Source: Pseudolabrys taiwanensis (lineage in GTDB: Bacteria; Pseudomonadota; Alphaproteobacteria; Rhizobiales; Xanthobacteraceae). From it: a stretch of 64,000 nt of DNA. This document shows positions 1 through 64,000 of this stretch, one piece after another. The stretch is taken from contig NZ_CP031417.1 of assembly GCF_003367395.1 (NCBI RefSeq), positions 124,001 through 188,000 on the forward strand, given 5' to 3'. Numbering within the stretch: the first letter of the stretch is position 1; the number at the start of each line of letters is the position of its first letter. The position numbers and the translations under genes are program-made. The notes beneath the pieces are model-generated. The model was not told where the DNA came from and ran no database searches. It saw nothing but the letters and a program-made list of their open reading frames with translations.

Positions 1-285
1 GGCCTCGATCCGATCGGCGCCGGCGACTTCGACAGCCTGATCGCGACCTTGCAGAAAACCCTGGGACTGACCGTGTTCATGGTCACGCACGACCTCGACA
101 GCCTGCACACGGTGTGCGACCGCATCGCGGTCCTGGTCGACGGCAAGGTGGCCGTCGCCGGCACCATGGAGACCATGCTGGCCTCGACGCATCCCTGGCT
201 GCGCGCCTATTTCCACGGCAAGCGTTCGCGGGGAGCCCAAGGGCTTGATAGTAAAGCAGATGCCGCCCCGATTCCGACACCATAG
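1..285 (+). CDS. ABC transporter ATP-binding protein, C-terminal end (MlaF-like), partial
   Basis: The gene is cut by the left edge of the window. The visible reading frame opens with the D-loop (GLDP) that normally follows Walker B, and has the H-loop histidine in MVTHDLDSL, so the nucleotide-binding domain ends here. The next gene encodes an MCE/MlaD protein, which makes this the ATPase of an Mla-type phospholipid/hydrophobic-substrate transporter acting on the inner membrane. About 95 residues are visible. The tail after residue 75 is low-complexity and carries no motif. Walker A, the Q-loop and the signature lie outside the window, so the subfamily rests on the neighbour. Confidence 0.85.
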   Translation, partial: GLDPIGAGDFDSLIATLQKTLGLTVFMVTHDLDSLHTVCDRIAVLVDGKVAVAGTMETMLASTHPWLRAYFHGKRSRGAQGLDSKADAAPIPTP

Positions 286-339
286 AATGCGAGCGCAAGG
301 CCGCGCGCAGCGGACTGGCGAGAACTGACGGAGCCGACG

Positions 340-1203
340 ATGGAGACCCGAGCGAACTATGTGGTGATCGGTCTGTTCACCCTGGCCGTCATCGCCGGCG
401 TGTTCGGCTTCGTCTATTGGTTTCAGAACATCGGCGGCACCGGCGAGCGTTCGCTCTACCGCGTGGCGTTCGAGGGCTCGGTGTCGGGCCTGCGCACGGG
501 CGGTTCCGTGCTGTTCAACGGCATCCGCGTCGGTGAGGTGACCGGCCTGCAGCTCAATCCGCAGAAACCGAGTCAGGTGCTCGCGACCATCGCGGTGGAT
601 CGCTCCGTTGCCATCCGTCCGGACACGCAGATCGGCATGGAGTTCCAGGGGCTGACCGGCATCGCCGCGCTGTCGCTGAAGGGCGGCGATCCGTCGAAGC
701 CGGCGCTGGTCGGCAGCAAGGACAATCCGCCGCTGCTCACGGCGCCGCCGAATGCGACCTCCGACGTGACGCAGGCAGCGCGTGACGTGCTGACCAAGGT
801 CAACGAATTCATCACCGAGAACCAGAAGGCGTTCAAGAGCGCGATCGATCACCTCGATACGTTCAGCGCGGCGCTGGCGCGCAACTCGGACAAGATCGAC
901 CACATCACGTCCGGCCTGCAGGCTTTGACCGGTGGCCCGGACGGCAAGGGCGGCGACATCAACGAGGCGGCGCGCTCGATCAAGAAGCTTGCCGACAATC
1001 TCGATCAGCGCACCGCCGAGATCACGGTCGGCATCAACCGGCTGTCGGCGGCGGGGACCAAGCAGATCGATCAACTTTCGTCGAACGCGCAGCGCACGCT
1101 GTCGACCATCAACCGAGCCGTCGACAACCTCGACCGTAACCCGAGCCGGCTGATCTGGGGCGGCGGAAGTTCCAACCTGCCCGAATATAACGGCCGACGC
1201 TAA
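340..1203 (+). CDS. MlaD family (MCE domain) protein
   Basis: A 287-residue protein with one N-terminal membrane helix (about residues 8-28), an MCE domain at about 38-116 (VAFEGSVSGLRTGGSVLFNG, GEVTGL), then a long region predicted to be helical and rich in NxLD/LS heptads. MCE proteins form periplasmic rings that carry lipids between the membranes, driven by an MlaE/MlaF-type ABC core. The ATPase gene lies 54 bp upstream and an auxiliary lipoprotein follows, so this looks like one operon of the Mla/Ttg2/Pqi kind. The extended helical C-terminus is common in alphaproteobacterial members. The substrate cannot be read from the sequence. Confidence 0.9.
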   Translation: METRANYVVIGLFTLAVIAGVFGFVYWFQNIGGTGERSLYRVAFEGSVSGLRTGGSVLFNGIRVGEVTGLQLNPQKPSQVLATIAVDRSVAIRPDTQIGMEFQGLTGIAALSLKGGDPSKPALVGSKDNPPLLTAPPNATSDVTQAARDVLTKVNEFITENQKAFKSAIDHLDTFSAALARNSDKIDHITSGLQALTGGPDGKGGDINEAARSIKKLADNLDQRTAEITVGINRLSAAGTKQIDQLSSNAQRTLSTINRAVDNLDRNPSRLIWGGGSSNLPEYNGRR

Positions 1204-1414
1204 GCCCACGGGCCGGCGCGCGGTTCAGGCGTCGGGGCAATGTGGCTAAAAATGTCACAGCCGGCCGCGATCGGCCTTTTTGGCGCAAATTTTTTGCGTC
1301 CATCCCCAAGAGTTTTGCATTATTGCCAGGGCAGCGGGCTAGTGTCCGACTAGACTGTGCCGGTATCGCGAAACCGCGTCCGAGTCGCGTCGGTCGGTAA
1401 GAGGGTTGTTGCGC

Positions 1415-2044
1415 GTGGGGTATCCGGGGCGTCGATTGGGGCGTCATTCCCGTTTGAACTGGGTGGCGGTGGCCACGTTGGCGCTTGCGCTGACGGGGTG
1501 TTCCGGCGGCCTGGGCGGGCTTGTGACCAAATCGCCCGGCACGGCTTACGACCTTAGCCCGGCGAAGAGTTTTGCACGGCCGGTCGGACGTGGGCGGGGC
1601 CAACTCGTGGTCGCCGAACCGACCGCGCTCGGTCCGCTCGACGGCGATCGCATTCTGGTGCGCCCCGCGCCCGGTCAGCTCGCGCAGATCGGCGACGGGC
1701 AGTGGGAAGAGCGGCTGCCGCGGCTGGTGCAGGCGCGGCTGGTGCAGTCGTTCGAAAACGCCAAGCGGCTTGGCGTCGGCCGCCCGTCCGACAAGATCAC
1801 CACGGACTTCGCGCTGCTGACCGACCTGCGGGTCTTCGAAGTGTCGGCGGTCGACGGCACGGCCCAGGTTGAGATTGCCGCCAAGATCGTCAACGAGCGC
1901 TCCGGCCGCATCGTCGCAGCGCGCGTGCTGCGCGCCGCCGTGCCGGCCTCGGCGATGCAGGGCCCCGAAGCGGTCGCCGCGATCAACGCGGCGTTCGAAC
2001 AGGTGGCGACCGAACTGGTCCTCTGGGTGTCGCGGATCGTGTGA
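1415..2044 (+). CDS. ABC-type transport auxiliary lipoprotein (PqiC/MlaD-operon type)
   Basis: A 209-residue lipoprotein. I start at GTG 1415 because GAGGG lies at 1401-1405 with good spacing; in-frame TTG codons at 1406 and 1409 sit too close to it. A basic, hydrophobic signal ends in the lipobox LTGC (Cys29 from this start). The body (AYDLSPAK..., LVVAEPTALGPLDGDRILVR) matches the ABC-type transport auxiliary lipoprotein family that sits with MCE transporters and is thought to link the inner-membrane complex to the outer membrane. It follows the MCE gene by about 210 bp, so it may have its own promoter. The family is fairly sure; the exact role is inferred from the neighbours. Confidence 0.8.
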   Translation: MGYPGRRLGRHSRLNWVAVATLALALTGCSGGLGGLVTKSPGTAYDLSPAKSFARPVGRGRGQLVVAEPTALGPLDGDRILVRPAPGQLAQIGDGQWEERLPRLVQARLVQSFENAKRLGVGRPSDKITTDFALLTDLRVFEVSAVDGTAQVEIAAKIVNERSGRIVAARVLRAAVPASAMQGPEAVAAINAAFEQVATELVLWVSRIV

Positions 2045-2065
2045 CGGTCTCCGAGCGGTAGAGCC

Positions 2066-2097
2066 GTAGCCCGCATGAGCGCAGCGAAATGCGGGAC
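2066..2097 (+). repeat. REP palindrome, copy 1 (GTAG head)
   Basis: An imperfect palindrome with a GTAG tetranucleotide head, then CCCGCAT, a GAGCGCAGCG centre and ATGCGGGAC. It abuts the 3' end of the RAYT transposase gene. A near-identical copy lies beyond the other end of that gene at 2669-2700 with one base different in the centre. Confidence 0.9.
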
Positions 2098-2606
2098 TAA
2101 CCCTCCCGCTCGCCGAAGCCTTCGGAGTTTTGCGTGGCGGCGCCGGCCCGGTCCGCGGGCAACAGACCGCGTTGTACATACAGATGAAACGACGAGTGCG
2201 GCCAATCCGCGACGGCCGTTACCAGGCCGTGCTTCACCGGATTGACGTGGATGTAGTCGACGTGCCGCTCGAAATCTCGGTCGTCGCGGATGGTGTGCTC
2301 CCAGAACCTTCGTTGCCACAAAGCGTATTCCCCCGCAGCGACGAGGCCGGTCGTGAACGCAGCCTTGATCGTTCGCCATCGAACCGAAAAATCTGCATCG
2401 CCGGCCGGCAAGGTGAAGATCGCGTGCAGGTGATCCGGAAGCACAACGATTGCATCAATGTCGAATGGGTTCAGGCGCCGCGCTCGTCGGAAGGCTGTTC
2501 GCAAAAGTGCAATATGCTCGACGAGCACAGACGACCGCCGATCCCTGAGGGTCACGGTGAAGAAGAACGTGCCGCCGGGAACGAAATTGCGCCGGTAGCG
2601 GACCAT
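2097..2606 (-). CDS. REP-associated tyrosine transposase (RAYT, Y1/HUH family)
   Basis: A 169-residue protein of the IS200/IS605-related Y1 transposase superfamily. The N-terminus RYRRNFVPGGTFFFTV is typical of RAYTs. The metal-binding HUH motif is H59-L-H61 in VLPDHLHAIF, and the likely nucleophile is Tyr118 in DYIHVNPVKHGL. RAYTs are single-copy domesticated transposases thought to process and spread REP hairpins; they do not have the paired ends of an insertion sequence. Here GTAG-headed REPs lie immediately on both sides, which supports the assignment. The gene is intact with all catalytic residues present. The C-terminal 20 residues are unconserved-looking. Confidence 0.93.
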   Translation of the reverse strand: MVRYRRNFVPGGTFFFTVTLRDRRSSVLVEHIALLRTAFRRARRLNPFDIDAIVVLPDHLHAIFTLPAGDADFSVRWRTIKAAFTTGLVAAGEYALWQRRFWEHTIRDDRDFERHVDYIHVNPVKHGLVTAVADWPHSSFHLYVQRGLLPADRAGAATQNSEGFGEREG

Positions 2607-2668
2607 AGCGCCATCATATCCTGGCTTTCGTTTCGCTGATCCGAAATACAGCCTGCGGCCAGCGTGCA

Positions 2669-2700
2669 GTAGCCCGCATGAGCGCAGCGATATGCGGGAC
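2669..2700 (+). repeat. REP palindrome, copy 2 (GTAG head)
   Basis: Same unit as the copy at 2066 (GTAG, CCCGCATGAGCGCAGCG, then TATGCGGGAC). It lies about 60 bp upstream of the transposase start codon and pairs with an inverted variant copy at 2743-2772 to form a BIME-like doublet. Confidence 0.9.
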
Positions 2701-2742
2701 GGGCCTGCCGCGTGGCAGGGGTCTGAATGTTGGACGTCCCGC

Positions 2743-2772
2743 CCCGGATTTCGCTTCGCTCATCCGGGCTAC
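2743..2772 (-). repeat. REP palindrome, inverted variant copy 3
   Basis: Read on the minus strand it is GTAGCCCGGATGAGCGAAGC followed by GAAATCCGGG: the same head and geometry as the RAYT-flanking copies, with a G replacing C in the stem and a compensating change in the other arm. Inverted relative to copy 2, as in bacterial interspersed mosaic elements. Confidence 0.85.
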
Positions 2773-2781
2773 GGGAGGCAG

Positions 2782-2826
2782 AAAACAAAAAAGGCGGGCT
2801 CACCGAGCCCGCCTTTTGTTTTTTGC
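2782..2826 (-). terminator. Rho-independent terminator of the GPR-like gene
   Basis: Perfect 11-bp stem AAGGCGGGCTC / GAGCCCGCCTT with a three-base loop, with an A-rich run on the left (a U tract for minus-strand RNA) and TTTTGTTTTTT on the right, so it could work in both directions. It lies just after the stop codon of the large coiled-coil gene. Confidence 0.88.
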
Positions 2827-2839
2827 GATCGGCGCGAGG

Positions 2840-5800
2840 TCAGTCGAAGCGCCCGGCCGCGTGCGCCAGCATGGTGTAGACCTTGCCGGTTTCCGACGTG
2901 AGATACGTGCGGGCCATCACTTGGCTGCGGTCGTCGCGCGAGACCTCGTCGAGCAGACGCTCGAACTCGCTGATGTAGCGGTCCACCGTCTGCTTGAATT
3001 CGCGGTCGGCGCGATACTTCTTGCGGATCTCGTCGAAGGCCTGCTGACCCTGCAGCGTATAGAGCCGGCGGGTGAACACGTTGCGTTCGCCGCGCTTGTA
3101 GCGGTCCCACAGATCGGCCGCGGCCTCGTGATCGATCATCCGCGCGATGTCGACCGAAAGGCTGTCGAGCGACTCGATCGAGTGGCGCGGCGTGCGATCC
3201 TCGTTGCCGCTGCGCATGCTGTCGCGGCCGGTGTCGCGCGGACGCGAGACGTCGCGGCTTTCACGCGGGAAGTCACGCGTCGGCTCGTCCTCGCGCGAGG
3301 CGCGGCTGAGCAGATCGGACAGCCAGCCGGTGCCCTGCGGCGTCGACGGCAGCGGCGACACGCTCGGCGGCTCCGGCGCGCGGCGCGCGGCCGGCGCGAA
3401 GTGCGCGGGCTCGCTGCGCAGCGGCGTGCGCGGCGCCGGCTCCGGACGGCTCGGCAGCTCGGTGCGGGCGGTTACCGTCTCGCCGCGACCGCCGGCGACG
3501 GCGAGCGTCGGCTCCTCGCGGACCCGTTGCGTCCGCACCGGCTCGACGGCGTCGAGGCTGCGGCCGTGGCGGGCGACGATGCGGTTGAGCTCGGCCAGCG
3601 CCTCGATCTGATCGACGATCACGCGGCGCATCTGCGCGGCGCTCTCGGCGGTCTCCTGCGGCAGTTCGAACACGCCGCGGCGCAGCTCGGCGCGGGTCTC
3701 TTCGAGTTCGCGCTGCATCTCCTGCGCCATCTGCTTCATGCCGCGGAGCGTATCGGCGAAGCGCTCGGTGGCTTCGCGGAAGAGGCCCTGCGTCTCGCCG
3801 CTGGCGCGGTCGTAGATGTTGCGCATCGCCTCGGCCGCCTCGCGGCGTTCGCTCTCGGCGTGTTCGCGCAGACGATCGTACTGTTCGCTGAGCGTGCGGG
3901 CGCCGTCTGCGCTCGACTCGGTGACGACGCGCGCCACTTCCTCGGCCTGGTTGCGAACGCGCTCGAATTGTTCGCTGACCGCGCGCGTGCCTTCGGCGCT
4001 CGTTTCCGAGACGACGCGGGCGACGTCGCGGGCGCGGCCGGCGGCGGCTTCCAGCGTTTCGTCGAGCAGGGACGAGAAGCGCTTGAGGCGCTGCTCGAGA
4101 TCGTTGGTGCGCACGTCCATCGTCGTGACGAGCTGGTCGAGCTGACCGCGGCGCTCGCCGAGGCTCGCCTCGGTGCGCTGGTTGCTGACCTCGATCTGCT
4201 CGGCCGCCTTGGCGAGCTCCTGGCCATGCGCGCTGAACTGATGCGCGAGCTGGCCGAGATTGCTCAGCACTTCGCCGGTGACGTGGCGGAAGTTGCCGAT
4301 GTTGGTTTCCACCTGCGCGGCCGCCGCGCCGGTCGAATTGTTGACCTCGTTCATGGCGGCGACGAACTCGGACACGCGCATCATCAGCGTGTTCTCGAGC
4401 GTGCTCATGTTCTCGTGCGAGCCCGAGAGCACTTCCTGCAGGAGGATGTTGGCCTCGCGCAGGCGCTCGAACAGCGCCGTGCTGTCGGAGCGCAGCATGT
4501 TGTGCGTCTCCAGCATGTCGGCGACCGCCTTGCTCGCGGTGTCCTTGGAGACGGCGATGGCCCGCTCGGCGGTGCCGTGCAACTCGCTGAGGGTGCGGTT
4601 GACGGTGCTCGCGGCGTTCTCGCCGGCGGCGTTGATGAGACGGGTGATCTCCGAGGAGTTCTCGATCATCGAGCGGGTGAAGACGAAGCCCTTCTCCTCG
4701 ATCGAGGACATGGCGTTGTCGGTGGCCTGGGTGATCTCCTGGGCGAACTGCTGACCCTTCTCGGTGATGGCGCCGAGCAGACCGCTGCTCTTGTCCGACA
4801 GCAGGATCTCGAGTTCGCTGGCGCGCTGGCTGACGGCCGACGAGATCTCGTTGGCGTTCTCGACGAAGTTGCGGGCGACGACATCGCTGACGCCGACGAG
4901 CGAACGTTCGGCTTCGCCGGCGCTCTTCTGGATCGCCTCGGCGGCGGTGAGGGCGAGTTGACCGAGCGAGCGCTCGGCCTCGCTGGCGTTGACCTTGATG
5001 GTGTGGCTGAGCTGCTCCATGCGCACATGGATGGCGTCGGCCGCGGACCGCGTACGGTTCTCGATTTCGCCGGTGACCGCTTCGGCGCGGGTCAGCAGCA
5101 GATCTTCGAACCGGCTGATGCGCGTGTCGAGGGTGTCGGCGACTTCGTCGGCGCGCGCGCCGAGCGCGCGGTCGATCTCGCCGACCTTGGCGCTGATGGT
5201 ATCGGCGACCTGCGTGCCGCGGCTGTCGATGGCGGCGGCAAGCTGCGCGCCGCGCGTATCGATGATCGACGCCATCTGCGCGCCGCGTGTGTCGATGAGC
5301 GATGCGACCTGAGCGCCGCGCGAGTCGAGGAGCGAGGCGAGCTGCGCGCCACTGGAGTCGAGGAGGGAGGCCACCTCGACGCCACGCGAGCCGATGGTCT
5401 CGGCGATCTTCGTGCCGCGCGTATCGATCGTATCGGCGACCTCCGCGCCGCGCGCGGCGATCGTCTCCGCGACCTGACGGCCGCGGCTGTCGATGGTCTC
5501 GGCCACCGCGCCGACGCGGGCGTCGAGCGCATCGACGACGTCCTTGCCGCCATCGGTGAGCGTCTTGACGATGTTGCCGGTGCGCGCGCTCAGCATGTCG
5601 TCGAACTTGACGAGCCGCTGGTCCAGCGCGCCCGATACTTCCTCGGTGCGGCCGGCGACGCGCTGGTCGAACGAGTCGATATACGAGCGCATGGCCTCGG
5701 AGACGTCCTGCGTGCGCTGGCCGAGGCGCTCGACGAGCTCGCCGCCATAGGTTTTCACCGTGTTGTCGAACTCGGCGATGTGGCGGGTGATCAGGGTGCC

Positions 5801-7372
5801 CAAGGTCGTCGCGTCGCGCGCGACCTTCTCGGAGAGGGCGGTGCCGCGGCTGTCGAACAGTTCGTCGAAAGCCTGCAGACGCTGCTCCAGAATCTCCTTC
5901 ATCGCGTTGCCGCGATTGTCGATGGTCTGCACCAGCGTTTCGGCATTGTCGTGGAAGGTGTCGGCCACGGTGTTGCTGCGGGAGACCAGCGCTTCCGCCA
6001 CCTGCTTGCCGGTATGCTCGATCTTCGACACGACATCGCTGCCGCGCTGCGACAGGTCGTTGACCACGGCATCGCCGCTCGCGCGCAGCGCCGCGTTCAC
6101 TTCGTCGGTGCGCGCGGTGATGGTGTCGGCGATACGGGCGGTGGTCTCGGTCACCGAGTTGGTGAACTGCTGCGAGCGGATCGCCATGTTGTCGATGGTG
6201 GCGGTGCTGCGCTGTTCGAAGCCCTGCGCTACCTGATCGAGCCGCGTCGTCATCATCTGCTGCAGGCGCGCCGCCATGTCGGCGAACTCGTCGTGCACCG
6301 TCTCCGAGCGGAACTTGAGGCTGTCGGTCAGGCGTTCGCTGGCCGAGGCGATCGCGGTGGTGGCGCGGTCGCTGGTCGATTCCAGGCGCTCGAGCAAAGT
6401 GGAGCCGCGCTCGCTCAACGTGTCGATCATCGAGTCGCCGGCATGGCCGAGCGCGAGGGTGATGTGCTCGCCCTTTTCGGTGAGCGTGCGGGTGACGCGC
6501 TGCGCGACTTCGCTGACCTTGTCGGCGACGAGATCGCCGACCGAGGTGATGTCGTGCGACAGATCGAGGTGCACGCTGGAGATGGCGTTGCGTACCTGCT
6601 CGGCCTGATTGACCAAAGTCTCGCGTTGATTGGCGAGCTCGTTGAGCAGGTCGCGGATGCGCACTTCGTTGTCGTTATAGGCGCGCTCGAGCGCCGAGAC
6701 TTCGTTGTGCACCAGGGCCTCGAGTTCCGCGGCGCGGGCGAGGGCGCGCTCGACGCCGTCGCCCATGGCGGCGACTTCGCGGCGGATCGCCTGGCCGACG
6801 GTCACGACCGACTCGCGCGCGGCGATTTCCGGCTGCGCCAGACGCACGGCGACCTCCGCCATGGACTCGGCGACGATGCGCATGTCCTGCGTGCGGCGGA
6901 CCATATGCGCGAGCGCATAGAAGAAGACGAGCGGCAGGACGATGGCGGCAATGACGGCCGCGGCGGCAGCGATGCCGAGACGCGGCGTCGCCATCATCGC
7001 CTGGAGTTCCGGCAAATAGAGATAAGCGACTGCAACGCCGCCGATGGCCCAGACGCAGGAGGCAATGGCTGCGGCGACATAAGGTCCGCGGCTCGGCTTG
7101 CGGTTCAGGCTCTGCAGGATCTGGCCGATATAGGCACGGTCGTCATTGGCGGCTCGGCGCGGGCCTTCGTCGGTCCACTCCGGCGCGGGTGTGTCTTCGT
7201 GAAACAGATCGGCCGCGACGGCCGGCGCCGTGCTGGGCGCGGAGGACTCGCGTTCGGGGGCGGCCACGGGCGGCGCCTGTTTGGGTTCCACCGGGCGGAT
7301 GGCGAGCGCCTCTTCGATGGCGTTCAGCGCCTCTTCCGTGGGATCCTTGGATTTTTGCGAGATGTTCGCCAT
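2840..7372 (-). CDS. Giant membrane-anchored coiled-coil protein, GPR/RgsE-like (growth-pole ring)
   Basis: A 1510-residue protein. Residues 1-95 are acidic and Pro/Ala-rich. Two membrane helices follow at about 98-120 and 132-155. Almost everything after that is predicted coiled coil with very few prolines, up to a Pro-rich stretch around 1290-1400. A conserved-looking globular helical end follows (about 1400-1510; ARMIDHEAAADLWDRYKRGE). Residues about 627-725 hold nine consecutive 11-residue repeats of the form D(S/T)RGxQ(V/L)AxxI. Large proteins of this design, sometimes annotated apolipoprotein A1/A4/E-like, are known in Hyphomicrobiales as GPR (Agrobacterium) and RgsE (Sinorhizobium), needed for polar growth. 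The assignment is by architecture from memory; an unrelated giant coiled-coil protein is the alternative. The gene has its own terminator and a long upstream spacer. Confidence 0.72.
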   Translation of the reverse strand: MANISQKSKDPTEEALNAIEEALAIRPVEPKQAPPVAAPERESSAPSTAPAVAADLFHEDTPAPEWTDEGPRRAANDDRAYIGQILQSLNRKPSRGPYVAAAIASCVWAIGGVAVAYLYLPELQAMMATPRLGIAAAAAVIAAIVLPLVFFYALAHMVRRTQDMRIVAESMAEVAVRLAQPEIAARESVVTVGQAIRREVAAMGDGVERALARAAELEALVHNEVSALERAYNDNEVRIRDLLNELANQRETLVNQAEQVRNAISSVHLDLSHDITSVGDLVADKVSEVAQRVTRTLTEKGEHITLALGHAGDSMIDTLSERGSTLLERLESTSDRATTAIASASERLTDSLKFRSETVHDEFADMAARLQQMMTTRLDQVAQGFEQRSTATIDNMAIRSQQFTNSVTETTARIADTITARTDEVNAALRASGDAVVNDLSQRGSDVVSKIEHTGKQVAEALVSRSNTVADTFHDNAETLVQTIDNRGNAMKEILEQRLQAFDELFDSRGTALSEKVARDATTLGTLITRHIAEFDNTVKTYGGELVERLGQRTQDVSEAMRSYIDSFDQRVAGRTEEVSGALDQRLVKFDDMLSARTGNIVKTLTDGGKDVVDALDARVGAVAETIDSRGRQVAETIAARGAEVADTIDTRGTKIAETIGSRGVEVASLLDSSGAQLASLLDSRGAQVASLIDTRGAQMASIIDTRGAQLAAAIDSRGTQVADTISAKVGEIDRALGARADEVADTLDTRISRFEDLLLTRAEAVTGEIENRTRSAADAIHVRMEQLSHTIKVNASEAERSLGQLALTAAEAIQKSAGEAERSLVGVSDVVARNFVENANEISSAVSQRASELEILLSDKSSGLLGAITEKGQQFAQEITQATDNAMSSIEEKGFVFTRSMIENSSEITRLINAAGENAASTVNRTLSELHGTAERAIAVSKDTASKAVADMLETHNMLRSDSTALFERLREANILLQEVLSGSHENMSTLENTLMMRVSEFVAAMNEVNNSTGAAAAQVETNIGNFRHVTGEVLSNLGQLAHQFSAHGQELAKAAEQIEVSNQRTEASLGERRGQLDQLVTTMDVRTNDLEQRLKRFSSLLDETLEAAAGRARDVARVVSETSAEGTRAVSEQFERVRNQAEEVARVVTESSADGARTLSEQYDRLREHAESERREAAEAMRNIYDRASGETQGLFREATERFADTLRGMKQMAQEMQRELEETRAELRRGVFELPQETAESAAQMRRVIVDQIEALAELNRIVARHGRSLDAVEPVRTQRVREEPTLAVAGGRGETVTARTELPSRPEPAPRTPLRSEPAHFAPAARRAPEPPSVSPLPSTPQGTGWLSDLLSRASREDEPTRDFPRESRDVSRPRDTGRDSMRSGNEDRTPRHSIESLDSLSVDIARMIDHEAAADLWDRYKRGERNVFTRRLYTLQGQQAFDEIRKKYRADREFKQTVDRYISEFERLLDEVSRDDRSQVMARTYLTSETGKVYTMLAHAAGRFD
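5195..5494 (-). repeat. Nine tandem 33-bp (11-codon) repeats inside the GPR-like gene
   Basis: Degenerate direct repeats with a 33-bp period encode units such as DSRGAQVASLI, DTRGAQMASII, DTRGAQLAAAI and DSRGTQVADTI. Eleven-residue (hendecad) periodicity gives a straight or slightly right-handed coiled coil. The DNA copies are similar enough to be a site of repeat-number change. Confidence 0.85.
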
Positions 7373-7763
7373 ACGCTGCCGCCTCGTTACTTCGTCCGGG
7401 CCGCAACCGTAACGTCAAACGAGGCCGCGCTGCGAACAGCTGCGCCGCCATCGCCCATCCGTCCAGCCGCCGCTCAAGCCCCGTTAACCGCCGGCGTTAA
7501 TCCTATCGCGCTGAGTGTGCGAAAGAAACCACGCCGGTAAGGAGTTTTTAATCATCGTTAATGAGAGTTAGGCATAACTCCCACAGGCTTTCTGCGGCAA
7601 TCATGGCGGCTGAAATGCGGCTAGGATACGGCCGCAGGGCGGCCGGCCGCTCACGCGGTTACGGGCGGCTTAACCGGCGGGACGGGAGGTACGGGCTTAT
7701 TTACCTCGCTTTACGCTTCTCGCGGCGACACTCGGGACGCCAAAAGACAGTGGGGGATAAGTC
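7373..7763. other. Intergenic region between the divergent GPR-like and Hpt genes
   Basis: 391 bp with no credible gene. It contains TTAA-rich elements: TTAACCGCCGGCGTTAA near 7490 (half-sites nine bases apart) and TTTA-N7-TTAAT at 7547-7562, which resembles the CtrA box TTAA-N7-TTAA with one or two mismatches. Either divergent gene could be controlled from here. The 7610-7700 stretch is GC-rich with no recognisable site. Confidence 0.5.
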
Positions 7764-8150
7764 ATGGCGCAAGCTGCACCGAAGATGTTGGAGGCACCGG
7801 CGGCCGTGTCCGACGCGGGCATCGATCGTGAGCACCTATCGCGGCTGACCTTCGGGGATCAGCAGCTCGAACGGGAACTGCTGGTCTTGTTCGACCAGCA
7901 GGCCGCTGTGCTGCTGCCGCGCATGCAGACGGCGGACATGGCCTCGGTGGGCGCCCTGGCCCATACGCTCAAGGGTTCGGCCCTGGGTGTCGGCGCCTTT
8001 GCCGTCGCGGAGGCGGCAGGGGCGGTGGAGCAGGCGCGCGATCCCGCCGCACTCAGAGAGGCCATCGCGCGCCTTGGGGTTGCGATTGCCGGGGCGCGCG
8101 CGCACATCGCCGTGCTGTTAGCCGTGGACGGCGCGGGCGGGAAGGGATAG
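7764..8150 (+). CDS. Hpt domain phosphotransfer protein
   Basis: A 128-residue protein that is essentially one histidine-phosphotransfer four-helix domain. The phosphorylatable histidine is His67 in [13 protein letters not shown]. Hpt proteins relay phosphate between response-regulator receiver domains. There is no kinase or receiver gene next to it, so partners cannot be named. It starts with ATG after GGGGGA at 7751-7756. It is divergent from the GPR-like gene; in this order stand-alone Hpt proteins are often part of phosphorelays encoded elsewhere. Confidence 0.87.
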
Positions 8151-8224
8151 CGCGCCCGCCAGATTGCCTATATAGGGACCTCGGCCCGCCAATTCCGGCC
8201 GGGTCCTTCCTCCCAACTGTTCTT

Positions 8225-8545
8225 ATGCCAAAGATCACCTTCATTGATTTCGGCGATACCGCGCGTACCGTCGATGCCGACCTGGGCTCCACCGTGATGG
8301 AGACCGCGATCCGCAACAACATTCCGGGCATCGAGGCCGAGTGCGGTGGCGCCTGCGCCTGCGCGACCTGTCACGTCTATGTCGACGAGGCCTGGCGCGA
8401 GAAGGTCGGCGGTCCCTCGCCGATGGAAGAGGACATGCTCGATTTCGGTTATGACGTGCGCGAGAATTCGCGCCTGTCGTGCCAGATCAAGGTCACCGAC
8501 GAGATCGATGGTCTCGTCGTGCGCACGCCGGAGCGGCAGGCTTAA
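8225..8545 (+). CDS. 2Fe-2S ferredoxin (adrenodoxin/putidaredoxin type)
   Basis: A 106-residue soluble ferredoxin. The cluster ligands are Cys40, Cys46, Cys49 and Cys86, in the spacing C-x5-C-x2-C ... C typical of vertebrate-type ferredoxins that serve P450s and Fe-S assembly. The sequence [14 protein letters not shown] and RLSCQI are diagnostic. Full length for the family. No P450 or isc gene is adjacent; it stands alone between the Hpt gene and an FAD monooxygenase, so its redox partner is unknown. Confidence 0.93.
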
Positions 8546-8568
8546 GGCTTCGCGCTACAGTCTTGGTT

Positions 8569-8698
8569 CCGTCATCCTGAGGTGCGAGCGATAGCGAGCC
8601 TCGAAGGATGGCGGCCGATGAGTTGCCACGCGGTGCCGCGCCTTGGCCGTCGCCTCTGGAGGGCCGTGCTACGCGCGGCCACCTCGGGGTGATGGGGA
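8569..8698. repeat. Interspersed palindromic element, type CCGTCATCCTGAGG
   Basis: The stretch begins CCGTCATCCTGAGGTGCGAG, has GAGCCTCGAAGGATGGCGGC after about 15 bases, and ends with CACCTCGGGGTGATGG, an imperfect inverted copy of its start. A second copy of the left half lies at 25638-25695. No coding capacity. It looks like a small non-autonomous repeat, possibly MITE-like. Confidence 0.7.
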
Positions 8699-8707
8699 GA
8701 GGTCGTC

Positions 8708-9943
8708 ATGAGCGCGCCGGTCGTTTCCACCACCTGCTGCATTGCCGGCGGCGGCCCGGCCGGCATGATGCTGGGCTTTCTCCTGGCGCGTGCCGGCGTA
8801 CCGGTTGTCGTGCTCGAGAAGCACGCCGACTTCCTCCGCGACTTTCGCGGCGACACCATTCATCCCTCGACGCTCGAATTGATGCACGAGCTCGGGCTGA
8901 TCGACGAATTCCTCAAGCTGCCGCATTCGCGCGTCGATCGTCTTTCCGGCCAGATCGGCGACACGCACGTCACCATCGCCGACTTCACCCACTTGCCGAC
9001 GCATTGCCGCTTCGTGGCGCTGATGCCGCAATGGGACTTCCTCGATTTCCTCGCCGCGCAGGGCAAACGTTATCCGACGTTCGATCTGCGTATGCGCGCG
9101 CAAGCGACGGGGCTCATCGAGGAAGGTGGTCGTGTCGCGGGCGTGCGCGCGCATACGCCCGAGGGCGACATCGAAATCCGCGCCGATCTGACGGTCGCCT
9201 GCGACGGCCGCCACTCGACCTTGCGCGAGGCCGCCGGCTTCGCCGTCGACAGCATCGGCGCGCCGATGGACATTCTCTGGTTCCGCCTCTCGCGCAAGCA
9301 GGGCGATACGGCGGAGACGTTCGGCCATATCGAAGCGAGCCGCATGATGATCATGCTCGACCGCGGCGACTACTGGCAATGCGCCTATGTCATTGCGAAG
9401 GGTGGATTCGACGCAGTGAAGACGCGCGGGCTAGATGCCTTCCGCGCGACCGTCGTCGGCATGTCGCCGTTCGTCGAAGACCGCATCGGCGAGATCGCGA
9501 CTTGGGACGACGTGAAGCTGTTGACGGTCGCCGTCGATCGTCTGCCGCGCTGGCATAAGCCCGGACTGCTCTGCATCGGCGACGCGGCGCATGCGATGTC
9601 GCCGGTCGGCGGCGTCGGCATCAATTTGGCGATCCAGGATGCGGTCGCGGCGGCGAACATTCTCTGGCAGCCGTTGCGCGATAAGACGGTGGGCGAAGCG
9701 GACTTGCACAGAGTGCAGGAGCGCCGCGAATTCGCGGTACGTGTCACGCAGCGCCTGCAGGTGTTCATCCAGAACAAAGTGATCACCTCGGCGCTCAACA
9801 CGACAGCGCGGCCGCGGGCGCCGTTTGCCGCCAAGTTGTTCAATTGGTTCCCGCTGTTGCGCCGGATTCCCGCGCGCCTCATCGGCATGGGCGTCAGGCC
9901 CGAGCACGTGCATACGCCTGAGGCTGCTCTCACGTCACATTGA
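8708..9943 (+). CDS. FAD-dependent aromatic-type monooxygenase (PHBH/UbiH class)
   Basis: A 411-residue flavoprotein. The dinucleotide-binding motif is GGGPAG (residues 14-19), followed by the acidic end of strand beta2 (VVVLEKHADFLRDFRGDTIHP). The DG motif (TVACDGRHSTLRE) and the GD motif (CIGDAAHAMSPVGGVGINLA) are both present, which defines class A flavoprotein monooxygenases. The substrate is not evident: no aromatic-degradation genes are nearby, and similar proteins are annotated only as FAD-dependent oxidoreductases. The gene converges on cobC with a 14-bp overlap of the 3' ends. Confidence 0.88.
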   Translation: MSAPVVSTTCCIAGGGPAGMMLGFLLARAGVPVVVLEKHADFLRDFRGDTIHPSTLELMHELGLIDEFLKLPHSRVDRLSGQIGDTHVTIADFTHLPTHCRFVALMPQWDFLDFLAAQGKRYPTFDLRMRAQATGLIEEGGRVAGVRAHTPEGDIEIRADLTVACDGRHSTLREAAGFAVDSIGAPMDILWFRLSRKQGDTAETFGHIEASRMMIMLDRGDYWQCAYVIAKGGFDAVKTRGLDAFRATVVGMSPFVEDRIGEIATWDDVKLLTVAVDRLPRWHKPGLLCIGDAAHAMSPVGGVGINLAIQDAVAAANILWQPLRDKTVGEADLHRVQERREFAVRVTQRLQVFIQNKVITSALNTTARPRAPFAAKLFNWFPLLRRIPARLIGMGVRPEHVHTPEAALTSH

Positions 9944-10496
9944 CGGTGCGGACACGCCAGCCCTGGTCAAGGCGGTCGATCTGCGTCAACGACAGTGGAT
10001 CGATGACGAAGCGCAACGCGTTCTCCGCCGGCAGATCGAGCGCGATGGCAAGGATGGCGCGGATCGTACCAGAGTGGATGACCAGCGCGACGTCGCCCGT
10101 GGGCAAGGCCGGCAGACAATCCCGCACGCGCGCGATCTGATCGTCGAAGCTTTCGCCGCCGGGCGGCCGGTTGGTGGCGGGCCTGCGCCAGAAGTCGGCG
10201 TAGGCGGGACCGAGCTCGGCTTCGATCTCGGTATGGCGGCGGCCTGTCCAGACGCCGAAGTTCTGTTCGCGCAGGCGCGGCTCCGGTGTCGGCGTCAGGC
10301 CGAGCGCGGTGGCGGTTTCCATGGTCCGGCGCGCTGGGCTGGCAAAGACCGCGAGCGCTTTCGGCAGGCGTTCGCGCACCACCGCCAAGGCTGTGCTGTT
10401 GCTCAGATCGGCCGGTGCGTCGGCATCGTGGATGATGCCGTGCGGCCGCGCGACCGGCGCGTGCCGGATCAACCAGAAGCGCTGCTCGGCGCTCAT
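9930..10496 (-). CDS. cobC: Histidine phosphatase, alpha-ribazole phosphatase-like (CobC)
   Basis: A 188-residue phosphoglycerate-mutase-family phosphatase with the catalytic LIRHAP (Arg11-His12) and later VIHSGTIRA. The start at 10496 is set by MSAEQRFWLIRHAP and by the four-base ATGA overlap with the cobS stop; the open frame continues upstream but only as a shadow of cobS. With cobS on the same strand and cobT divergent, it fits removal of the 5' phosphate from alpha-ribazole phosphate in the lower-ligand part of cobalamin synthesis. Without that context it would be just a generic histidine phosphatase. Confidence 0.87.
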   Translation of the reverse strand: MSAEQRFWLIRHAPVARPHGIIHDADAPADLSNSTALAVVRERLPKALAVFASPARRTMETATALGLTPTPEPRLREQNFGVWTGRRHTEIEAELGPAYADFWRRPATNRPPGGESFDDQIARVRDCLPALPTGDVALVIHSGTIRAILAIALDLPAENALRFVIDPLSLTQIDRLDQGWRVRTVNVT

Positions 10497-11254
10497 GAAG
10501 CAATGCCCATGCGCGCGGCGACAAGCAATAGCACGGCGGTTTCCGCCACTTGCTGCGCGCCGCCGAGCACGTCGCCGGTGTAGCCGCCGATCTGGCGCCA
10601 CGCGATCCATGCGACGGCGCAGACGGCTGCGATGGCGCCGACGATGGCCGGAACGGCGGTTGCGAACGGCAGGCAGACGAGCGCAATGACGACGGCGAGT
10701 GCCGCCGCGACGGTGGCAATGGTTGCATCGGGGCGTCCGGCGCTGGCACCGAGGCCGTCGCTGCGGGCCGGCGGCAGATACAACGCGACCGCCGGTAGGA
10801 AGCCGCGCGACAGCGCGTGCGCGGCGATGAGGCCGGTCAACGCCGTGGCATTCGGCAAGCTTGCGAGCGCGGCGACTTTGCTGACGCAGGCGACGATCAG
10901 GATCAGCGTGCCGTAGGTGCCGATGCGGCTGTCGCGCATGATCTCGAGCTTGGCGGCCTTGTCGCGGCCGCCGCCGAAGCCGTCGGCCAAATCGGCGAGG
11001 CCGTCCTCGTGAAAGCCGCCGGTGAGCCACATGCCGGCGCCGAGCGCGAGCGCCGCCGCGGCCAGGGCCGGCAAGCCCGCGGCATGCAGACCCCAGAACG
11101 CCAACCCGATGACGGCGCCAACGCCGGCGCCGACGAGCGGCATCAGGCGTTGCGCGCGCACGAAATTATCCGGCGATGCGCCATCCGGATGGGGCATCGG
11201 AATGCGTGTCAGCATCGCCACGGCGACACGAAAGTCGTCGAGCCACTCGTTCAT
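10493..11254 (-). CDS. cobS: Adenosylcobinamide-GDP ribazoletransferase (cobalamin synthase)
   Basis: A 253-residue polytopic membrane enzyme that joins adenosylcobinamide-GDP and alpha-ribazole (phosphate), the last step of cobalamin assembly. The acidic motif GGFHEDGLADLADGFGGG (residues 80-97) is the family hallmark, followed by hydrophobic segments. The start chosen is ATG at 11254 (MNEWLDDFRVAVAMLTRIP); the frame continues 96 bases further but into the cobT start region. It is translationally coupled to cobC downstream and lies 37 bp from the divergent cobT start. Confidence 0.95.
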   Translation of the reverse strand: MNEWLDDFRVAVAMLTRIPMPHPDGASPDNFVRAQRLMPLVGAGVGAVIGLAFWGLHAAGLPALAAAALALGAGMWLTGGFHEDGLADLADGFGGGRDKAAKLEIMRDSRIGTYGTLILIVACVSKVAALASLPNATALTGLIAAHALSRGFLPAVALYLPPARSDGLGASAGRPDATIATVAAALAVVIALVCLPFATAVPAIVGAIAAVCAVAWIAWRQIGGYTGDVLGGAQQVAETAVLLLVAARMGIAS

Positions 11255-11291
11255 GGTAGATAGTCCCGCCGTCACATCGGGGAAGATTCGC

Positions 11292-12311
11292 GTGCAATTT
11301 CGCAGTCTAGACGACATCCGCAGCGCTTGTCGTGATTTGCCGGCTGGCAATGAGACGAGTGCCGCCGCCGCCGCGGCGCGTCAGGACCAATTGACGAAGC
11401 CGACGGGAAGCCTCGGTCAACTCGAAGCGCTCGCGGTGTGGCTGGCGCGCTGGCAGGGCCAGGCGGTGCCGCGCCTGGACGACGTCAGCGTCATCGTCTT
11501 TGCCGGTAACCACGGCGTCACGGCGCAAGGCGTGTCGCCTTATCCCGCGGCCGTGACGGCGCAGATGGTCGCGAACTACGCGCGCGGCGGCGCGGCGATC
11601 AACCAACTCGCCACGCTCGCGCAAGCGAAGCTGACGGTGGTGCCGCTCGATCTCGACAGGCCGACCGCGGATTTCACGGGCGCGCCGGCGATGGACGTGG
11701 CGCAGTTCCTCGATGCGGTGAATGCGGGCTACGACGCCGTGCCGGCGCGGTGCGCGCTCTTGGCGCTTGGCGAGATGGGTATCGGCAATACGACGGCGGC
11801 GGCTGCCATAGCCGCCGCGCTACTTGGCGGCGATGCGGCTTCTTGGGTTGGACGCGGCGCCGGTATCGGCGATGACGGCTTGCGGCTGAAACAGGAAGTG
11901 GTGGACATGGCCTTGGCGCGGCATCGCGCGGTGCTCGGCGATCCGCTGGCGGTGGCAATGTCCCTCGGCGGACGCGAACTCGCCGCAATATTGGGCGCGA
12001 CCGTGGCGGCGCGGCGGCACGGCATTCCCGTTCTGCTCGATGGCTTCGTTTGCACAGCGGCCGTGCTGCCGCTTCTGAAGCTGAATGCCGATGCGCTTTC
12101 ACATTGTCAGGCCGCGCACGTCTCGGCGGAGGCGGGCCATCGCGCCTTGCTCGCGGCGATGAAGCTCAATCCGCTGCTCGATCTCGGCATGCGCCTCGGC
12201 GAAGCCTCAGGCGCGGCCGCCGCAATCTTGCTGCTGCGTGCCGCCGTCGCCTGTCACGCCGGCATGGCGACGTTTGCCGAGGCTGGTGTCGCGGAGCGGT
12301 CGGGGCCTTAA
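11292..12311 (+). CDS. cobT: Nicotinate-nucleotide--dimethylbenzimidazole phosphoribosyltransferase
   Basis: A 339-residue enzyme that makes alpha-ribazole phosphate from nicotinate mononucleotide and a benzimidazole base. Visible signatures: LTKPTGSLGQLE, VFAGNHGVTAQGVSPYP, GEMGIGNTT, LDGFVCTAA and RLGEASGAA with the catalytic Glu304. I chose GTG 11292 because GGGGAAG at 11279-11285 is well spaced; an in-frame ATG at 11253 overlaps the cobS start and has no such site. The short 37-bp gap to cobS leaves no room for a cobalamin riboswitch, so regulation must be by overlapping promoters or be constitutive. Confidence 0.95.
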   Translation: MQFRSLDDIRSACRDLPAGNETSAAAAAARQDQLTKPTGSLGQLEALAVWLARWQGQAVPRLDDVSVIVFAGNHGVTAQGVSPYPAAVTAQMVANYARGGAAINQLATLAQAKLTVVPLDLDRPTADFTGAPAMDVAQFLDAVNAGYDAVPARCALLALGEMGIGNTTAAAAIAAALLGGDAASWVGRGAGIGDDGLRLKQEVVDMALARHRAVLGDPLAVAMSLGGRELAAILGATVAARRHGIPVLLDGFVCTAAVLPLLKLNADALSHCQAAHVSAEAGHRALLAAMKLNPLLDLGMRLGEASGAAAAILLLRAAVACHAGMATFAEAGVAERSGP

Positions 12312-12315
12312 GCCG

Positions 12316-12768
12316 TCAGCCGCGATACTTCCATTGCGACAGCTTGGCGACGATCTCCGGCGGCAGCGGCCGCGCGCGGCGCGTCGTCGTATCCATCATC
12401 ACCAAGGTCGCGCGGCCGGCGGCCGTGCATTCCTCTTCGCGGAACAGCGCCTGCGTGACGATGAACGAGCTGCGCCCGAATTCGGCCAGCGCGGTGCCGA
12501 CGACGACGGTGCCCGGCCAGCGCAGTTCGCGCAGAAAGTCGATCTCCTGGCGCACCAGCACGAAGGTGGCGTTCGGCACACCGATGCCGAGATCCGGATC
12601 GCGGAACATCGCGACGCGGCCCGACTCGAAATAGGTCGCGAACACCGCGTTGTTGACATGGCCCTGCGGGTCCATATCGCCGTAGCGGAGGATCTCGGTC
12701 ACCTGATGCGGATAGTCGGCAAGGATCGGCGCGGGTTTCTTCGGCCGCGCCGCGGTCTGTTCGGTCAT
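12316..12768 (-). CDS. Acyl-CoA thioesterase, 4HBT/YbgC-FadM-like hotdog fold
   Basis: A 150-residue single hotdog-domain protein. The motif RYGDMDPQGHVNNAVFATYFE carries the catalytic aspartate (Asp31/Asp33 region) of 4-hydroxybenzoyl-CoA thioesterase-like enzymes. I start at MTEQTAARP (12768); the open frame further upstream reads through the spacer to the next gene. It converges on cobT with four bases between stop codons, and the upstream solute-binding protein gene is on the same strand 16 bp away. The acyl substrate is unknown. Confidence 0.88.
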   Translation of the reverse strand: MTEQTAARPKKPAPILADYPHQVTEILRYGDMDPQGHVNNAVFATYFESGRVAMFRDPDLGIGVPNATFVLVRQEIDFLRELRWPGTVVVGTALAEFGRSSFIVTQALFREEECTAAGRATLVMMDTTTRRARPLPPEIVAKLSQWKYRG

Positions 12769-12784
12769 GGTGTCTGTCGCGAAA

Positions 12785-13591
12785 TTACTTGGCGGCGGGG
12801 GCGACGGCGGCGTTCTGCCCGCTGCGCTTGAGCGCATCGGCAACGAAGCCGGAGGCCTTCATCTCCTCGATGAAGGTGCGCAGATAGGCGACGCCCTTGA
12901 GCCGGCCTTTCGGCGTCCCCATGGCCTGCTCGATCTGCATGAACGGCTCGTCGATCATGCGCACGTCGGCATGGTCCTTGGCGTAGTCGGCGAGCGGCTG
13001 GCGCACGCCGGCGACGACCTCGAGTTTCTCGGCGCGAAACAGATCGATCATGGCGCGGCTGCCGCCGGTCGCGGCGCGGACGATGGTGGCGTTCTTGATC
13101 GTACGCGTAAGGAAGAGGTCGTAGGCCGACTTGAGGCCGACAGCGATGCGATTGCCCGCTTTGTCGACGTCGGCAAGCGATTTGATCGGCGAGTCCGTCG
13201 GCACCATGTACACGCCTTCGATGAGGACGTAGGGCGCGGTGAATTCGATCACGCTCGCGCGCACCGGCTCGATGGCGACGAAGGCGATGTCCCATTCGTT
13301 CTTGCTCGCGCCGTCGAACACCTTGCCGGCCGCCTCATAGACGACGAGCTGAACCGGCACGCCGAGGCGTTTGCCGAGCGCGCGCGCAAGCTCGGGGGTG
13401 ACCCCTTTCGGTTCGCCGGTCTTCTCGTCCTTTTGCGCGAGCACGCCGTTGCCGAGATTGATGGCGGCGCGCAACGTTCCTGTCGGCGCCAGTTCCTTGC
13501 GCGCCTCGTCAGGCACGGGCTGCGCGGCAACGGGAACGGCGAGCGCCAATGTGGTGGCGGCGAGCAGGCTCAGCTGATGGACCAGTGACAA
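12785..13591 (-). CDS. Periplasmic solute-binding protein, family 3 (amino-acid type)
   Basis: A 268-residue protein with a clear signal peptide (hydrophobic core about residues 5-22, AAA-like cleavage at AAQ). It has the two-lobed SBP_bac_3 pattern (GTLRAAINLGNG, GVTPELARALGKRLG, WDIAFVAIEPVRASVIEFTAPYV). Such proteins feed polar amino-acid ABC importers or act as sensors. No permease or ATPase gene lies beside it, so this is an orphan binding protein. It ends 16 bp from the thioesterase start and may be co-transcribed with it. Confidence 0.87.
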   Translation of the reverse strand: MSLVHQLSLLAATTLALAVPVAAQPVPDEARKELAPTGTLRAAINLGNGVLAQKDEKTGEPKGVTPELARALGKRLGVPVQLVVYEAAGKVFDGASKNEWDIAFVAIEPVRASVIEFTAPYVLIEGVYMVPTDSPIKSLADVDKAGNRIAVGLKSAYDLFLTRTIKNATIVRAATGGSRAMIDLFRAEKLEVVAGVRQPLADYAKDHADVRMIDEPFMQIEQAMGTPKGRLKGVAYLRTFIEEMKASGFVADALKRSGQNAAVAPAAK

Positions 13592-13634
13592 AGGTTTCTC
13601 CCGGAGGGCCGTTTCTGTGGCGGCGGAGATTAGG

Positions 13635-15023
13635 TCAGACGGCGGCGGCTTCCAAGCGCGGCGGCGCGCGGCGCCGGTATGCGGCGAGCATCGCCAGTGC
13701 CAACGGCGCCAGCACCACCAGCCGGCTCTGATAGCGGTCGACCGGATGCGAGAACACGCCGCAGATTGCAGCGTTGACGAGAAGGGCGGTCAACGCCACG
13801 ACGCACAGCGCAAGAATTTCCGGCGGGATATTTAAGCGCCGCCGTGCCGCGACTGCCACGATGATGGCGGCAATCGCCAACGCCGCCGCGGGCACATGCA
13901 CAAGATTGAGCGTTGCGACATCGAAGCCCTGCGTCTGCTGACGCGCGCCCTGGTAGACGGGCAGGAGGCTCGGGGCATGATCGCGGATGGCGTCGAAGGT
14001 CGGGTCGTTATCATCGAGGCTGATTTCGGTCTGGAAGCTCGTGAGCTGCTCGAACGTGGCGTCCAGCGCCGTTCTCAGATGCATCATCGGATAGAGCTTG
14101 AGCGTTTCCAGGATGATGTGTTTTTCCTCCGGCTCGAAGCCCTCGACGCCGCCGAGCTTGTAGAACGGCGTGTCATTGGCCCACAGCCAGTCGTCGGCGC
14201 TCACCGGCATATGCCGTGCATAGGCGCACAAACGTAACGCGGGGTCCGGACAGTGTTCGTGCAGGTAGCGCTGCGCAACGCCGTATTCGATGAGGCGGCC
14301 GAACAGAAAGCTGGTGCCGCCAGGGGTGAAGCCGACGACGCCGGTGATGGCTGCGCTCGAGGCAAGGCACAGCGCGATGCCGCCTGTCACCGCAATGGCG
14401 CCGTCGCGCAGCCGTACCGGCGGTAGGCCGAGCGATGTGACGAAGGCAAGCAAACGGAGAGCCACGAGTAAGCCGAGGCAAAGCGCGAGCGCCGCCATAT
14501 GCGAGGCGATCGCGATCGCAATGAGCGCGCCAAGGCCACACCGTTCGGCGGTGGTGAGTTCGATTGTGCGGAAGAGGAGGAGATGCAGGGCCAGAACGGC
14601 GAGGGGAAACAGAATGTCCGGCATCAATTGCGCCGCGAACCAGGGCAGGCTGGTGAGCACGGACAAGGCGGTGGCGATACCAAGCGCAAGCCACGGCCGT
14701 CCGCCCAGGCCATGGCAGCGCAGCGTCAGCACGATGATCCATGCGGTGGCCGCGGCTTGCGCCACGATGACCGGCCAAAACGCCAGCGGCATGGCGAGGT
14801 ACAGAAACCAGCCGTATAGCGCGGAGCGCCCGAGCGTGGGCATGCCTTCGATCGGACGGGTCAGATAACCGCCTGTGTCCGGAAAAATGAGCGGGAAGCC
14901 GTTCCACAGCGCCGGCCCCAGCAATACGAACAACATGCCGGCAATGGCTACCAGCCAGGCTGCCCTCTGCGCCGGGCGCGGAAGCTCAACCGCGCCCGTC
15001 CGGGCTACCGCCATATCTGTCAT
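13635..15023 (-). CDS. Polytopic membrane protein, paralogue A of a tandem pair (function unknown)
   Basis: A 462-residue protein with about ten hydrophobic segments. I do not recognise a named family. It shares ordered motifs with the neighbouring upstream gene: WNGFPL..DTGGYL.R just after the first helix, GLGGRPWL, TPGG.S..FGR, YL.EHCPD..L.LC.Y, and a late HP.DRY.SRLV.LA. An Asp in the first outside loop after helix 1, followed by many helices and a loop domain, is reminiscent of GT-C glycosyltransferases that use polyprenyl-phosphate sugars. That is only an analogy. It lies 66 bp after the paralogue and is probably co-transcribed. Confidence 0.75.
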   Translation of the reverse strand: MTDMAVARTGAVELPRPAQRAAWLVAIAGMLFVLLGPALWNGFPLIFPDTGGYLTRPIEGMPTLGRSALYGWFLYLAMPLAFWPVIVAQAAATAWIIVLTLRCHGLGGRPWLALGIATALSVLTSLPWFAAQLMPDILFPLAVLALHLLLFRTIELTTAERCGLGALIAIAIASHMAALALCLGLLVALRLLAFVTSLGLPPVRLRDGAIAVTGGIALCLASSAAITGVVGFTPGGTSFLFGRLIEYGVAQRYLHEHCPDPALRLCAYARHMPVSADDWLWANDTPFYKLGGVEGFEPEEKHIILETLKLYPMMHLRTALDATFEQLTSFQTEISLDDNDPTFDAIRDHAPSLLPVYQGARQQTQGFDVATLNLVHVPAAALAIAAIIVAVAARRRLNIPPEILALCVVALTALLVNAAICGVFSHPVDRYQSRLVVLAPLALAMLAAYRRRAPPRLEAAAV

Positions 15024-15089
15024 GCTCAGCCCCGTCGCGCCGTCCCGGCACCAGACTTATACCAAGCTCGGCAACGCTTGCGGCGGAAT

Positions 15090-16454
15090 TTAGTTCAGCA
15101 GCGACGCTTGGGCGGTGGCAGGGGGCATCTCGCGCCGCAGCTCTTCTACCGCCCGCGCCACGGCGATGACGCCGACAAACGCCGCCAGCCAGACCAGGCG
15201 CGCGCCGTAGCGGTCGTGCGGGTTGGACAACACACCGCAGACGAAAGCATTGGCGAGCAGCGCCAAGGTGCAAGTGGTCGCCAGACGGCCGAGTTCGTCC
15301 GGCAGCCGGCCGCGCCAGGCCATGCCGATCAACAAAGGCAGCAGGGCCATGGACAGCAGTGCCACGGGATAATGCAGCTCGTTGAGCGCGGTAAACGAAA
15401 TGCCGTTGCGCTGCTGACGCGCGGCGTGCATCGCCGGCGCGAGTTGCGGCGCGTAGCGCTCGATGATCGCGTAAGTATGCCAGATGGTGTTGAGCACGCC
15501 CTCGCCGGAGTGGACGGCAACGAGTTGGCGGGCGGTGGCGCTCAACGCGGTCTCGATCTGCAAGCCGGGATATTCGAGCAGCGCACGCCATGCGATCTCG
15601 CCCATCTCACGGTCGAGCCCCGAAAAGCGCCCGAGCTTGTCGAACAGCGCATTGCCCCAGAACCAGACATCGGCGTCGCGCGGCAGTTGGTCCTTATAGG
15701 TGCACAAAGTGAGATGGCGATCGGGACAATGTTCGTCGAGATATTTATTGACGATGCCATCCTGGAGCATGCGCCCAAAGGCGATCGAAGGCCCGCCCGG
15801 AGTCCAGGTCAGCCGTTTGACGATGATGAAGTTTGTCGCGAACACCAGCGCAGCGCCGAGGGCGAGCGCGGCAATGCCGGGCGCGATGCGCGCCTTGAAG
15901 CCGACGCGCGGCAACAAACGGACGGCGGCTGCTGCCACCAGCAACGCCGCGAGGACAGCGAAGGTGGCGCTGTGCGTCGCCGCACTGACGGCAATCAGGG
16001 CAACGAGCCCGAGACGTTCGCCGCGGCTTAATTGTTCCGACTGCGTGACCAGCAAATGCAGCGCGAGCACGCTGAGGACGCAGAAGATATCGGTCAGCAG
16101 GATCGAGGTGAGCCAGGGCAGGGTGGTCAGCGCGGACAGGGTGGCGATAACGCCAGCCAGCAGCCAGGGACGTCCGCCCAGCCCTTGCGTGCGCAAGGTG
16201 AGCGCCACGATCCATACGGTGAGCAAGGATTGCAGGATCAACACCGGCCAGAAGTCGAACGGCACGCCGGCGCGCAGAATGAGGCCGTAGGCGACCGGCC
16301 GGCTCGGCACCAGCACGCTTTCGTAGGTGCGGGCGAGATAGCCGCCGGTGTCCCATTGGAGGAGAGGAAAGCCGTTCCAGATAGCCGGTGCGATCAATAT
16401 CGCAACAGACAAAAAGATCACCAACGCCCAGCTGGCGCGGTCGCGCAGGCTCAC
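15090..16454 (-). CDS. Polytopic membrane protein, paralogue B of a tandem pair (function unknown)
   Basis: A 454-residue multi-helix membrane protein, paralogous to the next gene downstream (shared motifs WNGFPLLQWDTGGYLART, GLGGRPWL, TPGGPSIAFGR, YLDEHCPDRHLTLCTY, HDRYGARLVWLA). The reading frame stays open to 16679, but the extra 75 residues are basic and unlike a membrane protein start. I choose GTG 16454 because GGGGGA lies nine bases upstream and it gives a length and an N-terminal helix matching paralogue A. The conserved Cys pair (HCPD...LC.Y) might form a disulfide in a periplasmic loop. Confidence 0.75.
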   Translation of the reverse strand: MSLRDRASWALVIFLSVAILIAPAIWNGFPLLQWDTGGYLARTYESVLVPSRPVAYGLILRAGVPFDFWPVLILQSLLTVWIVALTLRTQGLGGRPWLLAGVIATLSALTTLPWLTSILLTDIFCVLSVLALHLLVTQSEQLSRGERLGLVALIAVSAATHSATFAVLAALLVAAAAVRLLPRVGFKARIAPGIAALALGAALVFATNFIIVKRLTWTPGGPSIAFGRMLQDGIVNKYLDEHCPDRHLTLCTYKDQLPRDADVWFWGNALFDKLGRFSGLDREMGEIAWRALLEYPGLQIETALSATARQLVAVHSGEGVLNTIWHTYAIIERYAPQLAPAMHAARQQRNGISFTALNELHYPVALLSMALLPLLIGMAWRGRLPDELGRLATTCTLALLANAFVCGVLSNPHDRYGARLVWLAAFVGVIAVARAVEELRREMPPATAQASLLN

Positions 16455-16850
16455 GGTGAATATCCCCCGGCTCTTCGACGACTTCCGTCGTTCTCGTCGT
16501 TCGTCGCTCTTGGCGGCATCGTAGCCGCGTTCGCGCCAATGGCGCCAGGGGGATTTTCGTCCTCGCTTGATGCGTGCGCCGTCCGGAAATCCACGCGGCG
16601 CGCGCATGGCGGATTGCGACATATTGTCCGCGTTTTCAACCTTCGAATTATTCCGATTGGCAAAGAGAAGCCATCGCATTGATGCGCGACTTCGATCCGC
16701 CGCTCTTCGAACTGTTCAAAGTCGTAACTGCAAATCACTCCGTCGCGCGGTGATTTCATTTCGATTTCAAACACGCCGTCGTCTTCGCAATCTCTCCCGC
16801 GATTCAAACAACGCGTCGCCGCATGCGCTGACGCGAAGAAGATCGATGGG
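16455..16850. other. Intergenic region between the membrane-protein pair and the TonB receptor
   Basis: 396 bp containing the divergent control region of the two transcription units. I see no Fur-type palindrome, no terminator and no credible gene. The part 16620-16830 is less GC-rich than its surroundings. Confidence 0.5.
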
Positions 16851-16856
16851 GTGTCA

Positions 16857-18989
16857 ATGGAACGTATGTGGCGTGTGCCGGCGGTCGCCGGTGCAGGGGT
16901 CTTGTCGCTGACGGTCATGTCGACGGACGTCGTGGCGCAAGCGCAAAGCGTGGCGTTGCCGACGATCGAGGTGGAGGGCGCTTCCGAAACCGCCTACGGC
17001 CCGGTGCAGGGCTATAACGCTTCGCGCGGCGCAACCGGAACCAAAACCGACACGCCGCTGCAGGAGATCCCGCAGTCGATCAGCGTCATCACCGCCGACC
17101 AGATGCGGGATCAGGGCGCCACCAATGTGCAACAGGCGCTCCGCTATACGCCGGGCGTGATGGCCGACAGCTACGGCCCCGACTCGCGCGTCGACTCGTT
17201 CCAGATCCGCGGCATGTCGGCCGACGTCTATCTCGACGGCATGCGCACCACGAACTCGTGGTGGAATTCGCAGCGGCTCGATCCCTATATGCTTGAGCGT
17301 ATGGAGGTGCTGCGCGGCCCGTCCTCGGTGCTGTATGGCAGCACGACCACAGCCGGGCTGCTCAATCTCGTCACCAAGCGTCCGCAGGCGCAGGACCTGC
17401 ACGAAGTCGGCGTCCAATACGGCAGCTTCAACCGCAAGCAGATCCAGACCGACCATACCGGCAAGATCACCGCGGACGGGCAGTGGCTGTACCGGATCAT
17501 CGGCATCGCGCGCGGCAGCGACTATCAGACCGATTACGTCAAGGATGACCGGGTCGTGGTGATGCCGGCCGTCACCTGGCGTCCGACCGAGCGGACCAGT
17601 TGGACGGTGATCGCCACCTATCAGAAGGACAAGACCGGTTCCTCGACCGGCTTCATGCCGCATTCGGGCACGATCTTCCCCAATCCGAACGGACAGATTC
17701 CGAGCAACCGTTTCGCCGGCGATCCGGCGACCGACCTCTATCAGACGGAAACGCGGTCGATCGCCAGCCTGTTCGAGCACCGCTTCAGCGACTGGCTGAA
17801 GGTGTCGCACAACATGCGTTACTCCGACATCGACGGCATCTACAACACGGTTTACGCGAACAGCTTCTCCGCCAATCCTTACCTCGACCCGGCGCAGCGT
17901 ACGGTGTCGCGCTACGTCGATTTCTCGAACGCCAATCGCAAGACTTTCACCTCCGACACCAATGCCGAGTTGAAATTCGACACCCACGCCGTGTCGCACA
18001 AACTTCTGGTCGGTCTCGACTACCGCCGCATGAGCGAAGGCAGCATGGCGGGCGGTTCCCTCGATACAACGCCGTTCGATCTGTATTCGCCGACCTATAA
18101 TCCGATTGCGCTGCCGGACATGATGCGAATGCCGGGCCTCGTGCAGCGTCAGGTCGGCTTCTACGTGCAGGACCAGATCCGTTGGGGCCAGTTGATCGGC
18201 GTGTTCGGCCTGCGCCACGACACTGCGAGCAGCGACATTGAAGGTCTCGACAAGCAGACCGATCGAGCCGTAACTGGCCGTGCGGGTCTGATGTACGAAC
18301 TACCCTTCGGCCTGACGCCTTATGTCTCCTATGCGCAGTCGTTCGATCCTCAATTCGGCACGGCAGCCTATGGCAACAGCCAGTGCAACGACAGCCCGAG
18401 CGGACTCTGCAAGCCGGTGCGCGGCGAGCAATACGAAGTGGGGTTCAAGTATCGTCACTCGAAAGACCTCGCCGTCAACGGCGCGCTGTTCGATATCACG
18501 CAGAAGAACCGCACCACGAGCGATCCGAGCGGCATCGGCATGGTGCAGATCGGCCGGGCGCGCATTCGTGGCGCCGAACTCGAGGTGCTGGCGACGATCG
18601 CGCGCGATGTCGACCTGATCGGCGCCTACACCTACCTCGATGCCAAGATCGTGGATGGCGACAATGCCGGTAAGCGCATCGAGACGGTGCCGCAACATCA
18701 GGCGTCGCTGTGGGCCAAGTACCGCTTCGCGCTCCTCGGCGTGGACGGCTTCTCGCTCGGTGGCGGCGTGCGCTATATCGGCTCGGTCTGGGACGGCGCG
18801 GATACCATTCAGACGCCCGGCTACACGTTGGTCGACGCCATGGTGGCCTGGGAAAACAAGAACTGGCGTTTCCAGGTCAACGGCACCAACCTGACGGACA
18901 AGACCTACTACACGGCCTGTCTGACGCGCGGCGACTGCTTCTTCGGCAATCGCCGTTCGGTCATCGCGAGTCTGACCTACAAGTTCTGA
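16857..18989 (+). CDS. TonB-dependent siderophore receptor
   Basis: About 710 residues. A signal peptide is followed by a plug domain (LQEIPQSISVITADQMRDQG, QALRYTPGV, FQIRGM, LDGMR, RMEVLRGPSSVLYGSTTTAGLLNLVTK) and a 22-strand barrel ending in the aromatic outer-membrane insertion signal (YKF at the C-terminus). The PQSISV and RGPSSVLYG motifs place it with ferric-siderophore receptors such as FhuA/FpvA. ATG 16857 is used; GTG 16851 is an in-frame alternative. No siderophore ABC importer or TonB/ExbBD genes are next to it, so the ligand is undetermined. Confidence 0.92.
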   Translation: MERMWRVPAVAGAGVLSLTVMSTDVVAQAQSVALPTIEVEGASETAYGPVQGYNASRGATGTKTDTPLQEIPQSISVITADQMRDQGATNVQQALRYTPGVMADSYGPDSRVDSFQIRGMSADVYLDGMRTTNSWWNSQRLDPYMLERMEVLRGPSSVLYGSTTTAGLLNLVTKRPQAQDLHEVGVQYGSFNRKQIQTDHTGKITADGQWLYRIIGIARGSDYQTDYVKDDRVVVMPAVTWRPTERTSWTVIATYQKDKTGSSTGFMPHSGTIFPNPNGQIPSNRFAGDPATDLYQTETRSIASLFEHRFSDWLKVSHNMRYSDIDGIYNTVYANSFSANPYLDPAQRTVSRYVDFSNANRKTFTSDTNAELKFDTHAVSHKLLVGLDYRRMSEGSMAGGSLDTTPFDLYSPTYNPIALPDMMRMPGLVQRQVGFYVQDQIRWGQLIGVFGLRHDTASSDIEGLDKQTDRAVTGRAGLMYELPFGLTPYVSYAQSFDPQFGTAAYGNSQCNDSPSGLCKPVRGEQYEVGFKYRHSKDLAVNGALFDITQKNRTTSDPSGIGMVQIGRARIRGAELEVLATIARDVDLIGAYTYLDAKIVDGDNAGKRIETVPQHQASLWAKYRFALLGVDGFSLGGGVRYIGSVWDGADTIQTPGYTLVDAMVAWENKNWRFQVNGTNLTDKTYYTACLTRGDCFFGNRRSVIASLTYKF

Positions 18990-19004
18990 GAGACGCCCAG
19001 AATT

Positions 19005-19089
19005 CGTCATGCCCGGCCTTGTGCCGGGCATCCAAGACTTTACGCCAGGCAATAAGACGTGGATGGCCGGGTCAAGCCCGGCCATGACG
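19005..19089. repeat. Interspersed long palindrome, type CGTCATGCCCGG
   Basis: An 85-bp imperfect inverted repeat. The left arm CGTCATGCCCGGCCTTGTGC and following GGGCATCCA are mirrored by TGGATGGCCGGGTCAAGCCC and GGCCATGACG. It lies between the TonB receptor and the VWA gene. Its minus-strand translation gives the MAGLDPAIH / MPGTRPGMT strings common in spurious ORFs of this bacterial group. Confidence 0.85.
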
Positions 19090-19154
19090 GGTGGAGAGGA
19101 CACGGACGGCGGGAATTTGCTAGGGTGGCCGCGTGAACTCGAGGCCACCCGAGA

Positions 19155-20327
19155 ATGTTCGTTACCTTCTTCCAGGAACTGAAGTCCGCCGGCGTGCCGG
19201 TGACTTTGCGCGAATATCTGACGCTGATGGAGGCGATGGAGGCCGATCTCGCCGACCGCCGCGTCGAGGACTTCTATTATCTCTCGCGCGCCGCGTTGGT
19301 GAAGGACGAGCGCAACCTCGACAAGTTCGACCGTGTGTTCGGCCACGTCTTCAAAGGCCTCGAATTCATGGGTGACGCGGTCGAGGCGAATATCCCGGCC
19401 GAGTGGCTCAAGAAGCTCACCGAGAAGTATCTCACCGAGGAAGAGAAAAAGCAGATCGAGGCCATGGGCGGGCTCGACAAGCTGATGGAGACGCTCAAGC
19501 AGCGCCTGGCCGAGCAGAAGGGCCGCCACCAGGGCGGCAACAAATGGATCGGCACCGGCGGCACCTCGCCGTTCGGCAACGGCGGCTACAACCCGGAAGG
19601 CATCCGCATCGGCGGCGAGAGCACGCACCGCCGCGCGGTGAAGGTGTGGGACAAGCGCGAGTTCAAGGATCTCGACGATGATGTCGAGCTCGGCACGCGC
19701 AACATCAAAGTGGCGCTGCGGCGCCTGCGCAAGTTCGCGCGCACCGGGGCGCCGGACGAGTTGGATCTCGACGGCACCATCCAAGGTACGGCGCACAAAG
19801 GTTATCTCGACATCGTCATGCGGCCCGAGCGGCACAATGCGGTAAAGGTGTTGTTGTTCTTCGATATCGGCGGCTCGATGGACTGGCACATCAAGGCGAC
19901 GGAAGAACTGTTCTCGGCGGCGCGCACCGAATTCAAGCATATGGAGCACTTCTACTTCCACAACTGCCTCTACGAGAAAGTGTGGAAGGAGAACCAGCGC
20001 CGCTATCAGGCGACCACCGCGACCTGGGACGTGCTGCACACTTACCCGCACGACTACAAGGTGGTGTTCGTCGGCGACGCCTCGATGTCGCCCTACGAGA
20101 TCACGGTGACCGGCGGCTCGGTCGAACATTACAACGACGAAGCCGGCGCGACCTGGATGGAGCGCGTGACGCGCACCTATCCGGCGTGCGTGTGGCTCAA
20201 TCCGGTGCCGGAGAAGGAGTGGGCCTATACCCACTCGATCCAGCTGATGCGCCAGCTCATGGGCGGGCGCATGTATCCGCTGACGCTGGAGGGCCTAGAC
20301 CGAGCGATGCGCGAGTTGGTGCGGTAG
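19155..20327 (+). CDS. VWA domain protein, CoxE-like
   Basis: A 390-residue cytoplasmic protein. The N-terminal 180 residues are helical with a Gly-rich linker (about 125-155). A von Willebrand factor A domain follows with the metal site LLFFDIGGSMDWH (Asp237, Ser241) in which the usual first serine of DxSxS is Gly239. CoxE-like VWA proteins work with MoxR AAA+ ATPases to insert metals or remodel protein complexes. A MoxR ATPase is encoded at 38448-39293, 18 kb away on the other strand; these two are normally neighbours. The target complex is unknown. Confidence 0.85.
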   Translation: MFVTFFQELKSAGVPVTLREYLTLMEAMEADLADRRVEDFYYLSRAALVKDERNLDKFDRVFGHVFKGLEFMGDAVEANIPAEWLKKLTEKYLTEEEKKQIEAMGGLDKLMETLKQRLAEQKGRHQGGNKWIGTGGTSPFGNGGYNPEGIRIGGESTHRRAVKVWDKREFKDLDDDVELGTRNIKVALRRLRKFARTGAPDELDLDGTIQGTAHKGYLDIVMRPERHNAVKVLLFFDIGGSMDWHIKATEELFSAARTEFKHMEHFYFHNCLYEKVWKENQRRYQATTATWDVLHTYPHDYKVVFVGDASMSPYEITVTGGSVEHYNDEAGATWMERVTRTYPACVWLNPVPEKEWAYTHSIQLMRQLMGGRMYPLTLEGLDRAMRELVR

Positions 20328-20340
20328 GCGCTTGTCGGCG

Positions 20341-20370
20341 TCGGCCGGATGAGCGAAGCGAGGTCCGGCA
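20341..20370. repeat. Degenerate REP-like palindrome
   Basis: CGGCCGGATGAGCGAAGCGA followed by GGTCCGGCAG has the REP centre (GATGAGCGAAGCG) and pairing arms, but lacks the GTAG head. Probably a decayed copy of the REP family at 2066-2772. Confidence 0.6.
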
Positions 20371-20382
20371 GAGCGCGCGGAG

Positions 20383-20610
20383 CTACCCCACCGCGTCGAT
20401 CGGCACTTCGTCGACTTGCCGGCCGTGTTCGTCGGTGATCGAGACCAGCCAGCCGCTCCAGTTGAAGCCCGGCATCACCGCGCCTTGCGCCAGGCTGCGG
20501 GCGAAGGCGACCGCGTCCTCGCGCGCGGCCGCGGGCCCCGCGAGATCGATGCCCTTGTGATTGTTGAATACCTGTTTGCCGTCGGTCAGTCGGAAGTAAT
20601 AACGGGGCAT
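20383..20610 (-). CDS. Small DUF6894-like protein
   Basis: A 75-residue protein beginning MPRYYFRLTDGKQVFNNHKG. This N-terminus, with (Y/F)F.(L/V).DG and a following aspartate/glycine turn and AA.E.A...AR helix, matches a small family abundant in Hyphomicrobiales (DUF6894 as I remember it). Function unknown. The frame remains open upstream, but the family start is clear. Single gene on the minus strand between two unrelated units. Confidence 0.7.
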   Translation of the reverse strand: MPRYYFRLTDGKQVFNNHKGIDLAGPAAAREDAVAFARSLAQGAVMPGFNWSGWLVSITDEHGRQVDEVPIDAVG

Positions 20611-20748
20611 GGGTGGCTCGCTGTACGGCTCGTGGGCGCGGGCTCGAAGCCTAGCAATCCGTTCGCGTGCCGTCACGCGGACCGATCGGCGCCGGACATG
20701 AAGCGGCCGGCGTACCGAAGCACGTCAGCCACTCCTGTGTTATTCGCG

Positions 20749-21168
20749 TCAGCAGCCGCTGGCCATGCTGCCCGAGCTCGATCCGCTGGTCGCGCCGTTG
20801 GTGCCGCTCGGATTCGAGTGGGTGCCCATGCCGGTCGTCGAATTGGTCGATGGCGCGGTGGCGCTGCCGCTCGCACCGCCGGCATTCGGGTTGGTGTTCA
20901 TCGACAGGCTGTTATTTCCCGAGCCGCAAGGCTGACCATTTAGATCGGTACGGCCGTTGTTGATGCCGTTGTTGGTGCCGCCGACGCCGCCGGGCGTGAC
21001 ACCCGTGCCGCCGTTGATGCCGCCGCCGGTGGTACCGCCGCTCATGCCGCCGGCGCCGGCACCGCCCGCGCCACCCGCACCGCCACCGCCGGATTGGGCC
21101 AAAGCGACGCCCGCGCTCGCGGCAATCAGCGCCGCCGCAAGGGTCGTGAGAATCCGTCCTGTCCGCAT
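20749..21168 (-). CDS. Small secreted Gly/Ser/Asn/Thr-rich protein
   Basis: A 139-residue protein with a good signal peptide (MRTGRILTTLAAALIAASAG, cleaved near ALA-QS), followed by low-complexity sequence: a GGAGGAGG segment, then Asn-Gly and Ser-Thr-Gly repeats. It contains one Cys in the middle and one at the very C-terminus. The start at 21168 has AGGAG seven bases upstream. I do not recognise a function. Such proteins are common and fast-evolving in this group. Confidence 0.65.
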   Translation of the reverse strand: MRTGRILTTLAAALIAASAGVALAQSGGGGAGGAGGAGAGGMSGGTTGGGINGGTGVTPGGVGGTNNGINNGRTDLNGQPCGSGNNSLSMNTNPNAGGASGSATAPSTNSTTGMGTHSNPSGTNGATSGSSSGSMASGC

Positions 21169-21367
21169 CGCCGTGCTCCTGTTGCGCATCCTGTCTGCGG
21201 GCAACGTGAAGCGCGTGCCGAAGTTTCGCGCGGACGGGACTTAATTGGTCTGCCCCGAAGGCAAAGCTTCGAAGGATGTCGTTAAGCACTGTTGCGGTGG
21301 ATCAAGGCCCGCGCCGCGAATCCGTGAACAATGTCTCGTTATGATGCGCGAGAAGAGAGATCCGACC

Positions 21368-21634
21368 ATGCTTACCGCTGCACCGAAAGCAAGCGTCAGC
21401 CATGTGCCGAACATGGCGGCGATGACCGATCGTCTCGGCCTCGGCACGGTTCCGGCCGCGTGGCCGACAGGCGTGTCGCAATTGGCGCTCACCATCAATG
21501 CCTGCCAGCATTGCGACGCGTTCGAGGTCTGCACGGATTGGCTGGTGCGCGCGCCCAAGTCCATCGCGGTACCGCCCGCATTTTGTCCGAATGCGCCGGC
21601 TTTCGGAGAAGCGCAAGCGAAGAAGAAGGCGTGA
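21368..21634 (+). CDS. Small four-cysteine protein, DUF6455-like, next to hemN
   Basis: An 88-residue protein with a conserved-looking core LGLGTVPAAWPTG, then NACQHCDAFEVCTDWL and a late FCPNAP. Four cysteines in CxxC...C...C spacing could bind a metal or Fe-S cluster. I start at ATG 21368, with AGAGAG eight bases upstream; ATG 21341 and 21344 are in frame but have no ribosome site. It ends 13 bp from the convergent hemN stop codon. I recall this family being found near hemN in related genomes. Function unknown. Confidence 0.7.
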   Translation: MLTAAPKASVSHVPNMAAMTDRLGLGTVPAAWPTGVSQLALTINACQHCDAFEVCTDWLVRAPKSIAVPPAFCPNAPAFGEAQAKKKA

Positions 21635-21647
21635 GGCGCCGCGCGGA

Positions 21648-22970
21648 TTACACCGCGATCGAATGCTTCTTCTGGCTGGCCGCGAGGTAAGAATCGAATA
21701 CCGCCGCCGCGATCCGCACATAAGCGCGGCCGCGCGCCGTGACCTCGATGCGGCCGCCATCGATCGTCAGCAGACCTTCGTCGGCGAGCGGTGCCAAAGC
21801 GGCCAGCTCGGATGCGAAGCGGCCGACGCCGCCTTCGACGGCATTGAGGTCGAGCGCGAGATCGCACATCAGCCGTTCGATGAGGTGGGCGCGCAGCCGG
21901 TCTTCGTCACTGAGCGCCAGACCCTTTACGATGGGGAAGCGGCCGTCGGCGACCGTCCGGCTGTAGCCGCCGAGGTCGGGCGCATTCTGTACGAAGCCCT
22001 GCGGCAGCCTGCCGATGGCGCTCGCGCCCAAGCCGATCAGCGCGTCGGCTTCGTCGACGGTATAACCCTGGAAATTGCGGCGCAGTGTGCCGGTGCGCGC
22101 GGCGATCGCGAGTTCATCGTCCGGCAGGGCGAAATGGTCGAGGCCGACGGCTTCATAGCCGACGCGGCAGAGCGTCTCGGCCGCGGCATCGGCCTGTTGC
22201 AGCCGCTCGGCAAGGCCGGGCAGCGCGGCCTCGTCAATCAGTTTCTGATGCGACTTGAACCACGGCACATGCGCGTAGCCGAACAGGGCGAGACGCTGTG
22301 CGCCGAGCGCGGCCGCGAGTTGCGCGCTGTGGACGACGTCGCGCACGGTCTGCGTCGGCAGCCCATACATGAGATCGATGTTGAGGTTGGCGATGCCGGC
22401 CGCGCGCAGCCAGTCGGCGGCGCGCGCGACAAGTTCGAACGGCTGGATGCGGCCGATCGCCTGTTGCACATGCGCGGAGGCATCCTGCACACCGAGGCTG
22501 GCACGCGTGACGCCGATCGCTTGTAAGGAACGCACCAGTGCGCGATCGAGCCGGCGCGGATCGAGTTCGATCGCGTGTTCCTTCAACGCCGACAGATCGA
22601 AGCGCGAGGCGAGCTTCGCGGCGATCGTTTCGAGCAGGGCCGGGCCGAGGATCGACGGCGTCCCGCCGCCCCAATGCAGATGCGTGAGCTTGCGCCCGAC
22701 GAGGCCGTCCAGAAGTTCGATCTCCTCCAGAAGGCGCTCGGCATAGGTTTCGACCGGCTCGCGCCGCCGCACGGCGCGGGTGTTGCAACCGCAATAGTGG
22801 CAAAGCTCCGTGCAGAACGGGACGTGAATATAGAGCGACAAGGTTGCGGTGGGCGGCAGCGCCGCCAGCCATTCCGCATAGACGTCGCCATCCACTGCGG
22901 CGGTGAAATGAGGTGCGGTAGGATATGAGGTGTAGCGGGGAACGTTGCGCTCGGCGAGCGCGAGCGACAT
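21648..22970 (-). CDS. hemN: Oxygen-independent coproporphyrinogen III oxidase
   Basis: A 440-residue radical SAM enzyme that oxidatively decarboxylates coproporphyrinogen III in heme synthesis when oxygen is low. The cluster motif is C53-x3-C57-x2-C60 (HVPFCTELCHYCGC) and Cys62 follows as in true HemN. RYTSYPTAPHF near the N-terminus and LHWGGGTPS are family signatures, which separate it from HemW. The start at 22970 fits the family length; it follows the chaB stop by two bases, so the genes are a two-gene operon. Confidence 0.95.
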   Translation of the reverse strand: MSLALAERNVPRYTSYPTAPHFTAAVDGDVYAEWLAALPPTATLSLYIHVPFCTELCHYCGCNTRAVRRREPVETYAERLLEEIELLDGLVGRKLTHLHWGGGTPSILGPALLETIAAKLASRFDLSALKEHAIELDPRRLDRALVRSLQAIGVTRASLGVQDASAHVQQAIGRIQPFELVARAADWLRAAGIANLNIDLMYGLPTQTVRDVVHSAQLAAALGAQRLALFGYAHVPWFKSHQKLIDEAALPGLAERLQQADAAAETLCRVGYEAVGLDHFALPDDELAIAARTGTLRRNFQGYTVDEADALIGLGASAIGRLPQGFVQNAPDLGGYSRTVADGRFPIVKGLALSDEDRLRAHLIERLMCDLALDLNAVEGGVGRFASELAALAPLADEGLLTIDGGRIEVTARGRAYVRIAAAVFDSYLAASQKKHSIAV

Positions 22971-22972
22971 GC

Positions 22973-23185
22973 TTATGACCGGCGAGGAACCCACGTCTCG
23001 TCCACCTTCTCGTAACTGCGTTTCACGGCCGCCCAAGCGATCATGTGCGAACGCTTTTCGCGGTCGATCTCGCCGGCATGGGCGGCGTAGGCGTGATTGA
23101 AAGCCTCGCGGTAGATGTCCTGCGCGTGCGGCGGCAGATGCGAGCGGATCGAGGGCGGCAATTCGGTGCTGCTACGATACGGCAT
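22973..23185 (-). CDS. chaB: ChaB family protein
   Basis: A 70-residue protein matching ChaB along its length (PYRSSTELPPSIRSHLPPHA, IYREAFNHAYAAH, HMIAWAAVKRSYEKVDETWV). In E. coli ChaB is linked to the cation/proton antiporter ChaA, but no chaA is present here, and many bacteria have ChaB alone. It is the first gene of a tight unit with hemN (two bases between them). Its role is not known. Confidence 0.9.
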   Translation of the reverse strand: MPYRSSTELPPSIRSHLPPHAQDIYREAFNHAYAAHAGEIDREKRSHMIAWAAVKRSYEKVDETWVPRRS

Positions 23186-23296
23186 TCAACAAACCTTCGG
23201 CGGCTGCCGGAGCGATCGGCAGTTACTCTAACGTCGTCAAGCGGACACTCATTGCGCTAAATCAAAGAAAGAGGAGTTGTTCCGAGGGCTTAAGTT

Positions 23297-23330
23297 AAAA
23301 AAAAGCGCCGGGCACGAGGCCCGGCGCTTG
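23297..23330 (-). terminator. Rho-independent terminator of coiled-coil gene 1
   Basis: Perfect stem AAGCGCCGGGC / GCCCGGCGCTT, loop ACGAG, with eight A on the left (U tract on minus-strand RNA). Confidence 0.92.
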
Positions 23331-23353
23331 CATCGAACTCTGCCGCGGTCGCT

Positions 23354-24811
23354 TCAGGCGGCGTTGGCCGCATGCAGCGGCGTCGGCTCCTCCGGCAGCG
23401 GTTGTTCGCGGCGCAGCGTCGCCGTTTCCCGCATCAGGCGGGAGAAGTCCTTGCGCGCGGTCTCGAGCGCGCCTTCGACCACAGCCCGCTGCATCTTCTC
23501 GCGACGAAGCGACGAGCTGAGCTCTTCGATCGTCTGTTCGGCCGCGTGCTTCTGATCGAGGAGAGCCGCTTCGAGCGTGATGATGCGCTCGTTGAGCGAG
23601 GTGATCGATTCCTCGGCGCGGGTGAGTGCGGTTTCCTTGGCCGTATAGGCGCGGGCGAGGGCGGTGCTGCGCTCCATCAACGTGTTGCGGGCTTGCTCGA
23701 CCTCTTGACGTTGTGCTTCGCGGGCATAACGGTCAGCCTCGAATTCGGCGACACGTGCATGCAAGGTGTCACGTTCGCGCGCGAGTTCGGCATTGCGCCG
23801 ATCGGCCTCGCGGATCTCCTCGGCGCGTCCGATGAGATGTTCACGTGCTTCGATCAGCAGCTTCTCGGTCGCGGCCGCGCGTGCCTGTAACGTCTCGAAG
23901 CGCATGCGCTGGGTCGAGAGTTCGTGCTCGTGGCGTTCGTTGCTCTCGTCGAGTGTGCCGACGAGCCGGGTGCGCTCGGCGTTCATCTCGACGAAATTGC
24001 CCTCGGTGGTGCGCAGGCGCGCTTGCGTCGCGGCCAGCGCCGTCTCGGTCTCGGCGAGCCGGCGGGCGAGCTTGGCGCCCTCCGCGCTCGATTTCTCGAA
24101 TGCCGCCTGCTGCGCCTGCTTCTCGTCCTCGGCCATCATCAGCCGCTGGCGGTTGGTGGCGATCTCGCCTTCGAGCGCAATGATGCGCTTCTCGGTGGCG
24201 ATCAGCCGCTCGTCGAGCCGCTTGTTCTCCTCGCGCAGAATGCGCGTCTCGCCGGTCTCCTGATTGAGACGCGCTTCGATGTCGGCGATCTGCGCGCGTC
24301 GCGTCGCGAGGTCGACCGCGATTTCGGATTTAGCGGCTTCCGTGTTGCGCAACAGCGATTGGCTCGCCGCGAGTTCCTGGCTCAGCGTCTCGCATTCGCG
24401 TTCGGCGGCGGCGGCGCGTCTCTCGGTCTCGGCGGCTTCGGTGCGAAGCTTGCCGTAGGCGAGACGCGTGTTGTTGAGCACGGTTTGCAGGCCAAGCTTC
24501 TCGGCGCGCTCGGCCTCGACGGCCTGCAAGGTTCGGGTCACCGGCGCGACCAGCCGATCGACCGAGGCCTTGATGCTCTCGAGCTCGGCGACTTTCGTCG
24601 CTGCATTGATCAGAAGATTGCGGAGCTCTTCGTTCTCGCCGCCGAGCTGCGCGCTCGACGTCGAGAACAGTTCTTCGTCGAGTTCGAGCGGATTTTCGGG
24701 GGGGAGGGTGCTAGCCGGCGTCTGCGCCGCGGCGGCCGACATGGGAGGATCTTCGGCTGGCCTATCGTAAAGGCCGGATTTGCGGGCGAAGAGGCCCCCC
24801 AGTTTGGTCAT
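23354..24811 (-). CDS. Long coiled-coil protein, paralogue 1
   Basis: A 485-residue cytoplasmic protein with no signal or membrane segment. Residues 1-55 are a flexible head beginning MTKLGGLFARKSG; from about 58 to 460 it is nearly continuous coiled coil, and a Pro-rich tail ends it. A second gene at 29554-31050 encodes a protein of the same plan, with similar head (MAKLSDLFGRKPG), the segment GEENE.LR.LL, and the same end (RAVVEGALE.ARKD.SRL). The architecture (short head, long rod, tail) recalls crescentin and other intermediate-filament-like or scaffold proteins, but no homology to these is claimed. It has its own terminator. Confidence 0.78.
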   Translation of the reverse strand: MTKLGGLFARKSGLYDRPAEDPPMSAAAAQTPASTLPPENPLELDEELFSTSSAQLGGENEELRNLLINAATKVAELESIKASVDRLVAPVTRTLQAVEAERAEKLGLQTVLNNTRLAYGKLRTEAAETERRAAAAERECETLSQELAASQSLLRNTEAAKSEIAVDLATRRAQIADIEARLNQETGETRILREENKRLDERLIATEKRIIALEGEIATNRQRLMMAEDEKQAQQAAFEKSSAEGAKLARRLAETETALAATQARLRTTEGNFVEMNAERTRLVGTLDESNERHEHELSTQRMRFETLQARAAATEKLLIEAREHLIGRAEEIREADRRNAELARERDTLHARVAEFEADRYAREAQRQEVEQARNTLMERSTALARAYTAKETALTRAEESITSLNERIITLEAALLDQKHAAEQTIEELSSSLRREKMQRAVVEGALETARKDFSRLMRETATLRREQPLPEEPTPLHAANAA

Positions 24812-25112
24812 CGGACGTGATCCCCGAATGCGCCGATCCGCCCGGCCCGAAGCGACTCCGAATCACACAGGTTAATATTGACTAACAGAATCTGAACGGA
24901 GGAGGGTAAACGAGAGGTTAATAGTGAAAAATATAGTCGACGCAGGTGCTTACGCCCTTTGTGACACGGTGCTATGGAACCGGGGCGAGGGTCAGTTTCG
25001 CGCAGGCCGCCTGTGTATAAGTCGGGCGCGGCAGGTCCCTTGCTCGACTTCGCAGTCAAAGCGGTCGACAAATTGTGGACGATTCGAGGCAGCCCTCGTG
25101 GGGAGAACAACA
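24812..25112. other. Intergenic region between coiled-coil gene 1 and the exported protein gene
   Basis: 301 bp, divergent promoters. It is AT-richer between 24860 and 24960, with GGTTAATATTGACTAAC at about 24870 and GGTTAATAGTG at about 24914. These TTAA half-sites do not make a properly spaced CtrA box. Nothing else recognised. Confidence 0.5.
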
Positions 25113-25559
25113 ATGAACCGTAAGCTTGCAGTTTTCGTCGCGGCGCTGGCCGCCTTTGCGTTTGTGACCCAGGCGGCCGAAGCCGGCGGACGCCGGAAGG
25201 TGGATCCGCGCCTGAGCGCCACGGCGGTCGGTGTCGGCGCGGCGTCGACGGCGGCTTACTTCGCGTTCAACAACTGGAACTGGAAGTGGGACTCGGCCCG
25301 CGCCGGCGTCACCAGCATGGGCGCCTATGCCATCACCACGGTCGGCTGCGCTGCGCTGTCTCCGATCGTCGGCACCGCCGTGATGCATCGCCCGCTGACC
25401 TATCGCGAGGCCCACATCCTCGTCGGCTCCTGCCTGATCCCGGTCGTCGGCGGTTGGCTGGTGAACGAGGCTTACAACGAAGGCATCTTGTGGGCGCCGG
25501 ACGAGCAGCAGCCGGTCGCGGTGAAGAAGCACCGCAAGCGTCACGTCGCCACCAAGTAA
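25113..25559 (+). CDS. Small exported protein with hydrophobic segments (unknown function)
   Basis: A 148-residue protein. A signal peptide (MNRKLAVFVAALAAFAFVTQ, cleavage near AEAG) is followed by a hydrophobic, glycine-rich body with two likely membrane-inserting stretches (TAVGVGAASTAAYFAF; ILVGSCLIPVVGGWLV) and a basic tail (KKHRKRHVATK). The start ATG has GGGGAGAA nearby upstream. I do not know the family name; similar small proteins are common in Bradyrhizobium-like genomes. A strong terminator follows. Confidence 0.7.
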   Translation: MNRKLAVFVAALAAFAFVTQAAEAGGRRKVDPRLSATAVGVGAASTAAYFAFNNWNWKWDSARAGVTSMGAYAITTVGCAALSPIVGTAVMHRPLTYREAHILVGSCLIPVVGGWLVNEAYNEGILWAPDEQQPVAVKKHRKRHVATK

Positions 25560-25582
25560 ATACAGCGGCCTTGCCGCATGAG

Positions 25583-25620
25583 AACGCCGGCGCCGATGAG
25601 GCGCCGGCGTTTTCGTTTGT
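25583..25620 (+). terminator. Rho-independent terminator of the exported protein gene
   Basis: Perfect 12-bp stem AACGCCGGCGCC / GGCGCCGGCGTT with loop GATGA, followed by TTCGTTTGT. Confidence 0.88.
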
Positions 25621-25637
25621 GGGGGACGACGCTTGCG

Positions 25638-25695
25638 CCGTCATCCTGAGGTGCGAGTGAGCGGAGCGAACGAGCCTCGAAGGATGGCGGCGGCC
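25638..25695. repeat. Interspersed element, second copy of type CCGTCATCCTGAGG
   Basis: CCGTCATCCTGAGGTGCGAG then, after a short variable centre, GAGCCTCGAAGGATGGCGGC: the same arms as the element at 8569. The right-hand inverted end seen at 8569-8698 is absent here; instead REP-like palindromes follow. Confidence 0.8.
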
Positions 25696-25715
25696 GTTCA
25701 TTCTTCGAGGGCTGC

Positions 25716-25793
25716 GTAACCCGGGTAGAGCGAAGCGCAATCCGGGAACGGCTGGATGTGTTGCCCCGGATTTCGCTTCGCTCATCCGGGCTG
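25716..25793. repeat. BIME-like pair of inverted REP palindromes
   Basis: Two head-to-head units: GTAACCCGGGTAGAGCGAAG with CAATCCGGGAAC (25716-25749), and the inverted copy CCGGATTTCGCTTCGCTCAT with CCGGGCTGC (25764-25793). Both resemble the unit at 2743-2772. They lie between the element above and the methyltransferase stop codon, 23 kb from the RAYT gene. Confidence 0.82.
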
Positions 25794-25804
25794 CGGGTTA
25801 ACGG

Positions 25805-26560
25805 CTATTGCTTCTTCGCGATGAACAGCCCCTCGCGAAGATGGAAGACGAAATCGCCGTTCTCCGTCTGCGGCTTCAAGAAGGCCGCGACGTCGGGCGT
25901 CACCTGCGACAGCATCGCGCGTAGCAGCGCCTTCATCGTGTCGTCGTAACGCGCCGCCCAGGACTTGAACTCCATCTTCTTGTCGAGCGTCTCTTCATGC
26001 GTCGGCGGCAGATGCGCGGCCTTCAGCGCGTCGCGCCACTCGTCGAGAGTCCAGGCTCTCAAGTGGCTCGGGTCACGCAGACGCTCGAAGGCATTGATGT
26101 AGTCGCCAACGCTGCCCACGGGCACGACGTTGTCGACCAGCGCGAACGTGCCGCCGGGCTTCAACACACGGTGCACCTCGGCGAGGAAGTCCGGGATCGA
26201 GTCGAAATGATGCGGCGCGATACGGCAGGTGACGAGATCGAAGCTCGCGTCCTCGAACGGCAGCGCTTCGGCCTTGGCGTAAGTGACGCGCACATTGTCG
26301 AGGCCGCGCCGGCCGGCTTCCGCCTTCACCTGATCGAGCATCTCCTGCGTGACGTCGGTCGCCCAGACACGCGCGACATGCGGCGCGAAAGTGTAGGCGA
26401 CATGACCGCCGCCGGTGGCGATGTCGAGCACGCGCCAGTCCTGCTGCGGCGCCGCCAGCGTCACCAGCCGCTCCAGGCTCTTGCCCTGCGCATGCGGCTT
26501 GGAGGTGAGATAATGCGCGGCGGTCTTGCCGAATTGCTCTTGGACGGCGGTTTTGCTCAT
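25805..26560 (-). CDS. Class I SAM-dependent methyltransferase (UbiE-like)
   Basis: A 251-residue methyltransferase. Motif I is VLDIATGGGHVAY (about residues 45-56), the acidic end of beta2 is WATDVTQEML, and the motif AKAEALPFEDASFDLVTCRIAPHH and later VLKPGGTFALVD complete a Rossmann-fold methyltransferase of the UbiE/Methyltransf_11 type. I start at MSKTAVQEQFGKTA (26560), the common start for this group. The acceptor is unknown. It lies downstream of the lactate permease terminator, so it has its own promoter. Confidence 0.85.
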   Translation of the reverse strand: MSKTAVQEQFGKTAAHYLTSKPHAQGKSLERLVTLAAPQQDWRVLDIATGGGHVAYTFAPHVARVWATDVTQEMLDQVKAEAGRRGLDNVRVTYAKAEALPFEDASFDLVTCRIAPHHFDSIPDFLAEVHRVLKPGGTFALVDNVVPVGSVGDYINAFERLRDPSHLRAWTLDEWRDALKAAHLPPTHEETLDKKMEFKSWAARYDDTMKALLRAMLSQVTPDVAAFLKPQTENGDFVFHLREGLFIAKKQ

Positions 26561-26608
26561 GGCGTTCCCTGACGTTGCCCTGCGACGGCGGGGACTATAG
26601 CGCCGGGC

Positions 26609-26640
26609 AAAAAAAAGCCCTGCACCTTTCGATGCAGGGC
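26609..26640 (-). terminator. Rho-independent terminator of the lactate permease gene
   Basis: Stem GCCCTGCA / TGCAGGGC with an eight-base loop and eight A on the left side, i.e. a U tract on the minus-strand transcript. Confidence 0.9.
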
Positions 26641-26671
26641 AGAGTTGCACCGATCTCCCAAGGGAGGGCGG

Positions 26672-28324
26672 TCAGTGCACGATCATGCCGGTAAAGATGT
26701 AGGCCTGCGCCATGACCAGAAGGCCGACCAGACATGCCAGCGTAATCGAGTGCCAGAACACGAAGCGCAGGATCGTGCCTTCGTGACCGAACCAGTTGGT
26801 CGCCGTCGATGCCACCACGATCGACTGCGCGTCGATCATCTTGCCCATGACGCCGCCGGATGAGTTCGCCGCGCCCATCAGGATCGGCGACAGCCCCAGT
26901 TGTTCGGACGTGACCTTCTGCAGGTTGCCGAACAGGATGTTGGACGACGTGTCCGACCCCGTCAGCGCGACGCCCAACCAGCCGAGCAGCGTGCCGAAGA
27001 ACGGGTACAGCACGCCGGTGCCGGCGAAGGCGAGGCCGAGTGTGGCGTCGATGCCGGACAAACGGGTGAGGGTGCCGATCGCGAGCATCGCCGAGATGGT
27101 GATGAGCGAATAGGCGCAGACCTTGATCGTCTTGCCGTATTCGGCCGCCAGCTTCACCGGCGAGAAGCCCATCAGGAAGCCGGAGATGATCGCCGCGATC
27201 AGCATGCCCGAGCCGGTGTAGGACAGCCAGGTGAAGGAGAACACCGCGCCTTCCGGCGTCGGCTTCGACACCACCGGCGCGACCTTGTTGATCATGTTGT
27301 GCAGGCCCGGCACCTGGTAGTTCCAGGTCGCATAGGCGTTGAGCACGTTCTTGACCGCGTTGGTGCCCCACAACAGCAGGATCACGCAGACCACGATCCA
27401 GGGCAGCAGCGCCATCCACACTTGCGCGCGGCTCGGCGTCACCAACGGCTTGGGCGGCGGCGCGCTGGCCGCGGATTCATCCTTGCTGCGCAACGCCGGC
27501 GACAGCCACAGCACCTTCGGTTGCCAGACCTTCAGGAAGCCGATGAGGCAGGCCATCGAGATCAGCGACGCGCCGATATCGACAATCCACGGATTGATGA
27601 AGTTGGAGATCAGGAATTGCGGGATGGCGAAGGACACGCCGGTGACCAGAATGGCGGGCCACACGTCCTTCATGCCTTTCCAGCCGGCGAAAGCCCACAC
27701 CACCCAGAACGGCACGATCAGCGAGAAGAACGGAAGCTGACGGCCGACCATGGCGCCGAGCAGGAACGGATCGATGCCGGTGACACTGGCGAGGCCGGCG
27801 ATCGGCGTGCCGAGCGCGCCGTAAGCGACCGGCGCGGTGTTGGCGATCAGCGACAGTCCGGACGCGGCGAGCGGCGAGAAGCCGAGACCGATCAGAATCG
27901 CGCCGGTGACGGCGACGGGTGTGCCGAAGCCCGAGGCGCCTTCGAAGAAGGCGCCGAAGGAGAAGGCGATCAAGAGCAGTTGCAGACGGCGATCCTGCGT
28001 CACGCCGCCGATCGTGTTCTGCAACGTCTCGAACAGACCTTTCTCGACCGTGAGCCGGTAAAGAAAGATCACGTTGAGCACGATCCAGCCGATCGGAAAG
28101 AAACCGGTCACGGCGCCGAGCACCGTCGCGCGCAACGACATGTCGGCGGGCATCGTGAAGAGAACGATGGCGACGAAGTTGGCAACGACGAGAGCGATGA
28201 GCGCCGCGATGTGCGCTTTGACTTTGTTGGACGCAATGAGCACGAGCAGCGTGACCACCGGCAAGGCCGCGGCCAGCGTCGACAGCGCCGAACTACCGAA
28301 CGGGTTGTAGACTTGGTTCCACAT
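26672..28324 (-). CDS. lldP: L-lactate permease (LldP/LctP family)
   Basis: A 550-residue inner-membrane protein with about 12-14 helices. It matches lactate/glycolate permeases: MWNQVYNPFGSSALSTLAAA at the start, FEGASGFGTPVAVTGAIL, TGIDPFLLGAMVGRQLP, and GSDTSSNILFGNLQ with GAANSSGGVMGKMID near the end. I start at 28324; the frame is open further up but the family start is clear. It imports lactate with protons. No lactate dehydrogenase (lldD or lutABC) is adjacent. A terminator follows the gene. Confidence 0.94.
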   Translation of the reverse strand: MWNQVYNPFGSSALSTLAAALPVVTLLVLIASNKVKAHIAALIALVVANFVAIVLFTMPADMSLRATVLGAVTGFFPIGWIVLNVIFLYRLTVEKGLFETLQNTIGGVTQDRRLQLLLIAFSFGAFFEGASGFGTPVAVTGAILIGLGFSPLAASGLSLIANTAPVAYGALGTPIAGLASVTGIDPFLLGAMVGRQLPFFSLIVPFWVVWAFAGWKGMKDVWPAILVTGVSFAIPQFLISNFINPWIVDIGASLISMACLIGFLKVWQPKVLWLSPALRSKDESAASAPPPKPLVTPSRAQVWMALLPWIVVCVILLLWGTNAVKNVLNAYATWNYQVPGLHNMINKVAPVVSKPTPEGAVFSFTWLSYTGSGMLIAAIISGFLMGFSPVKLAAEYGKTIKVCAYSLITISAMLAIGTLTRLSGIDATLGLAFAGTGVLYPFFGTLLGWLGVALTGSDTSSNILFGNLQKVTSEQLGLSPILMGAANSSGGVMGKMIDAQSIVVASTATNWFGHEGTILRFVFWHSITLACLVGLLVMAQAYIFTGMIVH

Positions 28325-28480
28325 GGTGTTTCGTCCCCAGACCACGACGGCATTCTGTTTGCGCCGTCTGGTTGTGACCAAAGCGCCGGTCACCCATGGG
28401 GTCAACTATGGGCAGCAGATATCACCGTCGGAAAAATGAATACGACTAAGGTCGCAACTGTCTTCGTATGATTTTGATTT

Positions 28481-28720
28481 TTAAAGACGTTTATCGAAAT
28501 TTTCTGCGGCCTGATCGTCGTAGCCTTTGCGGCTGCTGTAAAAGAGCAGGGCCATCAGGCCGCCGCCGACCAGAAGCGAAAAGAACACACCGCCACCGAT
28601 GGCGACCCATCCCCATACGGGCACGTCGGGTCCGCCAATGTGATTCCAGGTGGTAATTAAAAACCAGATCGCCGCGATCAGCAGCGCGAACAGCGGTACC
28701 ACGACATAGAGGTTACGCAT
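28481..28720 (-). CDS. Small membrane protein with two helices (unknown function)
   Basis: A 79-residue protein: helix 1 at about residues 5-24, loop NHIGGPDVPV, helix 2 at about 37-62, then an acidic/basic tail. Start ATG at 28720 with GGAGCGCC upstream. The pattern is a plausible real gene, but I recognise no family. It stands alone between the lactate permease and the PRC-barrel gene. Confidence 0.6.
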   Translation of the reverse strand: MRNLYVVVPLFALLIAAIWFLITTWNHIGGPDVPVWGWVAIGGGVFFSLLVGGGLMALLFYSSRKGYDDQAAENFDKRL

Positions 28721-28799
28721 GAAGGCGCTCCTTCCGTTCGTAGAAGCGGTGCGTGCGTCTTCTTAACGCATCGCTTCGGCGATGGATGGGCCCGCTCAT

Positions 28800-28830
28800 A
28801 AAAAAAGCGCCCGGCCATTGGCCGGGCGCT
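28800..28830 (-). terminator. Rho-independent terminator of the PRC-barrel gene
   Basis: Perfect stem AGCGCCCGGCC / GGCCGGGCGCT with a three-base loop; an A run on the left gives the U tract on minus-strand RNA. Confidence 0.9.
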
Positions 28831-28863
28831 CGGTCAGCTTATTGTCGGCTTGGCGCGCTGGCC

Positions 28864-29385
28864 TTAGCGCTTCATACCCGCACCGCTGTTGGTCGTGGAG
28901 GTGCCGGTCGACGAGGAGCCGGTGGTCTGCGACGAACCGTTCGGTTCGTAGTAGGCGAACTTCGGCGCCTTGTTCAGGTCGTCCTTGGTGTACGCGACCG
29001 TGATCTTGTCGATCGTGGCCGAGTTCTGACGGCGCGTGATGCTCAGAGCATCGAACGGGACGGCGACGTCCTTCTGGCCGACGCCAAGGAAACCGCCGAC
29101 GCCGATCACGGCAGCCTTCACCTTGCCGGTGCCGTCGACGATCACGTCACTGATCTCACCGATCGACTGATTGTCCGGCCCATACACGCTGGCGCCAACC
29201 AGCTTGGAGCCGCGCCAATCCTGCGGCGCCTGGTTCTGAACGAAGCCGGGCTTGGCCGCGCCATTGTGCGTGGCCGCCGCGCCGGGCGTCGCCGAAGGCG
29301 CGGCATGGGTGCTGGGTTGTTGCGCGAAAGACGGCGCCGCGAGCATGGTAACAAGCGCGGCAGCGGTCATGGTTTGCTTGATCAT
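28864..29385 (-). CDS. Secreted PRC-barrel domain protein
   Basis: A 173-residue exported protein: signal peptide (MIKQTMTAAALVTMLAAPSF, cleaved near FAQ), low-complexity Ala/Thr linker, then one PRC-barrel domain at about residues 55-135 (SKLVGASVYGPDNQSIGEIS, VDGTGKVKAAVIGVGGFLGV, DVAVPFDAL), and a Ser/Thr/Gly tail. PRC barrels bind partners or RNA/photosystem subunits; exported ones in this group are of unknown role, perhaps envelope stress. It has its own terminator. Confidence 0.85.
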   Translation of the reverse strand: MIKQTMTAAALVTMLAAPSFAQQPSTHAAPSATPGAAATHNGAAKPGFVQNQAPQDWRGSKLVGASVYGPDNQSIGEISDVIVDGTGKVKAAVIGVGGFLGVGQKDVAVPFDALSITRRQNSATIDKITVAYTKDDLNKAPKFAYYEPNGSSQTTGSSSTGTSTTNSGAGMKR

Positions 29386-29553
29386 TGTGCCTCCTCATAG
29401 GACTTAAGCTGAAAGGGTCCGCGCGCACGTGGCAACGCCAGACGTCGTGGCGCCGCCGGCAGCCGCGCCACTCCAAATAGAAACGCGGGACCTTTGCCCC
29501 GCGTTCCGACATGACCGAATGTTTAGGTGCGTCGAGGCGACGCGGCGAATCGC

Positions 29554-31050
29554 CTAGCCTTTGGCCGCCGCTTCTTTCATCACCGGCTCGTGTTCGAGCG
29601 GCGCGGCCTCGTCATTGGCCACCTCGGTCGGCGGCGCCAGCGGCTGCTCGTCGATCGGCACCCCGCGGCGCAGCGCCGAGCGTAGCGCGGCGACCTCGCT
29701 CTGCAGACGCGAATTGTCCTTGCGCGCGGCTTCGAGGGCGCCCTCGACCACGGCGCGTTCCATGCGCTCGCGCTGCAGCGCCGAGTTCAGATCTTCGACG
29801 CGCTTTTCGATATTGGTGCGGCTGACCTGGATGTCGGCCTCGAGATGGCCGTTGCGCTCCGTCAGCGCGGCGATCTTCTCTTCGGCGCGGCTGAGGGCGG
29901 TCTCGCGCGTCTTCAACGTCTTGGTCAGCGCGTTGGTGCGCTCGGACAAAGCGACGCGCGCCTGCTCGAGATCGCGGATCTGACGCTCGCGCTGCTCGTG
30001 CGAGGCCTCGATTTGCGCCAGACGCTTTTCCGAGTTGTTGCGCGCGATCGTGGCCTCGACCGACTTGCGATCGAAGGCACGCACTTCCTCGGTGCGGGCA
30101 ATGAGATTCTGCCGCGTCTCCGCGAGCAGGCGCTCGGCGGTGGCGGCGCGCGACTGCAGCGCATCGAGCCGCATGTTCAGGCTGTTGCGCTCGGCCTGAT
30201 ACTGCTCCTTGGCCTCGTCGAGCGCGTTACCGAGGCGCCCCCGCTCGGCGTAGGCTTCCGCAAAGCTCGCTTCCACTTTGCCCAACTGCGCGCGCGTCGC
30301 GGTCAGCGTGTTCTCGCTTTCGGTGAGGCGGCGGGTGAGGCGGGCGATCTCGCTCAGCCCCTGATCGACCGCGATCTGGAGCGAGCGCTTGTCGTCTTCG
30401 AGCAGCGCCAGCTTCTCGCGGGCGGCGGCAAGCTCGCCCTCGAACTCCATGATGCGCCTTTCGGTCGCGTCGTACTGCTCCTGCAATGCGCGACGGCTCT
30501 CGGTCACGGTGCGGCGCTGCGTGCTTTCCTGCGCGAGCTGACGTTCCAGCTCGGAGATCTGCGCCTGCTTGGTCGTGATCTCCTGGCTGAGCTCGATCTG
30601 CGTGCTCTCCAGGCCGCGGTTGCTTTCGCGCACGAGTTCGAGGTCGTCGCGCAACTTGCTGGCTTCGGCTTCGGCCGCGGTCGCCTTGCGTTCGATGAGG
30701 TAGTATTCGGTGCGCAGCGTGTCGTAGGACGAGCGCGCCTCGTCCAACATGCCGGAGAGGCTGAGGGTGATCGATTTCTCCTGCTCGAGCGCGCGCAGCG
30801 TCGAGTTGAACGGCTGCACCAGGCGCTCGAAGGTCTGCTTGAGTTCGTCGAGCTCGCCAATCTTGCGGCCGGTGTCGGTCAGGAGGGCGCGCAGCGCCTC
30901 GTTCTCCTCGCCGATGCGCGAGCCGACGTCGGAGAAGTTCTCGACATTCATCGATAGCGGGCGAGGGGCGCCGTTGCCGGGCTGGGGCAGAAACTTGTCG
31001 GCGCCGATCTCGCCGGGCTTGCGGCCAAAGAGATCCGACAACTTCGCCAT
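29554..31050 (-). CDS. Long coiled-coil protein, paralogue 2
   Basis: A 498-residue rod protein, paralogue of the one at 23354-24811. Head residues 1-45 (MAKLSDLFGRKPGEIGADKF), a continuous coiled coil from about 47 to 445, and a Pro/Glu-rich tail. I start at 31050 where GGAGG lies seven bases upstream; the frame continues about 300 codons but that extension includes out-of-place Arg/Pro-rich sequence and is a shadow. No membrane segment or signal. The gene stands alone. A half CtrA site (TTAACCAT on this strand) lies at 31187-31194, 137 bp upstream. Confidence 0.78.
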   Translation of the reverse strand: MAKLSDLFGRKPGEIGADKFLPQPGNGAPRPLSMNVENFSDVGSRIGEENEALRALLTDTGRKIGELDELKQTFERLVQPFNSTLRALEQEKSITLSLSGMLDEARSSYDTLRTEYYLIERKATAAEAEASKLRDDLELVRESNRGLESTQIELSQEITTKQAQISELERQLAQESTQRRTVTESRRALQEQYDATERRIMEFEGELAAAREKLALLEDDKRSLQIAVDQGLSEIARLTRRLTESENTLTATRAQLGKVEASFAEAYAERGRLGNALDEAKEQYQAERNSLNMRLDALQSRAATAERLLAETRQNLIARTEEVRAFDRKSVEATIARNNSEKRLAQIEASHEQRERQIRDLEQARVALSERTNALTKTLKTRETALSRAEEKIAALTERNGHLEADIQVSRTNIEKRVEDLNSALQRERMERAVVEGALEAARKDNSRLQSEVAALRSALRRGVPIDEQPLAPPTEVANDEAAPLEHEPVMKEAAAKG

Positions 31051-31186
31051 GGGAGGGCCTCCAACCCGTACGCCTACGACACAGCGCTGAAAATGCCACC
31101 TGTGCAGATTTAAGATATTATATACTTTTGGCGATGGGAACACGTGGCGCGATGGCTGCGGCGTCCGACGTTTACTGAACTTCATC

Positions 31187-31194
31187 ATGGTTAA
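31187..31194 (-). promoter_or_regulatory. Possible CtrA half-site upstream of coiled-coil gene 2
   Basis: TTAACCAT on the minus strand. No second TTAA at the right spacing, so this is weak. Confidence 0.3.
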
Positions 31195-31197
31195 CGC

Positions 31198-31845
31198 GTG
31201 AATCATGCGGGAATGCGCACTGGCAGCGCCGATAAGACGGTCGTGGCGGACGTGACGGCGGCGGAAACCCCGCCGGCGGGGGAAATTGCCTACACCTACC
31301 GGCCGTCGCTGCTCGGGGCGCCCTGGCAATTCACGCTGACCCCGGCGGGCATCGCGTGGACGGCGGGGCGGCGGAGCGGCCTGGTCCCTTACGAGGCGGT
31401 GCGCCGGGTCCGGCTGTCCTACCGGCCGGCCAATATGCAGTCCTATCGCTTCGTCACCGAGATCTGGGCGGAGGGCGCACCGCGGCTGCGGGTCGTCTCG
31501 ACCTCGTGGAAGAGCATGTTCCTGCAGGAGCGGCTGGACCAGGGCTATGCCGTCTTTGTCACAGCCTTGCACCGGCGGCTGAGCGAGGTCGGCGCGCCCA
31601 TCGTCTATGAGCGGGGCACGCACCCCTTGATCTACTGGCCCGGGGTCGCGGTGTTCGGCGTCGTCTGCCTCGCCTTCATCGTCCTTGCGGTGCGTGGCCT
31701 GCAGCAGAACGTTTTGGCGGGCGCGGCATTCGTCGCCGTCTTTCTCGCGGTCTTCGCCTGGCATGGCGGCAACTTTCTCCGCCGCAATCGGCCGGGGACG
31801 TATCGGCCCGATGCGGTGCCGGACGTGTTGCTGCCGAAGACGTAA
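31198..31845 (+). CDS. DUF2244-like membrane protein (two helices)
   Basis: A 215-residue protein. A soluble N-terminal part (about 30-135) has the pattern of a PH-like beta domain (FTLTPAGIAWTAGRRSGLVP, YEAVRRVRLSYRPANMQSYR), followed by two membrane helices at about residues 148-168 and 171-190. I do not firmly recognise the family; small inner-membrane proteins with this layout occur widely in alphaproteobacteria. The start used is GTG 31198; ATG 31204 or 31213 are alternatives. Confidence 0.55.
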   Translation: MNHAGMRTGSADKTVVADVTAAETPPAGEIAYTYRPSLLGAPWQFTLTPAGIAWTAGRRSGLVPYEAVRRVRLSYRPANMQSYRFVTEIWAEGAPRLRVVSTSWKSMFLQERLDQGYAVFVTALHRRLSEVGAPIVYERGTHPLIYWPGVAVFGVVCLAFIVLAVRGLQQNVLAGAAFVAVFLAVFAWHGGNFLRRNRPGTYRPDAVPDVLLPKT

Positions 31846-32188
31846 AGCGACCAACGCTCCTCGAAAACGTCTGAGCGCGGTCGAGATCGACAAGCGCATT
31901 CTTGCTGTGCCGATCTGCGCAAGATCGAAACAACCCGCGCAACGCTGCGACGAACGGTGCATCTGTGTCGCGACACGGCGATGCGGGCGAATGCGGCTTT
32001 TCTATCCGGTGTGTTTGGAGAAATTCCATTCTTATGCTCACCGTCCCCTCTCATTTCCGTGAGCGAAACGTCCGCATTTGTGACTGCAACGTTGGTTGAG
32101 AGTGATGGCTCTCCGGCCCATATCCGTCGTCAGCAAGAACAAGAACAAAGCTTGCTCCTGCCCAACTCGAATTCACCGGAGATTTACA
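31846..32188. other. Intergenic region upstream of the small exported protein
   Basis: 343 bp without a credible gene, terminator or known site. An ORF on the minus strand through here continues an out-of-frame shadow. The last 40 bases are AC-rich leading to CGGAG at the ribosome site of the next gene. Confidence 0.5.
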
Positions 32189-32455
32189 ATGAAGACCATC
32201 ACCAAGATTGCCGCCGCCACTGTGCTTGCCGTTACGGCCGCCACGTCGGCGTTCGCCGCCGATGCCGATCCGGCGTCGCTGCAGCTGCAAGAGCGCAACA
32301 CCTACGTTTATGCCAATGGCCCGGCTTCGAACCCGGCTCATGCGCAGTTCGCTCCCAGCGCGTATCGCGGCACCGAGTCGTTTGCGCAGGCGCCGTTCCA
32401 GGTGCAGGGCGCGAACTACAACGTGCGTGACTTCGGCGCCGGCAGCCAGAGCTAA
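32189..32455 (+). CDS. Small exported protein (unknown function)
   Basis: An 88-residue protein with a clear signal peptide (MKTITKIAAATVLAVTAATS, cleaved after AFA-A) and a short polar mature part rich in Asn, Gln and Ala (NTYVYANGPASNPAHAQFAP). CGGAG lies eight bases before the ATG. No family recognised; likely periplasmic. A terminator follows directly. Confidence 0.7.
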   Translation: MKTITKIAAATVLAVTAATSAFAADADPASLQLQERNTYVYANGPASNPAHAQFAPSAYRGTESFAQAPFQVQGANYNVRDFGAGSQS

Positions 32456-32478
32456 GCCTCGACTGCACGACGTTGAGC

Positions 32479-32510
32479 GAGGCCGCCGGCGACGGCGGCC
32501 TCTTCTCTTA
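32479..32510 (+). terminator. Rho-independent terminator between convergent genes
   Basis: Perfect stem GAGGCCGCCG / CGGCGGCCTC with loop GCGA followed by TTCTCTTAT; serves the small exported protein. Confidence 0.8.
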
Positions 32511-32518
32511 TGTGCGCG

Positions 32519-32944
32519 TCAGTTGCGCACCACCAGCACCGAACATTGCGCGTAGCGCACCACGTGTCCGGCATTCGAGCCGAGGAAGTAAGTGCGCATC
32601 GCCGGGCGATGCGAACTCATGACGATGAGATCGGCGCCGATCGCTTTGGCTTCCTCCAAAATCTCGTGATAGATGCCGCCTTGCCGTACGGTCGCCGAGA
32701 CCCGGCCCGGTGTGAGACCGCAATTGCCTGTCAGTTTGTTGAGCGCATCTTCCGCGGTCTGACGTTGTTGAGCATCGAAGTCAGGCGGTACGTATTCGGC
32801 CAGCATTACCGGCGTCATCGGCATCACATTGATGAGCCGGATCGACCCATTCGACGTTCTGGCCATCGTGCAAGCGGTGTCGATCGCCAGCTTGGCCAGA
32901 TCGGGCTCGGCGACATCCACCGGAACAAGGATATTCTTGTACAT
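32519..32944 (-). CDS. Universal stress protein (UspF/UspG-like)
   Basis: A 141-residue single Usp domain. MYKNILVPVD at the N-terminus, ADLIVMSSHRPAMRTYFLGS and NAGHVVRYAQCSVLVVRN at the C-terminus match the UspF/UspG kind, in which the loop is SSHRP rather than the GTHGR seen in others. Start ATG 32944 is preceded by GAGGGG at good spacing; the open frame beyond it has no ribosome site. Cytoplasmic, likely nucleotide-binding stress response. Confidence 0.92.
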   Translation of the reverse strand: MYKNILVPVDVAEPDLAKLAIDTACTMARTSNGSIRLINVMPMTPVMLAEYVPPDFDAQQRQTAEDALNKLTGNCGLTPGRVSATVRQGGIYHEILEEAKAIGADLIVMSSHRPAMRTYFLGSNAGHVVRYAQCSVLVVRN

Positions 32945-33012
32945 GACAGCGCCCCTCATCTCGCTGCGGGGCACCAGCATGACACGTTTTCAGAAGGGAA
33001 AAAGGGGCTGCC

Positions 33013-33540
33013 TCAATGCGCCGCAGCGTCCAGCGTCTTCGGACTGACGAAACGTTCCAGCCGGCCGGACTCGGGATGCAATTTGCCCCAATCGTCAAAA
33101 GCAAAGTCGATGATCACGAGGCCTGCGGTCGGCAGCTTTTCATGCAGCCGCTCGCGCGCCTCGATGTCGCCCGAGGCGATCAGCATCAGCGCCACTTCCT
33201 GCAGGCCCGGATTGTGGCCGACGACCATTAGAGTATGCGCGCTCGCCGGCACATCCTTGATCGCAGCCAGGATCGCGTGCGGCGTTGCGTCATAGAGCCG
33301 CTCCACCGTGGTCGCGGCGGGCGCCGGCTTGAGCGCGACCGACAGATATTTCCAGCTCTCCTGCGTGCGCGCGGCGGGCGACACCAGGACGCGATCCGGC
33401 ATCAGCGCGTGGGCCGCCATGAAGGCGCCGATGCGGCCGGCATCCTTGCGGCCGCGCTCGACGAGCGCGCGGGCGAGATCGTCCATGCCGAACTCGGGGC
33501 GCTCGGCTTTGGCGTGACGAAAGAGTAAAAGGCGACGCAT
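33013..33540 (-). CDS. SixA-like histidine phosphatase
   Basis: A 175-residue phosphatase with the catalytic LFRHAKAE (Arg8-His9) and the second active histidine in MVVGHNPGLQE. The spacing and length match SixA, which removes phosphate from phosphohistidine of Hpt domains. An Hpt protein is encoded at 7764 in this window, but no functional link is shown. Divergent from the FAD oxidoreductase gene, with 121 bp between starts. Confidence 0.87.
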   Translation of the reverse strand: MRRLLLFRHAKAERPEFGMDDLARALVERGRKDAGRIGAFMAAHALMPDRVLVSPAARTQESWKYLSVALKPAPAATTVERLYDATPHAILAAIKDVPASAHTLMVVGHNPGLQEVALMLIASGDIEARERLHEKLPTAGLVIIDFAFDDWGKLHPESGRLERFVSPKTLDAAAH

Positions 33541-33661
33541 AGTCTCTCAACGAGGCCGGTGGCGGTGGGTTGCGAAAGGGCGTATCGACGACGTCGATTT
33601 CGAATCCGCGGCAGTCTAGCATGCGCGCCACCGCGGCACAGGCGGAACCACCGGTAACGGA

Positions 33662-35023
33662 ATGAGCCAGACGAGCGACCAAGCAGCCTCGACGTGGTAC
33701 GAGACCACGAGCGTTCCGCGCCCGGCGCGGCCTCGGCTGAACTTCGACCTCGACGTGGACGTCTGCGTGATCGGGGCGGGGCTCGCCGGACTTACGGTCG
33801 CGCGTGAGGTCGCGGAGCGCGGCTGGTCGGTCGCGGTGCTGGAGGCGGGGCGCGTCGCCGATGCGGCCTCCGGCCGCAACACCGGGTTTGTTCTGCCCGG
33901 CTTTGGCGCCGATATCGACGACATCGTCGAGCGGGTCGGGCTCGACCACGCCAAGCAGCTATGGGCGCTGTCGGAGCGTGGTCTCGACTATGTTCGCCGC
34001 ACCATCGTCGACACGGACATGCCGGGCACCGATCCGATGCCGGGCTGGCTGCACATCTCGAAGACCGACAACGACAGAGCTGTGCGCGCGGACATCGAGC
34101 GTCTGCGCTGGATCGGCGCCGATGTCGAATACTGGTCGAAGGACCGCGTGCGCGAGGTGTTGCCGAATCCGCGCTATTTCGGTGCGGCGCATTACAGAAG
34201 CGCCTTTCATATCCATCCGCTCAATTATGCGCTGGGCCTTGCCGCGCTTGCCGAAAAAGCCGGCGTGCGCATTTTCGAGGATACGCCGGCGCTGGAGATC
34301 GATCCGGCCGGCGTGCGCAAGCGGATTGTCACGCCAGACGGACGGTTGCGGGCGCCGCATGTGGTGCTCGCCGGCAATGTGCAGTTGGGCGGTCTGATGC
34401 CGCGACTTGCCGCGACTTTGTTGCCGGTCTCGACCTTCGTTGTCGTCACCGAGCCGCTCGGACCGCAGCTCGACGAGGTCATCCGCTATCGCGGCGCGGT
34501 CAGCGACACCAATCGCGCCGACAACCACTATCGCATCGTCGACGGCAACCGGCTGCAATGGTCGGGGCGCATGCGCACCTGGGACGCGGAGCCGCGCCGG
34601 ATCGGCCGCAGCCTCGTCGCCGACATTCGCCGCAACTTCCCCTCGCTCGGCAAAGTGGATATCGCGCACGTCTGGCGCGGAACTCTCGGCCGCACGGTGC
34701 ATCGGATGCCGCAGATCGGCGAGATCGAGCGGGGCGTCTGGGTGGCGGGCGGCTTCGGCGGCCATGGTCTCAACACCACGGCGATGGCGGGCGAACTGAT
34801 CGGCCGCGGTATCGTCGACGCCGACCAAACCTGGCGCTTGTTTGCCCCTTACGAATTGGTCTGGGCCGGCGGCCGTCCGGGGCGTGCCTTTGCTCAAGCC
34901 GTCTATTGGGGTTCCCGTCCGGTCGAAGCGGTGGCGGGCATGGTCGCCCGGCAGCGCGAGCGCGCGCGGACACGGAAGCAAGCGCGTCTGGCTTCGCGTC
35001 GCGCCCCGGTGGCCGCGCCCTAG
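33662..35023 (+). CDS. FAD-dependent oxidoreductase of the DAO/PuuB type
   Basis: A 453-residue flavoenzyme. The GxGxxG motif is at residues 38-43 (VCVIGAGLAGLTVAREV) followed by VLEAGRVADAASGRNTGF, which is characteristic of the amine/gamma-glutamylputrescine oxidase group (SGRN.G). A late GGFGGHGLNTTAMAGELIG matches the FAD site at the C-terminus. It oxidises an amino acid or polyamine; the substrate cannot be read. The C-terminal 40 residues are Arg-rich and unusual for the family. Confidence 0.85.
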   Translation: MSQTSDQAASTWYETTSVPRPARPRLNFDLDVDVCVIGAGLAGLTVAREVAERGWSVAVLEAGRVADAASGRNTGFVLPGFGADIDDIVERVGLDHAKQLWALSERGLDYVRRTIVDTDMPGTDPMPGWLHISKTDNDRAVRADIERLRWIGADVEYWSKDRVREVLPNPRYFGAAHYRSAFHIHPLNYALGLAALAEKAGVRIFEDTPALEIDPAGVRKRIVTPDGRLRAPHVVLAGNVQLGGLMPRLAATLLPVSTFVVVTEPLGPQLDEVIRYRGAVSDTNRADNHYRIVDGNRLQWSGRMRTWDAEPRRIGRSLVADIRRNFPSLGKVDIAHVWRGTLGRTVHRMPQIGEIERGVWVAGGFGGHGLNTTAMAGELIGRGIVDADQTWRLFAPYELVWAGGRPGRAFAQAVYWGSRPVEAVAGMVARQRERARTRKQARLASRRAPVAAP

Positions 35024-35166
35024 CGGCAAAAATGCAACATATCCGCACAGATTTTTCCCGCGCCAGAACTTCGATTCTGGCGTAAACGTTGCTGCACCAT
35101 GGTGTTGCTAAGGTCGAAGCGGGTTCTATCGTTTCGGCCGTTTGCCGCGGGCAGGGGATTGGTTTG

Positions 35167-35991
35167 ATGTTGAGCGTGCGCATCGGAGTGGCTGCGGTTC
35201 TGGTGGCGAGCGGCATCGCGTCCGCGCAGGCGGCGGATATCGTGACGCCGGCTTGGGCACCTGGCGCTTCCAAAGAGTGGACGGTCACGCTTGGCGTCGA
35301 AGGCCGCATGACGCCGACCTTCCCGGGCTCGGATCGTTACACGTTCTTGCCGTTGCCATTGTTCGACGTGCGTCGGGCGGGTACTGCGCCGCGCTTCCAC
35401 AGCGCCCGCGACGGTTTCGGCGTGCCTATCCTGGACACCGGCAGCTTCCGCGCCGGTCCGGCTTTCAAAATCCGTCTGCCGCGGCGTGAAAGCGCCGATG
35501 GCAATCTCAACGGCCTCGGCAACGTCGATTACACCTTCGAGGCCGGCGGCTTCGTCGAGTTCTGGCCGACCCAGTGGCTGCGGACGCGCGCCGAAGTGCG
35601 TCAGGGCTTCGGCGGTCATCACGGCGTGGTCGGTGATCTGATGGCGGATCTGGTGATGCCGGTGACGCCGCAGCTTACGTTGTCCGGCGGTCCGCGCACC
35701 ACGCTGATGTCCGACAAGGCGGTCGATCCGTACTTCAGCGTCAACTCGGTGCAGTCCGCTAATTCCGGCCTGCCGGTCTACAGCGCCGGCGGCGGTGTCT
35801 ACTCGTGGGGCGCCGGCGGTCAGGCGCGTTATCAATGGTCGCCGCAGTGGGCGACCTATGTCTTTGTCGAATACGAGCGGCTGGTCGGCGACGCCGGCAA
35901 TTCGCCGATCGTCACGCTGCGCGGCTCGCGCGATCAGTGGCAGACCGGTCTCGGCGTGACCTATTCTTTCGACATGCACGCCTTGTGGTGA
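35167..35991 (+). CDS. MipA/OmpV family outer-membrane protein
   Basis: A 274-residue beta-barrel protein with a signal peptide (cleaved after AQA-AD). The family pattern includes EGRMTPTFPGSDRYTFLPLP, the barrel strand EFWPTQWLRTRAEVRQGFGG, and a C-terminal aromatic-rich strand (GVTYSFDMHALW). MipA in E. coli scaffolds a murein hydrolase and synthase; OmpV is an outer-membrane antigen. Start ATG 35167 follows AGGGGA; the frame extends 26 codons upstream without a signal-like sequence. Confidence 0.85.
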   Translation: MLSVRIGVAAVLVASGIASAQAADIVTPAWAPGASKEWTVTLGVEGRMTPTFPGSDRYTFLPLPLFDVRRAGTAPRFHSARDGFGVPILDTGSFRAGPAFKIRLPRRESADGNLNGLGNVDYTFEAGGFVEFWPTQWLRTRAEVRQGFGGHHGVVGDLMADLVMPVTPQLTLSGGPRTTLMSDKAVDPYFSVNSVQSANSGLPVYSAGGGVYSWGAGGQARYQWSPQWATYVFVEYERLVGDAGNSPIVTLRGSRDQWQTGLGVTYSFDMHALW

Positions 35992-36045
35992 GCAAGTTCC
36001 CGCTCTATAGGAGCGCGGCCTGATCCCCACGGAACTTTCCCTGCC

Positions 36046-36861
36046 ATGCGCATTCTCTCTCTGTGCCTGTGCCTCACAGCGCTGGCCCTTGCCGGCTGTG
36101 CCAATAACGGATTGAACCTCGCGGGCGCCAGCGCCCCCATCAAACCGAAGACCATCGTCGTCAGCGACTTCTCTTTTCAGCCGGAGGTGGCGGCGGTTGA
36201 CCGCGGCTACACCGCGCGGCTGTCGCGCAAGATCGGCGAAATCCCGACCTACGAGCGCAAGCAGCGCACCAACGAGCGCGTCAACGACGAGATCGTCGCG
36301 ACCATCGTGGTGACCCTGCGCCAAGCCGGGCTCGATGCGCAGCCGGGTGCAGCCGAAAGCATCGCGGCCGGCGATGCCGCCGTGCTCGTGACCGGCACGC
36401 TGCATGCCGAGGGCGAGCGGGCGCGCGATACGACCGGCTTCGGCCCGAACCGCGGCGGCGTCGCCGCCGACATGGTTGTCACCAATATGGCTGGCGGCTC
36501 GCGCAAGGAATTGCTCAGCTTCAGCGTCGGCGCACCGGCGGCGCGCCGCGCCGCGGCGTCGAACGCCGCGGCGAGCAGCGCGATCGCCGCGGTCATTGCT
36601 GCGACCGGTTCGCCGACGGAAAAGCTGTCGCCCGACGTCGAGGGACCGGCCCGTGCCATCGGCCGCGCGGCGGGCGAGCGCATCGTCGCTTATGCCAAGG
36701 AGCAAGGCTGGATCGCGGAGCAGGTTGTGGCGGCGGCGGAGCCAGCCAAGCCCGCGGCGCACAAGCGGCGTTCGCCTGCCGCTGCGCCGAAACCGGCGGC
36801 CAAGCCGGCGGCCAAGCCGGCCGCGGAAGAGACGCCGGCCGAGGAAGCCGCGCCGGAGTAA
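36046..36861 (+). CDS. DUF4410-like lipoprotein with a Pro/Ala/Lys tail
   Basis: A 271-residue lipoprotein: lipobox LAGC (Cys18). The domain (KTIVVSDFSFQPEVAAVDRG ... EIVATIVVTLRQAGLDAQPG ... VLVTGTLHAEGER) matches the DUF4410 family. A low-complexity tail from about residue 236 repeats KPAAKPAAKPA. Such tails can span the cell wall. Function unknown. The gene starts 54 bp after the OmpV-like gene and may be in its operon, which fits an envelope role. Confidence 0.78.
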   Translation: MRILSLCLCLTALALAGCANNGLNLAGASAPIKPKTIVVSDFSFQPEVAAVDRGYTARLSRKIGEIPTYERKQRTNERVNDEIVATIVVTLRQAGLDAQPGAAESIAAGDAAVLVTGTLHAEGERARDTTGFGPNRGGVAADMVVTNMAGGSRKELLSFSVGAPAARRAAASNAAASSAIAAVIAATGSPTEKLSPDVEGPARAIGRAAGERIVAYAKEQGWIAEQVVAAAEPAKPAAHKRRSPAAAPKPAAKPAAKPAAEETPAEEAAPE

Positions 36862-36901
36862 GGCGCGCCTGCGCGTCTCGACGTTCGAATGCGCACTCTC
36901 G

Positions 36902-37105
36902 TCAGGGGCGGTATTCGAGGATATCGCCCGGCTGGCAATCGAGCACCGCGCAGATGCGGGCGAGCGTGTCGAACCTTACGCCCCTGACCTTGCCCGATTT
37001 CAAGAGCGAGACGTTCTGTTCGGTGATGCCGATGCGCTCGGCAAGTTCTTTCGAGCGCATCTTGCGGCGCGCCAGCATCACGTCGAGATTGACCACAATC
37101 GACAT
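36902..37105 (-). CDS. HTH transcriptional regulator (Xre/YozG type)
   Basis: A 67-residue protein that is a single helix-turn-helix domain (LARRKMRSKELAERIGITEQ, NVSLLKSGKVRGVRFDTLARIC), ending CQPGDILEYRP. It lies ten bases from the downstream end of the DUF2975 gene, the usual partner. This pair occurs widely as a small regulatory module; the HTH protein probably binds DNA near its own operon and the membrane protein may control it. Confidence 0.9.
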   Translation of the reverse strand: MSIVVNLDVMLARRKMRSKELAERIGITEQNVSLLKSGKVRGVRFDTLARICAVLDCQPGDILEYRP

Positions 37106-37114
37106 CGCGTTGCC

Positions 37115-37663
37115 TCAGACGAAACTTGCATTCTCTTCGGCAAGACGGGCTGCCTCGCGCATGACCGTGGCCACGGCAAGCAGCACGCCGCCAATAATCA
37201 GCGCCAGGTAATCATTGGTCGAAATACCGAGCATCACCGTTTTCGGACCGGGCTGCGCGGTGAGCGTCAAAGCCAGTGAGATGGCGGCGCCTGCGAGGGG
37301 CGACAATGGCGCTTGCGCGAGCACTGTCACGGCGAATGTCTGCAGGCAGCGAGCAGCTTCGGTCGTCAAAACGCGGCCGCGTGCGAATTCCTGAAAGAGC
37401 CGGCGCACGGTCCACAAACCGTAGAGCAGCACAGCCAGCGGCACGGCAGTGATCAGCCCGGCAATCAGTCGTCCCTCCACGGTGATTGGCAGTGTGGCAC
37501 CAGCCTCGCCGAGTTTGGCGAGCACCAGATTCCGCGTCCACTCGGGAATGATGAACATCAGCGCCGTCAGAATTCCGATCAGCACCATGCCGACGAGCGT
37601 GACGACCTCCATGACGCGCGACAGGCGGGTCAAACGCTCGAGTCGGGCCGGCGTGGGGAGCAT
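37115..37663 (-). CDS. DUF2975 membrane protein
   Basis: A 182-residue protein with four likely helices (about residues 18-40, 68-88, 103-130, 145-165). Sequence and its fixed partnership with a Xre-type HTH gene (36902-37105) identify it as DUF2975. The upstream region carries ATTATTAATTGT-like AT-rich sequence (37690-37720), the probable promoter, shared with the divergent lipoprotein gene. Confidence 0.85.
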   Translation of the reverse strand: MLPTPARLERLTRLSRVMEVVTLVGMVLIGILTALMFIIPEWTRNLVLAKLGEAGATLPITVEGRLIAGLITAVPLAVLLYGLWTVRRLFQEFARGRVLTTEAARCLQTFAVTVLAQAPLSPLAGAAISLALTLTAQPGPKTVMLGISTNDYLALIIGGVLLAVATVMREAARLAEENASFV

Positions 37664-37742
37664 TCGTGAATTCCTTCATTTGACATGCGATTAAATTATC
37701 GTATTACAATAATTAATCATCGTCAATATGGAGACGGAGGCT

Positions 37743-38345
37743 ATGTACGATTTTGCTGCGGCGGCCTGTCGATTCCGCTGGGTCGCCGTAATCGTGTCGG
37801 CGTGTGTGCTAGCGAGTTGCAGCCATGTGCCGGTCACATCGCTTCTGAAACTGTCGCAGATCGATTTCGTCACCACCGATCCGGCGCTCATGCGCGCGGC
37901 GGTCAAGTTGCCGCGTCAGTTGCGGCCGCGCCCGGACGGGATGCGCTTGCATCTCGTCGTGAAAATGAACAACGGCTCGGAGGAGGCGCAGGATTTCGCC
38001 TTGCGCGAGGTGTCGGATGCGGCTGACCTGTTGGCATTGCGCAATGAGCTCTCGTCAGGTTCCGCGCTGTTTGCCTATCGCATCGATCCCGACGACCTGG
38101 CGCGGTTGAAAGCGTTTCGCGCGACCATGCTCGCGAAGAAAAACACCGGCGTGAAGGGATCGCTGACGATCTCGGTCCGGCCGGAGACCTGTCGCACCGA
38201 AACGCTTGGCGAGGGGCCGGTCTTGTTCTCGACTTATCTGCGGACGAGCGAAACAGGCAGCTACGTGCCGCTCACGCGCGACGTCGATCTGCGCAGCCTC
38301 GACGCAACACGCGATATCGCCGCCTTAATCCCACCGTGTGCGTGA
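37743..38345 (+). CDS. Lipoprotein of unknown function
   Basis: A 200-residue protein with signal and lipobox LASC (Cys around residue 26). I start at ATG 37743, nine bases after GGAG; ATG 37728 lacks a ribosome site. The mature part has the patterns LSQIDFVTTDPALMRAAVKL and RIDPDDLARLKAFRATM, a fold rich in beta and alpha segments, but no family I know. Divergent from DUF2975 with about 80 bp between. Confidence 0.7.
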   Translation: MYDFAAAACRFRWVAVIVSACVLASCSHVPVTSLLKLSQIDFVTTDPALMRAAVKLPRQLRPRPDGMRLHLVVKMNNGSEEAQDFALREVSDAADLLALRNELSSGSALFAYRIDPDDLARLKAFRATMLAKKNTGVKGSLTISVRPETCRTETLGEGPVLFSTYLRTSETGSYVPLTRDVDLRSLDATRDIAALIPPCA

Positions 38346-38447
38346 TCGCGCGCCGACCCAATGCGCCGCCGTTCATCGATAGGACACAGCGTATGGATTC
38401 CCACTTTCGCATGAGACGACCAAGTGTTCAGCGGCCCTCGTGCCGCG

Positions 38448-39293
38448 TCAGCGACCGTCTCTGCGCGCCATGAACGCCAGGCGCTCGAACAGGTGCACGT
38501 CCTGCTCGTTCTTGATCAGCGCGCCATGCAGCGGCGGGATCAGCCGCTTGGGATCGCGCTCGCGCAGCATTTCGGGCGTGATGTCCTCGACCATCAAGAG
38601 CTTGAGCCAGTCGAGCAATTCCGATGTCGACGGCTTCTTCTTCATGCCCGGCACATCGCGGATTTCGTAGAACAGACGCAGCGCTTCGGCGACAAGGCGC
38701 TGCTTGATGCCGGGGAAGTGCACCTCGATGATCGCGCGCATCGTGTCGTCGTCGGGGAAGCGGATGTAGTGGAAGAAGCAGCGGCGCAGGAACGCGTCCG
38801 GCAATTCCTTCTCGTTGTTCGAGGTGATGACGACGATCGGGCGGCGGCGCGCCTTCACCGTTTCGCCGGTCTCGTAGACGAAGAACTCCATGCGATCGAG
38901 TTCCTGTAGCAGGTCGTTGGGAAACTCGATGTCGGCCTTGTCGATCTCGTCGATCAGCAGCACCGGGCGCTCGTCGGAGACGAAGGCGTCCCACAGCTTG
39001 CCGCGCTTGATGTAGTTGCGGATGTCTTTCACGCGCTCGTCGCCGAGCTGGCTGTCGCGCAAGCGCGACACCGCATCGTACTCGTAGAGACCCTGTTGCG
39101 CCTTGGTGGTGGACTTCACGTGCCATTCGAGGAGCGGCGCGCCGAGGGCCTTGGCCATTTCGATCGCCAGCACGGTCTTGCCGGTGCCGGGCTCGCCTTT
39201 CACCAGCAGCGGGCGCTCCAACGTGATGGCGGCATTGACCGCTACCTTGAGATCGTCGGTCGCGACGTAGGCTTGTGTACCCTCGAAACGCAT
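38448..39293 (-). CDS. MoxR family AAA+ ATPase
   Basis: A 281-residue ATPase. Walker A is GEPGTGKT (33-40), Walker B LLIDEID (112-118), and sensor 1 ITSNNEKELPDAFLRRCFF follows. This is the MoxR/CoxD-like class that acts with VWA proteins as metal-insertion or complex-assembly chaperones. The usual VWA partner is encoded 18 kb away at 19155-20327, on the opposite strand. It is not part of the flagellar cluster that begins 330 bp further on. Confidence 0.92.
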   Translation of the reverse strand: MRFEGTQAYVATDDLKVAVNAAITLERPLLVKGEPGTGKTVLAIEMAKALGAPLLEWHVKSTTKAQQGLYEYDAVSRLRDSQLGDERVKDIRNYIKRGKLWDAFVSDERPVLLIDEIDKADIEFPNDLLQELDRMEFFVYETGETVKARRRPIVVITSNNEKELPDAFLRRCFFHYIRFPDDDTMRAIIEVHFPGIKQRLVAEALRLFYEIRDVPGMKKKPSTSELLDWLKLLMVEDITPEMLRERDPKRLIPPLHGALIKNEQDVHLFERLAFMARRDGR

Positions 39294-39622
39294 TGAAATC
39301 TCACCCTTTCACCGGCAGGTCGGCGCTAGCTTTATTATAGAGCGGGGGCCGCGCGCTACCCGTCGTTTGCGCTTACAAAGTGCGCCCGGATCTGCAGCCT
39401 CTCCCGTTCAATACGAGCCCCCAAAGCCCATCCCGCGCCCGGCAAAATCTGCCGCGCGGCGGCAGAAAACAACCTTGATGGCGGTCGCGCGCGCCGCTGT
39501 GGTCTCGCCAACCTATTGAAAATAAATACGCATTCGGCTGGCACGCCGATTGCCAAGTCTTCGCCGAGATCGCGCGCGAGCCCCCGTCGGGGCGAAGGGC
39601 GGCGCGACAGCGGAGAACAGTC
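39294..39622. other. Intergenic region between moxR and flgE
   Basis: 329 bp, divergent. It contains the sigma-54 promoter of flgE (39539-39553). The rest has no gene or terminator that I see. Confidence 0.6.
39539..39553 (+). promoter_or_regulatory. Sigma-54 (-24/-12) promoter of flgE-flgK-flgL
   Basis: TGGCACGCCGATTGC is an exact match to TGGCAC-N5-TTGC, preceded by C and followed by C. It lies 70 bp before the flgE start, giving a predicted transcript start near 39565. Confidence 0.85.
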
Positions 39623-41623
39623 ATGGGTATCTTTGGGGCGCTCACCACAGCGGTCACCGGCATGAAGGCGCAGAGCTATGCGCTCGAGAACGTGTCGGGC
39701 AACATCGCGAACTCGCAGACGACCGGCTTCAAGCGCATCGATACCAGCTTCGAAGATCTCATTCCGAGCAGCGACCCGAGCAAGCAACTGTCCGGCAGCG
39801 TGAGCGCGTCGTCGCGCTCGACCAACACGGTGCAGGGCGACATCCAGAGCGCGTCGGTCTCCACCTTCATGGCCATTAACGGCCAGGGCTTCTTCGTCGT
39901 GCAGAAGCCGTCCAGCTTCGCGGACTCGACGCCGACCTTCGACGGCGCCGATCTCTATACTCGCCGCGGCGACTTCAAGCTCGACCAGAACGGCTATCTG
40001 GTGAACGGGGCCGGCTACTATCTGATGGGCATCCCGATCGACTCCAAGACCGGCAATACCATCGGCAGCCAGCCGCAGTTGATGCAGTTCCAGAGCAGCT
40101 TCCTGCCGGCGCAGCCGACCACCGAGATCGACTACAAGCTCAATCTCGCGCGCACGCCGAAGACGCAGGATTACGACTCGACCATTCCGGGCTCCGAGCT
40201 CCTGCAGCCGTCCGCCTTCTCCGCCAACCCGATCAACGGCGCGTCGACCGCCGCCTCGATCATCGGCAAGGGCGGCAAGCTGCTGCCCGACGCGCCGGCC
40301 AAACTGACCGGTTCGGCCGTGCTGACGTCGCTGGCCGCCACCGGCGGCACGTTGGATCTGAACGGTACGTCGATCACCATCAATCCCGGCGATAACATCA
40401 CCACCATCGTCGGCGCGATCAACGCGCAGACCGGCACGACCGGCGTCACCGCGACGCTCGACAGCACCGATCACCTGGTGCTCACCAGCGCCGACGCCGA
40501 CAGCAATGTCGTCATCGGTTCGTCGACGACGCCGTCGGTGCTTACCGATCTCGGTATCTCGGCCGGTACCACCAATCCGACCAACATTCTGACGCAGAGC
40601 GGCGCCTCGGCCGGTCAGACCATGGCCATCGTGGTCAGCGGCAATCCGGCGCTGTCGATCACCTTCGGTACCGGTCCTGGCCAGGTTTCGACGCTCGCCG
40701 AGCTCAACACCGCGCTCGCCGGTCTCACCGGCGGTACCGCCTCGGTCAACACCTCGACCGGCGACATCACCGTCACCGCCGGTAACGCCACCAGCACCAT
40801 CACGGTCACCGGTTCCGCCACCGCGGCCAACTTCGGCATGAAGACCACGACCGGCCTGCCGGCGAGCGGCACCGTCATCGCCAGCGACGTTCCGGCCTTC
40901 CTCAACGAGTCGATCAGCGGCGGTTCGGTCACCACCTACGACAGCTCGGGCGCCTCGGTGAACGTGCAGCTCCGCTGGGCCAAGGTCGATTCCGCGACGC
41001 TCGGCGGCACTCACGTCGACAAGTGGAATCTGTTCTATCAGAACAGCACCACCGCGACCGGCCAGCAGGCGGCTTGGACGAACGTCGGCGTCGACTACAC
41101 CTTCGGCTCCAACAACCAGCTCAATCCGCCGATCAACTCGGTGACGCTCAACAACCTCACCGTCAACGGCGTGAACCTCGGCAGCATCCAGCTCGTGCAC
41201 GGTACGTCGGGCGTCACGCAGTTCGCCGACGCCAACGGTACGGCGCAGGTCAACATCCTCAACCAGAACGGTTTCGCCGCCGGTGAGCTGCAGTCGGTCG
41301 CCGTCACCGATAAGGGCCGCATCGCGGGCACCTATTCGAACGGCCGCACCATCGATCTCGCCGAGATCACGCTTGCCAACTTCACGGGTGCCGACTCGCT
41401 CAAGCGCATCGACGGCGGCGCCTTCGAGACCACGGCGGAATCCGGCCCGCCGCTGTTCAACGCGAGCGGCAAGATCCAGGGCTCCGCGCTCGAGGGCTCG
41501 AACACCGACATCGCCGACGAGTTCACCAAGCTCATCGTCACGCAGCAGGCTTATTCGGCCAATACCCGCGTGATCAGCACCACCAACACCATGGTTCAGG
41601 ACCTCCTGAACATGTTGCGCTGA
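39623..41623 (+). CDS. flgE: Flagellar hook protein FlgE
   Basis: A 666-residue hook protein. N-terminus MGIFGALTTAVTGMKAQSYA and ENVSGNIANSQTTGFKR form the conserved D0 coiled-coil and rod motif; the C-terminus (GSALEGSNTDIADEFTKLIV, QQAYSANTRVISTTNTMVQD) closes it. The middle is long and Thr/Ala/Gly/Ser-rich, which makes the protein about 260 residues longer than the E. coli hook protein, as in some alphaproteobacteria. First gene of flgE-flgK-flgL, with a sigma-54 promoter 70 bp upstream. Confidence 0.96.
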   Translation: MGIFGALTTAVTGMKAQSYALENVSGNIANSQTTGFKRIDTSFEDLIPSSDPSKQLSGSVSASSRSTNTVQGDIQSASVSTFMAINGQGFFVVQKPSSFADSTPTFDGADLYTRRGDFKLDQNGYLVNGAGYYLMGIPIDSKTGNTIGSQPQLMQFQSSFLPAQPTTEIDYKLNLARTPKTQDYDSTIPGSELLQPSAFSANPINGASTAASIIGKGGKLLPDAPAKLTGSAVLTSLAATGGTLDLNGTSITINPGDNITTIVGAINAQTGTTGVTATLDSTDHLVLTSADADSNVVIGSSTTPSVLTDLGISAGTTNPTNILTQSGASAGQTMAIVVSGNPALSITFGTGPGQVSTLAELNTALAGLTGGTASVNTSTGDITVTAGNATSTITVTGSATAANFGMKTTTGLPASGTVIASDVPAFLNESISGGSVTTYDSSGASVNVQLRWAKVDSATLGGTHVDKWNLFYQNSTTATGQQAAWTNVGVDYTFGSNNQLNPPINSVTLNNLTVNGVNLGSIQLVHGTSGVTQFADANGTAQVNILNQNGFAAGELQSVAVTDKGRIAGTYSNGRTIDLAEITLANFTGADSLKRIDGGAFETTAESGPPLFNASGKIQGSALEGSNTDIADEFTKLIVTQQAYSANTRVISTTNTMVQDLLNMLR

Positions 41624-41654
41624 TGGGGGCGGGTAACGGCATGGAGCGACCGAC

Positions 41655-43520
41655 ATGAGTTTGTCGCAGGCACTCGTCTCGGCGATGTCCGGGCTGAAGG
41701 TCAACCAGCAGAGTCTCGCGCTGGTTGCTGCCAACGTCGCCAACGCGGATACGCCGGGCTATATCCGCAAGACCGTCAACCAGGTCGCGATCGCCGGCAA
41801 CAACACCGGCATCGGCGTGCGGGTGAGCGCCATCCAGCGCGAGCTCGACACCTATGTGCAGCGTCAGCTCCGGATCGAGAATTCCGGCGCGACCTACGCC
41901 AGCACGCGCGCCGATTTCTATAACCGCCTGCAGACGGTCTACGGCACGCCCGGCTCCAGCAACGCGCTGGACACGATCTACAATAACTTCACGACCGCGC
42001 TGCAGGCGCTCTCGACCAGCCCCGACGATACCGCGGCGCGTTCCTCGGTGATCAGCACGGCGCAGGCGCTGGCGCAACAGCTCAACTACATGACCGACAG
42101 CATCCAGGGCTTGCGCAAGGATGCCGAGCTCGGGATTGCCGACGCGACGTCGCGCGCCAACGAGGCGATGAGCCAGATCGCCAAGCTGAACACGCAGATC
42201 GCGGCGTCGGGTGCGGACGATACCGCAACGGCGAGCCTGCTCGACCAGCGCGATTCGTATGTCGACCAGTTGTCGAAGATCATGGACATCAACGTGCTGT
42301 CCATCGACCACAATCAGGTCGCGGTCTTCACCAATTCGGGCGTCCAGCTCGTCGGCACGCAGGCGGCGCAGATCTCATTCGACGCGCAGGGCACGATGAG
42401 CGCCGGCGCGCAGTGGACCAACGATCCGGCGACCCGGACGGTGGGCACGCTGACTTTGAAGTCGCCCTATGGCGGCGAGACGGATCTGATCGCCTCGGGC
42501 GCGATCCGGTCCGGCGAGATCGCCTCCTATCTGGAGATGCGCGACAAGGTCCTGCCGCAGGCGCAGAACCAGATCGATGCCATCGCCGCGTCGATGGCGA
42601 GTTCATTATCGGATAAGACGACGTCGGGCACGGCGGTGACGTCGGGCGTGCAGAACGGCTACGATATCGATATCGGCAGCCTGGCCGCCGGCAACTCCAT
42701 CACGATCAACTACACCGACACGCTGACCAACACGCCGCGTACGATCACGTTGATGCGGGTGGACGATCCGTCCGTCCTGCCGCTGAAGAACGACGTGACC
42801 GCCAATCCGAACGACAAGGTCTACGGCATCGACTTCTCCGGCGGCTTCAGCACGGTGCTTGGCCAGATCCAGCAGGCGATCGGTTCCACCAGTATGGTGG
42901 CGTCGAACCCGTCTGGCACGACCTTGCGCATCCTCGATGACGGTCCGGGCAATATCGTCAAGGTCAATTCCGTCAGCACCACGACGACCGCGACGTCGCT
43001 CACCGGCGGCAGCGCAGAATTGCCGTTCTTCACGGATGCCAACAGTCCGTATACGGGGGCGATTTCGACGCTCGGCTCTCAGAGCGTCGGCTTTGCCGGG
43101 CGCATCACGGTGAACGCCGCGCTCGTTGCCGATCCGTCGAAGCTCGTGACTTACGGGAGCGGCGTGTCGTCCGGCGACGGCACGCGGCCCGATTTTCTGC
43201 TCAGCCAGCTGACGCAGGCGAGCACGCAGTTCTCGCCGTCGACGGGGCTCGGTACGGAAGATACGCCGTTCTCGGGTTCGATCACGACTTTCCTTCGCCA
43301 GGTGATCAGTTCGCAGGGACAGGCCGCGAGTTCGGCCCAGAACCTGAAAGAAGGGCAGGACGTGGTGCTGTCGTCGCTGCAACAACGCTTCAACGATACG
43401 TCCAGTGTGAACGTCGACCAGGAAATGGCCAACCTGCTCACGCTGCAGAACTCGTATGCGGCGAACGCCCGCGTGATGTCGGCTGTCAAAGACATGCTCG
43501 ACGCGCTGATGAAGATATGA
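41655..43520 (+). CDS. flgK: Flagellar hook-associated protein FlgK
   Basis: A 621-residue hook-filament junction protein. MSLSQALVSAMSGLKVNQQS with AANVANADTPGYIRK is the FlgK/FlgE-type N-terminus; VNVDQEMANLLTLQNSYAAN, AR.MSAVKDMLDALMKI is the matching C-terminus. It starts 31 bp after flgE and eight bp before flgL. Length is normal for the family. Confidence 0.94.
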   Translation: MSLSQALVSAMSGLKVNQQSLALVAANVANADTPGYIRKTVNQVAIAGNNTGIGVRVSAIQRELDTYVQRQLRIENSGATYASTRADFYNRLQTVYGTPGSSNALDTIYNNFTTALQALSTSPDDTAARSSVISTAQALAQQLNYMTDSIQGLRKDAELGIADATSRANEAMSQIAKLNTQIAASGADDTATASLLDQRDSYVDQLSKIMDINVLSIDHNQVAVFTNSGVQLVGTQAAQISFDAQGTMSAGAQWTNDPATRTVGTLTLKSPYGGETDLIASGAIRSGEIASYLEMRDKVLPQAQNQIDAIAASMASSLSDKTTSGTAVTSGVQNGYDIDIGSLAAGNSITINYTDTLTNTPRTITLMRVDDPSVLPLKNDVTANPNDKVYGIDFSGGFSTVLGQIQQAIGSTSMVASNPSGTTLRILDDGPGNIVKVNSVSTTTTATSLTGGSAELPFFTDANSPYTGAISTLGSQSVGFAGRITVNAALVADPSKLVTYGSGVSSGDGTRPDFLLSQLTQASTQFSPSTGLGTEDTPFSGSITTFLRQVISSQGQAASSAQNLKEGQDVVLSSLQQRFNDTSSVNVDQEMANLLTLQNSYAANARVMSAVKDMLDALMKI

Positions 43521-43527
43521 GGTCGCC

Positions 43528-45024
43528 ATGAGCATTTCCTCGATTGGCTCGCAATCCGCTTCGGCTATTCAGATGCTGGTCCAGATGCGGGCGCAGCTCA
43601 ACGATCTGCAGCGGCAGATGAGCACCGGGCAGAAGTCGGATACCTATGCCGGCCTCGGACTTGGCCGCGGTCTCGCGATCGGCCTCCAAGCGCAGCTCTC
43701 GTCGGTCAGTGCCTATTCCGACACAATCACCAATGTCGGGACGCGTATCGGCATCATGCAGACCGCGCTGAACCGCGTCGGCGATATCGCCAACACGACG
43801 CGCTCGACGATCCTGCAGGCCAATGCCGCCGGCACCAGCGCCGGCACGCTGCAGGCGACGGCGCGTACGTCGCTGGACGAACTCGTCGGCCTGCTCAACA
43901 CGCAGTCCGGCGACCGCTATCTGTTCTCCGGTCGCGATACCGACAAGCCGGCCTTGGCCTCCATGACCGACATGCTTGACGGTCAGGGCTCGCGCGCCGG
44001 TCTCAAGCAGATCATCTCCGAGCGTCAGCAGGCCGATCTCGGTACGGCGGGCACCGGCCGGCTCACCGTCACGGCGCCGACCGCGACCTCGGTCAGCGTC
44101 GGCGACGAGGCCTCGCCTTTCGGCATCAAGCTGTCGTCGGCATCGTCGACCCTGTCGAACGCGACGGTCACGGGCCCGACCGGCACCCCGCCGTCGAACA
44201 TGACCGTGGACTTCACGGGCGTGCCGAACGAAGGCGATGCGCTCACCTTGCGCGTGACGCTGCCGGACGGCAGCACCGAGAACATCACCATGACGGCGAC
44301 CACCAAGTCGCCGCCGGGGAACGGTCAGTTCACCATCGGTGCGACGGCGGCCGACACGGCGGCGAACTTCCAGTCGTCGTTGAATACGACGATCGGCAAG
44401 TTCGCCCAGACGTCGTTGACGGCGGCCTCGGCGGTGCAGGCGTCTAACGAGTTTTTCAACGCGGACATCAACCATCCGCCGCTGCGCGTCGACGGCCCGC
44501 CGTTCGACAGCGCGACGGGCCTGGTAGCGGGCACCGCGGCCAACTCGGTCATCTGGTACACCGGCGAGGCAGGCTCCGACCCGGCCCGCGGAACGGCAAC
44601 CGCGCAGATCGACCGGTCGCTGTCGGTCGATTACGGCGTCCGCGCCAATGAGGAAGGCATTCGCGACATCGTCAAGAACGTCGCCACCTTGGCCGCGGTG
44701 AACATCAACTCGACCTCGCCCAATGCGGCCGACCTGAGCGCTGCCCTCAATAACCGCCTGACGGCGAGCTTGAGCAACAGCGATGGCGGACAGACGGTCG
44801 TGGATATCCAGGCCGAGCTTGCCGGCGCCCAGACGTCGATGACGGCCGCCAAGGCACGCCATCAGCAGACCTCGGCGACGGTCGGCGACTACTTGCAGCA
44901 GATCTCCGGCGTATCGAACGAGGAAGTCGCCGCACAGATCCTGGCGTTGCAGACGCGGATGCAGGCGTCGATGCAGACGACGGCGATGCTGTTCCAGACC
45001 AGCCTGGTGAATTACCTCAAATAG
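43528..45024 (+). CDS. flgL: Hook-associated protein FlgL (flagellin-like)
   Basis: A 498-residue flagellin-fold protein. The N-terminal helix (MSISSIGSQSASAIQMLVQM, LQRQMSTGQKSDTYAGLG) and C-terminal helix (AQILALQTRMQASMQTTAML) match FlgL/HAP3. It is about 180 residues longer than E. coli FlgL because of a variable middle region rich in Thr and Ser. Last gene before a strong terminator at 45048-45090. Confidence 0.88.
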   Translation: MSISSIGSQSASAIQMLVQMRAQLNDLQRQMSTGQKSDTYAGLGLGRGLAIGLQAQLSSVSAYSDTITNVGTRIGIMQTALNRVGDIANTTRSTILQANAAGTSAGTLQATARTSLDELVGLLNTQSGDRYLFSGRDTDKPALASMTDMLDGQGSRAGLKQIISERQQADLGTAGTGRLTVTAPTATSVSVGDEASPFGIKLSSASSTLSNATVTGPTGTPPSNMTVDFTGVPNEGDALTLRVTLPDGSTENITMTATTKSPPGNGQFTIGATAADTAANFQSSLNTTIGKFAQTSLTAASAVQASNEFFNADINHPPLRVDGPPFDSATGLVAGTAANSVIWYTGEAGSDPARGTATAQIDRSLSVDYGVRANEEGIRDIVKNVATLAAVNINSTSPNAADLSAALNNRLTASLSNSDGGQTVVDIQAELAGAQTSMTAAKARHQQTSATVGDYLQQISGVSNEEVAAQILALQTRMQASMQTTAMLFQTSLVNYLK

Positions 45025-45047
45025 CGGCTCTTCTTACGCCGCCGTCG

Positions 45048-45090
45048 AACGTCCGGAAGGCGCTTGGCGCTTTCCGGACGTTCTTTTTTT
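45048..45090 (+). terminator. Rho-independent terminator of flgE-flgK-flgL
   Basis: Long stem AACGTCCGGAAGGCGC pairing with GCGCTTTCCGGACGTT, loop TTG, then a T-rich run. Confidence 0.92.
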
Positions 45091-45126
45091 GCGCGGTGTT
45101 TGCCGATCAGGGCTGGCTTGGCGGCA

Positions 45127-45160
45127 TAAAAAAACCGCGGCAGAGAGCCGCGGTTTTCTT
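45127..45160 (-). terminator. Rho-independent terminator of flbT-flaF
   Basis: Stem AAAACCGCGGC / GCCGCGGTTTT, loop AGAGA, with an A run on the left (U tract on minus RNA) and TTTTCTTTT on the right. Confidence 0.85.
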
Positions 45161-45181
45161 TTCATCGCGAGGAGCCGACGG

Positions 45182-45550
45182 TCAGGCGGCGCGGTTCAGC
45201 AGGCCCGCCGCCAGTTCGCGGTTGATGTTGATGAGCGTGCCGAGGTTTTCCGGCTTCGGATTGGCCAGGACGGCGATCGTCTGCTTGAGCACGAAGAGGC
45301 CGAGATTGACGACGTTTTGACGCACGCCCACCGGCAACGGATTCTCCGGGCTGGTGGCCGAGGTCATGAAGATCGTCCAAAGCTTGCGGTTATTGAGAAG
45401 CGCGGCGTCGAGCTCAGAACGGCGGGCATCCCAGCCGTCACGGATCGCCTGCAGCCGCGCAGCCGCGTCGAGAAGCAGATCGGCTTCGCGTTCACGCGGG
45501 TTTGCGGTTTGTTGGGCGACCTGCCCGTACGCTTTCGCCGCGTGATGCAT
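45182..45550 (-). CDS. flaF: Flagellar biosynthesis regulator FlaF
   Basis: About 122 residues. It matches FlaF along its length (AAKAYGQVAQQTANPREREA, LLLDAAARLQAI, LLNNRKLWTIFMTSATSPEN, PLPVGVRQNVVNLGLFVLKQ). FlaF promotes flagellin synthesis and opposes FlbT in Caulobacter and rhizobia. The start codon lies inside the end of flbT, so translation is probably coupled. ATG 45556 gives two more residues. Confidence 0.94.
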   Translation of the reverse strand: MHHAAKAYGQVAQQTANPREREADLLLDAAARLQAIRDGWDARRSELDAALLNNRKLWTIFMTSATSPENPLPVGVRQNVVNLGLFVLKQTIAVLANPKPENLGTLININRELAAGLLNRAA

Positions 45551-45926
45551 TGTCAATCAGCTCCTTTTCGTACGCGATGAGCGCCTTGGCGCTCTTGAGC
45601 GCTTTGTACATTTCGTTGGCGAGGATGTGGTTGCTCACGTCGACGATATAGGGCCAGGCGCTCGGCGCAGCCTGAACGAGATCGTGCATGAGCGAGAAGT
45701 AGGTGGGGTGATGCACCGCCGGGTCGCGGGAGGTGTACATCAGCTGCACGACGAGATAGATCCGCTTGGCCGGGGTATCGGCCTGCGCTTTCGTCATGAT
45801 GTCTTTTTCGCGCAGGATCGGCGACTGGCCTTCAATCAAAAGCCGCGTGCGCTGGCCACCATTGGTGACCAGGCACTCGCCGAGAATAAATCTTTCGCCT
45901 GGCTTGAGCTCGACTTTGAGACCCAT
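45492..45926 (-). CDS. flbT: Flagellar biosynthesis repressor FlbT
   Basis: A 144-residue protein. MGLKVELKPGERFILGECLV is the FlbT N-terminus. FlbT destabilises flagellin mRNA by acting on its 5' leader when the hook is unfinished, coupling filament synthesis to hook completion. I use ATG 45926; GTG 45932 is only four bases from AGGAG. Its last 59 bases overlap flaF, and two flagellin genes lie just upstream, which is the expected arrangement. Confidence 0.94.
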   Translation of the reverse strand: MGLKVELKPGERFILGECLVTNGGQRTRLLIEGQSPILREKDIMTKAQADTPAKRIYLVVQLMYTSRDPAVHHPTYFSLMHDLVQAAPSAWPYIVDVSNHILANEMYKALKSAKALIAYEKELIDNASRGESVRAGRPTNRKPA

Positions 45927-46001
45927 AAGCACGCCGCTCCTTGCCGGGCTTCTTTGGTAAACCGTCCGACCTTAACGAACGGTTCTCGCGCGGCAATCCA
46001 A

Positions 46002-46817
46002 TTAGCTGAACAACTTCAGAACGTTCTGGTCGGCCTGCGAAGCCAGCGACAAGGCCGTCGTCGACAGCTGCTGGCGGGTCTGCAGGGCGAGCAGGTTCGC
46101 GCCTTCTTCGTTGCTGTCCGCCAGCGTCAGGTTGTCGGCGCCGGTGTTGAGCGTGTTGATCATCGCCTTGGTGAAGTCCTGGCGGATCTGCACGGTCTGC
46201 AGGTTCGAGCTCAGGGCTTGCGACTGCGAGCGGAGTTTGGTCAGCGCGGCGGTCAACTCGGTCGAAGCGGCGGTGATATCGGCCGACGTCGCCCAGCCGT
46301 TGGCCGAGGGGTTGACGGTGAGGTCGCCGCCCGTGGTGTCATTGACCGCCGTGATCGTGACCGACGATGTCGCGGACTCGTTCAAGGTGATGGTCAGGTC
46401 GTTGCCGCCGAGCAGGTTGACGCCGTTGATGCCGGCGTCGCCGGCAAGCTGGTCGATCTGCGAGCGGATCGAATCGAATTGGCTCGCGAGCGTCGCGCGC
46501 ACGTTGGTGTCGCCCGTCTGCTGCGCCTGGCTGGCCAGCGACTGAGCCGATTGCACCAGCTTGGTGATCGCCGTGATGCCGTTATTGGCGGCCTGGATGG
46601 TGTTGATGCCCGTCGACATGGTGTCGAGCAGCGCGTTCAGATCGTTCGCGCGCACGTTCAGGCTCTGGGCCGTGAAGTAGTTGATCGGGTTGTCGAGAGC
46701 CGAATTGACCCGGCGTCCGGTCGCGAGCTTGGTCTGAGTCGAGGTAATTAAATCGGACGTTTGTTGTAGCTGCAGCAGGTTCGAACGAACGCCTGCTGAA
46801 AGAACGATGTCACTCAT
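46002..46817 (-). CDS. Flagellin, copy 1
   Basis: A 271-residue short flagellin. N-terminus MSDIVLSAGVRSNLLQLQQT, LATGRRVNSALDNPINYFTA; C-terminus ANLLALQTRQQLSTTALSLA, SQADQNVLKLFS. The D0 and D1 helices are complete, and the middle is only a small domain. Nearly identical ends to copy 2 (46993-47805), with divergence in the centre (e.g. ITLNESATSSVTITAVNDTT), so the two arose by duplication. Short flagellins of this sort are typical of alphaproteobacteria. Confidence 0.95.
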   Translation of the reverse strand: MSDIVLSAGVRSNLLQLQQTSDLITSTQTKLATGRRVNSALDNPINYFTAQSLNVRANDLNALLDTMSTGINTIQAANNGITAITKLVQSAQSLASQAQQTGDTNVRATLASQFDSIRSQIDQLAGDAGINGVNLLGGNDLTITLNESATSSVTITAVNDTTGGDLTVNPSANGWATSADITAASTELTAALTKLRSQSQALSSNLQTVQIRQDFTKAMINTLNTGADNLTLADSNEEGANLLALQTRQQLSTTALSLASQADQNVLKLFS

Positions 46818-46937
46818 TGCTGGCTCCATGCCGGAAAATATCGCTGAACGGCGGGCCGATAGTGATTTATTAGGGTTGATAGAGGGTTAAAGGGCTCCTT
46901 TTTGGTAACCGGATATTAGCCATAATCGCCTTGTGAA

Positions 46938-46970
46938 TAAAAAAACGGCGGCCCGGAGGCCGCCGTTTTC
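46938..46970 (-). terminator. Rho-independent terminator of flagellin copy 2
   Basis: Perfect stem AAAACGGCGGCC / GGCCGCCGTTTT, loop CGGA, A run on the left. The two flagellin genes are therefore transcribed separately. Confidence 0.9.
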
Positions 46971-46992
46971 GGAAGTGTGTATGCCGGACGGC

Positions 46993-47805
46993 TTAGCCGA
47001 ACAGGCGGAGCACGTTCTGGTCGGCCTGCGAGGCGAGCGACAGAGCGGTCGTCGACAGCTGCTGGCGGGTCTGCAGGGCGAGCAGGTTGGCGCCTTCCTC
47101 GTTGGAGTCGGCGAGGGTGAGGGCGTCCGAACCGGCCTGCAGCGTGTTGATCATCGCCTTGGTGAAGTCCTGGCGGATCTGCACGGTCGACAGGTTCGAG
47201 CTCAGGGTCTGCGACTGCGAACGAAGGGTCGACAACGCGGCCGTGAGGTCCGTGCCAGCGGTGGTGATGTCCGCGGTGGCGGCCCAGCTGTTGGCGGCGG
47301 CGTTGATGGCCAGACCGGTCGAGGTGTCGGTCACGCCGCTGACCGTCGTGCTCGAGGTCGCCGTCTCGTTCAGCGTAACCGTGAGGTTGTCGCCGTTGAG
47401 CAGGTTGGTGCCGTTGAAGCCGGCGTCGCCCGCGAGCTGGTCGATCTGAGTACGGATCGCATCGAACTGCGAGGACAGGCTGGCGCGGGTGGCGGTATCC
47501 GACGTCTGCTGGGCCTGGCTGACCAGCGACTGGGCCGACTGGACCAGCTTGGTGATCGCCGTGATGCCGTTGTTGGCGGCCTGAATGGTGTTGATGCCGG
47601 TGGACATGGCATCGAGCAGGTTGTTCAGGTCGCTGGCACGGTTATCGAGGCCCTGCGCCGTGAAGAAATTGTTGGCGTTGTCGAGGGCCGAGTTGACGCG
47701 CTTGCCGGTGGCGAGCTTGGTCTGGGTGGAGGTGATCAGGTCCGAAGTCTGCTGCAGCTGAAGCAGGTTCGAACGGACGCCTGCGGAGAGAACGATCTGA
47801 GACAT
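46993..47805 (-). CDS. Flagellin, copy 2
   Basis: A 270-residue short flagellin. MSQIVLSAGVRSNLLQLQQT, LATGKRVNSALDNANNFFTA, C-terminus SQADQNVLRLFG. It is paralogous to copy 1, with the same D0/D1 and a different small central part. It has its own terminator and a separate upstream region holding two small hairpins. Filament made of mixed flagellins is likely. Confidence 0.95.
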   Translation of the reverse strand: MSQIVLSAGVRSNLLQLQQTSDLITSTQTKLATGKRVNSALDNANNFFTAQGLDNRASDLNNLLDAMSTGINTIQAANNGITAITKLVQSAQSLVSQAQQTSDTATRASLSSQFDAIRTQIDQLAGDAGFNGTNLLNGDNLTVTLNETATSSTTVSGVTDTSTGLAINAAANSWAATADITTAGTDLTAALSTLRSQSQTLSSNLSTVQIRQDFTKAMINTLQAGSDALTLADSNEEGANLLALQTRQQLSTTALSLASQADQNVLRLFG

Positions 47806-47828
47806 CTTACGCTACCTTTCTGGTCACA

Positions 47829-47864
47829 GTGCCGTACTGGCAACTACGTCGATCCGTTGGATCG
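47829..47864 (-). promoter_or_regulatory. Two small hairpins in the leader of flagellin copy 2
   Basis: CGATCC-GTT-GGATCG at 47850-47864 is a perfect inverted repeat; TGCC-gtac-TGGCA at about 47831-47843 is a second. Both lie 25-60 bases before the start codon on the transcript. They could be the target of FlbT or affect mRNA stability. Inference only. Confidence 0.35.
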
Positions 47865-48040
47865 GCCGATGTCTTCTCACGTAGCCTCCAAATGCGCCGT
47901 AAAAGAACGTGGTTAACGAGTTCTCGTTTCTCTAAGGGGATGGCCCGTATTTAATTCAGTTTATGAAATATCTTGGGGCTCGGCTTTCGACCGGTCGTTC
48001 GCTTGCCGTCGCGAGGGGAGCAACAGAGTGAACGCTTTGC

Positions 48041-48069
48041 TAACGGTTGATTTTTGTTAACGGTCGATT
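48041..48069. repeat. Short direct repeat TAACGGTYGATT before the novel flagellar-locus gene
   Basis: TAACGGTTGATT at 48041-48052 and TAACGGTCGATT at 48058-48069, 17 bp from start to start. About 1.6 helical turns apart; possible operator for the gene at 48100. Confidence 0.35.
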
Positions 48070-48099
48070 GGTAGGGTGGCGCGATCCGAGGTGCCAACC

Positions 48100-48783
48100 A
48101 TGTCTTCCGTCTCTTCCTCGTCCTTGTTGAACAGCTCAAGCAAGCCGAACTGGCTCGCCGACGCCATGACGTCGATAAAGAATTCGCAGAACCCGGGCGG
48201 TCTCATCGGCATGCTGCAGAATGCCGGCAACGGCAGCGTCAGCTCGTTCCTCAGCGCGACCTCGGCCTTCGCCAACAATATGGCGACGATCACCACAAGC
48301 AACGTGACCAATACGTCGAGCTTCTATGCGCAGCTCGCCTCCCAGGCGCTTCAGAAGCGCCAGGACGAGCAGATGCAGAAGATGATAACCGAGCTGCAGC
48401 GCCAGCAGAACACGGTCAAGCCGAAGAATGTGCTCGACACCTACATCTATTTCGACAACGGCGCGTCGTTGAACACGGATACCAACGTGATGACGATGTC
48501 GGATGGCACGCAGATCGACGCAATCACGGGCGTCAAGGTGATCGACCCGTCCTACATGATCCAGATGCCGAACGGCGCCTATCTCGACACCAAGAACAAC
48601 ATCCTGACCATGCCGGACGGTACGGAGTACGACACCGTCACGGGCTTGAAGATCAAGGATTTGAAGGCGCTGAATAACACGCCGTCATCGGACTCGACGT
48701 CGAACGATACGACGCCGACGGATGGCGCAACGTCGGATCCGGCACCGCAGGATACGACCCAAGATCCTACAACGACCGGCTGA
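48100..48783 (+). CDS. Unknown flagellar-locus protein with a twofold internal repeat
   Basis: A 227-residue protein with no signal peptide and no family I recognise. Residues 1-75 are Ser/Asn-rich helical; 75-105 may be coiled coil (QKRQDEQMQKMITELQRQQN). Two copies of a 37-residue unit follow (GASLNTDTNVMTMSDGTQID, AITGVKV; then GAYLDTKNNILTMPDGTEYD, TVTGLKI), and the Thr/Asp/Ser-rich tail has no structure. Such N-terminal Ser-rich and low-complexity features can mark secreted flagellar export substrates. Position between flagellins and flgI suggests a flagellar part or assembly role. Ribosome site GAGG nine bases before ATG 48100. Confidence 0.75.
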   Translation: MSSVSSSSLLNSSSKPNWLADAMTSIKNSQNPGGLIGMLQNAGNGSVSSFLSATSAFANNMATITTSNVTNTSSFYAQLASQALQKRQDEQMQKMITELQRQQNTVKPKNVLDTYIYFDNGASLNTDTNVMTMSDGTQIDAITGVKVIDPSYMIQMPNGAYLDTKNNILTMPDGTEYDTVTGLKIKDLKALNNTPSSDSTSNDTTPTDGATSDPAPQDTTQDPTTTG

Positions 48784-49243
48784 CCGCCAGCGGCTGGCTG
48801 GCCTTCGGCCCCGGCGTATTAGCGCGGCCAGTCGCGCCATAGGTCGACGGCACCTGCTTGCGCGCCAACTCACCGGACACGCCGCGGATGATGCCCTCGG
48901 ACACTGCATGCGCGGTGGCCAATACGGTGAGATTCTTCCTCAAGACGCTATGGAAGGTCTCGTGTCGCAGGCGGAGCGCCTCAAGTGCATTCGGCATCAC
49001 CCGCTCGACGATCGCTTGCGCCGCCCGCATGCGCGCGCTTTCCAAGGCGTAGCGGCGGGACAGCGCGATCTTCGCGTCGCTCAGACGCACGGCCTCGCGC
49101 AAGTGACCGGCACGGACCTGTGCGGTCTCTTGTTCGACCGTCCGCAGCAGATCGTCGAGGATGGCGTTCAGGTCCGCCACAACGCGCTCGGCATTGTCTT
49201 CGGTAACGGCTACGGCTGTTTGGTCTGCAGATTGTTCGGTCAC
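48767..49243 (-). CDS. FlgN-like flagellar export chaperone
   Basis: A 158-residue helical protein. Its pattern (NAILDDLLRTVEQETAQVRA, AVRLSDAKIALSRRYALESA) resembles FlgN, the chaperone of FlgK and FlgL, and it is the last gene of the flgI-flgJ operon; its start overlaps the preceding stop by four bases. The 3' end overlaps that of the convergent unknown gene by 17 bp. Sequence similarity of FlgN proteins is low, so this is a moderate call. Confidence 0.7.
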   Translation of the reverse strand: MTEQSADQTAVAVTEDNAERVVADLNAILDDLLRTVEQETAQVRAGHLREAVRLSDAKIALSRRYALESARMRAAQAIVERVMPNALEALRLRHETFHSVLRKNLTVLATAHAVSEGIIRGVSGELARKQVPSTYGATGRANTPGPKASQPLAVSRSL

Positions 49244-49566
49244 GTACTGGCCTCCTGGTGGGCGATCAGGCTGCGATAGACCTGATCGGCGATGCCGATG
49301 CCGCCGGATTTGGCGATCGTCCTTGCGAACTGGTCGGTCAGCATGGAGCGCCAGACGCCGGTCGCTCCCTGACCGCCCATGGGACCGTCGCCGTTGAGGC
49401 CGGTGAACATGTGCTGGAACATCGAGTTGAGAAACATGGCTTCGAAGTCTTGGGCCTTGCTGCGGGCTTTGGCTTCGGTGTTGGCCGAGAGCTTCCCGGG
49501 CGCCTTCGTCGCCAGAAGATCGGTGGCGCTAAGGCCGGGCGCGGTAAGGGATGCGGCGTTGGCCAT
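49240..49566 (-). CDS. Rod-binding protein, FlgJ N-terminal-type
   Basis: A 108-residue protein with SKAQDFEAMFLNSMFQHMFT, WRSMLTDQFARTIAKSGGIG and IADQVYRSL, which is the rod-binding domain of FlgJ. The muramidase domain of gammaproteobacterial FlgJ is missing, as is usual in alphaproteobacteria, where a separate enzyme cuts the peptidoglycan. The ATG overlaps the flgI stop codon by one base (TAATG), so translation is coupled. Confidence 0.9.
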   Translation of the reverse strand: MANAASLTAPGLSATDLLATKAPGKLSANTEAKARSKAQDFEAMFLNSMFQHMFTGLNGDGPMGGQGATGVWRSMLTDQFARTIAKSGGIGIADQVYRSLIAHQEAST

Positions 49567-50678
49567 TACATCACCTCGATGTCGGCTTGGATCGCGCCGG
49601 CGGCCTTGATCGCCTGCAGGATGGCGATCATGTCGCGCGGACCGATGCCGAGGGCATTCAGGCCGTCGACGAGCTGTTGCAACGACACGCCGTCCTTCAC
49701 CACCGCCAGCCGCTTGCCGTCCTCCTGGACGCCGATGCGGGTGCGCGGCACGACTTGGGTGGTACCACCGCGCGAGAACGGCTGCGGCTGACTGACCTGC
49801 GGCGTCTCGCTGATGCTGACCGTAAGGTTGCCTTGGGCGACTGCCACCATGGATACGCGGACGTCGCGGCCCATGACGATGACGCCGGAGCGCTCGTCGA
49901 TCACGATCTTGGCCGAGAGGTCCGGCTCGACCTGCAACTGCTCGACTTCGGTCAGAAGCTTCACCACGTTGCCACGGTAGGGCACCGGCACCGTGATGCC
50001 GACGGTCGAGGGATCGAGCGGCTCCGCCGTCGGTGCGCCAATGAAGTCGTTGATGGCGGCGGCGATGCGCTTGGCGGTGGTGAAGTCCGGATTGCGCAGC
50101 GCCATGCGCAGCTGGCTCTGCCGGTTCAAGTTGAACTCGATCTCACGCTCGATCAGCGCGCCGTTCGAGATGCGTCCGACCGTCGGCACGCCGCGCACGA
50201 TCTTGGCGGCTTCGCCTTCGGCCTGGAAGCCGCTGATGGCCACCGAGCCTTGCGCGACGGCGTAGACGTTGCCATCCGCGCCGAGCAGGGGCGTGACCAG
50301 CAGGGTGCCGCCTTGCAGGCTCTTGGAGTCGCCGAGCGCCGACACGGTGATGTCGATGCGCGTGCCCTGCGTCGCGAAGGCCGGTAGGTTGGCGGTCACC
50401 ATCACGGCCGCGACGTTGCCCGTGCGCAGCGTCTGGCCGCGGACGTTCACACCGAGTCGTTCCAGCATCGCTTGCAGCGACTGCTTGGTGAAAGGGATGT
50501 TGTTGAGCGTATCGCCGGTGCCGTTGAGACCGACCACCAAGCCGTAGCCGATGAGCTGGTTCTGACGAACGCCTTCAATATTGGCGAGATCTTTGATGCG
50601 CGAAGCCGCCCCGGCGCCACCAGGTAGAAACACGGCCATAGCTACCGCCAAGAAGGCGGCACGAAGGGTCTTCGTCAT
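49566..50678 (-). CDS. flgI: Flagellar P-ring protein FlgI
   Basis: A 370-residue periplasmic protein. A signal peptide (MTKTLRAAFLAVAMAVFLPG) is followed by ASRIKDLANIEGVRQNQLIG, YGLVVGLNGTGDTLNNIPFT and QSLQAMLERLGVNV, family signatures. FlgI forms the P ring around the rod. The C-terminal QADIEVM is typical. I start at 50678 (MTKTLRAAF); the frame is open to 50711. First gene of flgI-flgJ-flgN, with a sigma-54-type element 41 bp upstream. Confidence 0.96.
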   Translation of the reverse strand: MTKTLRAAFLAVAMAVFLPGGAGAASRIKDLANIEGVRQNQLIGYGLVVGLNGTGDTLNNIPFTKQSLQAMLERLGVNVRGQTLRTGNVAAVMVTANLPAFATQGTRIDITVSALGDSKSLQGGTLLVTPLLGADGNVYAVAQGSVAISGFQAEGEAAKIVRGVPTVGRISNGALIEREIEFNLNRQSQLRMALRNPDFTTAKRIAAAINDFIGAPTAEPLDPSTVGITVPVPYRGNVVKLLTEVEQLQVEPDLSAKIVIDERSGVIVMGRDVRVSMVAVAQGNLTVSISETPQVSQPQPFSRGGTTQVVPRTRIGVQEDGKRLAVVKDGVSLQQLVDGLNALGIGPRDMIAILQAIKAAGAIQADIEVM

Positions 50679-50718
50679 CACTGCTCCCCAATGTGACGTA
50701 TGACTTTCCATGACCTAT

Positions 50719-50733
50719 GCGAGGCGCGTGCCA
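50719..50733 (-). promoter_or_regulatory. Sigma-54-type promoter of flgI operon
   Basis: On the minus strand TGGCACGCGCCTCGC matches TGGCAC-N5-TTGC with one mismatch (T to C in the -12 part; the GC is kept). Predicted transcript start near 50707, about 30 bases before the flgI ATG. Confidence 0.7.
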
Positions 50734-50849
50734 CGCGGCCGGCGCCCTTTAAAGTATTGGTATTGCTGTATTTTTCTGATTCGACCGGACCTGGGCGCGT
50801 CGCGCTGACTCGGCACAAACCGACGTATCCCGGCAGTTTTTGCCGGGCA

Positions 50850-50868
50850 TTTACCGGTTGTTAACCAT
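50850..50868 (+). promoter_or_regulatory. CtrA box upstream of fliX
   Basis: TTTA-CCGGTTG-TTAACCAT: TTAA-N7-TTAAC with one mismatch in the first half and an exact second half. It lies 63 bp before the fliX start. Confidence 0.6.
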
Positions 50869-50930
50869 AGGGGCCGCACTGTGCAGGTGCTTGGGGGACC
50901 GACAACAAGCCGGGCTGGGGATACTCTACA

Positions 50931-51341
50931 ATGCGTGTCTATGGGCCGAACGGTACCGCGCTGGCAAATGCGCCGGCGTCCGCTCGCCGCACTGCATCCG
51001 GCACCTTCACGGTCAGCGAGCAGGAAACCCCGCGCAGCGCCGGCGCCGCGGTGTCGCTCCGCGCGATCTCCACGGTCGACGCGCTGATCGCCCTCCAGGG
51101 AGTCGATGACCCCACCGAGCGCAAGAAGCGGTCGGTCGCCAAGGGGCGGAACGCCCTCGATATGCTCGATAGTCTGAAGGTGGCGCTGCTCGACGGCAGT
51201 GTCGACCAGTCGACGCTTGCCCGCCTCAAGGTGGCGGCCGAAGGCCTGACCGAAGAATCGGGCGATCCGGGCCTCGACGAGGTGCTGAGCGCCATCGACC
51301 TGCGCGTCGCTGTGGAACTGGCCAAAGCCGGCATTCGCTAG
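50931..51341 (+). CDS. fliX: Flagellar assembly regulator FliX
   Basis: A 136-residue protein matching FliX (MRVYGPNGTALANAPASARR; ISTVDALIALQGVDDPTERK; RNALDMLDSLKVALLDGSVD). In Caulobacter FliX senses completion of the early basal body and controls the sigma-54 activator FlbD. This fits the sigma-54-type promoters before flgE, flgI and flgF in this window. It is divergent from flgI with about 250 bp between starts; a CtrA-type box precedes it. flbD itself is not in the window. Confidence 0.92.
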   Translation: MRVYGPNGTALANAPASARRTASGTFTVSEQETPRSAGAAVSLRAISTVDALIALQGVDDPTERKKRSVAKGRNALDMLDSLKVALLDGSVDQSTLARLKVAAEGLTEESGDPGLDEVLSAIDLRVAVELAKAGIR

Positions 51342-51528
51342 CCGCCCAAGGCTGAGGCGGCGGCGCCCAAAAATCCATCAAGTCATTGGAATGTCATAAT
51401 AATTTTGCGCAAGAGTCGCGCACAGTCCCATATTGTCGCGCGCGTGGCGCACGTATATAAGCCAGCCGCACCTGGGAGGGTGAAGCGGCGATAACGAAAG
51501 AAATAAGAATACAGGGAGTTGGTGGGAC

Positions 51529-51942
51529 ATGTTGGCGAAGAACAAAAACTACCGGCCTTCCGACAAGGAGCCGTTCATGAACGAGCGCCAGCGCGAGTAC
51601 TTCCGTGCGAAGCTCCTGGCCTGGCGCGAGGACATTCTGAAAGAGGCCAAGGAAACCCTGCAGCATCTGCAGGAGGAAAATCAGAATCATCCGGACCTGG
51701 CCGACCGGGCCTCGTCCGAGACCGACCGTGCCATCGAACTGCGCGCCCGCGACCGGCAGCGCAAGCTGATCGCCAAGATCGACGAGGCGCTTGGCCGGAT
51801 CGACGATGGCACCTACGGCTACTGCGAAGAGACCGGCGAGCCGATCTCGTTGCGCCGTCTCGAGGCGCGTCCGATCGCGACCTTGTCGGTGGAAGCGCAG
51901 GAGCGCCATGAGCGCCGCGAGCGCGTCTATCGCGACGACTGA
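51529..51942 (+). CDS. dksA: RNA polymerase-binding protein DksA (one-cysteine form)
   Basis: A 137-residue DksA. Coiled-coil arms hold the tip residues (about 25-95), and the globular end has GYCEETGEPISLRRLEARPI, ATLSVEAQERHE. Of the four zinc cysteines only Cys99 is present; the others are Thr102, Ser120 and Ala123, so it probably binds no zinc. This is the normal pattern for alphaproteobacterial DksA. It modulates transcription with ppGpp. A terminator follows. The gene lies in the flagellar cluster but is a general regulator. Confidence 0.93.
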   Translation: MLAKNKNYRPSDKEPFMNERQREYFRAKLLAWREDILKEAKETLQHLQEENQNHPDLADRASSETDRAIELRARDRQRKLIAKIDEALGRIDDGTYGYCEETGEPISLRRLEARPIATLSVEAQERHERRERVYRDD

Positions 51943-51976
51943 CGACGCGGTTGGCCTGATTTCAGGGCGAATTTTG

Positions 51977-52006
51977 ATCCCTCGGCCCTCGGCCGGGGGA
52001 TTTTTC
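51977..52006 (+). terminator. Rho-independent terminator of dksA
   Basis: Stem ATCCCTCGGCC / GGCCGGGGGAT (one G-T wobble), loop CTC, then TTTTCG. Confidence 0.85.
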
Positions 52007-52055
52007 GTTACCCTCGGGTCCGTCGTGATTCGCTTTCCTTCGCCGGTTCGTCGCC

Positions 52056-53675
52056 ATGGCCCGTCATCACTCGCAACCGGTTGTGGATCTAGCGTCGCTG
52101 CTTGAAACGGCGCGCGCGGCTCACGGCGAGGGCGCCTGGGCGCGGGCGGAGAAGCAGTACAAGGCCATTCTGGCGCGCGATCCCCGGCACGTCGAAGCGC
52201 TGCATCTATTCGGCCTTCTCCACTACCAGACGGGGCGGTCGGCGCAGGCGTTGCGCTACCTGGCCGAGGCCTTGAAGGGCGGCATACCCTCGGCGGATCT
52301 GTGGTCCGATCACGGTCTCGTCCTCTATGCGCTGGGCCGCGCCGACGAAGCGCTGGCGAGCTTCGATGCGGCGCTCGCGCTCGCACCGGACGATCCCGAT
52401 TTGCTCAGCAAACGTGGCGTCGCCTGTCTGCATCTCGGCCGGTTGCAGGAAGCGCTCGGCGCCTTCGACCAGGCGCTCGCGCGCGAGCCGGCGCATGTCG
52501 ATGCCCTGGGCAATCGCGGCAACGCGATGCTCAAGCTCAACGAGCCGGAACAGGCGATCGCCAGTTACGACGCGGCCATCCGGATCAAGGGCGCGACCGC
52601 GCGCCTCCTGACCAACCGGGCGCATGCATTGAAGCGGCTGGACCGGTTGGATGAGGCGCTTGCCGATCTGCAGCAGGCGCTGGCGATCGAACCGAACTTC
52701 GCGGAAGCGGCTTTCGAACGCGGAATGGTGCAGCTGGCGCTGGGCGATTTCGAAAACGGCTGGGCGTCATATGAGCGGCGCTGGGAGACGGGCGCCTTCG
52801 CCGAACACCGTCGCAACTTCTCATCGCCGCAATGGACCGGCCGCCAATCCTTGAGCGGCCGCACCATCCTGCTGCACGCCGAGCAGGGCTTCGGCGACAC
52901 GATCCAGTTCGTCCGCTATGCGCCGCTCGTGCAACGTCTCGGCGCGACGGTCGTGCTCGAAGTGCAGCCGGAGCTTGTGCGCCTGATGGCGCGCGTGCCC
53001 GGCGTCGATCGCGTCGTGGCGCGCGGCAGCAAGCTCGCCGCCTTCGACTTTCATTGTCCGCTGATGAGCTTGCCGCTGGCGTTCAAGACGACGGCGGCGA
53101 CCGTGCCGGCATCGATCCCTTACATCGATCTCGATGACGCCAGTATGGCGGAATGGGCGAAGCGATTGCCGGCGGGCAACCCGCGCGTCGGCTTCTGCTG
53201 GGCCGGCAAGGCCGGCCATCGCAACGATATCAACCGCTCGATTCCCTTGGCGCGTTTTGCCGCCCTGCTCGACAGGCCCGACATCGATTTCGTCAATCTG
53301 CGCGTCGGCCTGAGCGACGACGAACGCGCTATATTGAGCACTCGCGCGAATGTGCTCGACTATTCGGCGCAGCTGACGGACTTCGACGACACCGCCGGTC
53401 TCATCAAGCAGCTCGATCTCGTCGTGTCGGTCGATACCTCGGTCGTGCATCTCGCCGGCGCACTGGGCGTACCGGCGGTCGTCATGCTGCCTTTCGCGGC
53501 CGATTTCCGCTGGCTGCGAACAGGGGGCACGAGCGCCTGGTATCCGGGCATGAGTCTGTTGCGCCAGCCGCGGCTGAAGGACTGGGACAGCGTGATCGAT
53601 GCGGCGCGCGACCTGCTGGCAGAATTAACAACTTACCGCGTATTCACTGCGGTCCCGGCAATCGTCCTCAAGTAG
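52056..53675 (+). CDS. TPR-glycosyltransferase-like protein (FlmG type)
   Basis: A 539-residue protein. Residues about 10-260 are six or seven TPR repeats (AEKQYKAILARDPRHVEALH, ALASFDAALALAPDDPDLLS, and so on). A GT-B-fold-like region follows (GRTILLHAEQGFGDTIQFVR, VVLEVQPELVRLM; C-terminal half LVVSVDTSVVHLAGALGVPA, VVMLPFAADFRWLRTG). The order TPR then GT-B-like resembles FlmG of Caulobacter, which glycosylates flagellin using its TPR part to bind it. FlmG identity is inferred from architecture and from location in the flagellar cluster next to flagellins. A general O-linked glycosyltransferase-like TPR protein is the alternative. Confidence 0.75.
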   Translation: MARHHSQPVVDLASLLETARAAHGEGAWARAEKQYKAILARDPRHVEALHLFGLLHYQTGRSAQALRYLAEALKGGIPSADLWSDHGLVLYALGRADEALASFDAALALAPDDPDLLSKRGVACLHLGRLQEALGAFDQALAREPAHVDALGNRGNAMLKLNEPEQAIASYDAAIRIKGATARLLTNRAHALKRLDRLDEALADLQQALAIEPNFAEAAFERGMVQLALGDFENGWASYERRWETGAFAEHRRNFSSPQWTGRQSLSGRTILLHAEQGFGDTIQFVRYAPLVQRLGATVVLEVQPELVRLMARVPGVDRVVARGSKLAAFDFHCPLMSLPLAFKTTAATVPASIPYIDLDDASMAEWAKRLPAGNPRVGFCWAGKAGHRNDINRSIPLARFAALLDRPDIDFVNLRVGLSDDERAILSTRANVLDYSAQLTDFDDTAGLIKQLDLVVSVDTSVVHLAGALGVPAVVMLPFAADFRWLRTGGTSAWYPGMSLLRQPRLKDWDSVIDAARDLLAELTTYRVFTAVPAIVLK

Positions 53676-53792
53676 TTTCCGCGTTGTGGGCCCCGGATCT
53701 ACGAAAAGCGGCCGGTTGGATTGACTATCAACCTAAACTTAATGGTAGTATTGTTTGCAGTATCAATCCTAGGTCGAATTGCGAGGTCGGCG

Positions 53793-54725
53793 ATGCCAGC
53801 ACTAGATTTTGCCTATGTCGATACAATTGATGCTTGCCAGCTAAGATGCCCAACCTGCGTGCGCGGCGTGCGAGTCATGGATAATTCGAGTGCGAAGATG
53901 CCGCTCGGAAAATTCGAGGTTCTGGCAAAAAAATTGAAGGATGCCGGTTATCGACGCTTTGGGCTTTTTAATTGGACTGAGCCATTCTTAAATAGAACTT
54001 TGGAAGACTACATTGCAGTCGTCAAAAATTATGGATTTCAGTGCTGGGTTTCAACGACATTTTCTCTGCGTCATATTGATAATCTCGAAAGATCATTGTT
54101 GGCGGGCATAGATCGATTGGTAGTTTCTACGTCGGGAATGACTCAACGTGTCTATGAGGTCAATCACGTCGGCGGCAATCTCCAATACGCGATGGATAAT
54201 GCAAGGCGTGTTTCCGAACTCGTGAAGCGCCATAAATTGGAAATGATGTCTTATTGGCGGTTTATCAAGTTTGAGTACAACGTTTTCGAAGAGGAAATTG
54301 CCAAAGCATTTGCTGAAGAAATCGGCTTCTTCTTCGAAGCGCTTCCCGGAGTTGGCGATCCAAAAGTGTCAGATCAGCGCCGGTTCAACAATCAATTCTA
54401 TATCGCTGAATCTGATCGCGGACGAAGTCTTCCTTCCCCGGAGATGGCGGGCCAGACGTGCAGACTTATGATGGACCAAGTTGCAATTGATTCCGCTGGC
54501 GATGTGTTTCTCTGTTGCGCCATGCCAAATGTCCCGGCGTTGAAAATCGGCGCCTATCTGGAAATGCCGGAACACGAAGTACTTCGTGCGCGGTTGCAAC
54601 ACAATTTTTGCCGTAGCTGTACGAACCCACGTCGGGTGGCGACCGAGGAAGATCGAGAGAGAATTCGGGAGGCCGGGCTTGAACTTTCTGTCGGATCGTC
54701 GGGCCTCCCTATGTTTCCCAGGTGA
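53793..54725 (+). CDS. Radical SAM protein with SPASM-like C-terminus, AT-rich
   Basis: A 310-residue protein. The radical SAM cluster motif is C15-x3-C19-x2-C22 (DACQLRCPTCVRG). Late cysteines in GQTCRLMMDQ, VFLCCAMPN and NFCRSCTNP suggest a SPASM or Twitch domain with further Fe-S binding. It acts on an unknown peptide or sugar-linked substrate. I start at ATG 53793 (GAGG nearby); the frame to 53721 has no ribosome site. The gene is far less GC-rich than all neighbours, as is the gene that converges on it with a 17-bp overlap, which suggests transfer as a pair into the flagellar cluster. Confidence 0.83.
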   Translation: MPALDFAYVDTIDACQLRCPTCVRGVRVMDNSSAKMPLGKFEVLAKKLKDAGYRRFGLFNWTEPFLNRTLEDYIAVVKNYGFQCWVSTTFSLRHIDNLERSLLAGIDRLVVSTSGMTQRVYEVNHVGGNLQYAMDNARRVSELVKRHKLEMMSYWRFIKFEYNVFEEEIAKAFAEEIGFFFEALPGVGDPKVSDQRRFNNQFYIAESDRGRSLPSPEMAGQTCRLMMDQVAIDSAGDVFLCCAMPNVPALKIGAYLEMPEHEVLRARLQHNFCRSCTNPRRVATEEDRERIREAGLELSVGSSGLPMFPR

Positions 54726-55467
54726 GTTGACAGGCATATCGCGGCTTTCGGCAGACGATAACATCGGTAAACTCACCCAGAATCCCGTGTTCGCGGTCCA
54801 CGAAACGAAAAAGCTCAACGTCGAATGGGGCCCACTTGGCCAGCAGCTCGGGGAAATCATGTCCATAGGAAGCGGTCACCAGAGAACCTTTGCTGCTAAT
54901 CGGATTGCCATGGTACTCGGGAGGTTTCTTCAGATATTCAATATCGCCGTCTCGCCCGTGTCTTGCCTGGAATACTGATTTGACGTGCTGTTTAAAAACG
55001 CCCGTCGTCAATATACTGAGGCCACCTGGAACAAGAGTGCGGAAGATTTCGGCCGTCGCTCGTATTGGGTCCAAGATGTGTTCATAGACATCCTGTGTAA
55101 TCACAATATCGAATAAGCAATCGGCGAAAGTCTGCTTCTCAAGGTTCTCGCACCGGAATTTTCCGATTGTCTTTCCAAGAGGCTCGTTCGGGAAGTATTG
55201 GGTAGGGATGTAACCTGCACATTCTTTAGCGAGAACGACTGATAGACCTCGCTCCGCTGGAGATGATTCATGGACTCGTTTGGCCCGCCAATCGGGACAG
55301 AGGCGCTTCATCACAAACGCTATAGCGCGCTCGCGCGGAAGCGAGCCGCCGGGGCAGGTCTTGCAAACGAGTCCTGCGCGGAAATCCCACCAGCGCGAAC
55401 TGTGGCTGTGGAACGTGGCCAAGTGATCGCAGATAGGACAGAAGCCCTCATATTTAAACTCTTGCAT
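54709..55467 (-). CDS. Zinc-ribbon SAM-dependent methyltransferase, AT-rich
   Basis: A 252-residue protein. The N-terminal zinc ribbon has Cys10, Cys13, Cys35 and Cys38 (CPIC...CKTC). The methyltransferase core has weak motif I but clear post-motif I-type sequences DCLFDIVITQDVYEHILDPI and FRTLVPGGLSILTTG, typical of Methyltransf_11/23 in sugar or polysaccharide modification. Its base composition is like the radical SAM gene and unlike the flagellar genes around it. The two genes converge with a 17-bp overlap. Acceptor unknown. Confidence 0.8.
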   Translation of the reverse strand: MQEFKYEGFCPICDHLATFHSHSSRWWDFRAGLVCKTCPGGSLPRERAIAFVMKRLCPDWRAKRVHESSPAERGLSVVLAKECAGYIPTQYFPNEPLGKTIGKFRCENLEKQTFADCLFDIVITQDVYEHILDPIRATAEIFRTLVPGGLSILTTGVFKQHVKSVFQARHGRDGDIEYLKKPPEYHGNPISSKGSLVTASYGHDFPELLAKWAPFDVELFRFVDREHGILGEFTDVIVCRKPRYACQLTWET

Positions 55468-55554
55468 GGTGTCATCTAGGTTGATTTAAAAAATTATTCA
55501 ACCCTTTTGCTGTGAGCCTTCACCAGTGTGTCCCCCGCGCGCAAAATGAACACG

Positions 55555-55590
55555 GCCTCCGGCAGGGGAGCTACCGGAGGCCGCGTCGTG
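55555..55590. terminator. Possible terminator hairpin after flgH
   Basis: CGGCCTCCGG / CCGGAGGCCG form a perfect ten-base stem with an 11-base loop. On the minus-strand transcript it lies about 80 bases after the flgH stop; the T run is weak (GTTCATTTTG), so this may be only a hairpin. Confidence 0.5.
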
Positions 55591-55667
55591 TACGCCGTTT
55601 CCGCTCGCGAGACGAAAGCGGCGCGGGAGATCGTGGCCTCGGCCGATGAAGGCCGAGGCGCGAAACG

Positions 55668-56417
55668 TTAGAAGGGCAGGATCACGTCCAAGACCTGCTG
55701 GCCGTAGCGCGGCTGTTGCACATCGGTGATCTGGCCGCGGCCGCCATAGGCGATGCGCGCTTGCGCGATCTTCGAAGAGTCGATGGTGTTGTCGCTCTGG
55801 ATGTCTTCCGGACGCACGATGCCGGCGACGATCAGTTCGCGAATTTCGAAATTGACGCGAATTTCCTGCTTGCCTTCGACCACCAGGTTGCCGTTCGGCA
55901 GCACTTGCGTGACCACGGCGGCGACGTTGGTCTGCAACGCTTCGGAGCGGTTCACCGAGCCCTTGCCTTCGCTGGCGGCGGTGGCGTCGGCGGTGAGGAT
56001 GCGGCCGGGCAGAATAGCCTTCGCCGGGTTGACGATGGTCTTGCTGCCGATGAAGTCGCTGACGCCCGAGTCCTCGGTATTGGATCGGCTGCGCTTGGTC
56101 TCGTTGTCGATGATGGCCTTGTCGGTGATGTTGACCGAGACCGTCAGGATGTCGCCGATCTGATGCGCGCGCTGGTCCTTGAAGAAGGCGCGCGAACCGT
56201 TCCGCCACAGCGAGTTCGGATTGTACGAAGCGGGCTGCGCCGCCGGCATCGGCATCTGCACCGGCTTGTAGCCGGGGCGCGCGGTGGGATTGTCGACCGC
56301 AGCCAGCGCCGGCGGCGAGCCGATGTCCTTGAGGCGGTCGATCGCCGAGCAGCCGCTCAAGAGCGTCAGCATTGTCGACGCGAGGAGGATGGGACGCAGG
56401 ACGGATTGGCGTTGCAT
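55668..56417 (-). CDS. flgH: Flagellar L-ring protein FlgH
   Basis: A 249-residue outer-membrane lipoprotein with lipobox LSGC (Cys about 22). The pattern SLWRNGSRAFFKDQRAHQIG, DILTVSVNITDKAIIDNETK and NLVVEGKQEIRVNFE is diagnostic. It forms the L ring with FlgI in the outer membrane. I start at 56417 (MQRQSVLRPIL); the longer frame has a non-signal N-terminus. Last gene of flgF-flgG-flgA-flgH; 37 bp follow flgA. Confidence 0.95.
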   Translation of the reverse strand: MQRQSVLRPILLASTMLTLLSGCSAIDRLKDIGSPPALAAVDNPTARPGYKPVQMPMPAAQPASYNPNSLWRNGSRAFFKDQRAHQIGDILTVSVNITDKAIIDNETKRSRSNTEDSGVSDFIGSKTIVNPAKAILPGRILTADATAASEGKGSVNRSEALQTNVAAVVTQVLPNGNLVVEGKQEIRVNFEIRELIVAGIVRPEDIQSDNTIDSSKIAQARIAYGGRGQITDVQQPRYGQQVLDVILPF

Positions 56418-56454
56418 CGGTGTCACTTTCACAAGGGGCGCCTCGCGGCGCGGT

Positions 56455-57450
56455 CTAGTTCTGGCCGGGCAGGGCGGCATTGGCGACAATGCGGTTGCCC
56501 TGCGTGGTAATCACGACGCGGCCGGGGCCGGCGATGACGCCCTGCAGCGTGCGTTTGGATTGTTCGTTGAGGACGGAGATCACGTCGCCTTCGGCGCCGC
56601 CTTCCATGGCTTTGCCGCGGACCGAGAGCGTGACGCCTGGCACTTCGTAGATCAGCATCACGACTTCGTTCCGTGCGATGGTGTCGGGCCTCGCCAATTC
56701 GGCGGCACGCAGCATGTTGCCCGCCTGCTTGGGGACCCGCAATGAAAGACCGACAACCTGGCTGCGATCGGTCAAGGCTTCGCGTCCGACTTCAGCGCGC
56801 GGTCGACGCTCAAGCACGACGTCGGAATCCTTGATCACGGCGCCGCGCTCGAGGGTGCGTGCGATCGTCAGCACCTCCGCCGTCACTTGCGCCCGCCCGG
56901 CGATGCGCAGCAGGCCGTGCTTGCCGTTGCCGGTCGGCATTTCGAGGCTCGCATCGAAGCGGCCGCCGCGGTCGAGGCCGATATGCGCGACGCGCGGCTG
57001 GCCGATGGCGTTGGGCTCGACATAAACCGTCTGCAGGTCGCGATCGAAGGTGATGGTGATGTCGTTCGGATTGCCGAAGTTGAACTGCACGGCGAGCGCA
57101 CGGACGATCGCGTCGCTGATATCCTTGGCGTGGATCGCGCGGGCGGCCCGCGTCACGGAGACTTCAGTCAGGCCGGCGGTGTCGATGTCGGCCAGGGCGC
57201 GGTTGCGCACCGCTTCCGCGACGGCTTGCGCCGGCACGGTGCCGGTGAAACCGAGATCGGGCGCGCGGAAGATCGCCACCTTGGCGAGCGCGCCGGCATT
57301 TTCGACGAGGTCGCCGACCAGCACGGTCGGACCGTGGACCGTCGCTTGCGCCTTCAGTACCGGACGGAATTCTTCCGTCGTGTCGGCTTGTTGTGCCGAG
57401 GCGCTGAAAGCGAGGAGCGTCGCGAAGGCCGCAATGGAGGCGCGGATCAT
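56455..57450 (-). CDS. flgA: Flagellar P-ring chaperone FlgA
   Basis: A 331-residue exported protein (signal MIRASIAAFATLLAFSASAQ). The C-terminal SAF-like region LERGAVIKDSDVVLERRPRA, with LRVPKQAGNMLRAAELARPD, matches FlgA. The family is usually about 220 residues; here the N-terminal part is longer, as in other alphaproteobacteria. FlgA helps P-ring assembly in the periplasm. It starts nine bases after flgG and is followed by flgH. Confidence 0.92.
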   Translation of the reverse strand: MIRASIAAFATLLAFSASAQQADTTEEFRPVLKAQATVHGPTVLVGDLVENAGALAKVAIFRAPDLGFTGTVPAQAVAEAVRNRALADIDTAGLTEVSVTRAARAIHAKDISDAIVRALAVQFNFGNPNDITITFDRDLQTVYVEPNAIGQPRVAHIGLDRGGRFDASLEMPTGNGKHGLLRIAGRAQVTAEVLTIARTLERGAVIKDSDVVLERRPRAEVGREALTDRSQVVGLSLRVPKQAGNMLRAAELARPDTIARNEVVMLIYEVPGVTLSVRGKAMEGGAEGDVISVLNEQSKRTLQGVIAGPGRVVITTQGNRIVANAALPGQN

Positions 57451-57459
57451 GGCCTTACC

Positions 57460-58248
57460 TCATCGCATCAGGTTGGAGGTTGCCGAGAGCATCTGATCGG
57501 CGGCGCTGATCACCTTGGCGTTCATCTCGTAAGCGCGCTGCGCGGCGATCAGATCGGAGATTTCGCTCACGGACTCGACGTTGGCCTGCTCGAGATAGCC
57601 CTGCTGCAGGTTGCCGAAGCCGTCGGTGCTCGGGGTGCCGTCCTGGGGCGTGCCGGAGGCGGGCGTTTCCATATACAGGTTGTCGCCCATGCTCTGCAGG
57701 CCCGCTTTGTTGACGAAGATCGAAAGCTGAAGCTGGCCGATCTGGGTCTGCGTGGTCGTGCCTTGCTGCGTGATCGAGACCTGGCCCTGGCTGTTGATCG
57801 ACACAGAGCTGGCGTTAGCCGGGATCGTGATCTGCGGCTGGACGACGTTGCCCTGGGCGGTGACGAGACGGCCCTGCTGGTCGAGCTCGAATGAGCCGTC
57901 ACGGGTATAGGCCGTGCGGCCGTCGGGCATCAGGATCTTGAAGAAGCCTTCGCCGCGGATGGCAATGTCGTAATCCTTGCCGGTCTGCGCCAATTCGCCT
58001 TGCGACATCAGGCGCGGCGTGCCGACCGTTTTGACGCCGGAGCCGAGCTCGATGCCGGCGGGCAGGATGTTGCCCTGCGACGAGGTCTGTGTGCCGACGC
58101 GGTTGACATGCTCGTAGAGCAGGTCTTGGAATTCCGCACGCTGGCGCTTGTAGCCAGTCGTGCGCATGTTGGCGATGTTGTTGGAGATGACCTGGACGTT
58201 GAGCTCCTGGGCCATCATGCCGGTCGCCGCGGTGTGCAGTGCGCGCAT
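57460..58248 (-). CDS. flgG: Flagellar distal rod protein FlgG
   Basis: A 262-residue protein of standard length. MRALHTAATGMMAQELNVQV, SNNIANMRTTGYKRQRAEFQ, DLLYEHVNRVGTQTSSQGN; C-terminus SEISDLIAAQRAYEMNAKVI, all as in FlgG. It forms the distal rod and starts 24 bp after the flgF stop. Confidence 0.97.
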   Translation of the reverse strand: MRALHTAATGMMAQELNVQVISNNIANMRTTGYKRQRAEFQDLLYEHVNRVGTQTSSQGNILPAGIELGSGVKTVGTPRLMSQGELAQTGKDYDIAIRGEGFFKILMPDGRTAYTRDGSFELDQQGRLVTAQGNVVQPQITIPANASSVSINSQGQVSITQQGTTTQTQIGQLQLSIFVNKAGLQSMGDNLYMETPASGTPQDGTPSTDGFGNLQQGYLEQANVESVSEISDLIAAQRAYEMNAKVISAADQMLSATSNLMR

Positions 58249-58271
58249 TGTCTATTCTCCTACCAGCGGCT

Positions 58272-59036
58272 TCAGTTGAGGACGTCGGCGAGCTTTTCGA
58301 TCGCCGAGCGACGCATGTCGGATTGTTGCGAAAGCATGTTGGCGACCTGGCTATAGCTGCGTGTGACTTCGATCATGCGCGTCATCTCGAGGACGGCGCG
58401 CACGTTGGATTTCTCGACCGCGCCCTGTTCGATCTTGATGCCGGTGGCGGGCTGCTGCGTGACGTTGGCCGGCGCGGCGAAGGTGGAGGCGCCGTCCTTC
58501 TGCAGGCGGCCCGGCGCGTCGAAGGCGATAATCCGCAATTTGCCGCGCACGCTGTCGGTCGGGTCGGTGCCGGCGCGGACGCTGATGTTGCCGTCCTTGC
58601 TGATCGTTATGTTGCGGTCCTTCGGCTGAAAGACGACCGGGCCGGCTTCACCGAGCACCTGATAGCCTTCCGCGGTCACCAGTTCGCCTTGGGCGTTGAC
58701 CTGAAGTGCGCCGTTACGCGTGTAGCGCTCGCCGCGCGGCGTCTGCACCGCGAGATATCCGCCGCCGTCGATGGCGAGGTCGAGTGGATTGCCGGTGCGC
58801 TCGATGGGGCCCTGCGAGAGGTCGACCCAGGTGGCGCGGTCGCGCACGAAGCTGACGCGGCTGTCGGCGCCGGTGGCGCCGCCGATGCGCGCGGTCGGCG
58901 CAATGTATTCTTCAAACACCGCGCCGTCGGCCTTGAAGCCGGTGGTGTTGATGTTCGCGATATTGTTCGCCACCACGTCCAACTCGCGCGACAACGCGAC
59001 CTGGCGTGACAGTCCGACCAGAAGGCCATTCTGCAT
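58272..59036 (-). CDS. flgF: Flagellar basal-body rod protein FlgF
   Basis: A 254-residue rod protein: MQNGLLVGLSRQVALSRELD, VVANNIANINTTGFKADGAV, and C-terminus VLEMTRMIEVTRSYSQVANM. I start at ATG 59036 because GGGGAG lies six bases upstream; ATG 59042 is too near the ribosome site. First gene of flgF-flgG-flgA-flgH with a sigma-54-type promoter about 110 bp upstream. Confidence 0.95.
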   Translation of the reverse strand: MQNGLLVGLSRQVALSRELDVVANNIANINTTGFKADGAVFEEYIAPTARIGGATGADSRVSFVRDRATWVDLSQGPIERTGNPLDLAIDGGGYLAVQTPRGERYTRNGALQVNAQGELVTAEGYQVLGEAGPVVFQPKDRNITISKDGNISVRAGTDPTDSVRGKLRIIAFDAPGRLQKDGASTFAAPANVTQQPATGIKIEQGAVEKSNVRAVLEMTRMIEVTRSYSQVANMLSQQSDMRRSAIEKLADVLN

Positions 59037-59143
59037 CGGCATCTCCCCTGATTGTGCCGAACCGGACTGGCCCTCCCGAGGCCAAACCGCTCCGTCGTCC
59101 GCCGCGTCGAGCTCTCCCAAGCCCGGGCGACGCAAGGGGTATT

Positions 59144-59158
59144 GCAGCCACCGTGCCA
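59144..59158 (-). promoter_or_regulatory. Sigma-54-type promoter of flgF-flgG-flgA-flgH
   Basis: On the minus strand TGGCACGGTGGCTGC matches TGGCAC-N5-TTGC with one mismatch. Predicted start near 59132; leader of about 96 bases. Confidence 0.72.
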
Positions 59159-59275
59159 ACTCTAAAAATTTAATAAAATCAATTATTTATATAAAAACGG
59201 CTGTTTTCCGAAGCCGGCAAAAAGCTGCTTCTTGCCGGTCCAACCCGGCAAAAGTTTCCCACTTCGGGGTTCCAA

Positions 59276-59294
59276 TAAAGTTTCTGTTAACCAT
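59276..59294 (+). promoter_or_regulatory. CtrA box upstream of fliL-fliM
   Basis: TAAA-GTTTCTG-TTAACCAT: TTAA-N7-TTAAC with one mismatch. It lies 93 bp before fliL; fliLM is a classic CtrA target in Caulobacter. Confidence 0.62.
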
Positions 59295-59386
59295 ACGAAC
59301 TTACCTTCGCTGCCAGGGGGTACGGGGGTTTAAGGCGCGCAAGTGCGGCGCGTGTCCGCCCCGTCGAACAGTGATCGGGGCAGTTC

Positions 59387-59896
59387 ATGGCCAAGGCGGC
59401 TAAGAAAGCTGAAGCAGATACGGACGATAAGCCGGAGGGCGAGGCGGCCCCGGCCAAGAAGAAACTCCCCCTCAAGCTGATCATCATGGCCGTGGCCGGA
59501 CTTGCGGTGGTCGGCGGCGGTGGCACCGGCGCCTATCTCTTTATGCATAAGAAGCATGAGGAGAAGCCGAAGGAGGCCGTGGTCAAGCCGGCGACTTTCG
59601 TCGACATGCCCGACGTATTGGTGAACCTCGCCGGTACCGGCAGCGACCGCACGCAATATCTCAAGGTGAAGGTCGTGCTCGAACTGCCCGAGGCCGAGCT
59701 GGTGCCGAAGATCCAGCCGCTGATGCCGCGGGTGATGGACGCTTTCCAGACCTATTTGCGCGAATTGCGCGCGACCGACCTCGACGGCTCGGCCGGCCTC
59801 TACCGCCTCAAGGAAGAACTGACCCGCCGGGTCAACGCTGTCGTCGCGCCGAATCGCGTCACGGCCGTCTTATTCAAAGAGATCGTCGTCCAGTAG
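59387..59896 (+). CDS. fliL: Flagellar basal-body protein FliL
   Basis: A 169-residue inner-membrane protein: cytoplasmic lysine-rich head, one membrane helix (about residues 29-53), periplasmic domain with VNLAGTGSDRTQYLKVKVVL and LRELRATDLDGSAGLYRLKE, ending VTAVLFKEIVVQ. FliL sits around the stator and supports torque. First gene of fliL-fliM-DUF6468-motE-like; a CtrA-type box is 93 bp upstream. Confidence 0.95.
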   Translation: MAKAAKKAEADTDDKPEGEAAPAKKKLPLKLIIMAVAGLAVVGGGGTGAYLFMHKKHEEKPKEAVVKPATFVDMPDVLVNLAGTGSDRTQYLKVKVVLELPEAELVPKIQPLMPRVMDAFQTYLRELRATDLDGSAGLYRLKEELTRRVNAVVAPNRVTAVLFKEIVVQ

Positions 59897-59908
59897 CGGC
59901 GAAAGACC

Positions 59909-61111
59909 ATGGCCAACAAAGAACAGATCGACCAAGACGCGCTCGCCGCCGAATGGGGCCTCGCGCTCGAAGCTGAGTCGGGCGCTCCGTCCGCCAACGG
60001 CGAAAGCGCGCCCGCGGCAACCACGGATGAAGCCGCCGCCCAATGGGCGGCGATGGCCGACGACAGCAACGGCATGCAAGGCGCCAAAGGCGGCGCCGAA
60101 CGCGTCCTCAACCAGGAGGAAATCGACAGCCTGCTCGGCTTCAGCCTGGCCGACGTCACGCTGAACGACAACTCGGGCATCCGCGCCATCATCGATTCCG
60201 CGATGGTGTCGTACGAACGCCTGCCGATGCTGGAAATCGTCTTCGACCGCCTCGTGCGGCTGATGACGACCTCCCTGCGCAATTTCACGTCGGACAACGT
60301 CGAAGTCTCGCTCGACCGCATCACCTCGGTGCGCTTCGGCGACTATCTCAACTCGATTCCGCTGCCGGCGATCCTCGCCGTGTTCAAGGCGGAAGAGTGG
60401 GAGAACTTCGGCCTGGCGACCGTCAACTCGACGCTCATCTACTCTATCATCGACGTGCTGCTCGGCGGCCGCCGCGGCGCCACCTCGGTGCGCGTCGAAG
60501 GCCGGCCCTACACCACGATCGAGACCAACCTCGTCAAGCGCATGATCGAGGTGGTGCTGGCCGACGCCGAGCTGGCCTTCAAGCCGCTGTCGCCTGTGAA
60601 ATTCAATATCGATCGGCTCGAGACGAACCCGCGCTTTGCCGCGATTTCGCGTCCGGCCAACGCCGCCATTCTGGTGCGCCTGCGCATCGACATGGAGGAC
60701 CGCGGCGGCAATATCGAATTGCTGCTGCCTTACGCGACCATCGAGCCGATCCGCGCCGTTCTCCTCCAGATGTTCATGGGCGAGAAATTCGGCCGCGACC
60801 CGATCTGGGAAGGCCATCTCGCCACCGAAATCGGCCAGGCGCAGGTCAGCGTCGATGCCGTGCTCTACGAGCAGCGCCTGCCGCTGCGGCGCATGATGAG
60901 CCTGGAGGTCGGCGACACGCTGATGCTCGAGCTCAAGCCCGAAGCCATGGTCACGGTCCGTTGCGGCGACGTCACATTGACCGAGGGCCGCATGGGCCGG
61001 GTGGGCGACCGCGTCGCCGTGCGCGTCGGCAAGCCGCTGCGCAAGCCGCGTACAACCTTTGCGATGTTCGAAAAAGCCGACGAATCAACTAATCGAATGG
61101 AGACCCCGTGA
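59909..61111 (+). CDS. fliM: Flagellar motor switch protein FliM
   Basis: A 400-residue switch protein. The N-terminus is extended by about 65 Ala/Glu-rich residues before VLNQEEIDSLLGF (about 66-78), which corresponds to the CheY-binding segment usually found at the extreme N-terminus. The middle (GIRAIIDSAMVSYERLPMLE) and C-terminal SpoA-like domain (MMSLEVGDTLMLELKPEAMV) are typical. It forms the C ring. Its stop overlaps the next gene's GTG start (GTGA). Confidence 0.96.
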   Translation: MANKEQIDQDALAAEWGLALEAESGAPSANGESAPAATTDEAAAQWAAMADDSNGMQGAKGGAERVLNQEEIDSLLGFSLADVTLNDNSGIRAIIDSAMVSYERLPMLEIVFDRLVRLMTTSLRNFTSDNVEVSLDRITSVRFGDYLNSIPLPAILAVFKAEEWENFGLATVNSTLIYSIIDVLLGGRRGATSVRVEGRPYTTIETNLVKRMIEVVLADAELAFKPLSPVKFNIDRLETNPRFAAISRPANAAILVRLRIDMEDRGGNIELLLPYATIEPIRAVLLQMFMGEKFGRDPIWEGHLATEIGQAQVSVDAVLYEQRLPLRRMMSLEVGDTLMLELKPEAMVTVRCGDVTLTEGRMGRVGDRVAVRVGKPLRKPRTTFAMFEKADESTNRMETP

Positions 61112-61554
61112 GCTACCATTTTGGTTTTCTGATCGAGAGCATGGTCTCGGTCCTTCTCCTCATGACGATCCTTTATTGTGTTCGGCTCAGCAAGCAGTTG
61201 CGCATGCTCAAGGCGGACGAGCAGGCCTTGCGCGCGACCATTTCCGAACTGGTCACCGCGACGGAAGTGGCCGAGCGCGCCATTGCCGGGCTGAAGAACA
61301 CGATGCGCGAGGGCGACGAGACGCTCGGTACGCGCCTCGCGCGCGGCGAGCAGCTGTCGGCCGAGATCGGCCGCCAAGTCACGGCCGGCGAGCAACTGAT
61401 GGCACGCCTGGTCCGCATCGTCGGCGCCACGCGGGCCGACGGTGAACCCGAAGCCGAGACCGAGACGGCGGCGCCCGGCGCCAAGGCCGTCGCGGCCGCG
61501 GCCCAAGCTTTTGCAGAACGGGCCCGCGCCCGCATCAACGGTATGGCTGCATGA
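61108..61554 (+). CDS. DUF6468 protein (PflI-like)
   Basis: A 148-residue protein with one N-terminal membrane helix (about residues 6-24) and a helical cytoplasmic or periplasmic tail (LKADEQALRATISELVTATE), ending in Ala-rich sequence. GTG start inside the fliM stop. In Caulobacter the gene after fliM encodes PflI, a flagellar-positioning protein with this domain, as I remember it; the similarity here is by position and layout. It overlaps the next gene by four bases (ATGA). Confidence 0.72.
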   Translation: MSYHFGFLIESMVSVLLLMTILYCVRLSKQLRMLKADEQALRATISELVTATEVAERAIAGLKNTMREGDETLGTRLARGEQLSAEIGRQVTAGEQLMARLVRIVGATRADGEPEAETETAAPGAKAVAAAAQAFAERARARINGMAA

Positions 61555-62432
61555 CCCGGTTCTTGCGCGATATCAGGCTGTTTCCGGTCGTCATCGTGGC
61601 GACCGTGAGCCTGCTCGCGCTCAAGGTATCCGGATTGGTGTTCGAAGGCGGCTATACGCTGGCCGAGCGGTTGCAGAGCCGGGACAAAGCCAGCCTGCAG
61701 GTCACGACACGCGAGAGCGTGCCGGACCAGCCGAAGATTGTCATCGCCGACCAGCGGGTGAAGCCCGACCAGGGCCCGCCGAAGTCCTGGGCGCAGGAGA
61801 TGTTCAACTACAACGGCGGCGCTGATCGCGTGAGCGCGGACCGCGACGTCACGGGCTCGGTGGGCGCCAGCGAGCCGAAGACGAGCGGGCCGCCGCTGAA
61901 GACCAGCACCAAGCCGCCCGATGCGCCTAAGCTCGAAGTCGCCGGCGCCTCCATTCCGATGGAGCAGGGCAAGATCAATTCACCGGGCGAGCGTGCGGTT
62001 TTGGAGCGCCTGCAGGACCGCCGCCACGAGCTCGACAGCCGCAATCGCGAGCTGGAGATGCGCGAGACACTGCTGAAGGCCGCCGAGAAGCGGCTCGACG
62101 CAAAGGTCAACGAACTCAAGGACATCGAGACGCGCGTCAATTCCGTGAACGAGTCGCGCGAAAAGGCCGAGGTACAGCGGCTCAAGGGCGTCGTTTCGAT
62201 GTACGAGAACATGAAGCCGAAAGAGGCGGCGCGCATCTTCGACCGGCTCGACATCAAGATTCTGGTCGAGGTCTCGACCGCCATGAACCCGCGCACGATG
62301 TCCGCCATCCTGGCGCAGATGAACCCGGAAGCCGCCGAACGCCTGACGGTCGAGCTGGCTGGCCGCGGTGCGCAAACGGCGCCGGTTGCCGACGAACTGC
62401 CCAAGATCGAGGGCCGGCCGAACGGCGGCTGA
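61551..62432 (+). CDS. MotE-like flagellar protein
   Basis: A 293-residue protein with an N-terminal membrane helix (about residues 10-30), a Pro/Lys-rich linker, a coiled coil (about 145-215: ERAVLERLQDRRHELDSRNR), and a C-terminal MgtE-N-like helical domain (VVSMYENMKPKEAARIFDRL, AMNPRTMSAILAQMNPEAAE). This is the layout of MotE, a periplasmic chaperone for the MotC motility protein in Sinorhizobium. motA, motB and motC are not in this window. It overlaps the previous gene by four bases. Confidence 0.8.
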   Translation: MTRFLRDIRLFPVVIVATVSLLALKVSGLVFEGGYTLAERLQSRDKASLQVTTRESVPDQPKIVIADQRVKPDQGPPKSWAQEMFNYNGGADRVSADRDVTGSVGASEPKTSGPPLKTSTKPPDAPKLEVAGASIPMEQGKINSPGERAVLERLQDRRHELDSRNRELEMRETLLKAAEKRLDAKVNELKDIETRVNSVNESREKAEVQRLKGVVSMYENMKPKEAARIFDRLDIKILVEVSTAMNPRTMSAILAQMNPEAAERLTVELAGRGAQTAPVADELPKIEGRPNGG

Positions 62433-62524
62433 TAATTCCCGTAGAGCCCGCGATCACGGTTAAGGCCCTTTAAACGCCCCGCCCTTAGGCTGCCGTCACC
62501 AGTCGTTCCCAGTTGGATCGCGTT

Positions 62525-64000
62525 ATGACGGCTTTGACCTTCCGCCCGGTGTTTGTGCATGCCTGGGCGCGGCTACGGCGCGCGGCGGCACCGCTTGCGC
62601 TCGCCCTTTCGCTTGCGCCGAGCCTTGCCGGGCCGGCCCAGGCCGATGAGCCGGTTAGGGGCACTGTGAGCGTCTTCACCGACGGCGGCTACACGCGGCT
62701 TCTGTTTCGCCTGGAAGAAGAAGTGCCCGCGCGCGTCAGCGTCGCCGGCTCGATTATGGTCATCAGCTTCAAGAAGCCCGTGCAGATCGGCGTCGACCGC
62801 CTGAGCGACAGCGCGCGCGATTATATCAGCATCGCCCGGCGCGATCCGGACGGCACCGCCATCCGCATCGCCCTCGCGCGCAAGGTGAAGGTCAACACCA
62901 TTCCGGCGGGCGACCGCTTCTACGTCGATCTGTTGCCGGACACCTGGACCGGCATTCTGCCCGGGTTGCCGCAGGAGGTGGTCGACGATCTCGCGCGCCG
63001 CGCGCGGGATGCGGAGAAGCTGCTCTATCAGCACAAGATCATCACCAAGCAGAAAGAGCCGCCGCTGCTCCGCGTGCGTGTGGCGCGGCAGCCGACATTC
63101 GTCCGTTACGTCTTCGAGCTGCCGGACGCCGCCAATGTCGTGCCGGATGAAAGCGCCGGTAAGCTGACGCTCAATTTCGACCAGGCGATCCGGTGGGACC
63201 TCGCCGATGCCAAGGCGATCATGCCGCCGACGCTGGAGTCGGTCGATGCGACGACCGATTTCGCGTCGGGTGCCGTGACGTTCACCCTGAACGGGCAGCC
63301 CGAGGTGCGCACCTTCCGCGAGGATCGCAGCATCGTCGTCGATATCGGCACCGGCAGCAAACCGTCGGAAGCCAGCGCCGCGCCGGCTCCTGTCTCGGCG
63401 CCGTCGATCGACGCGCCGGAAACAGTCCCGGCCGCGAAGGATGCATCGACGCCGAAGGCCGACGTCAAGAGCGCGGCACCGACGCCGGCAGCCCCGAAGG
63501 GTGAAGCGCTGAAGCCCGACGTCGCGCCGCGCTCAGAAGCGCCGAAGGCGGATGCCGCAAAGCCGGTCGCGCAGGCGGCGGCGCCCACGACGGCCGAACC
63601 GCCGAAGGCCGCGCCGGTAGCGGAGGCGGCGCCGAAGGCAACGATCAAGGACGGGGTCAAGGAGCCGGCGAAGCCCGCGGCCAAGATGGCTAAGACCGAT
63701 GCGAACAATGTCGTCGCCGGTCTGGAGCAGTCCGGCAACACGTTGCGGCTCGATTTTCCGTTTGCGGCGCCCACCCCGGCAGCCGTCTTCCGGCGTGGCG
63801 ATACGGTGTGGCTGGTCTTCGATAGCGATAAGAAGATCGACATCGCCGCGCTCACGGCCGACAAGAGCAGCGGCATTCGCAGCGCGAAACTTGAGCGCGG
63901 CAGCGACGGCGAGGCAATTCTCCGCATTCGCTTGGCGCGTCCGCGCCTCGTCAGTCTCGTAGCGGATGGGCCCGAGTGGGTCGTCACCATCGCCGACGCC
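62525..64000 (+). CDS. Large exported protein with Pro/Ala/Lys linker, C-terminus beyond the window
   Basis: An ORF open to the right edge; 492 codons are visible and there is no stop. A signal peptide (about residues 15-40, cleaved near AQA-DE) is followed by a beta-rich part (GTVSVFTDGGYTRLLFRLEE, RVSVAGSIMVISFKKPVQIG), a low-complexity linker at about 278-388 rich in Ala, Pro and Lys, and a second, similar beta part (NTLRLDFPFAAPTPAAVFRR, GDTVWLVFDSDKK). The repeated form of the two beta parts suggests AMIN-like domains. It follows the MotE-like gene by 92 bp and is probably the last part of a flagellar operon. In related genomes this position often holds a TPR protein; that part would be off the window. 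Confidence 0.7.
   Translation, partial: MTALTFRPVFVHAWARLRRAAAPLALALSLAPSLAGPAQADEPVRGTVSVFTDGGYTRLLFRLEEEVPARVSVAGSIMVISFKKPVQIGVDRLSDSARDYISIARRDPDGTAIRIALARKVKVNTIPAGDRFYVDLLPDTWTGILPGLPQEVVDDLARRARDAEKLLYQHKIITKQKEPPLLRVRVARQPTFVRYVFELPDAANVVPDESAGKLTLNFDQAIRWDLADAKAIMPPTLESVDATTDFASGAVTFTLNGQPEVRTFREDRSIVVDIGTGSKPSEASAAPAPVSAPSIDAPETVPAAKDASTPKADVKSAAPTPAAPKGEALKPDVAPRSEAPKADAAKPVAQAAAPTTAEPPKAAPVAEAAPKATIKDGVKEPAKPAAKMAKTDANNVVAGLEQSGNTLRLDFPFAAPTPAAVFRRGDTVWLVFDSDKKIDIAALTADKSSGIRSAKLERGSDGEAILRIRLARPRLVSLVADGPEWVVTIADA

Follow-up and report, generated by a model that had tools for sequence, protein, structure and literature searches.

A candidate glycan-tailoring islet between dksA and flgH in Pseudolabrys taiwanensis

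In the window analysed here, a stretch of 64,000 nucleotides of Pseudolabrys taiwanensis DNA (NZ_CP031417.1, positions 124,001 to 188,000), a TPR glycosyltransferase (TPR-GT), a radical SAM enzyme of predicted Twitch type and a zinc-ribbon methyltransferase are encoded together between dksA and flgH, by ORFs that lie where they were first reported. We estimate a probability of roughly one half that the three genes form an accessory glycan-tailoring islet inserted in the variable dksA-flgH gap. The inserted genes probably decorate a surface sugar, whose acceptor is likelier to be a surface polysaccharide or a non-flagellar protein than flagellin. The Twitch radical SAM family is rare and uncharacterised, and its members are often accompanied by methyltransferases and by sugar-nucleotide or polysaccharide genes. 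If a member does act on a surface sugar, radical chemistry would join the known glycan decorations.

Insert boundaries and base composition

When the interval was compared with the closest congeners (L227 and L229), nucleotide similarity ended at approximately 51942 and returned at 55543-55553. The segment in between (approximately 51945..55542, no strand assigned), which runs from the end of dksA to a conserved hairpin block and has no counterpart in the congeners, holds all three genes as one insert. The left flank outside the insert is dksA (51529..51942, forward strand, DksA_N 109 bits), and a putative terminator-like hairpin (51976..52002, forward strand; 12 pairs followed by a T run in a consensus scan) was found 3' of it. 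The right edge, on the flgH side, is the hairpin block (55543..55635, no strand assigned), which was 78-90% identical in all eight congener loci compared (L227, L131, L112, L074, L082, L130, L090 and L229). Beyond it, outside the insert, lies flgH (55668..56489, reverse strand, FlgH 190.5 bits). The sequence-only reading had placed the locus inside the flagellar cluster; this holds on the right, where flgH follows, but not on the left, where the neighbour, dksA, is not flagellar.

The dksA-flgH interval was complete in 20 congeners, none of which had the radical SAM/methyltransferase pair, and no close relatives of either protein were found in the 35 congeners searched. In those 20, the length of the gap ranged from 182 bp to 3.4 kb; some gaps were empty, the others differed in content, and unrelated genes also occupied it. 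In one congener (G007) it contains a TPR gene with GT41, a glycosyltransferase domain of another kind. Next to flgH, G019 has a glycan cassette including two radical SAM genes, and G008 has a radical SAM gene of B12 type.

The GC content of the radical SAM and methyltransferase genes was 0.48 and 0.52, respectively, compared to 0.66 for the TPR-GT gene, in agreement with the low-GC block described earlier. Among 46 mechanically picked window ORFs of at least 150 aa, the two had the lowest GC3 values (0.49, z -3.5, and 0.57, z -2.6, respectively), and the TPR-GT gene had a z of 0.1. Both genes of the pair are foreign in composition. The GC of the TPR-GT gene is host-like, a point against the islet, and this gene may have an origin separate from that of the pair. 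Because of the composition, the absence from congeners and the insert boundaries, we conclude that the pair was acquired, as had been proposed. The two genes are arranged tail-to-tail with the 17-bp overlap already reported (54709-54725), and are not an operon.

Features of the three proteins

The TPR-GT (52056..53675, forward strand, 539 aa) matched TPR repeats and Glyco_transf_9 (29.9 bits, cut-off 22) in Pfam, the latter being a family that we take to be of GT-B type; the protein is thus a GT9-like glycosyltransferase with the TPR-plus-GT-B layout claimed for it. At least four paralogues elsewhere in the genome were matched over the glycosyltransferase part, and two further genomic matches covered the TPR part only.

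The radical SAM protein (53793..54725, forward strand, 310 aa) is encoded by an ORF that reaches back to a TTG at 53721. The ATG at 53793, with GAGG six bases upstream, was favoured over this TTG by the aligned relatives. The Pfam Radical_SAM profile scored 24.8 bits on 53721-54725, under the cut-off of 29.5. CxxxCxxC (C15, C19 and C22) and five more cysteines were invariant in all 36 aligned rows, and a confident structure model matched radical SAM structures; motif and partial barrel fold together place the protein in the radical SAM superfamily. The SPASM motif described in part of PMC6231123 has seven cysteines (C-x9-15-G-x4-C ... CxxC-x5-C-x3-C ... C). C223-x12-G236-x4-C241 and C273-xx-C276 are present here and the later SPASM cysteines are absent, so that, as far as the sequence goes, the protein has the shortened region with the motif's first four cysteines that defines a Twitch domain and departs from SPASM proteins with two auxiliary clusters. 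It models as Twitch-type, with one predicted auxiliary cluster. Thus, the earlier assignment as radical SAM/SPASM-type stands for radical SAM and falls for two-cluster SPASM. Fold neighbours of the model include BlsE, DesII, BtrN and SpeY, presumably all enzymes on sugars or cyclitols.

The methyltransferase (54709..55467, reverse strand, 252 aa) was recognised by Pfam and alignment as a class I SAM methyltransferase, and its N-terminal Cys4 zinc ribbon was kept in 41-42 of 42 rows.

Neighbourhoods of the relatives

The radical SAM family comprised 82 database proteins including our own, in records whose titles name, among others, Proteobacteria, Acidobacteria and Nitrospirales. Neighbourhoods were judged from Pfam scans of selected ORFs per locus, with L099 judged by its similarity to L098. 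A methyltransferase was beside, near or fused to the radical SAM relative in 8 of 16 loci, and sugar or polysaccharide genes were found in six: Wzm/Wzt exporter genes in L101 and L103, glycosyltransferases in L104, L106 and L111, and a CDP-glucose dehydratase/RfbC/epimerase cluster in L107. No sugar-pathway gene was detected among the scanned ORFs of the other ten (L096, L097, L098, L099, L100, L102, L105, L108, L109 and L110), some of which do carry a methyltransferase; an AnmK and a hexapeptide transferase gene in L108, an amylase-type gene in L109 and a distant dehydratase-like match approximately 8 kb from the radical SAM gene in L110 were not counted. A methyltransferase of the same family as ours adjoins the radical SAM gene in two of the 16 loci (L096 and L103), from two distant bacteria.

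Relatives of the methyltransferase were found in polysaccharide loci or alone. Matches occurred in 11 plasmid records, four of which were opened (H4, H7, H9 and H11), and plasmid capsule or polysaccharide loci were represented by L220, L223 and L224. Eight methyltransferase loci, including one with a split gene, did not belong to the radical SAM set, and the radical SAM gene of this family was in none of them. This count and the ten loci lacking a sugar-pathway gene among scanned ORFs both argue against an islet.

The search for relatives of the pair beside TPR-GT or flagellin genes elsewhere yielded neither: no flagellin or TPR-GT relative was found at E values up to 1e-4 in any of the 29 loci examined for the radical SAM and methyltransferase families (28 of them distinct), and a FliR-family gene adjoined one of the 16 radical SAM relatives, from Desulfovibrio. 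This goes in part against the flagellin proposal, which was to fall if homologues of the pair lay mostly in unrelated polysaccharide or peptide loci: the relatives' neighbours, where informative, are methyltransferases and polysaccharide or nucleotide-sugar genes.

Proposed function, alternatives and known systems

In the proposed islet, the radical SAM enzyme would generate a 5'-deoxyadenosyl radical and use it to abstract hydrogen from a carbon atom of a sugar, either nucleotide-bound or within a glycan; with the auxiliary cluster accepting an electron, the sugar would end up oxidised, epimerised or deoxygenated. The methyltransferase may methylate this altered sugar or a neighbouring one, and the TPR-GT would move the sugar onto a protein or glycan acceptor. 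Radical SAM chemistry and methyl transfer on a glycan fit many of the relatives; of the earlier proposal that the pair acts on flagellin or its glycan, the glycan finds support and flagellin does not.

It is fairly unlikely that the TPR-GT puts the altered sugar on the two flagellins encoded 4.2-6 kb to its left (46002..46829 and 46993..47805, both reverse strand, Flagellin_N 76 and 73.9 bits, respectively), the candidate acceptors in that case. Their proximity, the FlmG-like layout (PMC7591256, seen in part), the known low-GC glycosyltransferase/methyltransferase inserts of Enterobacteriaceae flagellar loci (PMC4875605, likewise), the G007 gene, the G019 cassette and the Desulfovibrio FliR neighbour all point to it. 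In contrast, the loci of relatives held no flagellin or TPR-GT relative, and NeuB (PF03102), found in 9 of 14 control genomes including Caulobacter, had no match in this genome, although the TPR-GT might take another donor. No flagellar label was matched in the stretches holding the at least four paralogues, and no TPR-GT match lay near the genome's own flagellins at 2.91-2.93 and 3.15-3.17 Mb, a weak match at 1.496 Mb being left out. The gap also takes unrelated genes, and the stretches seen of five other G019-type cassettes carried no flagellar label. That the Twitch enzyme and the methyltransferase remodel a flagellin sugar of the TPR-GT, within a genus where flagellar glycan genes have repeatedly entered the gap between dksA and flgH (G007, G019, G008), we likewise consider unlikely; if true, it would be the first radical SAM case on flagellin, as far as literature searches show.

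The peptide enzymes SuiB and SkfB, among the fold matches with Z tied with the best (a further point against the islet), PqqE and anSME (Z 16-17) and NCBIfam matches that are mostly maturases, far under cut-off, suggest modification of a peptide or protein side chain, with the methyltransferase on the same target. This is very unlikely, as the 310-aa model begins at the barrel with no additional N-terminal domain and the relatives, where their neighbours are informative, lie near sugar genes and methyltransferases. It is improbable that the genes are passengers of no linked function in a gap between convergent genes that tolerates inserts; its variable size and content, the tail-to-tail arrangement and the methyltransferase loci lacking the radical SAM gene would suit such cargo, but none of the three reading frames is interrupted, the conserved cysteines have been retained, and in two distant bacteria the members of the pair are again direct neighbours.

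Among known systems, the radical SAM protein shares its barrel with BtrN, SpeY, DesII and BlsE, and with the Twitch/SPASM members also the C-x9-15-G-x4-C and CxxC cysteines, but identity over the structural alignments was 14-18%. The Twitch dehydrogenases BtrN and SpeY oxidise a carbinol of a sugar or cyclitol. FlmG, the Caulobacter flagellin glycosyltransferase, has N-terminal TPR and C-terminal GT-B regions in 596 aa (PMC7591256, in part), compared to 539 aa here, a likeness of layout and length. Caulobacter uses pseudaminic acid and NeuB (same source), whereas this genome has no NeuB and the TPR-GT is one of several paralogues; the comparison with FlmG holds for layout, and its pseudaminic acid system cannot simply be carried over to this genome. 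A flagellin glycosylation island is defined as an insert next to the flagellin gene that carries glycosyltransferase and sugar genes; the present insert sits in the flagellar region, but with the flagellins 4.2-6 kb away, and none of its three genes belongs to a known Pfam family of sugar biosynthesis. The Enterobacteriaceae islands, as partly covered in PMC4875605, resemble it in their flagellar region, their low GC and their glycosyltransferase and methyltransferase genes, but their site is next to the flagellin gene, between fliC and fliA, and not between dksA and flgH, and the word 'radical' is absent from that paper's main text. For the capsule-associated cluster of Campylobacter jejuni HS:19, a table entry in part of PMC8743553 has a methyltransferase next to a radical SAM gene, so that both kinds of gene, likened by description, are adjacent in a glycan locus.

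The insert between dksA and flgH

The three reading frames between dksA (51529-51942, + strand) and flgH (55668-56489, - strand) were confirmed by ORF inspection at the positions first proposed. The TPR-GT protein (52056-53675, +) contains TPR repeats up to approximately residue 235, followed by a GT9-like domain scoring 29.9 bits (Pfam cut-off 22). The radical SAM protein (53793-54725, +) matched Pfam Radical_SAM at 24.8 bits, under the 29.5-bit cut-off; its CxxxCxxC motif was invariant in 36 of 36 rows of the alignment, and its structure model (mean pLDDT 90.5) resembles radical SAM enzymes. Most aligned relatives start within a few residues of ATG 53793 and a GAGG is located six bases upstream of it, so that a start at TTG 53721 is unlikely. 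The methyltransferase (54709-55467, -) belongs to class I, with Cys4 ribbon residues 10, 13, 35 and 38 kept in 41, 41, 41 and 42 of 42 rows, respectively.

When 46 mechanically picked window ORFs of at least 150 aa were compared (mean GC3 0.80, sd 0.09), the radical SAM and methyltransferase genes had the two lowest values (0.49 and 0.57, respectively), and the TPR-GT gene was average. Within the genome itself (5.59 Mb, one contig), no second methyltransferase match was found at E <= 1e-3, and there was a single weak further match to the radical SAM protein (E 1.2e-4). The TPR-GT had at least four paralogues over its GT part, at 2.357, 0.871, 1.421 and 0.692 Mb; among the matches listed, long frames at 1.453 and 5.582 Mb resembled it only in the TPR part.

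Of the 43 genomes of the genus, 30 contained flgH (E <= 1e-60), the genome studied here among them. Among the other 29, dksA and flgH lay on one stretch in 20 and did not in nine, where a contig end or other genes intervened. The gap in those 20 congeners measured 182 bp (G313) to 3.4 kb (G028), and neither the radical SAM gene nor the methyltransferase gene had a match in any of these gaps. One (G007, locus L128) encoded a protein that combines TPR repeats with a GT41 domain; long ORFs occurred in G005, G015 and G020 (a GGDEF-like stretch in one, read by eye), and others had short ORFs or were empty. Three of four order-level relatives had gaps of 170-323 bp (L092, L094, L095), and L093 was without visible dksA. 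An ORF of the window at 2097-2606 that matched no Pfam family has a relative (67-83%) at 1812-2343 of L227, inside the gap of the closest congener, and the two may be a repeated element.

Alignment of the window with the closest congener, G329 (flgH 85-86% identical), ran to the end of dksA and restarted at 55543, the first base of a hairpin block some 90 bases long (55543-55635). All 8 of the congener loci that were compared have this block, at 78-90% identity, although the remaining gap is variable; Rfam gave no hit for it at E <= 0.1, and it is perhaps a common terminator. The alignment breaks and the conserved block place the insert bounds at about 51,945-55,542, enclosing all three genes; no repeat joining both edges was found.

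These findings show that the three-gene islet is genuine and acquired. The sequence-only reading had held the radical SAM/methyltransferase pair to be acquired, and the lowest GC3 of the 46 ORFs, its absence from all 20 congener gaps and the bounds against G329 bear this out. The TPR-GT may have arrived together with the pair or separately, its GC being host-like and at least four paralogues being present in the genome.

Relatives of the pair and their neighbours

In the 35 congeners searched, the top radical SAM match was E 7.8e-8 across 116 residues and the top methyltransferase match 1.9e-5. A radical SAM profile matched 57 of 391 family genomes, own included, at E <= 1e-10; only the own genome, G227 (1e-92) and G116 (6e-50) stood out. 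Matches from the next one (7e-28) onward, including the part-length match of the best congener (3.8e-20), were taken as other subfamilies. The methyltransferase matched 14 of 391 family genomes, own included, at E <= 1e-12, near full length in G210 and G125; the G298 copy (L216) was split by mobile-element genes. Close methyltransferase relatives (E <= 1e-40) occurred in 2 of 385 class genomes (own within the 385). Protein database matches numbered 82 for the radical SAM protein and 1280 for the methyltransferase, the window's own counted in each.

Scanning a single genome for each species gave sixteen loci with a radical SAM relative, at which selected ORFs were compared with Pfam. Six of these loci had sugar or polysaccharide genes: Wzm/Wzt exporters at L101 and L103, glycosyltransferases at L104, L106 and L111, and, at L107 (alphaproteobacterial MAG, 5153-10846), relatives of CDP-glucose 4,6-dehydratase, RfbC and epimerase surrounding the radical SAM relative, a gene content that may hint at its substrate. 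No sugar gene was present among the scanned ORFs at the other 10. A methyltransferase was adjacent, near or fused at 8 of 16 (L096, L097, L101, L102, L103, L104, L106, L111), being fused at L097, inside a multidomain neighbour at L101 and two genes away at L106. Relatives of the window's own methyltransferase adjoined the radical SAM gene at L096 (Acidobacteria) and L103 (proteobacterial MAG), with 36% and 40% identity, respectively, over 240-245 residues; within each of these pairs the two genes run in the same direction, whereas those in the window lie tail to tail.

Speaking against the pair, no radical SAM match was found at eight methyltransferase-side loci (L214, L215, the split gene of L216, L220, L221, L223, L224, L240). 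Four of 11 plasmid records with a methyltransferase match were inspected: L220, L223 and L224 are capsule or polysaccharide loci, with a polysaccharide pyruvyl transferase two genes off or nearer at L223, and L221 has insertion elements nearby. In chromosomal L214, L215 and L240 the gene was apparently solitary amid housekeeping genes (by eye, from ORF starts).

Flagellin or glycan as the possible target

Modification of flagellin by the TPR-GT and the pair, as originally proposed, is not favoured. The likeness of the TPR-GT to FlmG (596 residues; PMC7591256) is one of TPR plus GT-B layout and speaks for the proposal. Against it, NeuB is missing from the genome, whereas Caulobacter FlmG uses pseudaminic acid, its acceptance of other donors being left open in that paper. 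Two flagellins of 270-275 aa (46002-46829 and 46993-47805, both -) lie near the TPR-GT, again in favour, yet no flagellar label matched around the four TPR-GT paralogues (L135-L138), and no TPR-GT match was found on the stretches of this genome around other flagellins (2.91-2.93 and 3.15-3.17 Mb). Together with a second flgH (41%) in another part of the genome, those flagellin-family matches (G000:C1:3154190-3167464 and 2914476-2923219) suggest one or more further flagellar systems.

Relatives of the pair were likewise without a flagellin link. Recurrence beside TPR-GT or flagellin genes was not seen: TPR-GT, flagellin and some flagellar proteins (FliR not among them) as tblastn queries gave no match at 29 loci (28 distinct, L211 being L102) at E <= 1e-4. 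The sole flagellar-type neighbour among the 16 radical SAM loci was a FliR-family gene at L104 (Desulfovibrio MAG, 2888-4799), into which a glycosyltransferase, a methyltransferase and the radical SAM relative run.

Consistent with a flagellar role are the low-GC, methyltransferase-bearing flagellin glycosylation islands of Enterobacteriaceae (PMC4875605), the TPR-GT41 gene of G007 in the same gap and, adjoining flgH with dksA not seen, a sugar cassette (G019), a B12-type radical SAM gene (G008) and a methyltransferase (G016). The G019 cassette (L118, G019:C205:1400-14000, 722-9859) comprises B12-binding radical SAM, glycosyltransferase-like, CDP-glucose dehydratase-like, RfbC-like, epimerase, SPASM radical SAM and Glycos_transf_1 genes. 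Against that role, whole or partial copies of this cassette in five other congeners (G013, G034, G007, G027, G023; L151/L152, L153, L154, L155, L156) lie away from flgH, and no flagellar label matched in the sequence viewed around them; some genes differ, and those of G027 and G023, on short contigs, are partial. At L121 (G008), two frames adjoin flgH (3441-7534): the B12-binding radical SAM gene, 691 aa long, and an ORF of 633 aa that matched no Pfam family.

Glycan tailoring is the most likely function of the islet, and its moderate interest rests on the uncharacterised radical SAM family. In agreement with the sequence-only reading, the open-licence literature searched, including the parts consulted of PMC8743553 and PMC6321876, gave no account of radical SAM enzymes decorating flagellin. 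Pairing of a methyltransferase with a radical SAM enzyme has already been seen, since PMC8743553 lists genes of these two kinds as neighbours in a capsule-associated cluster.
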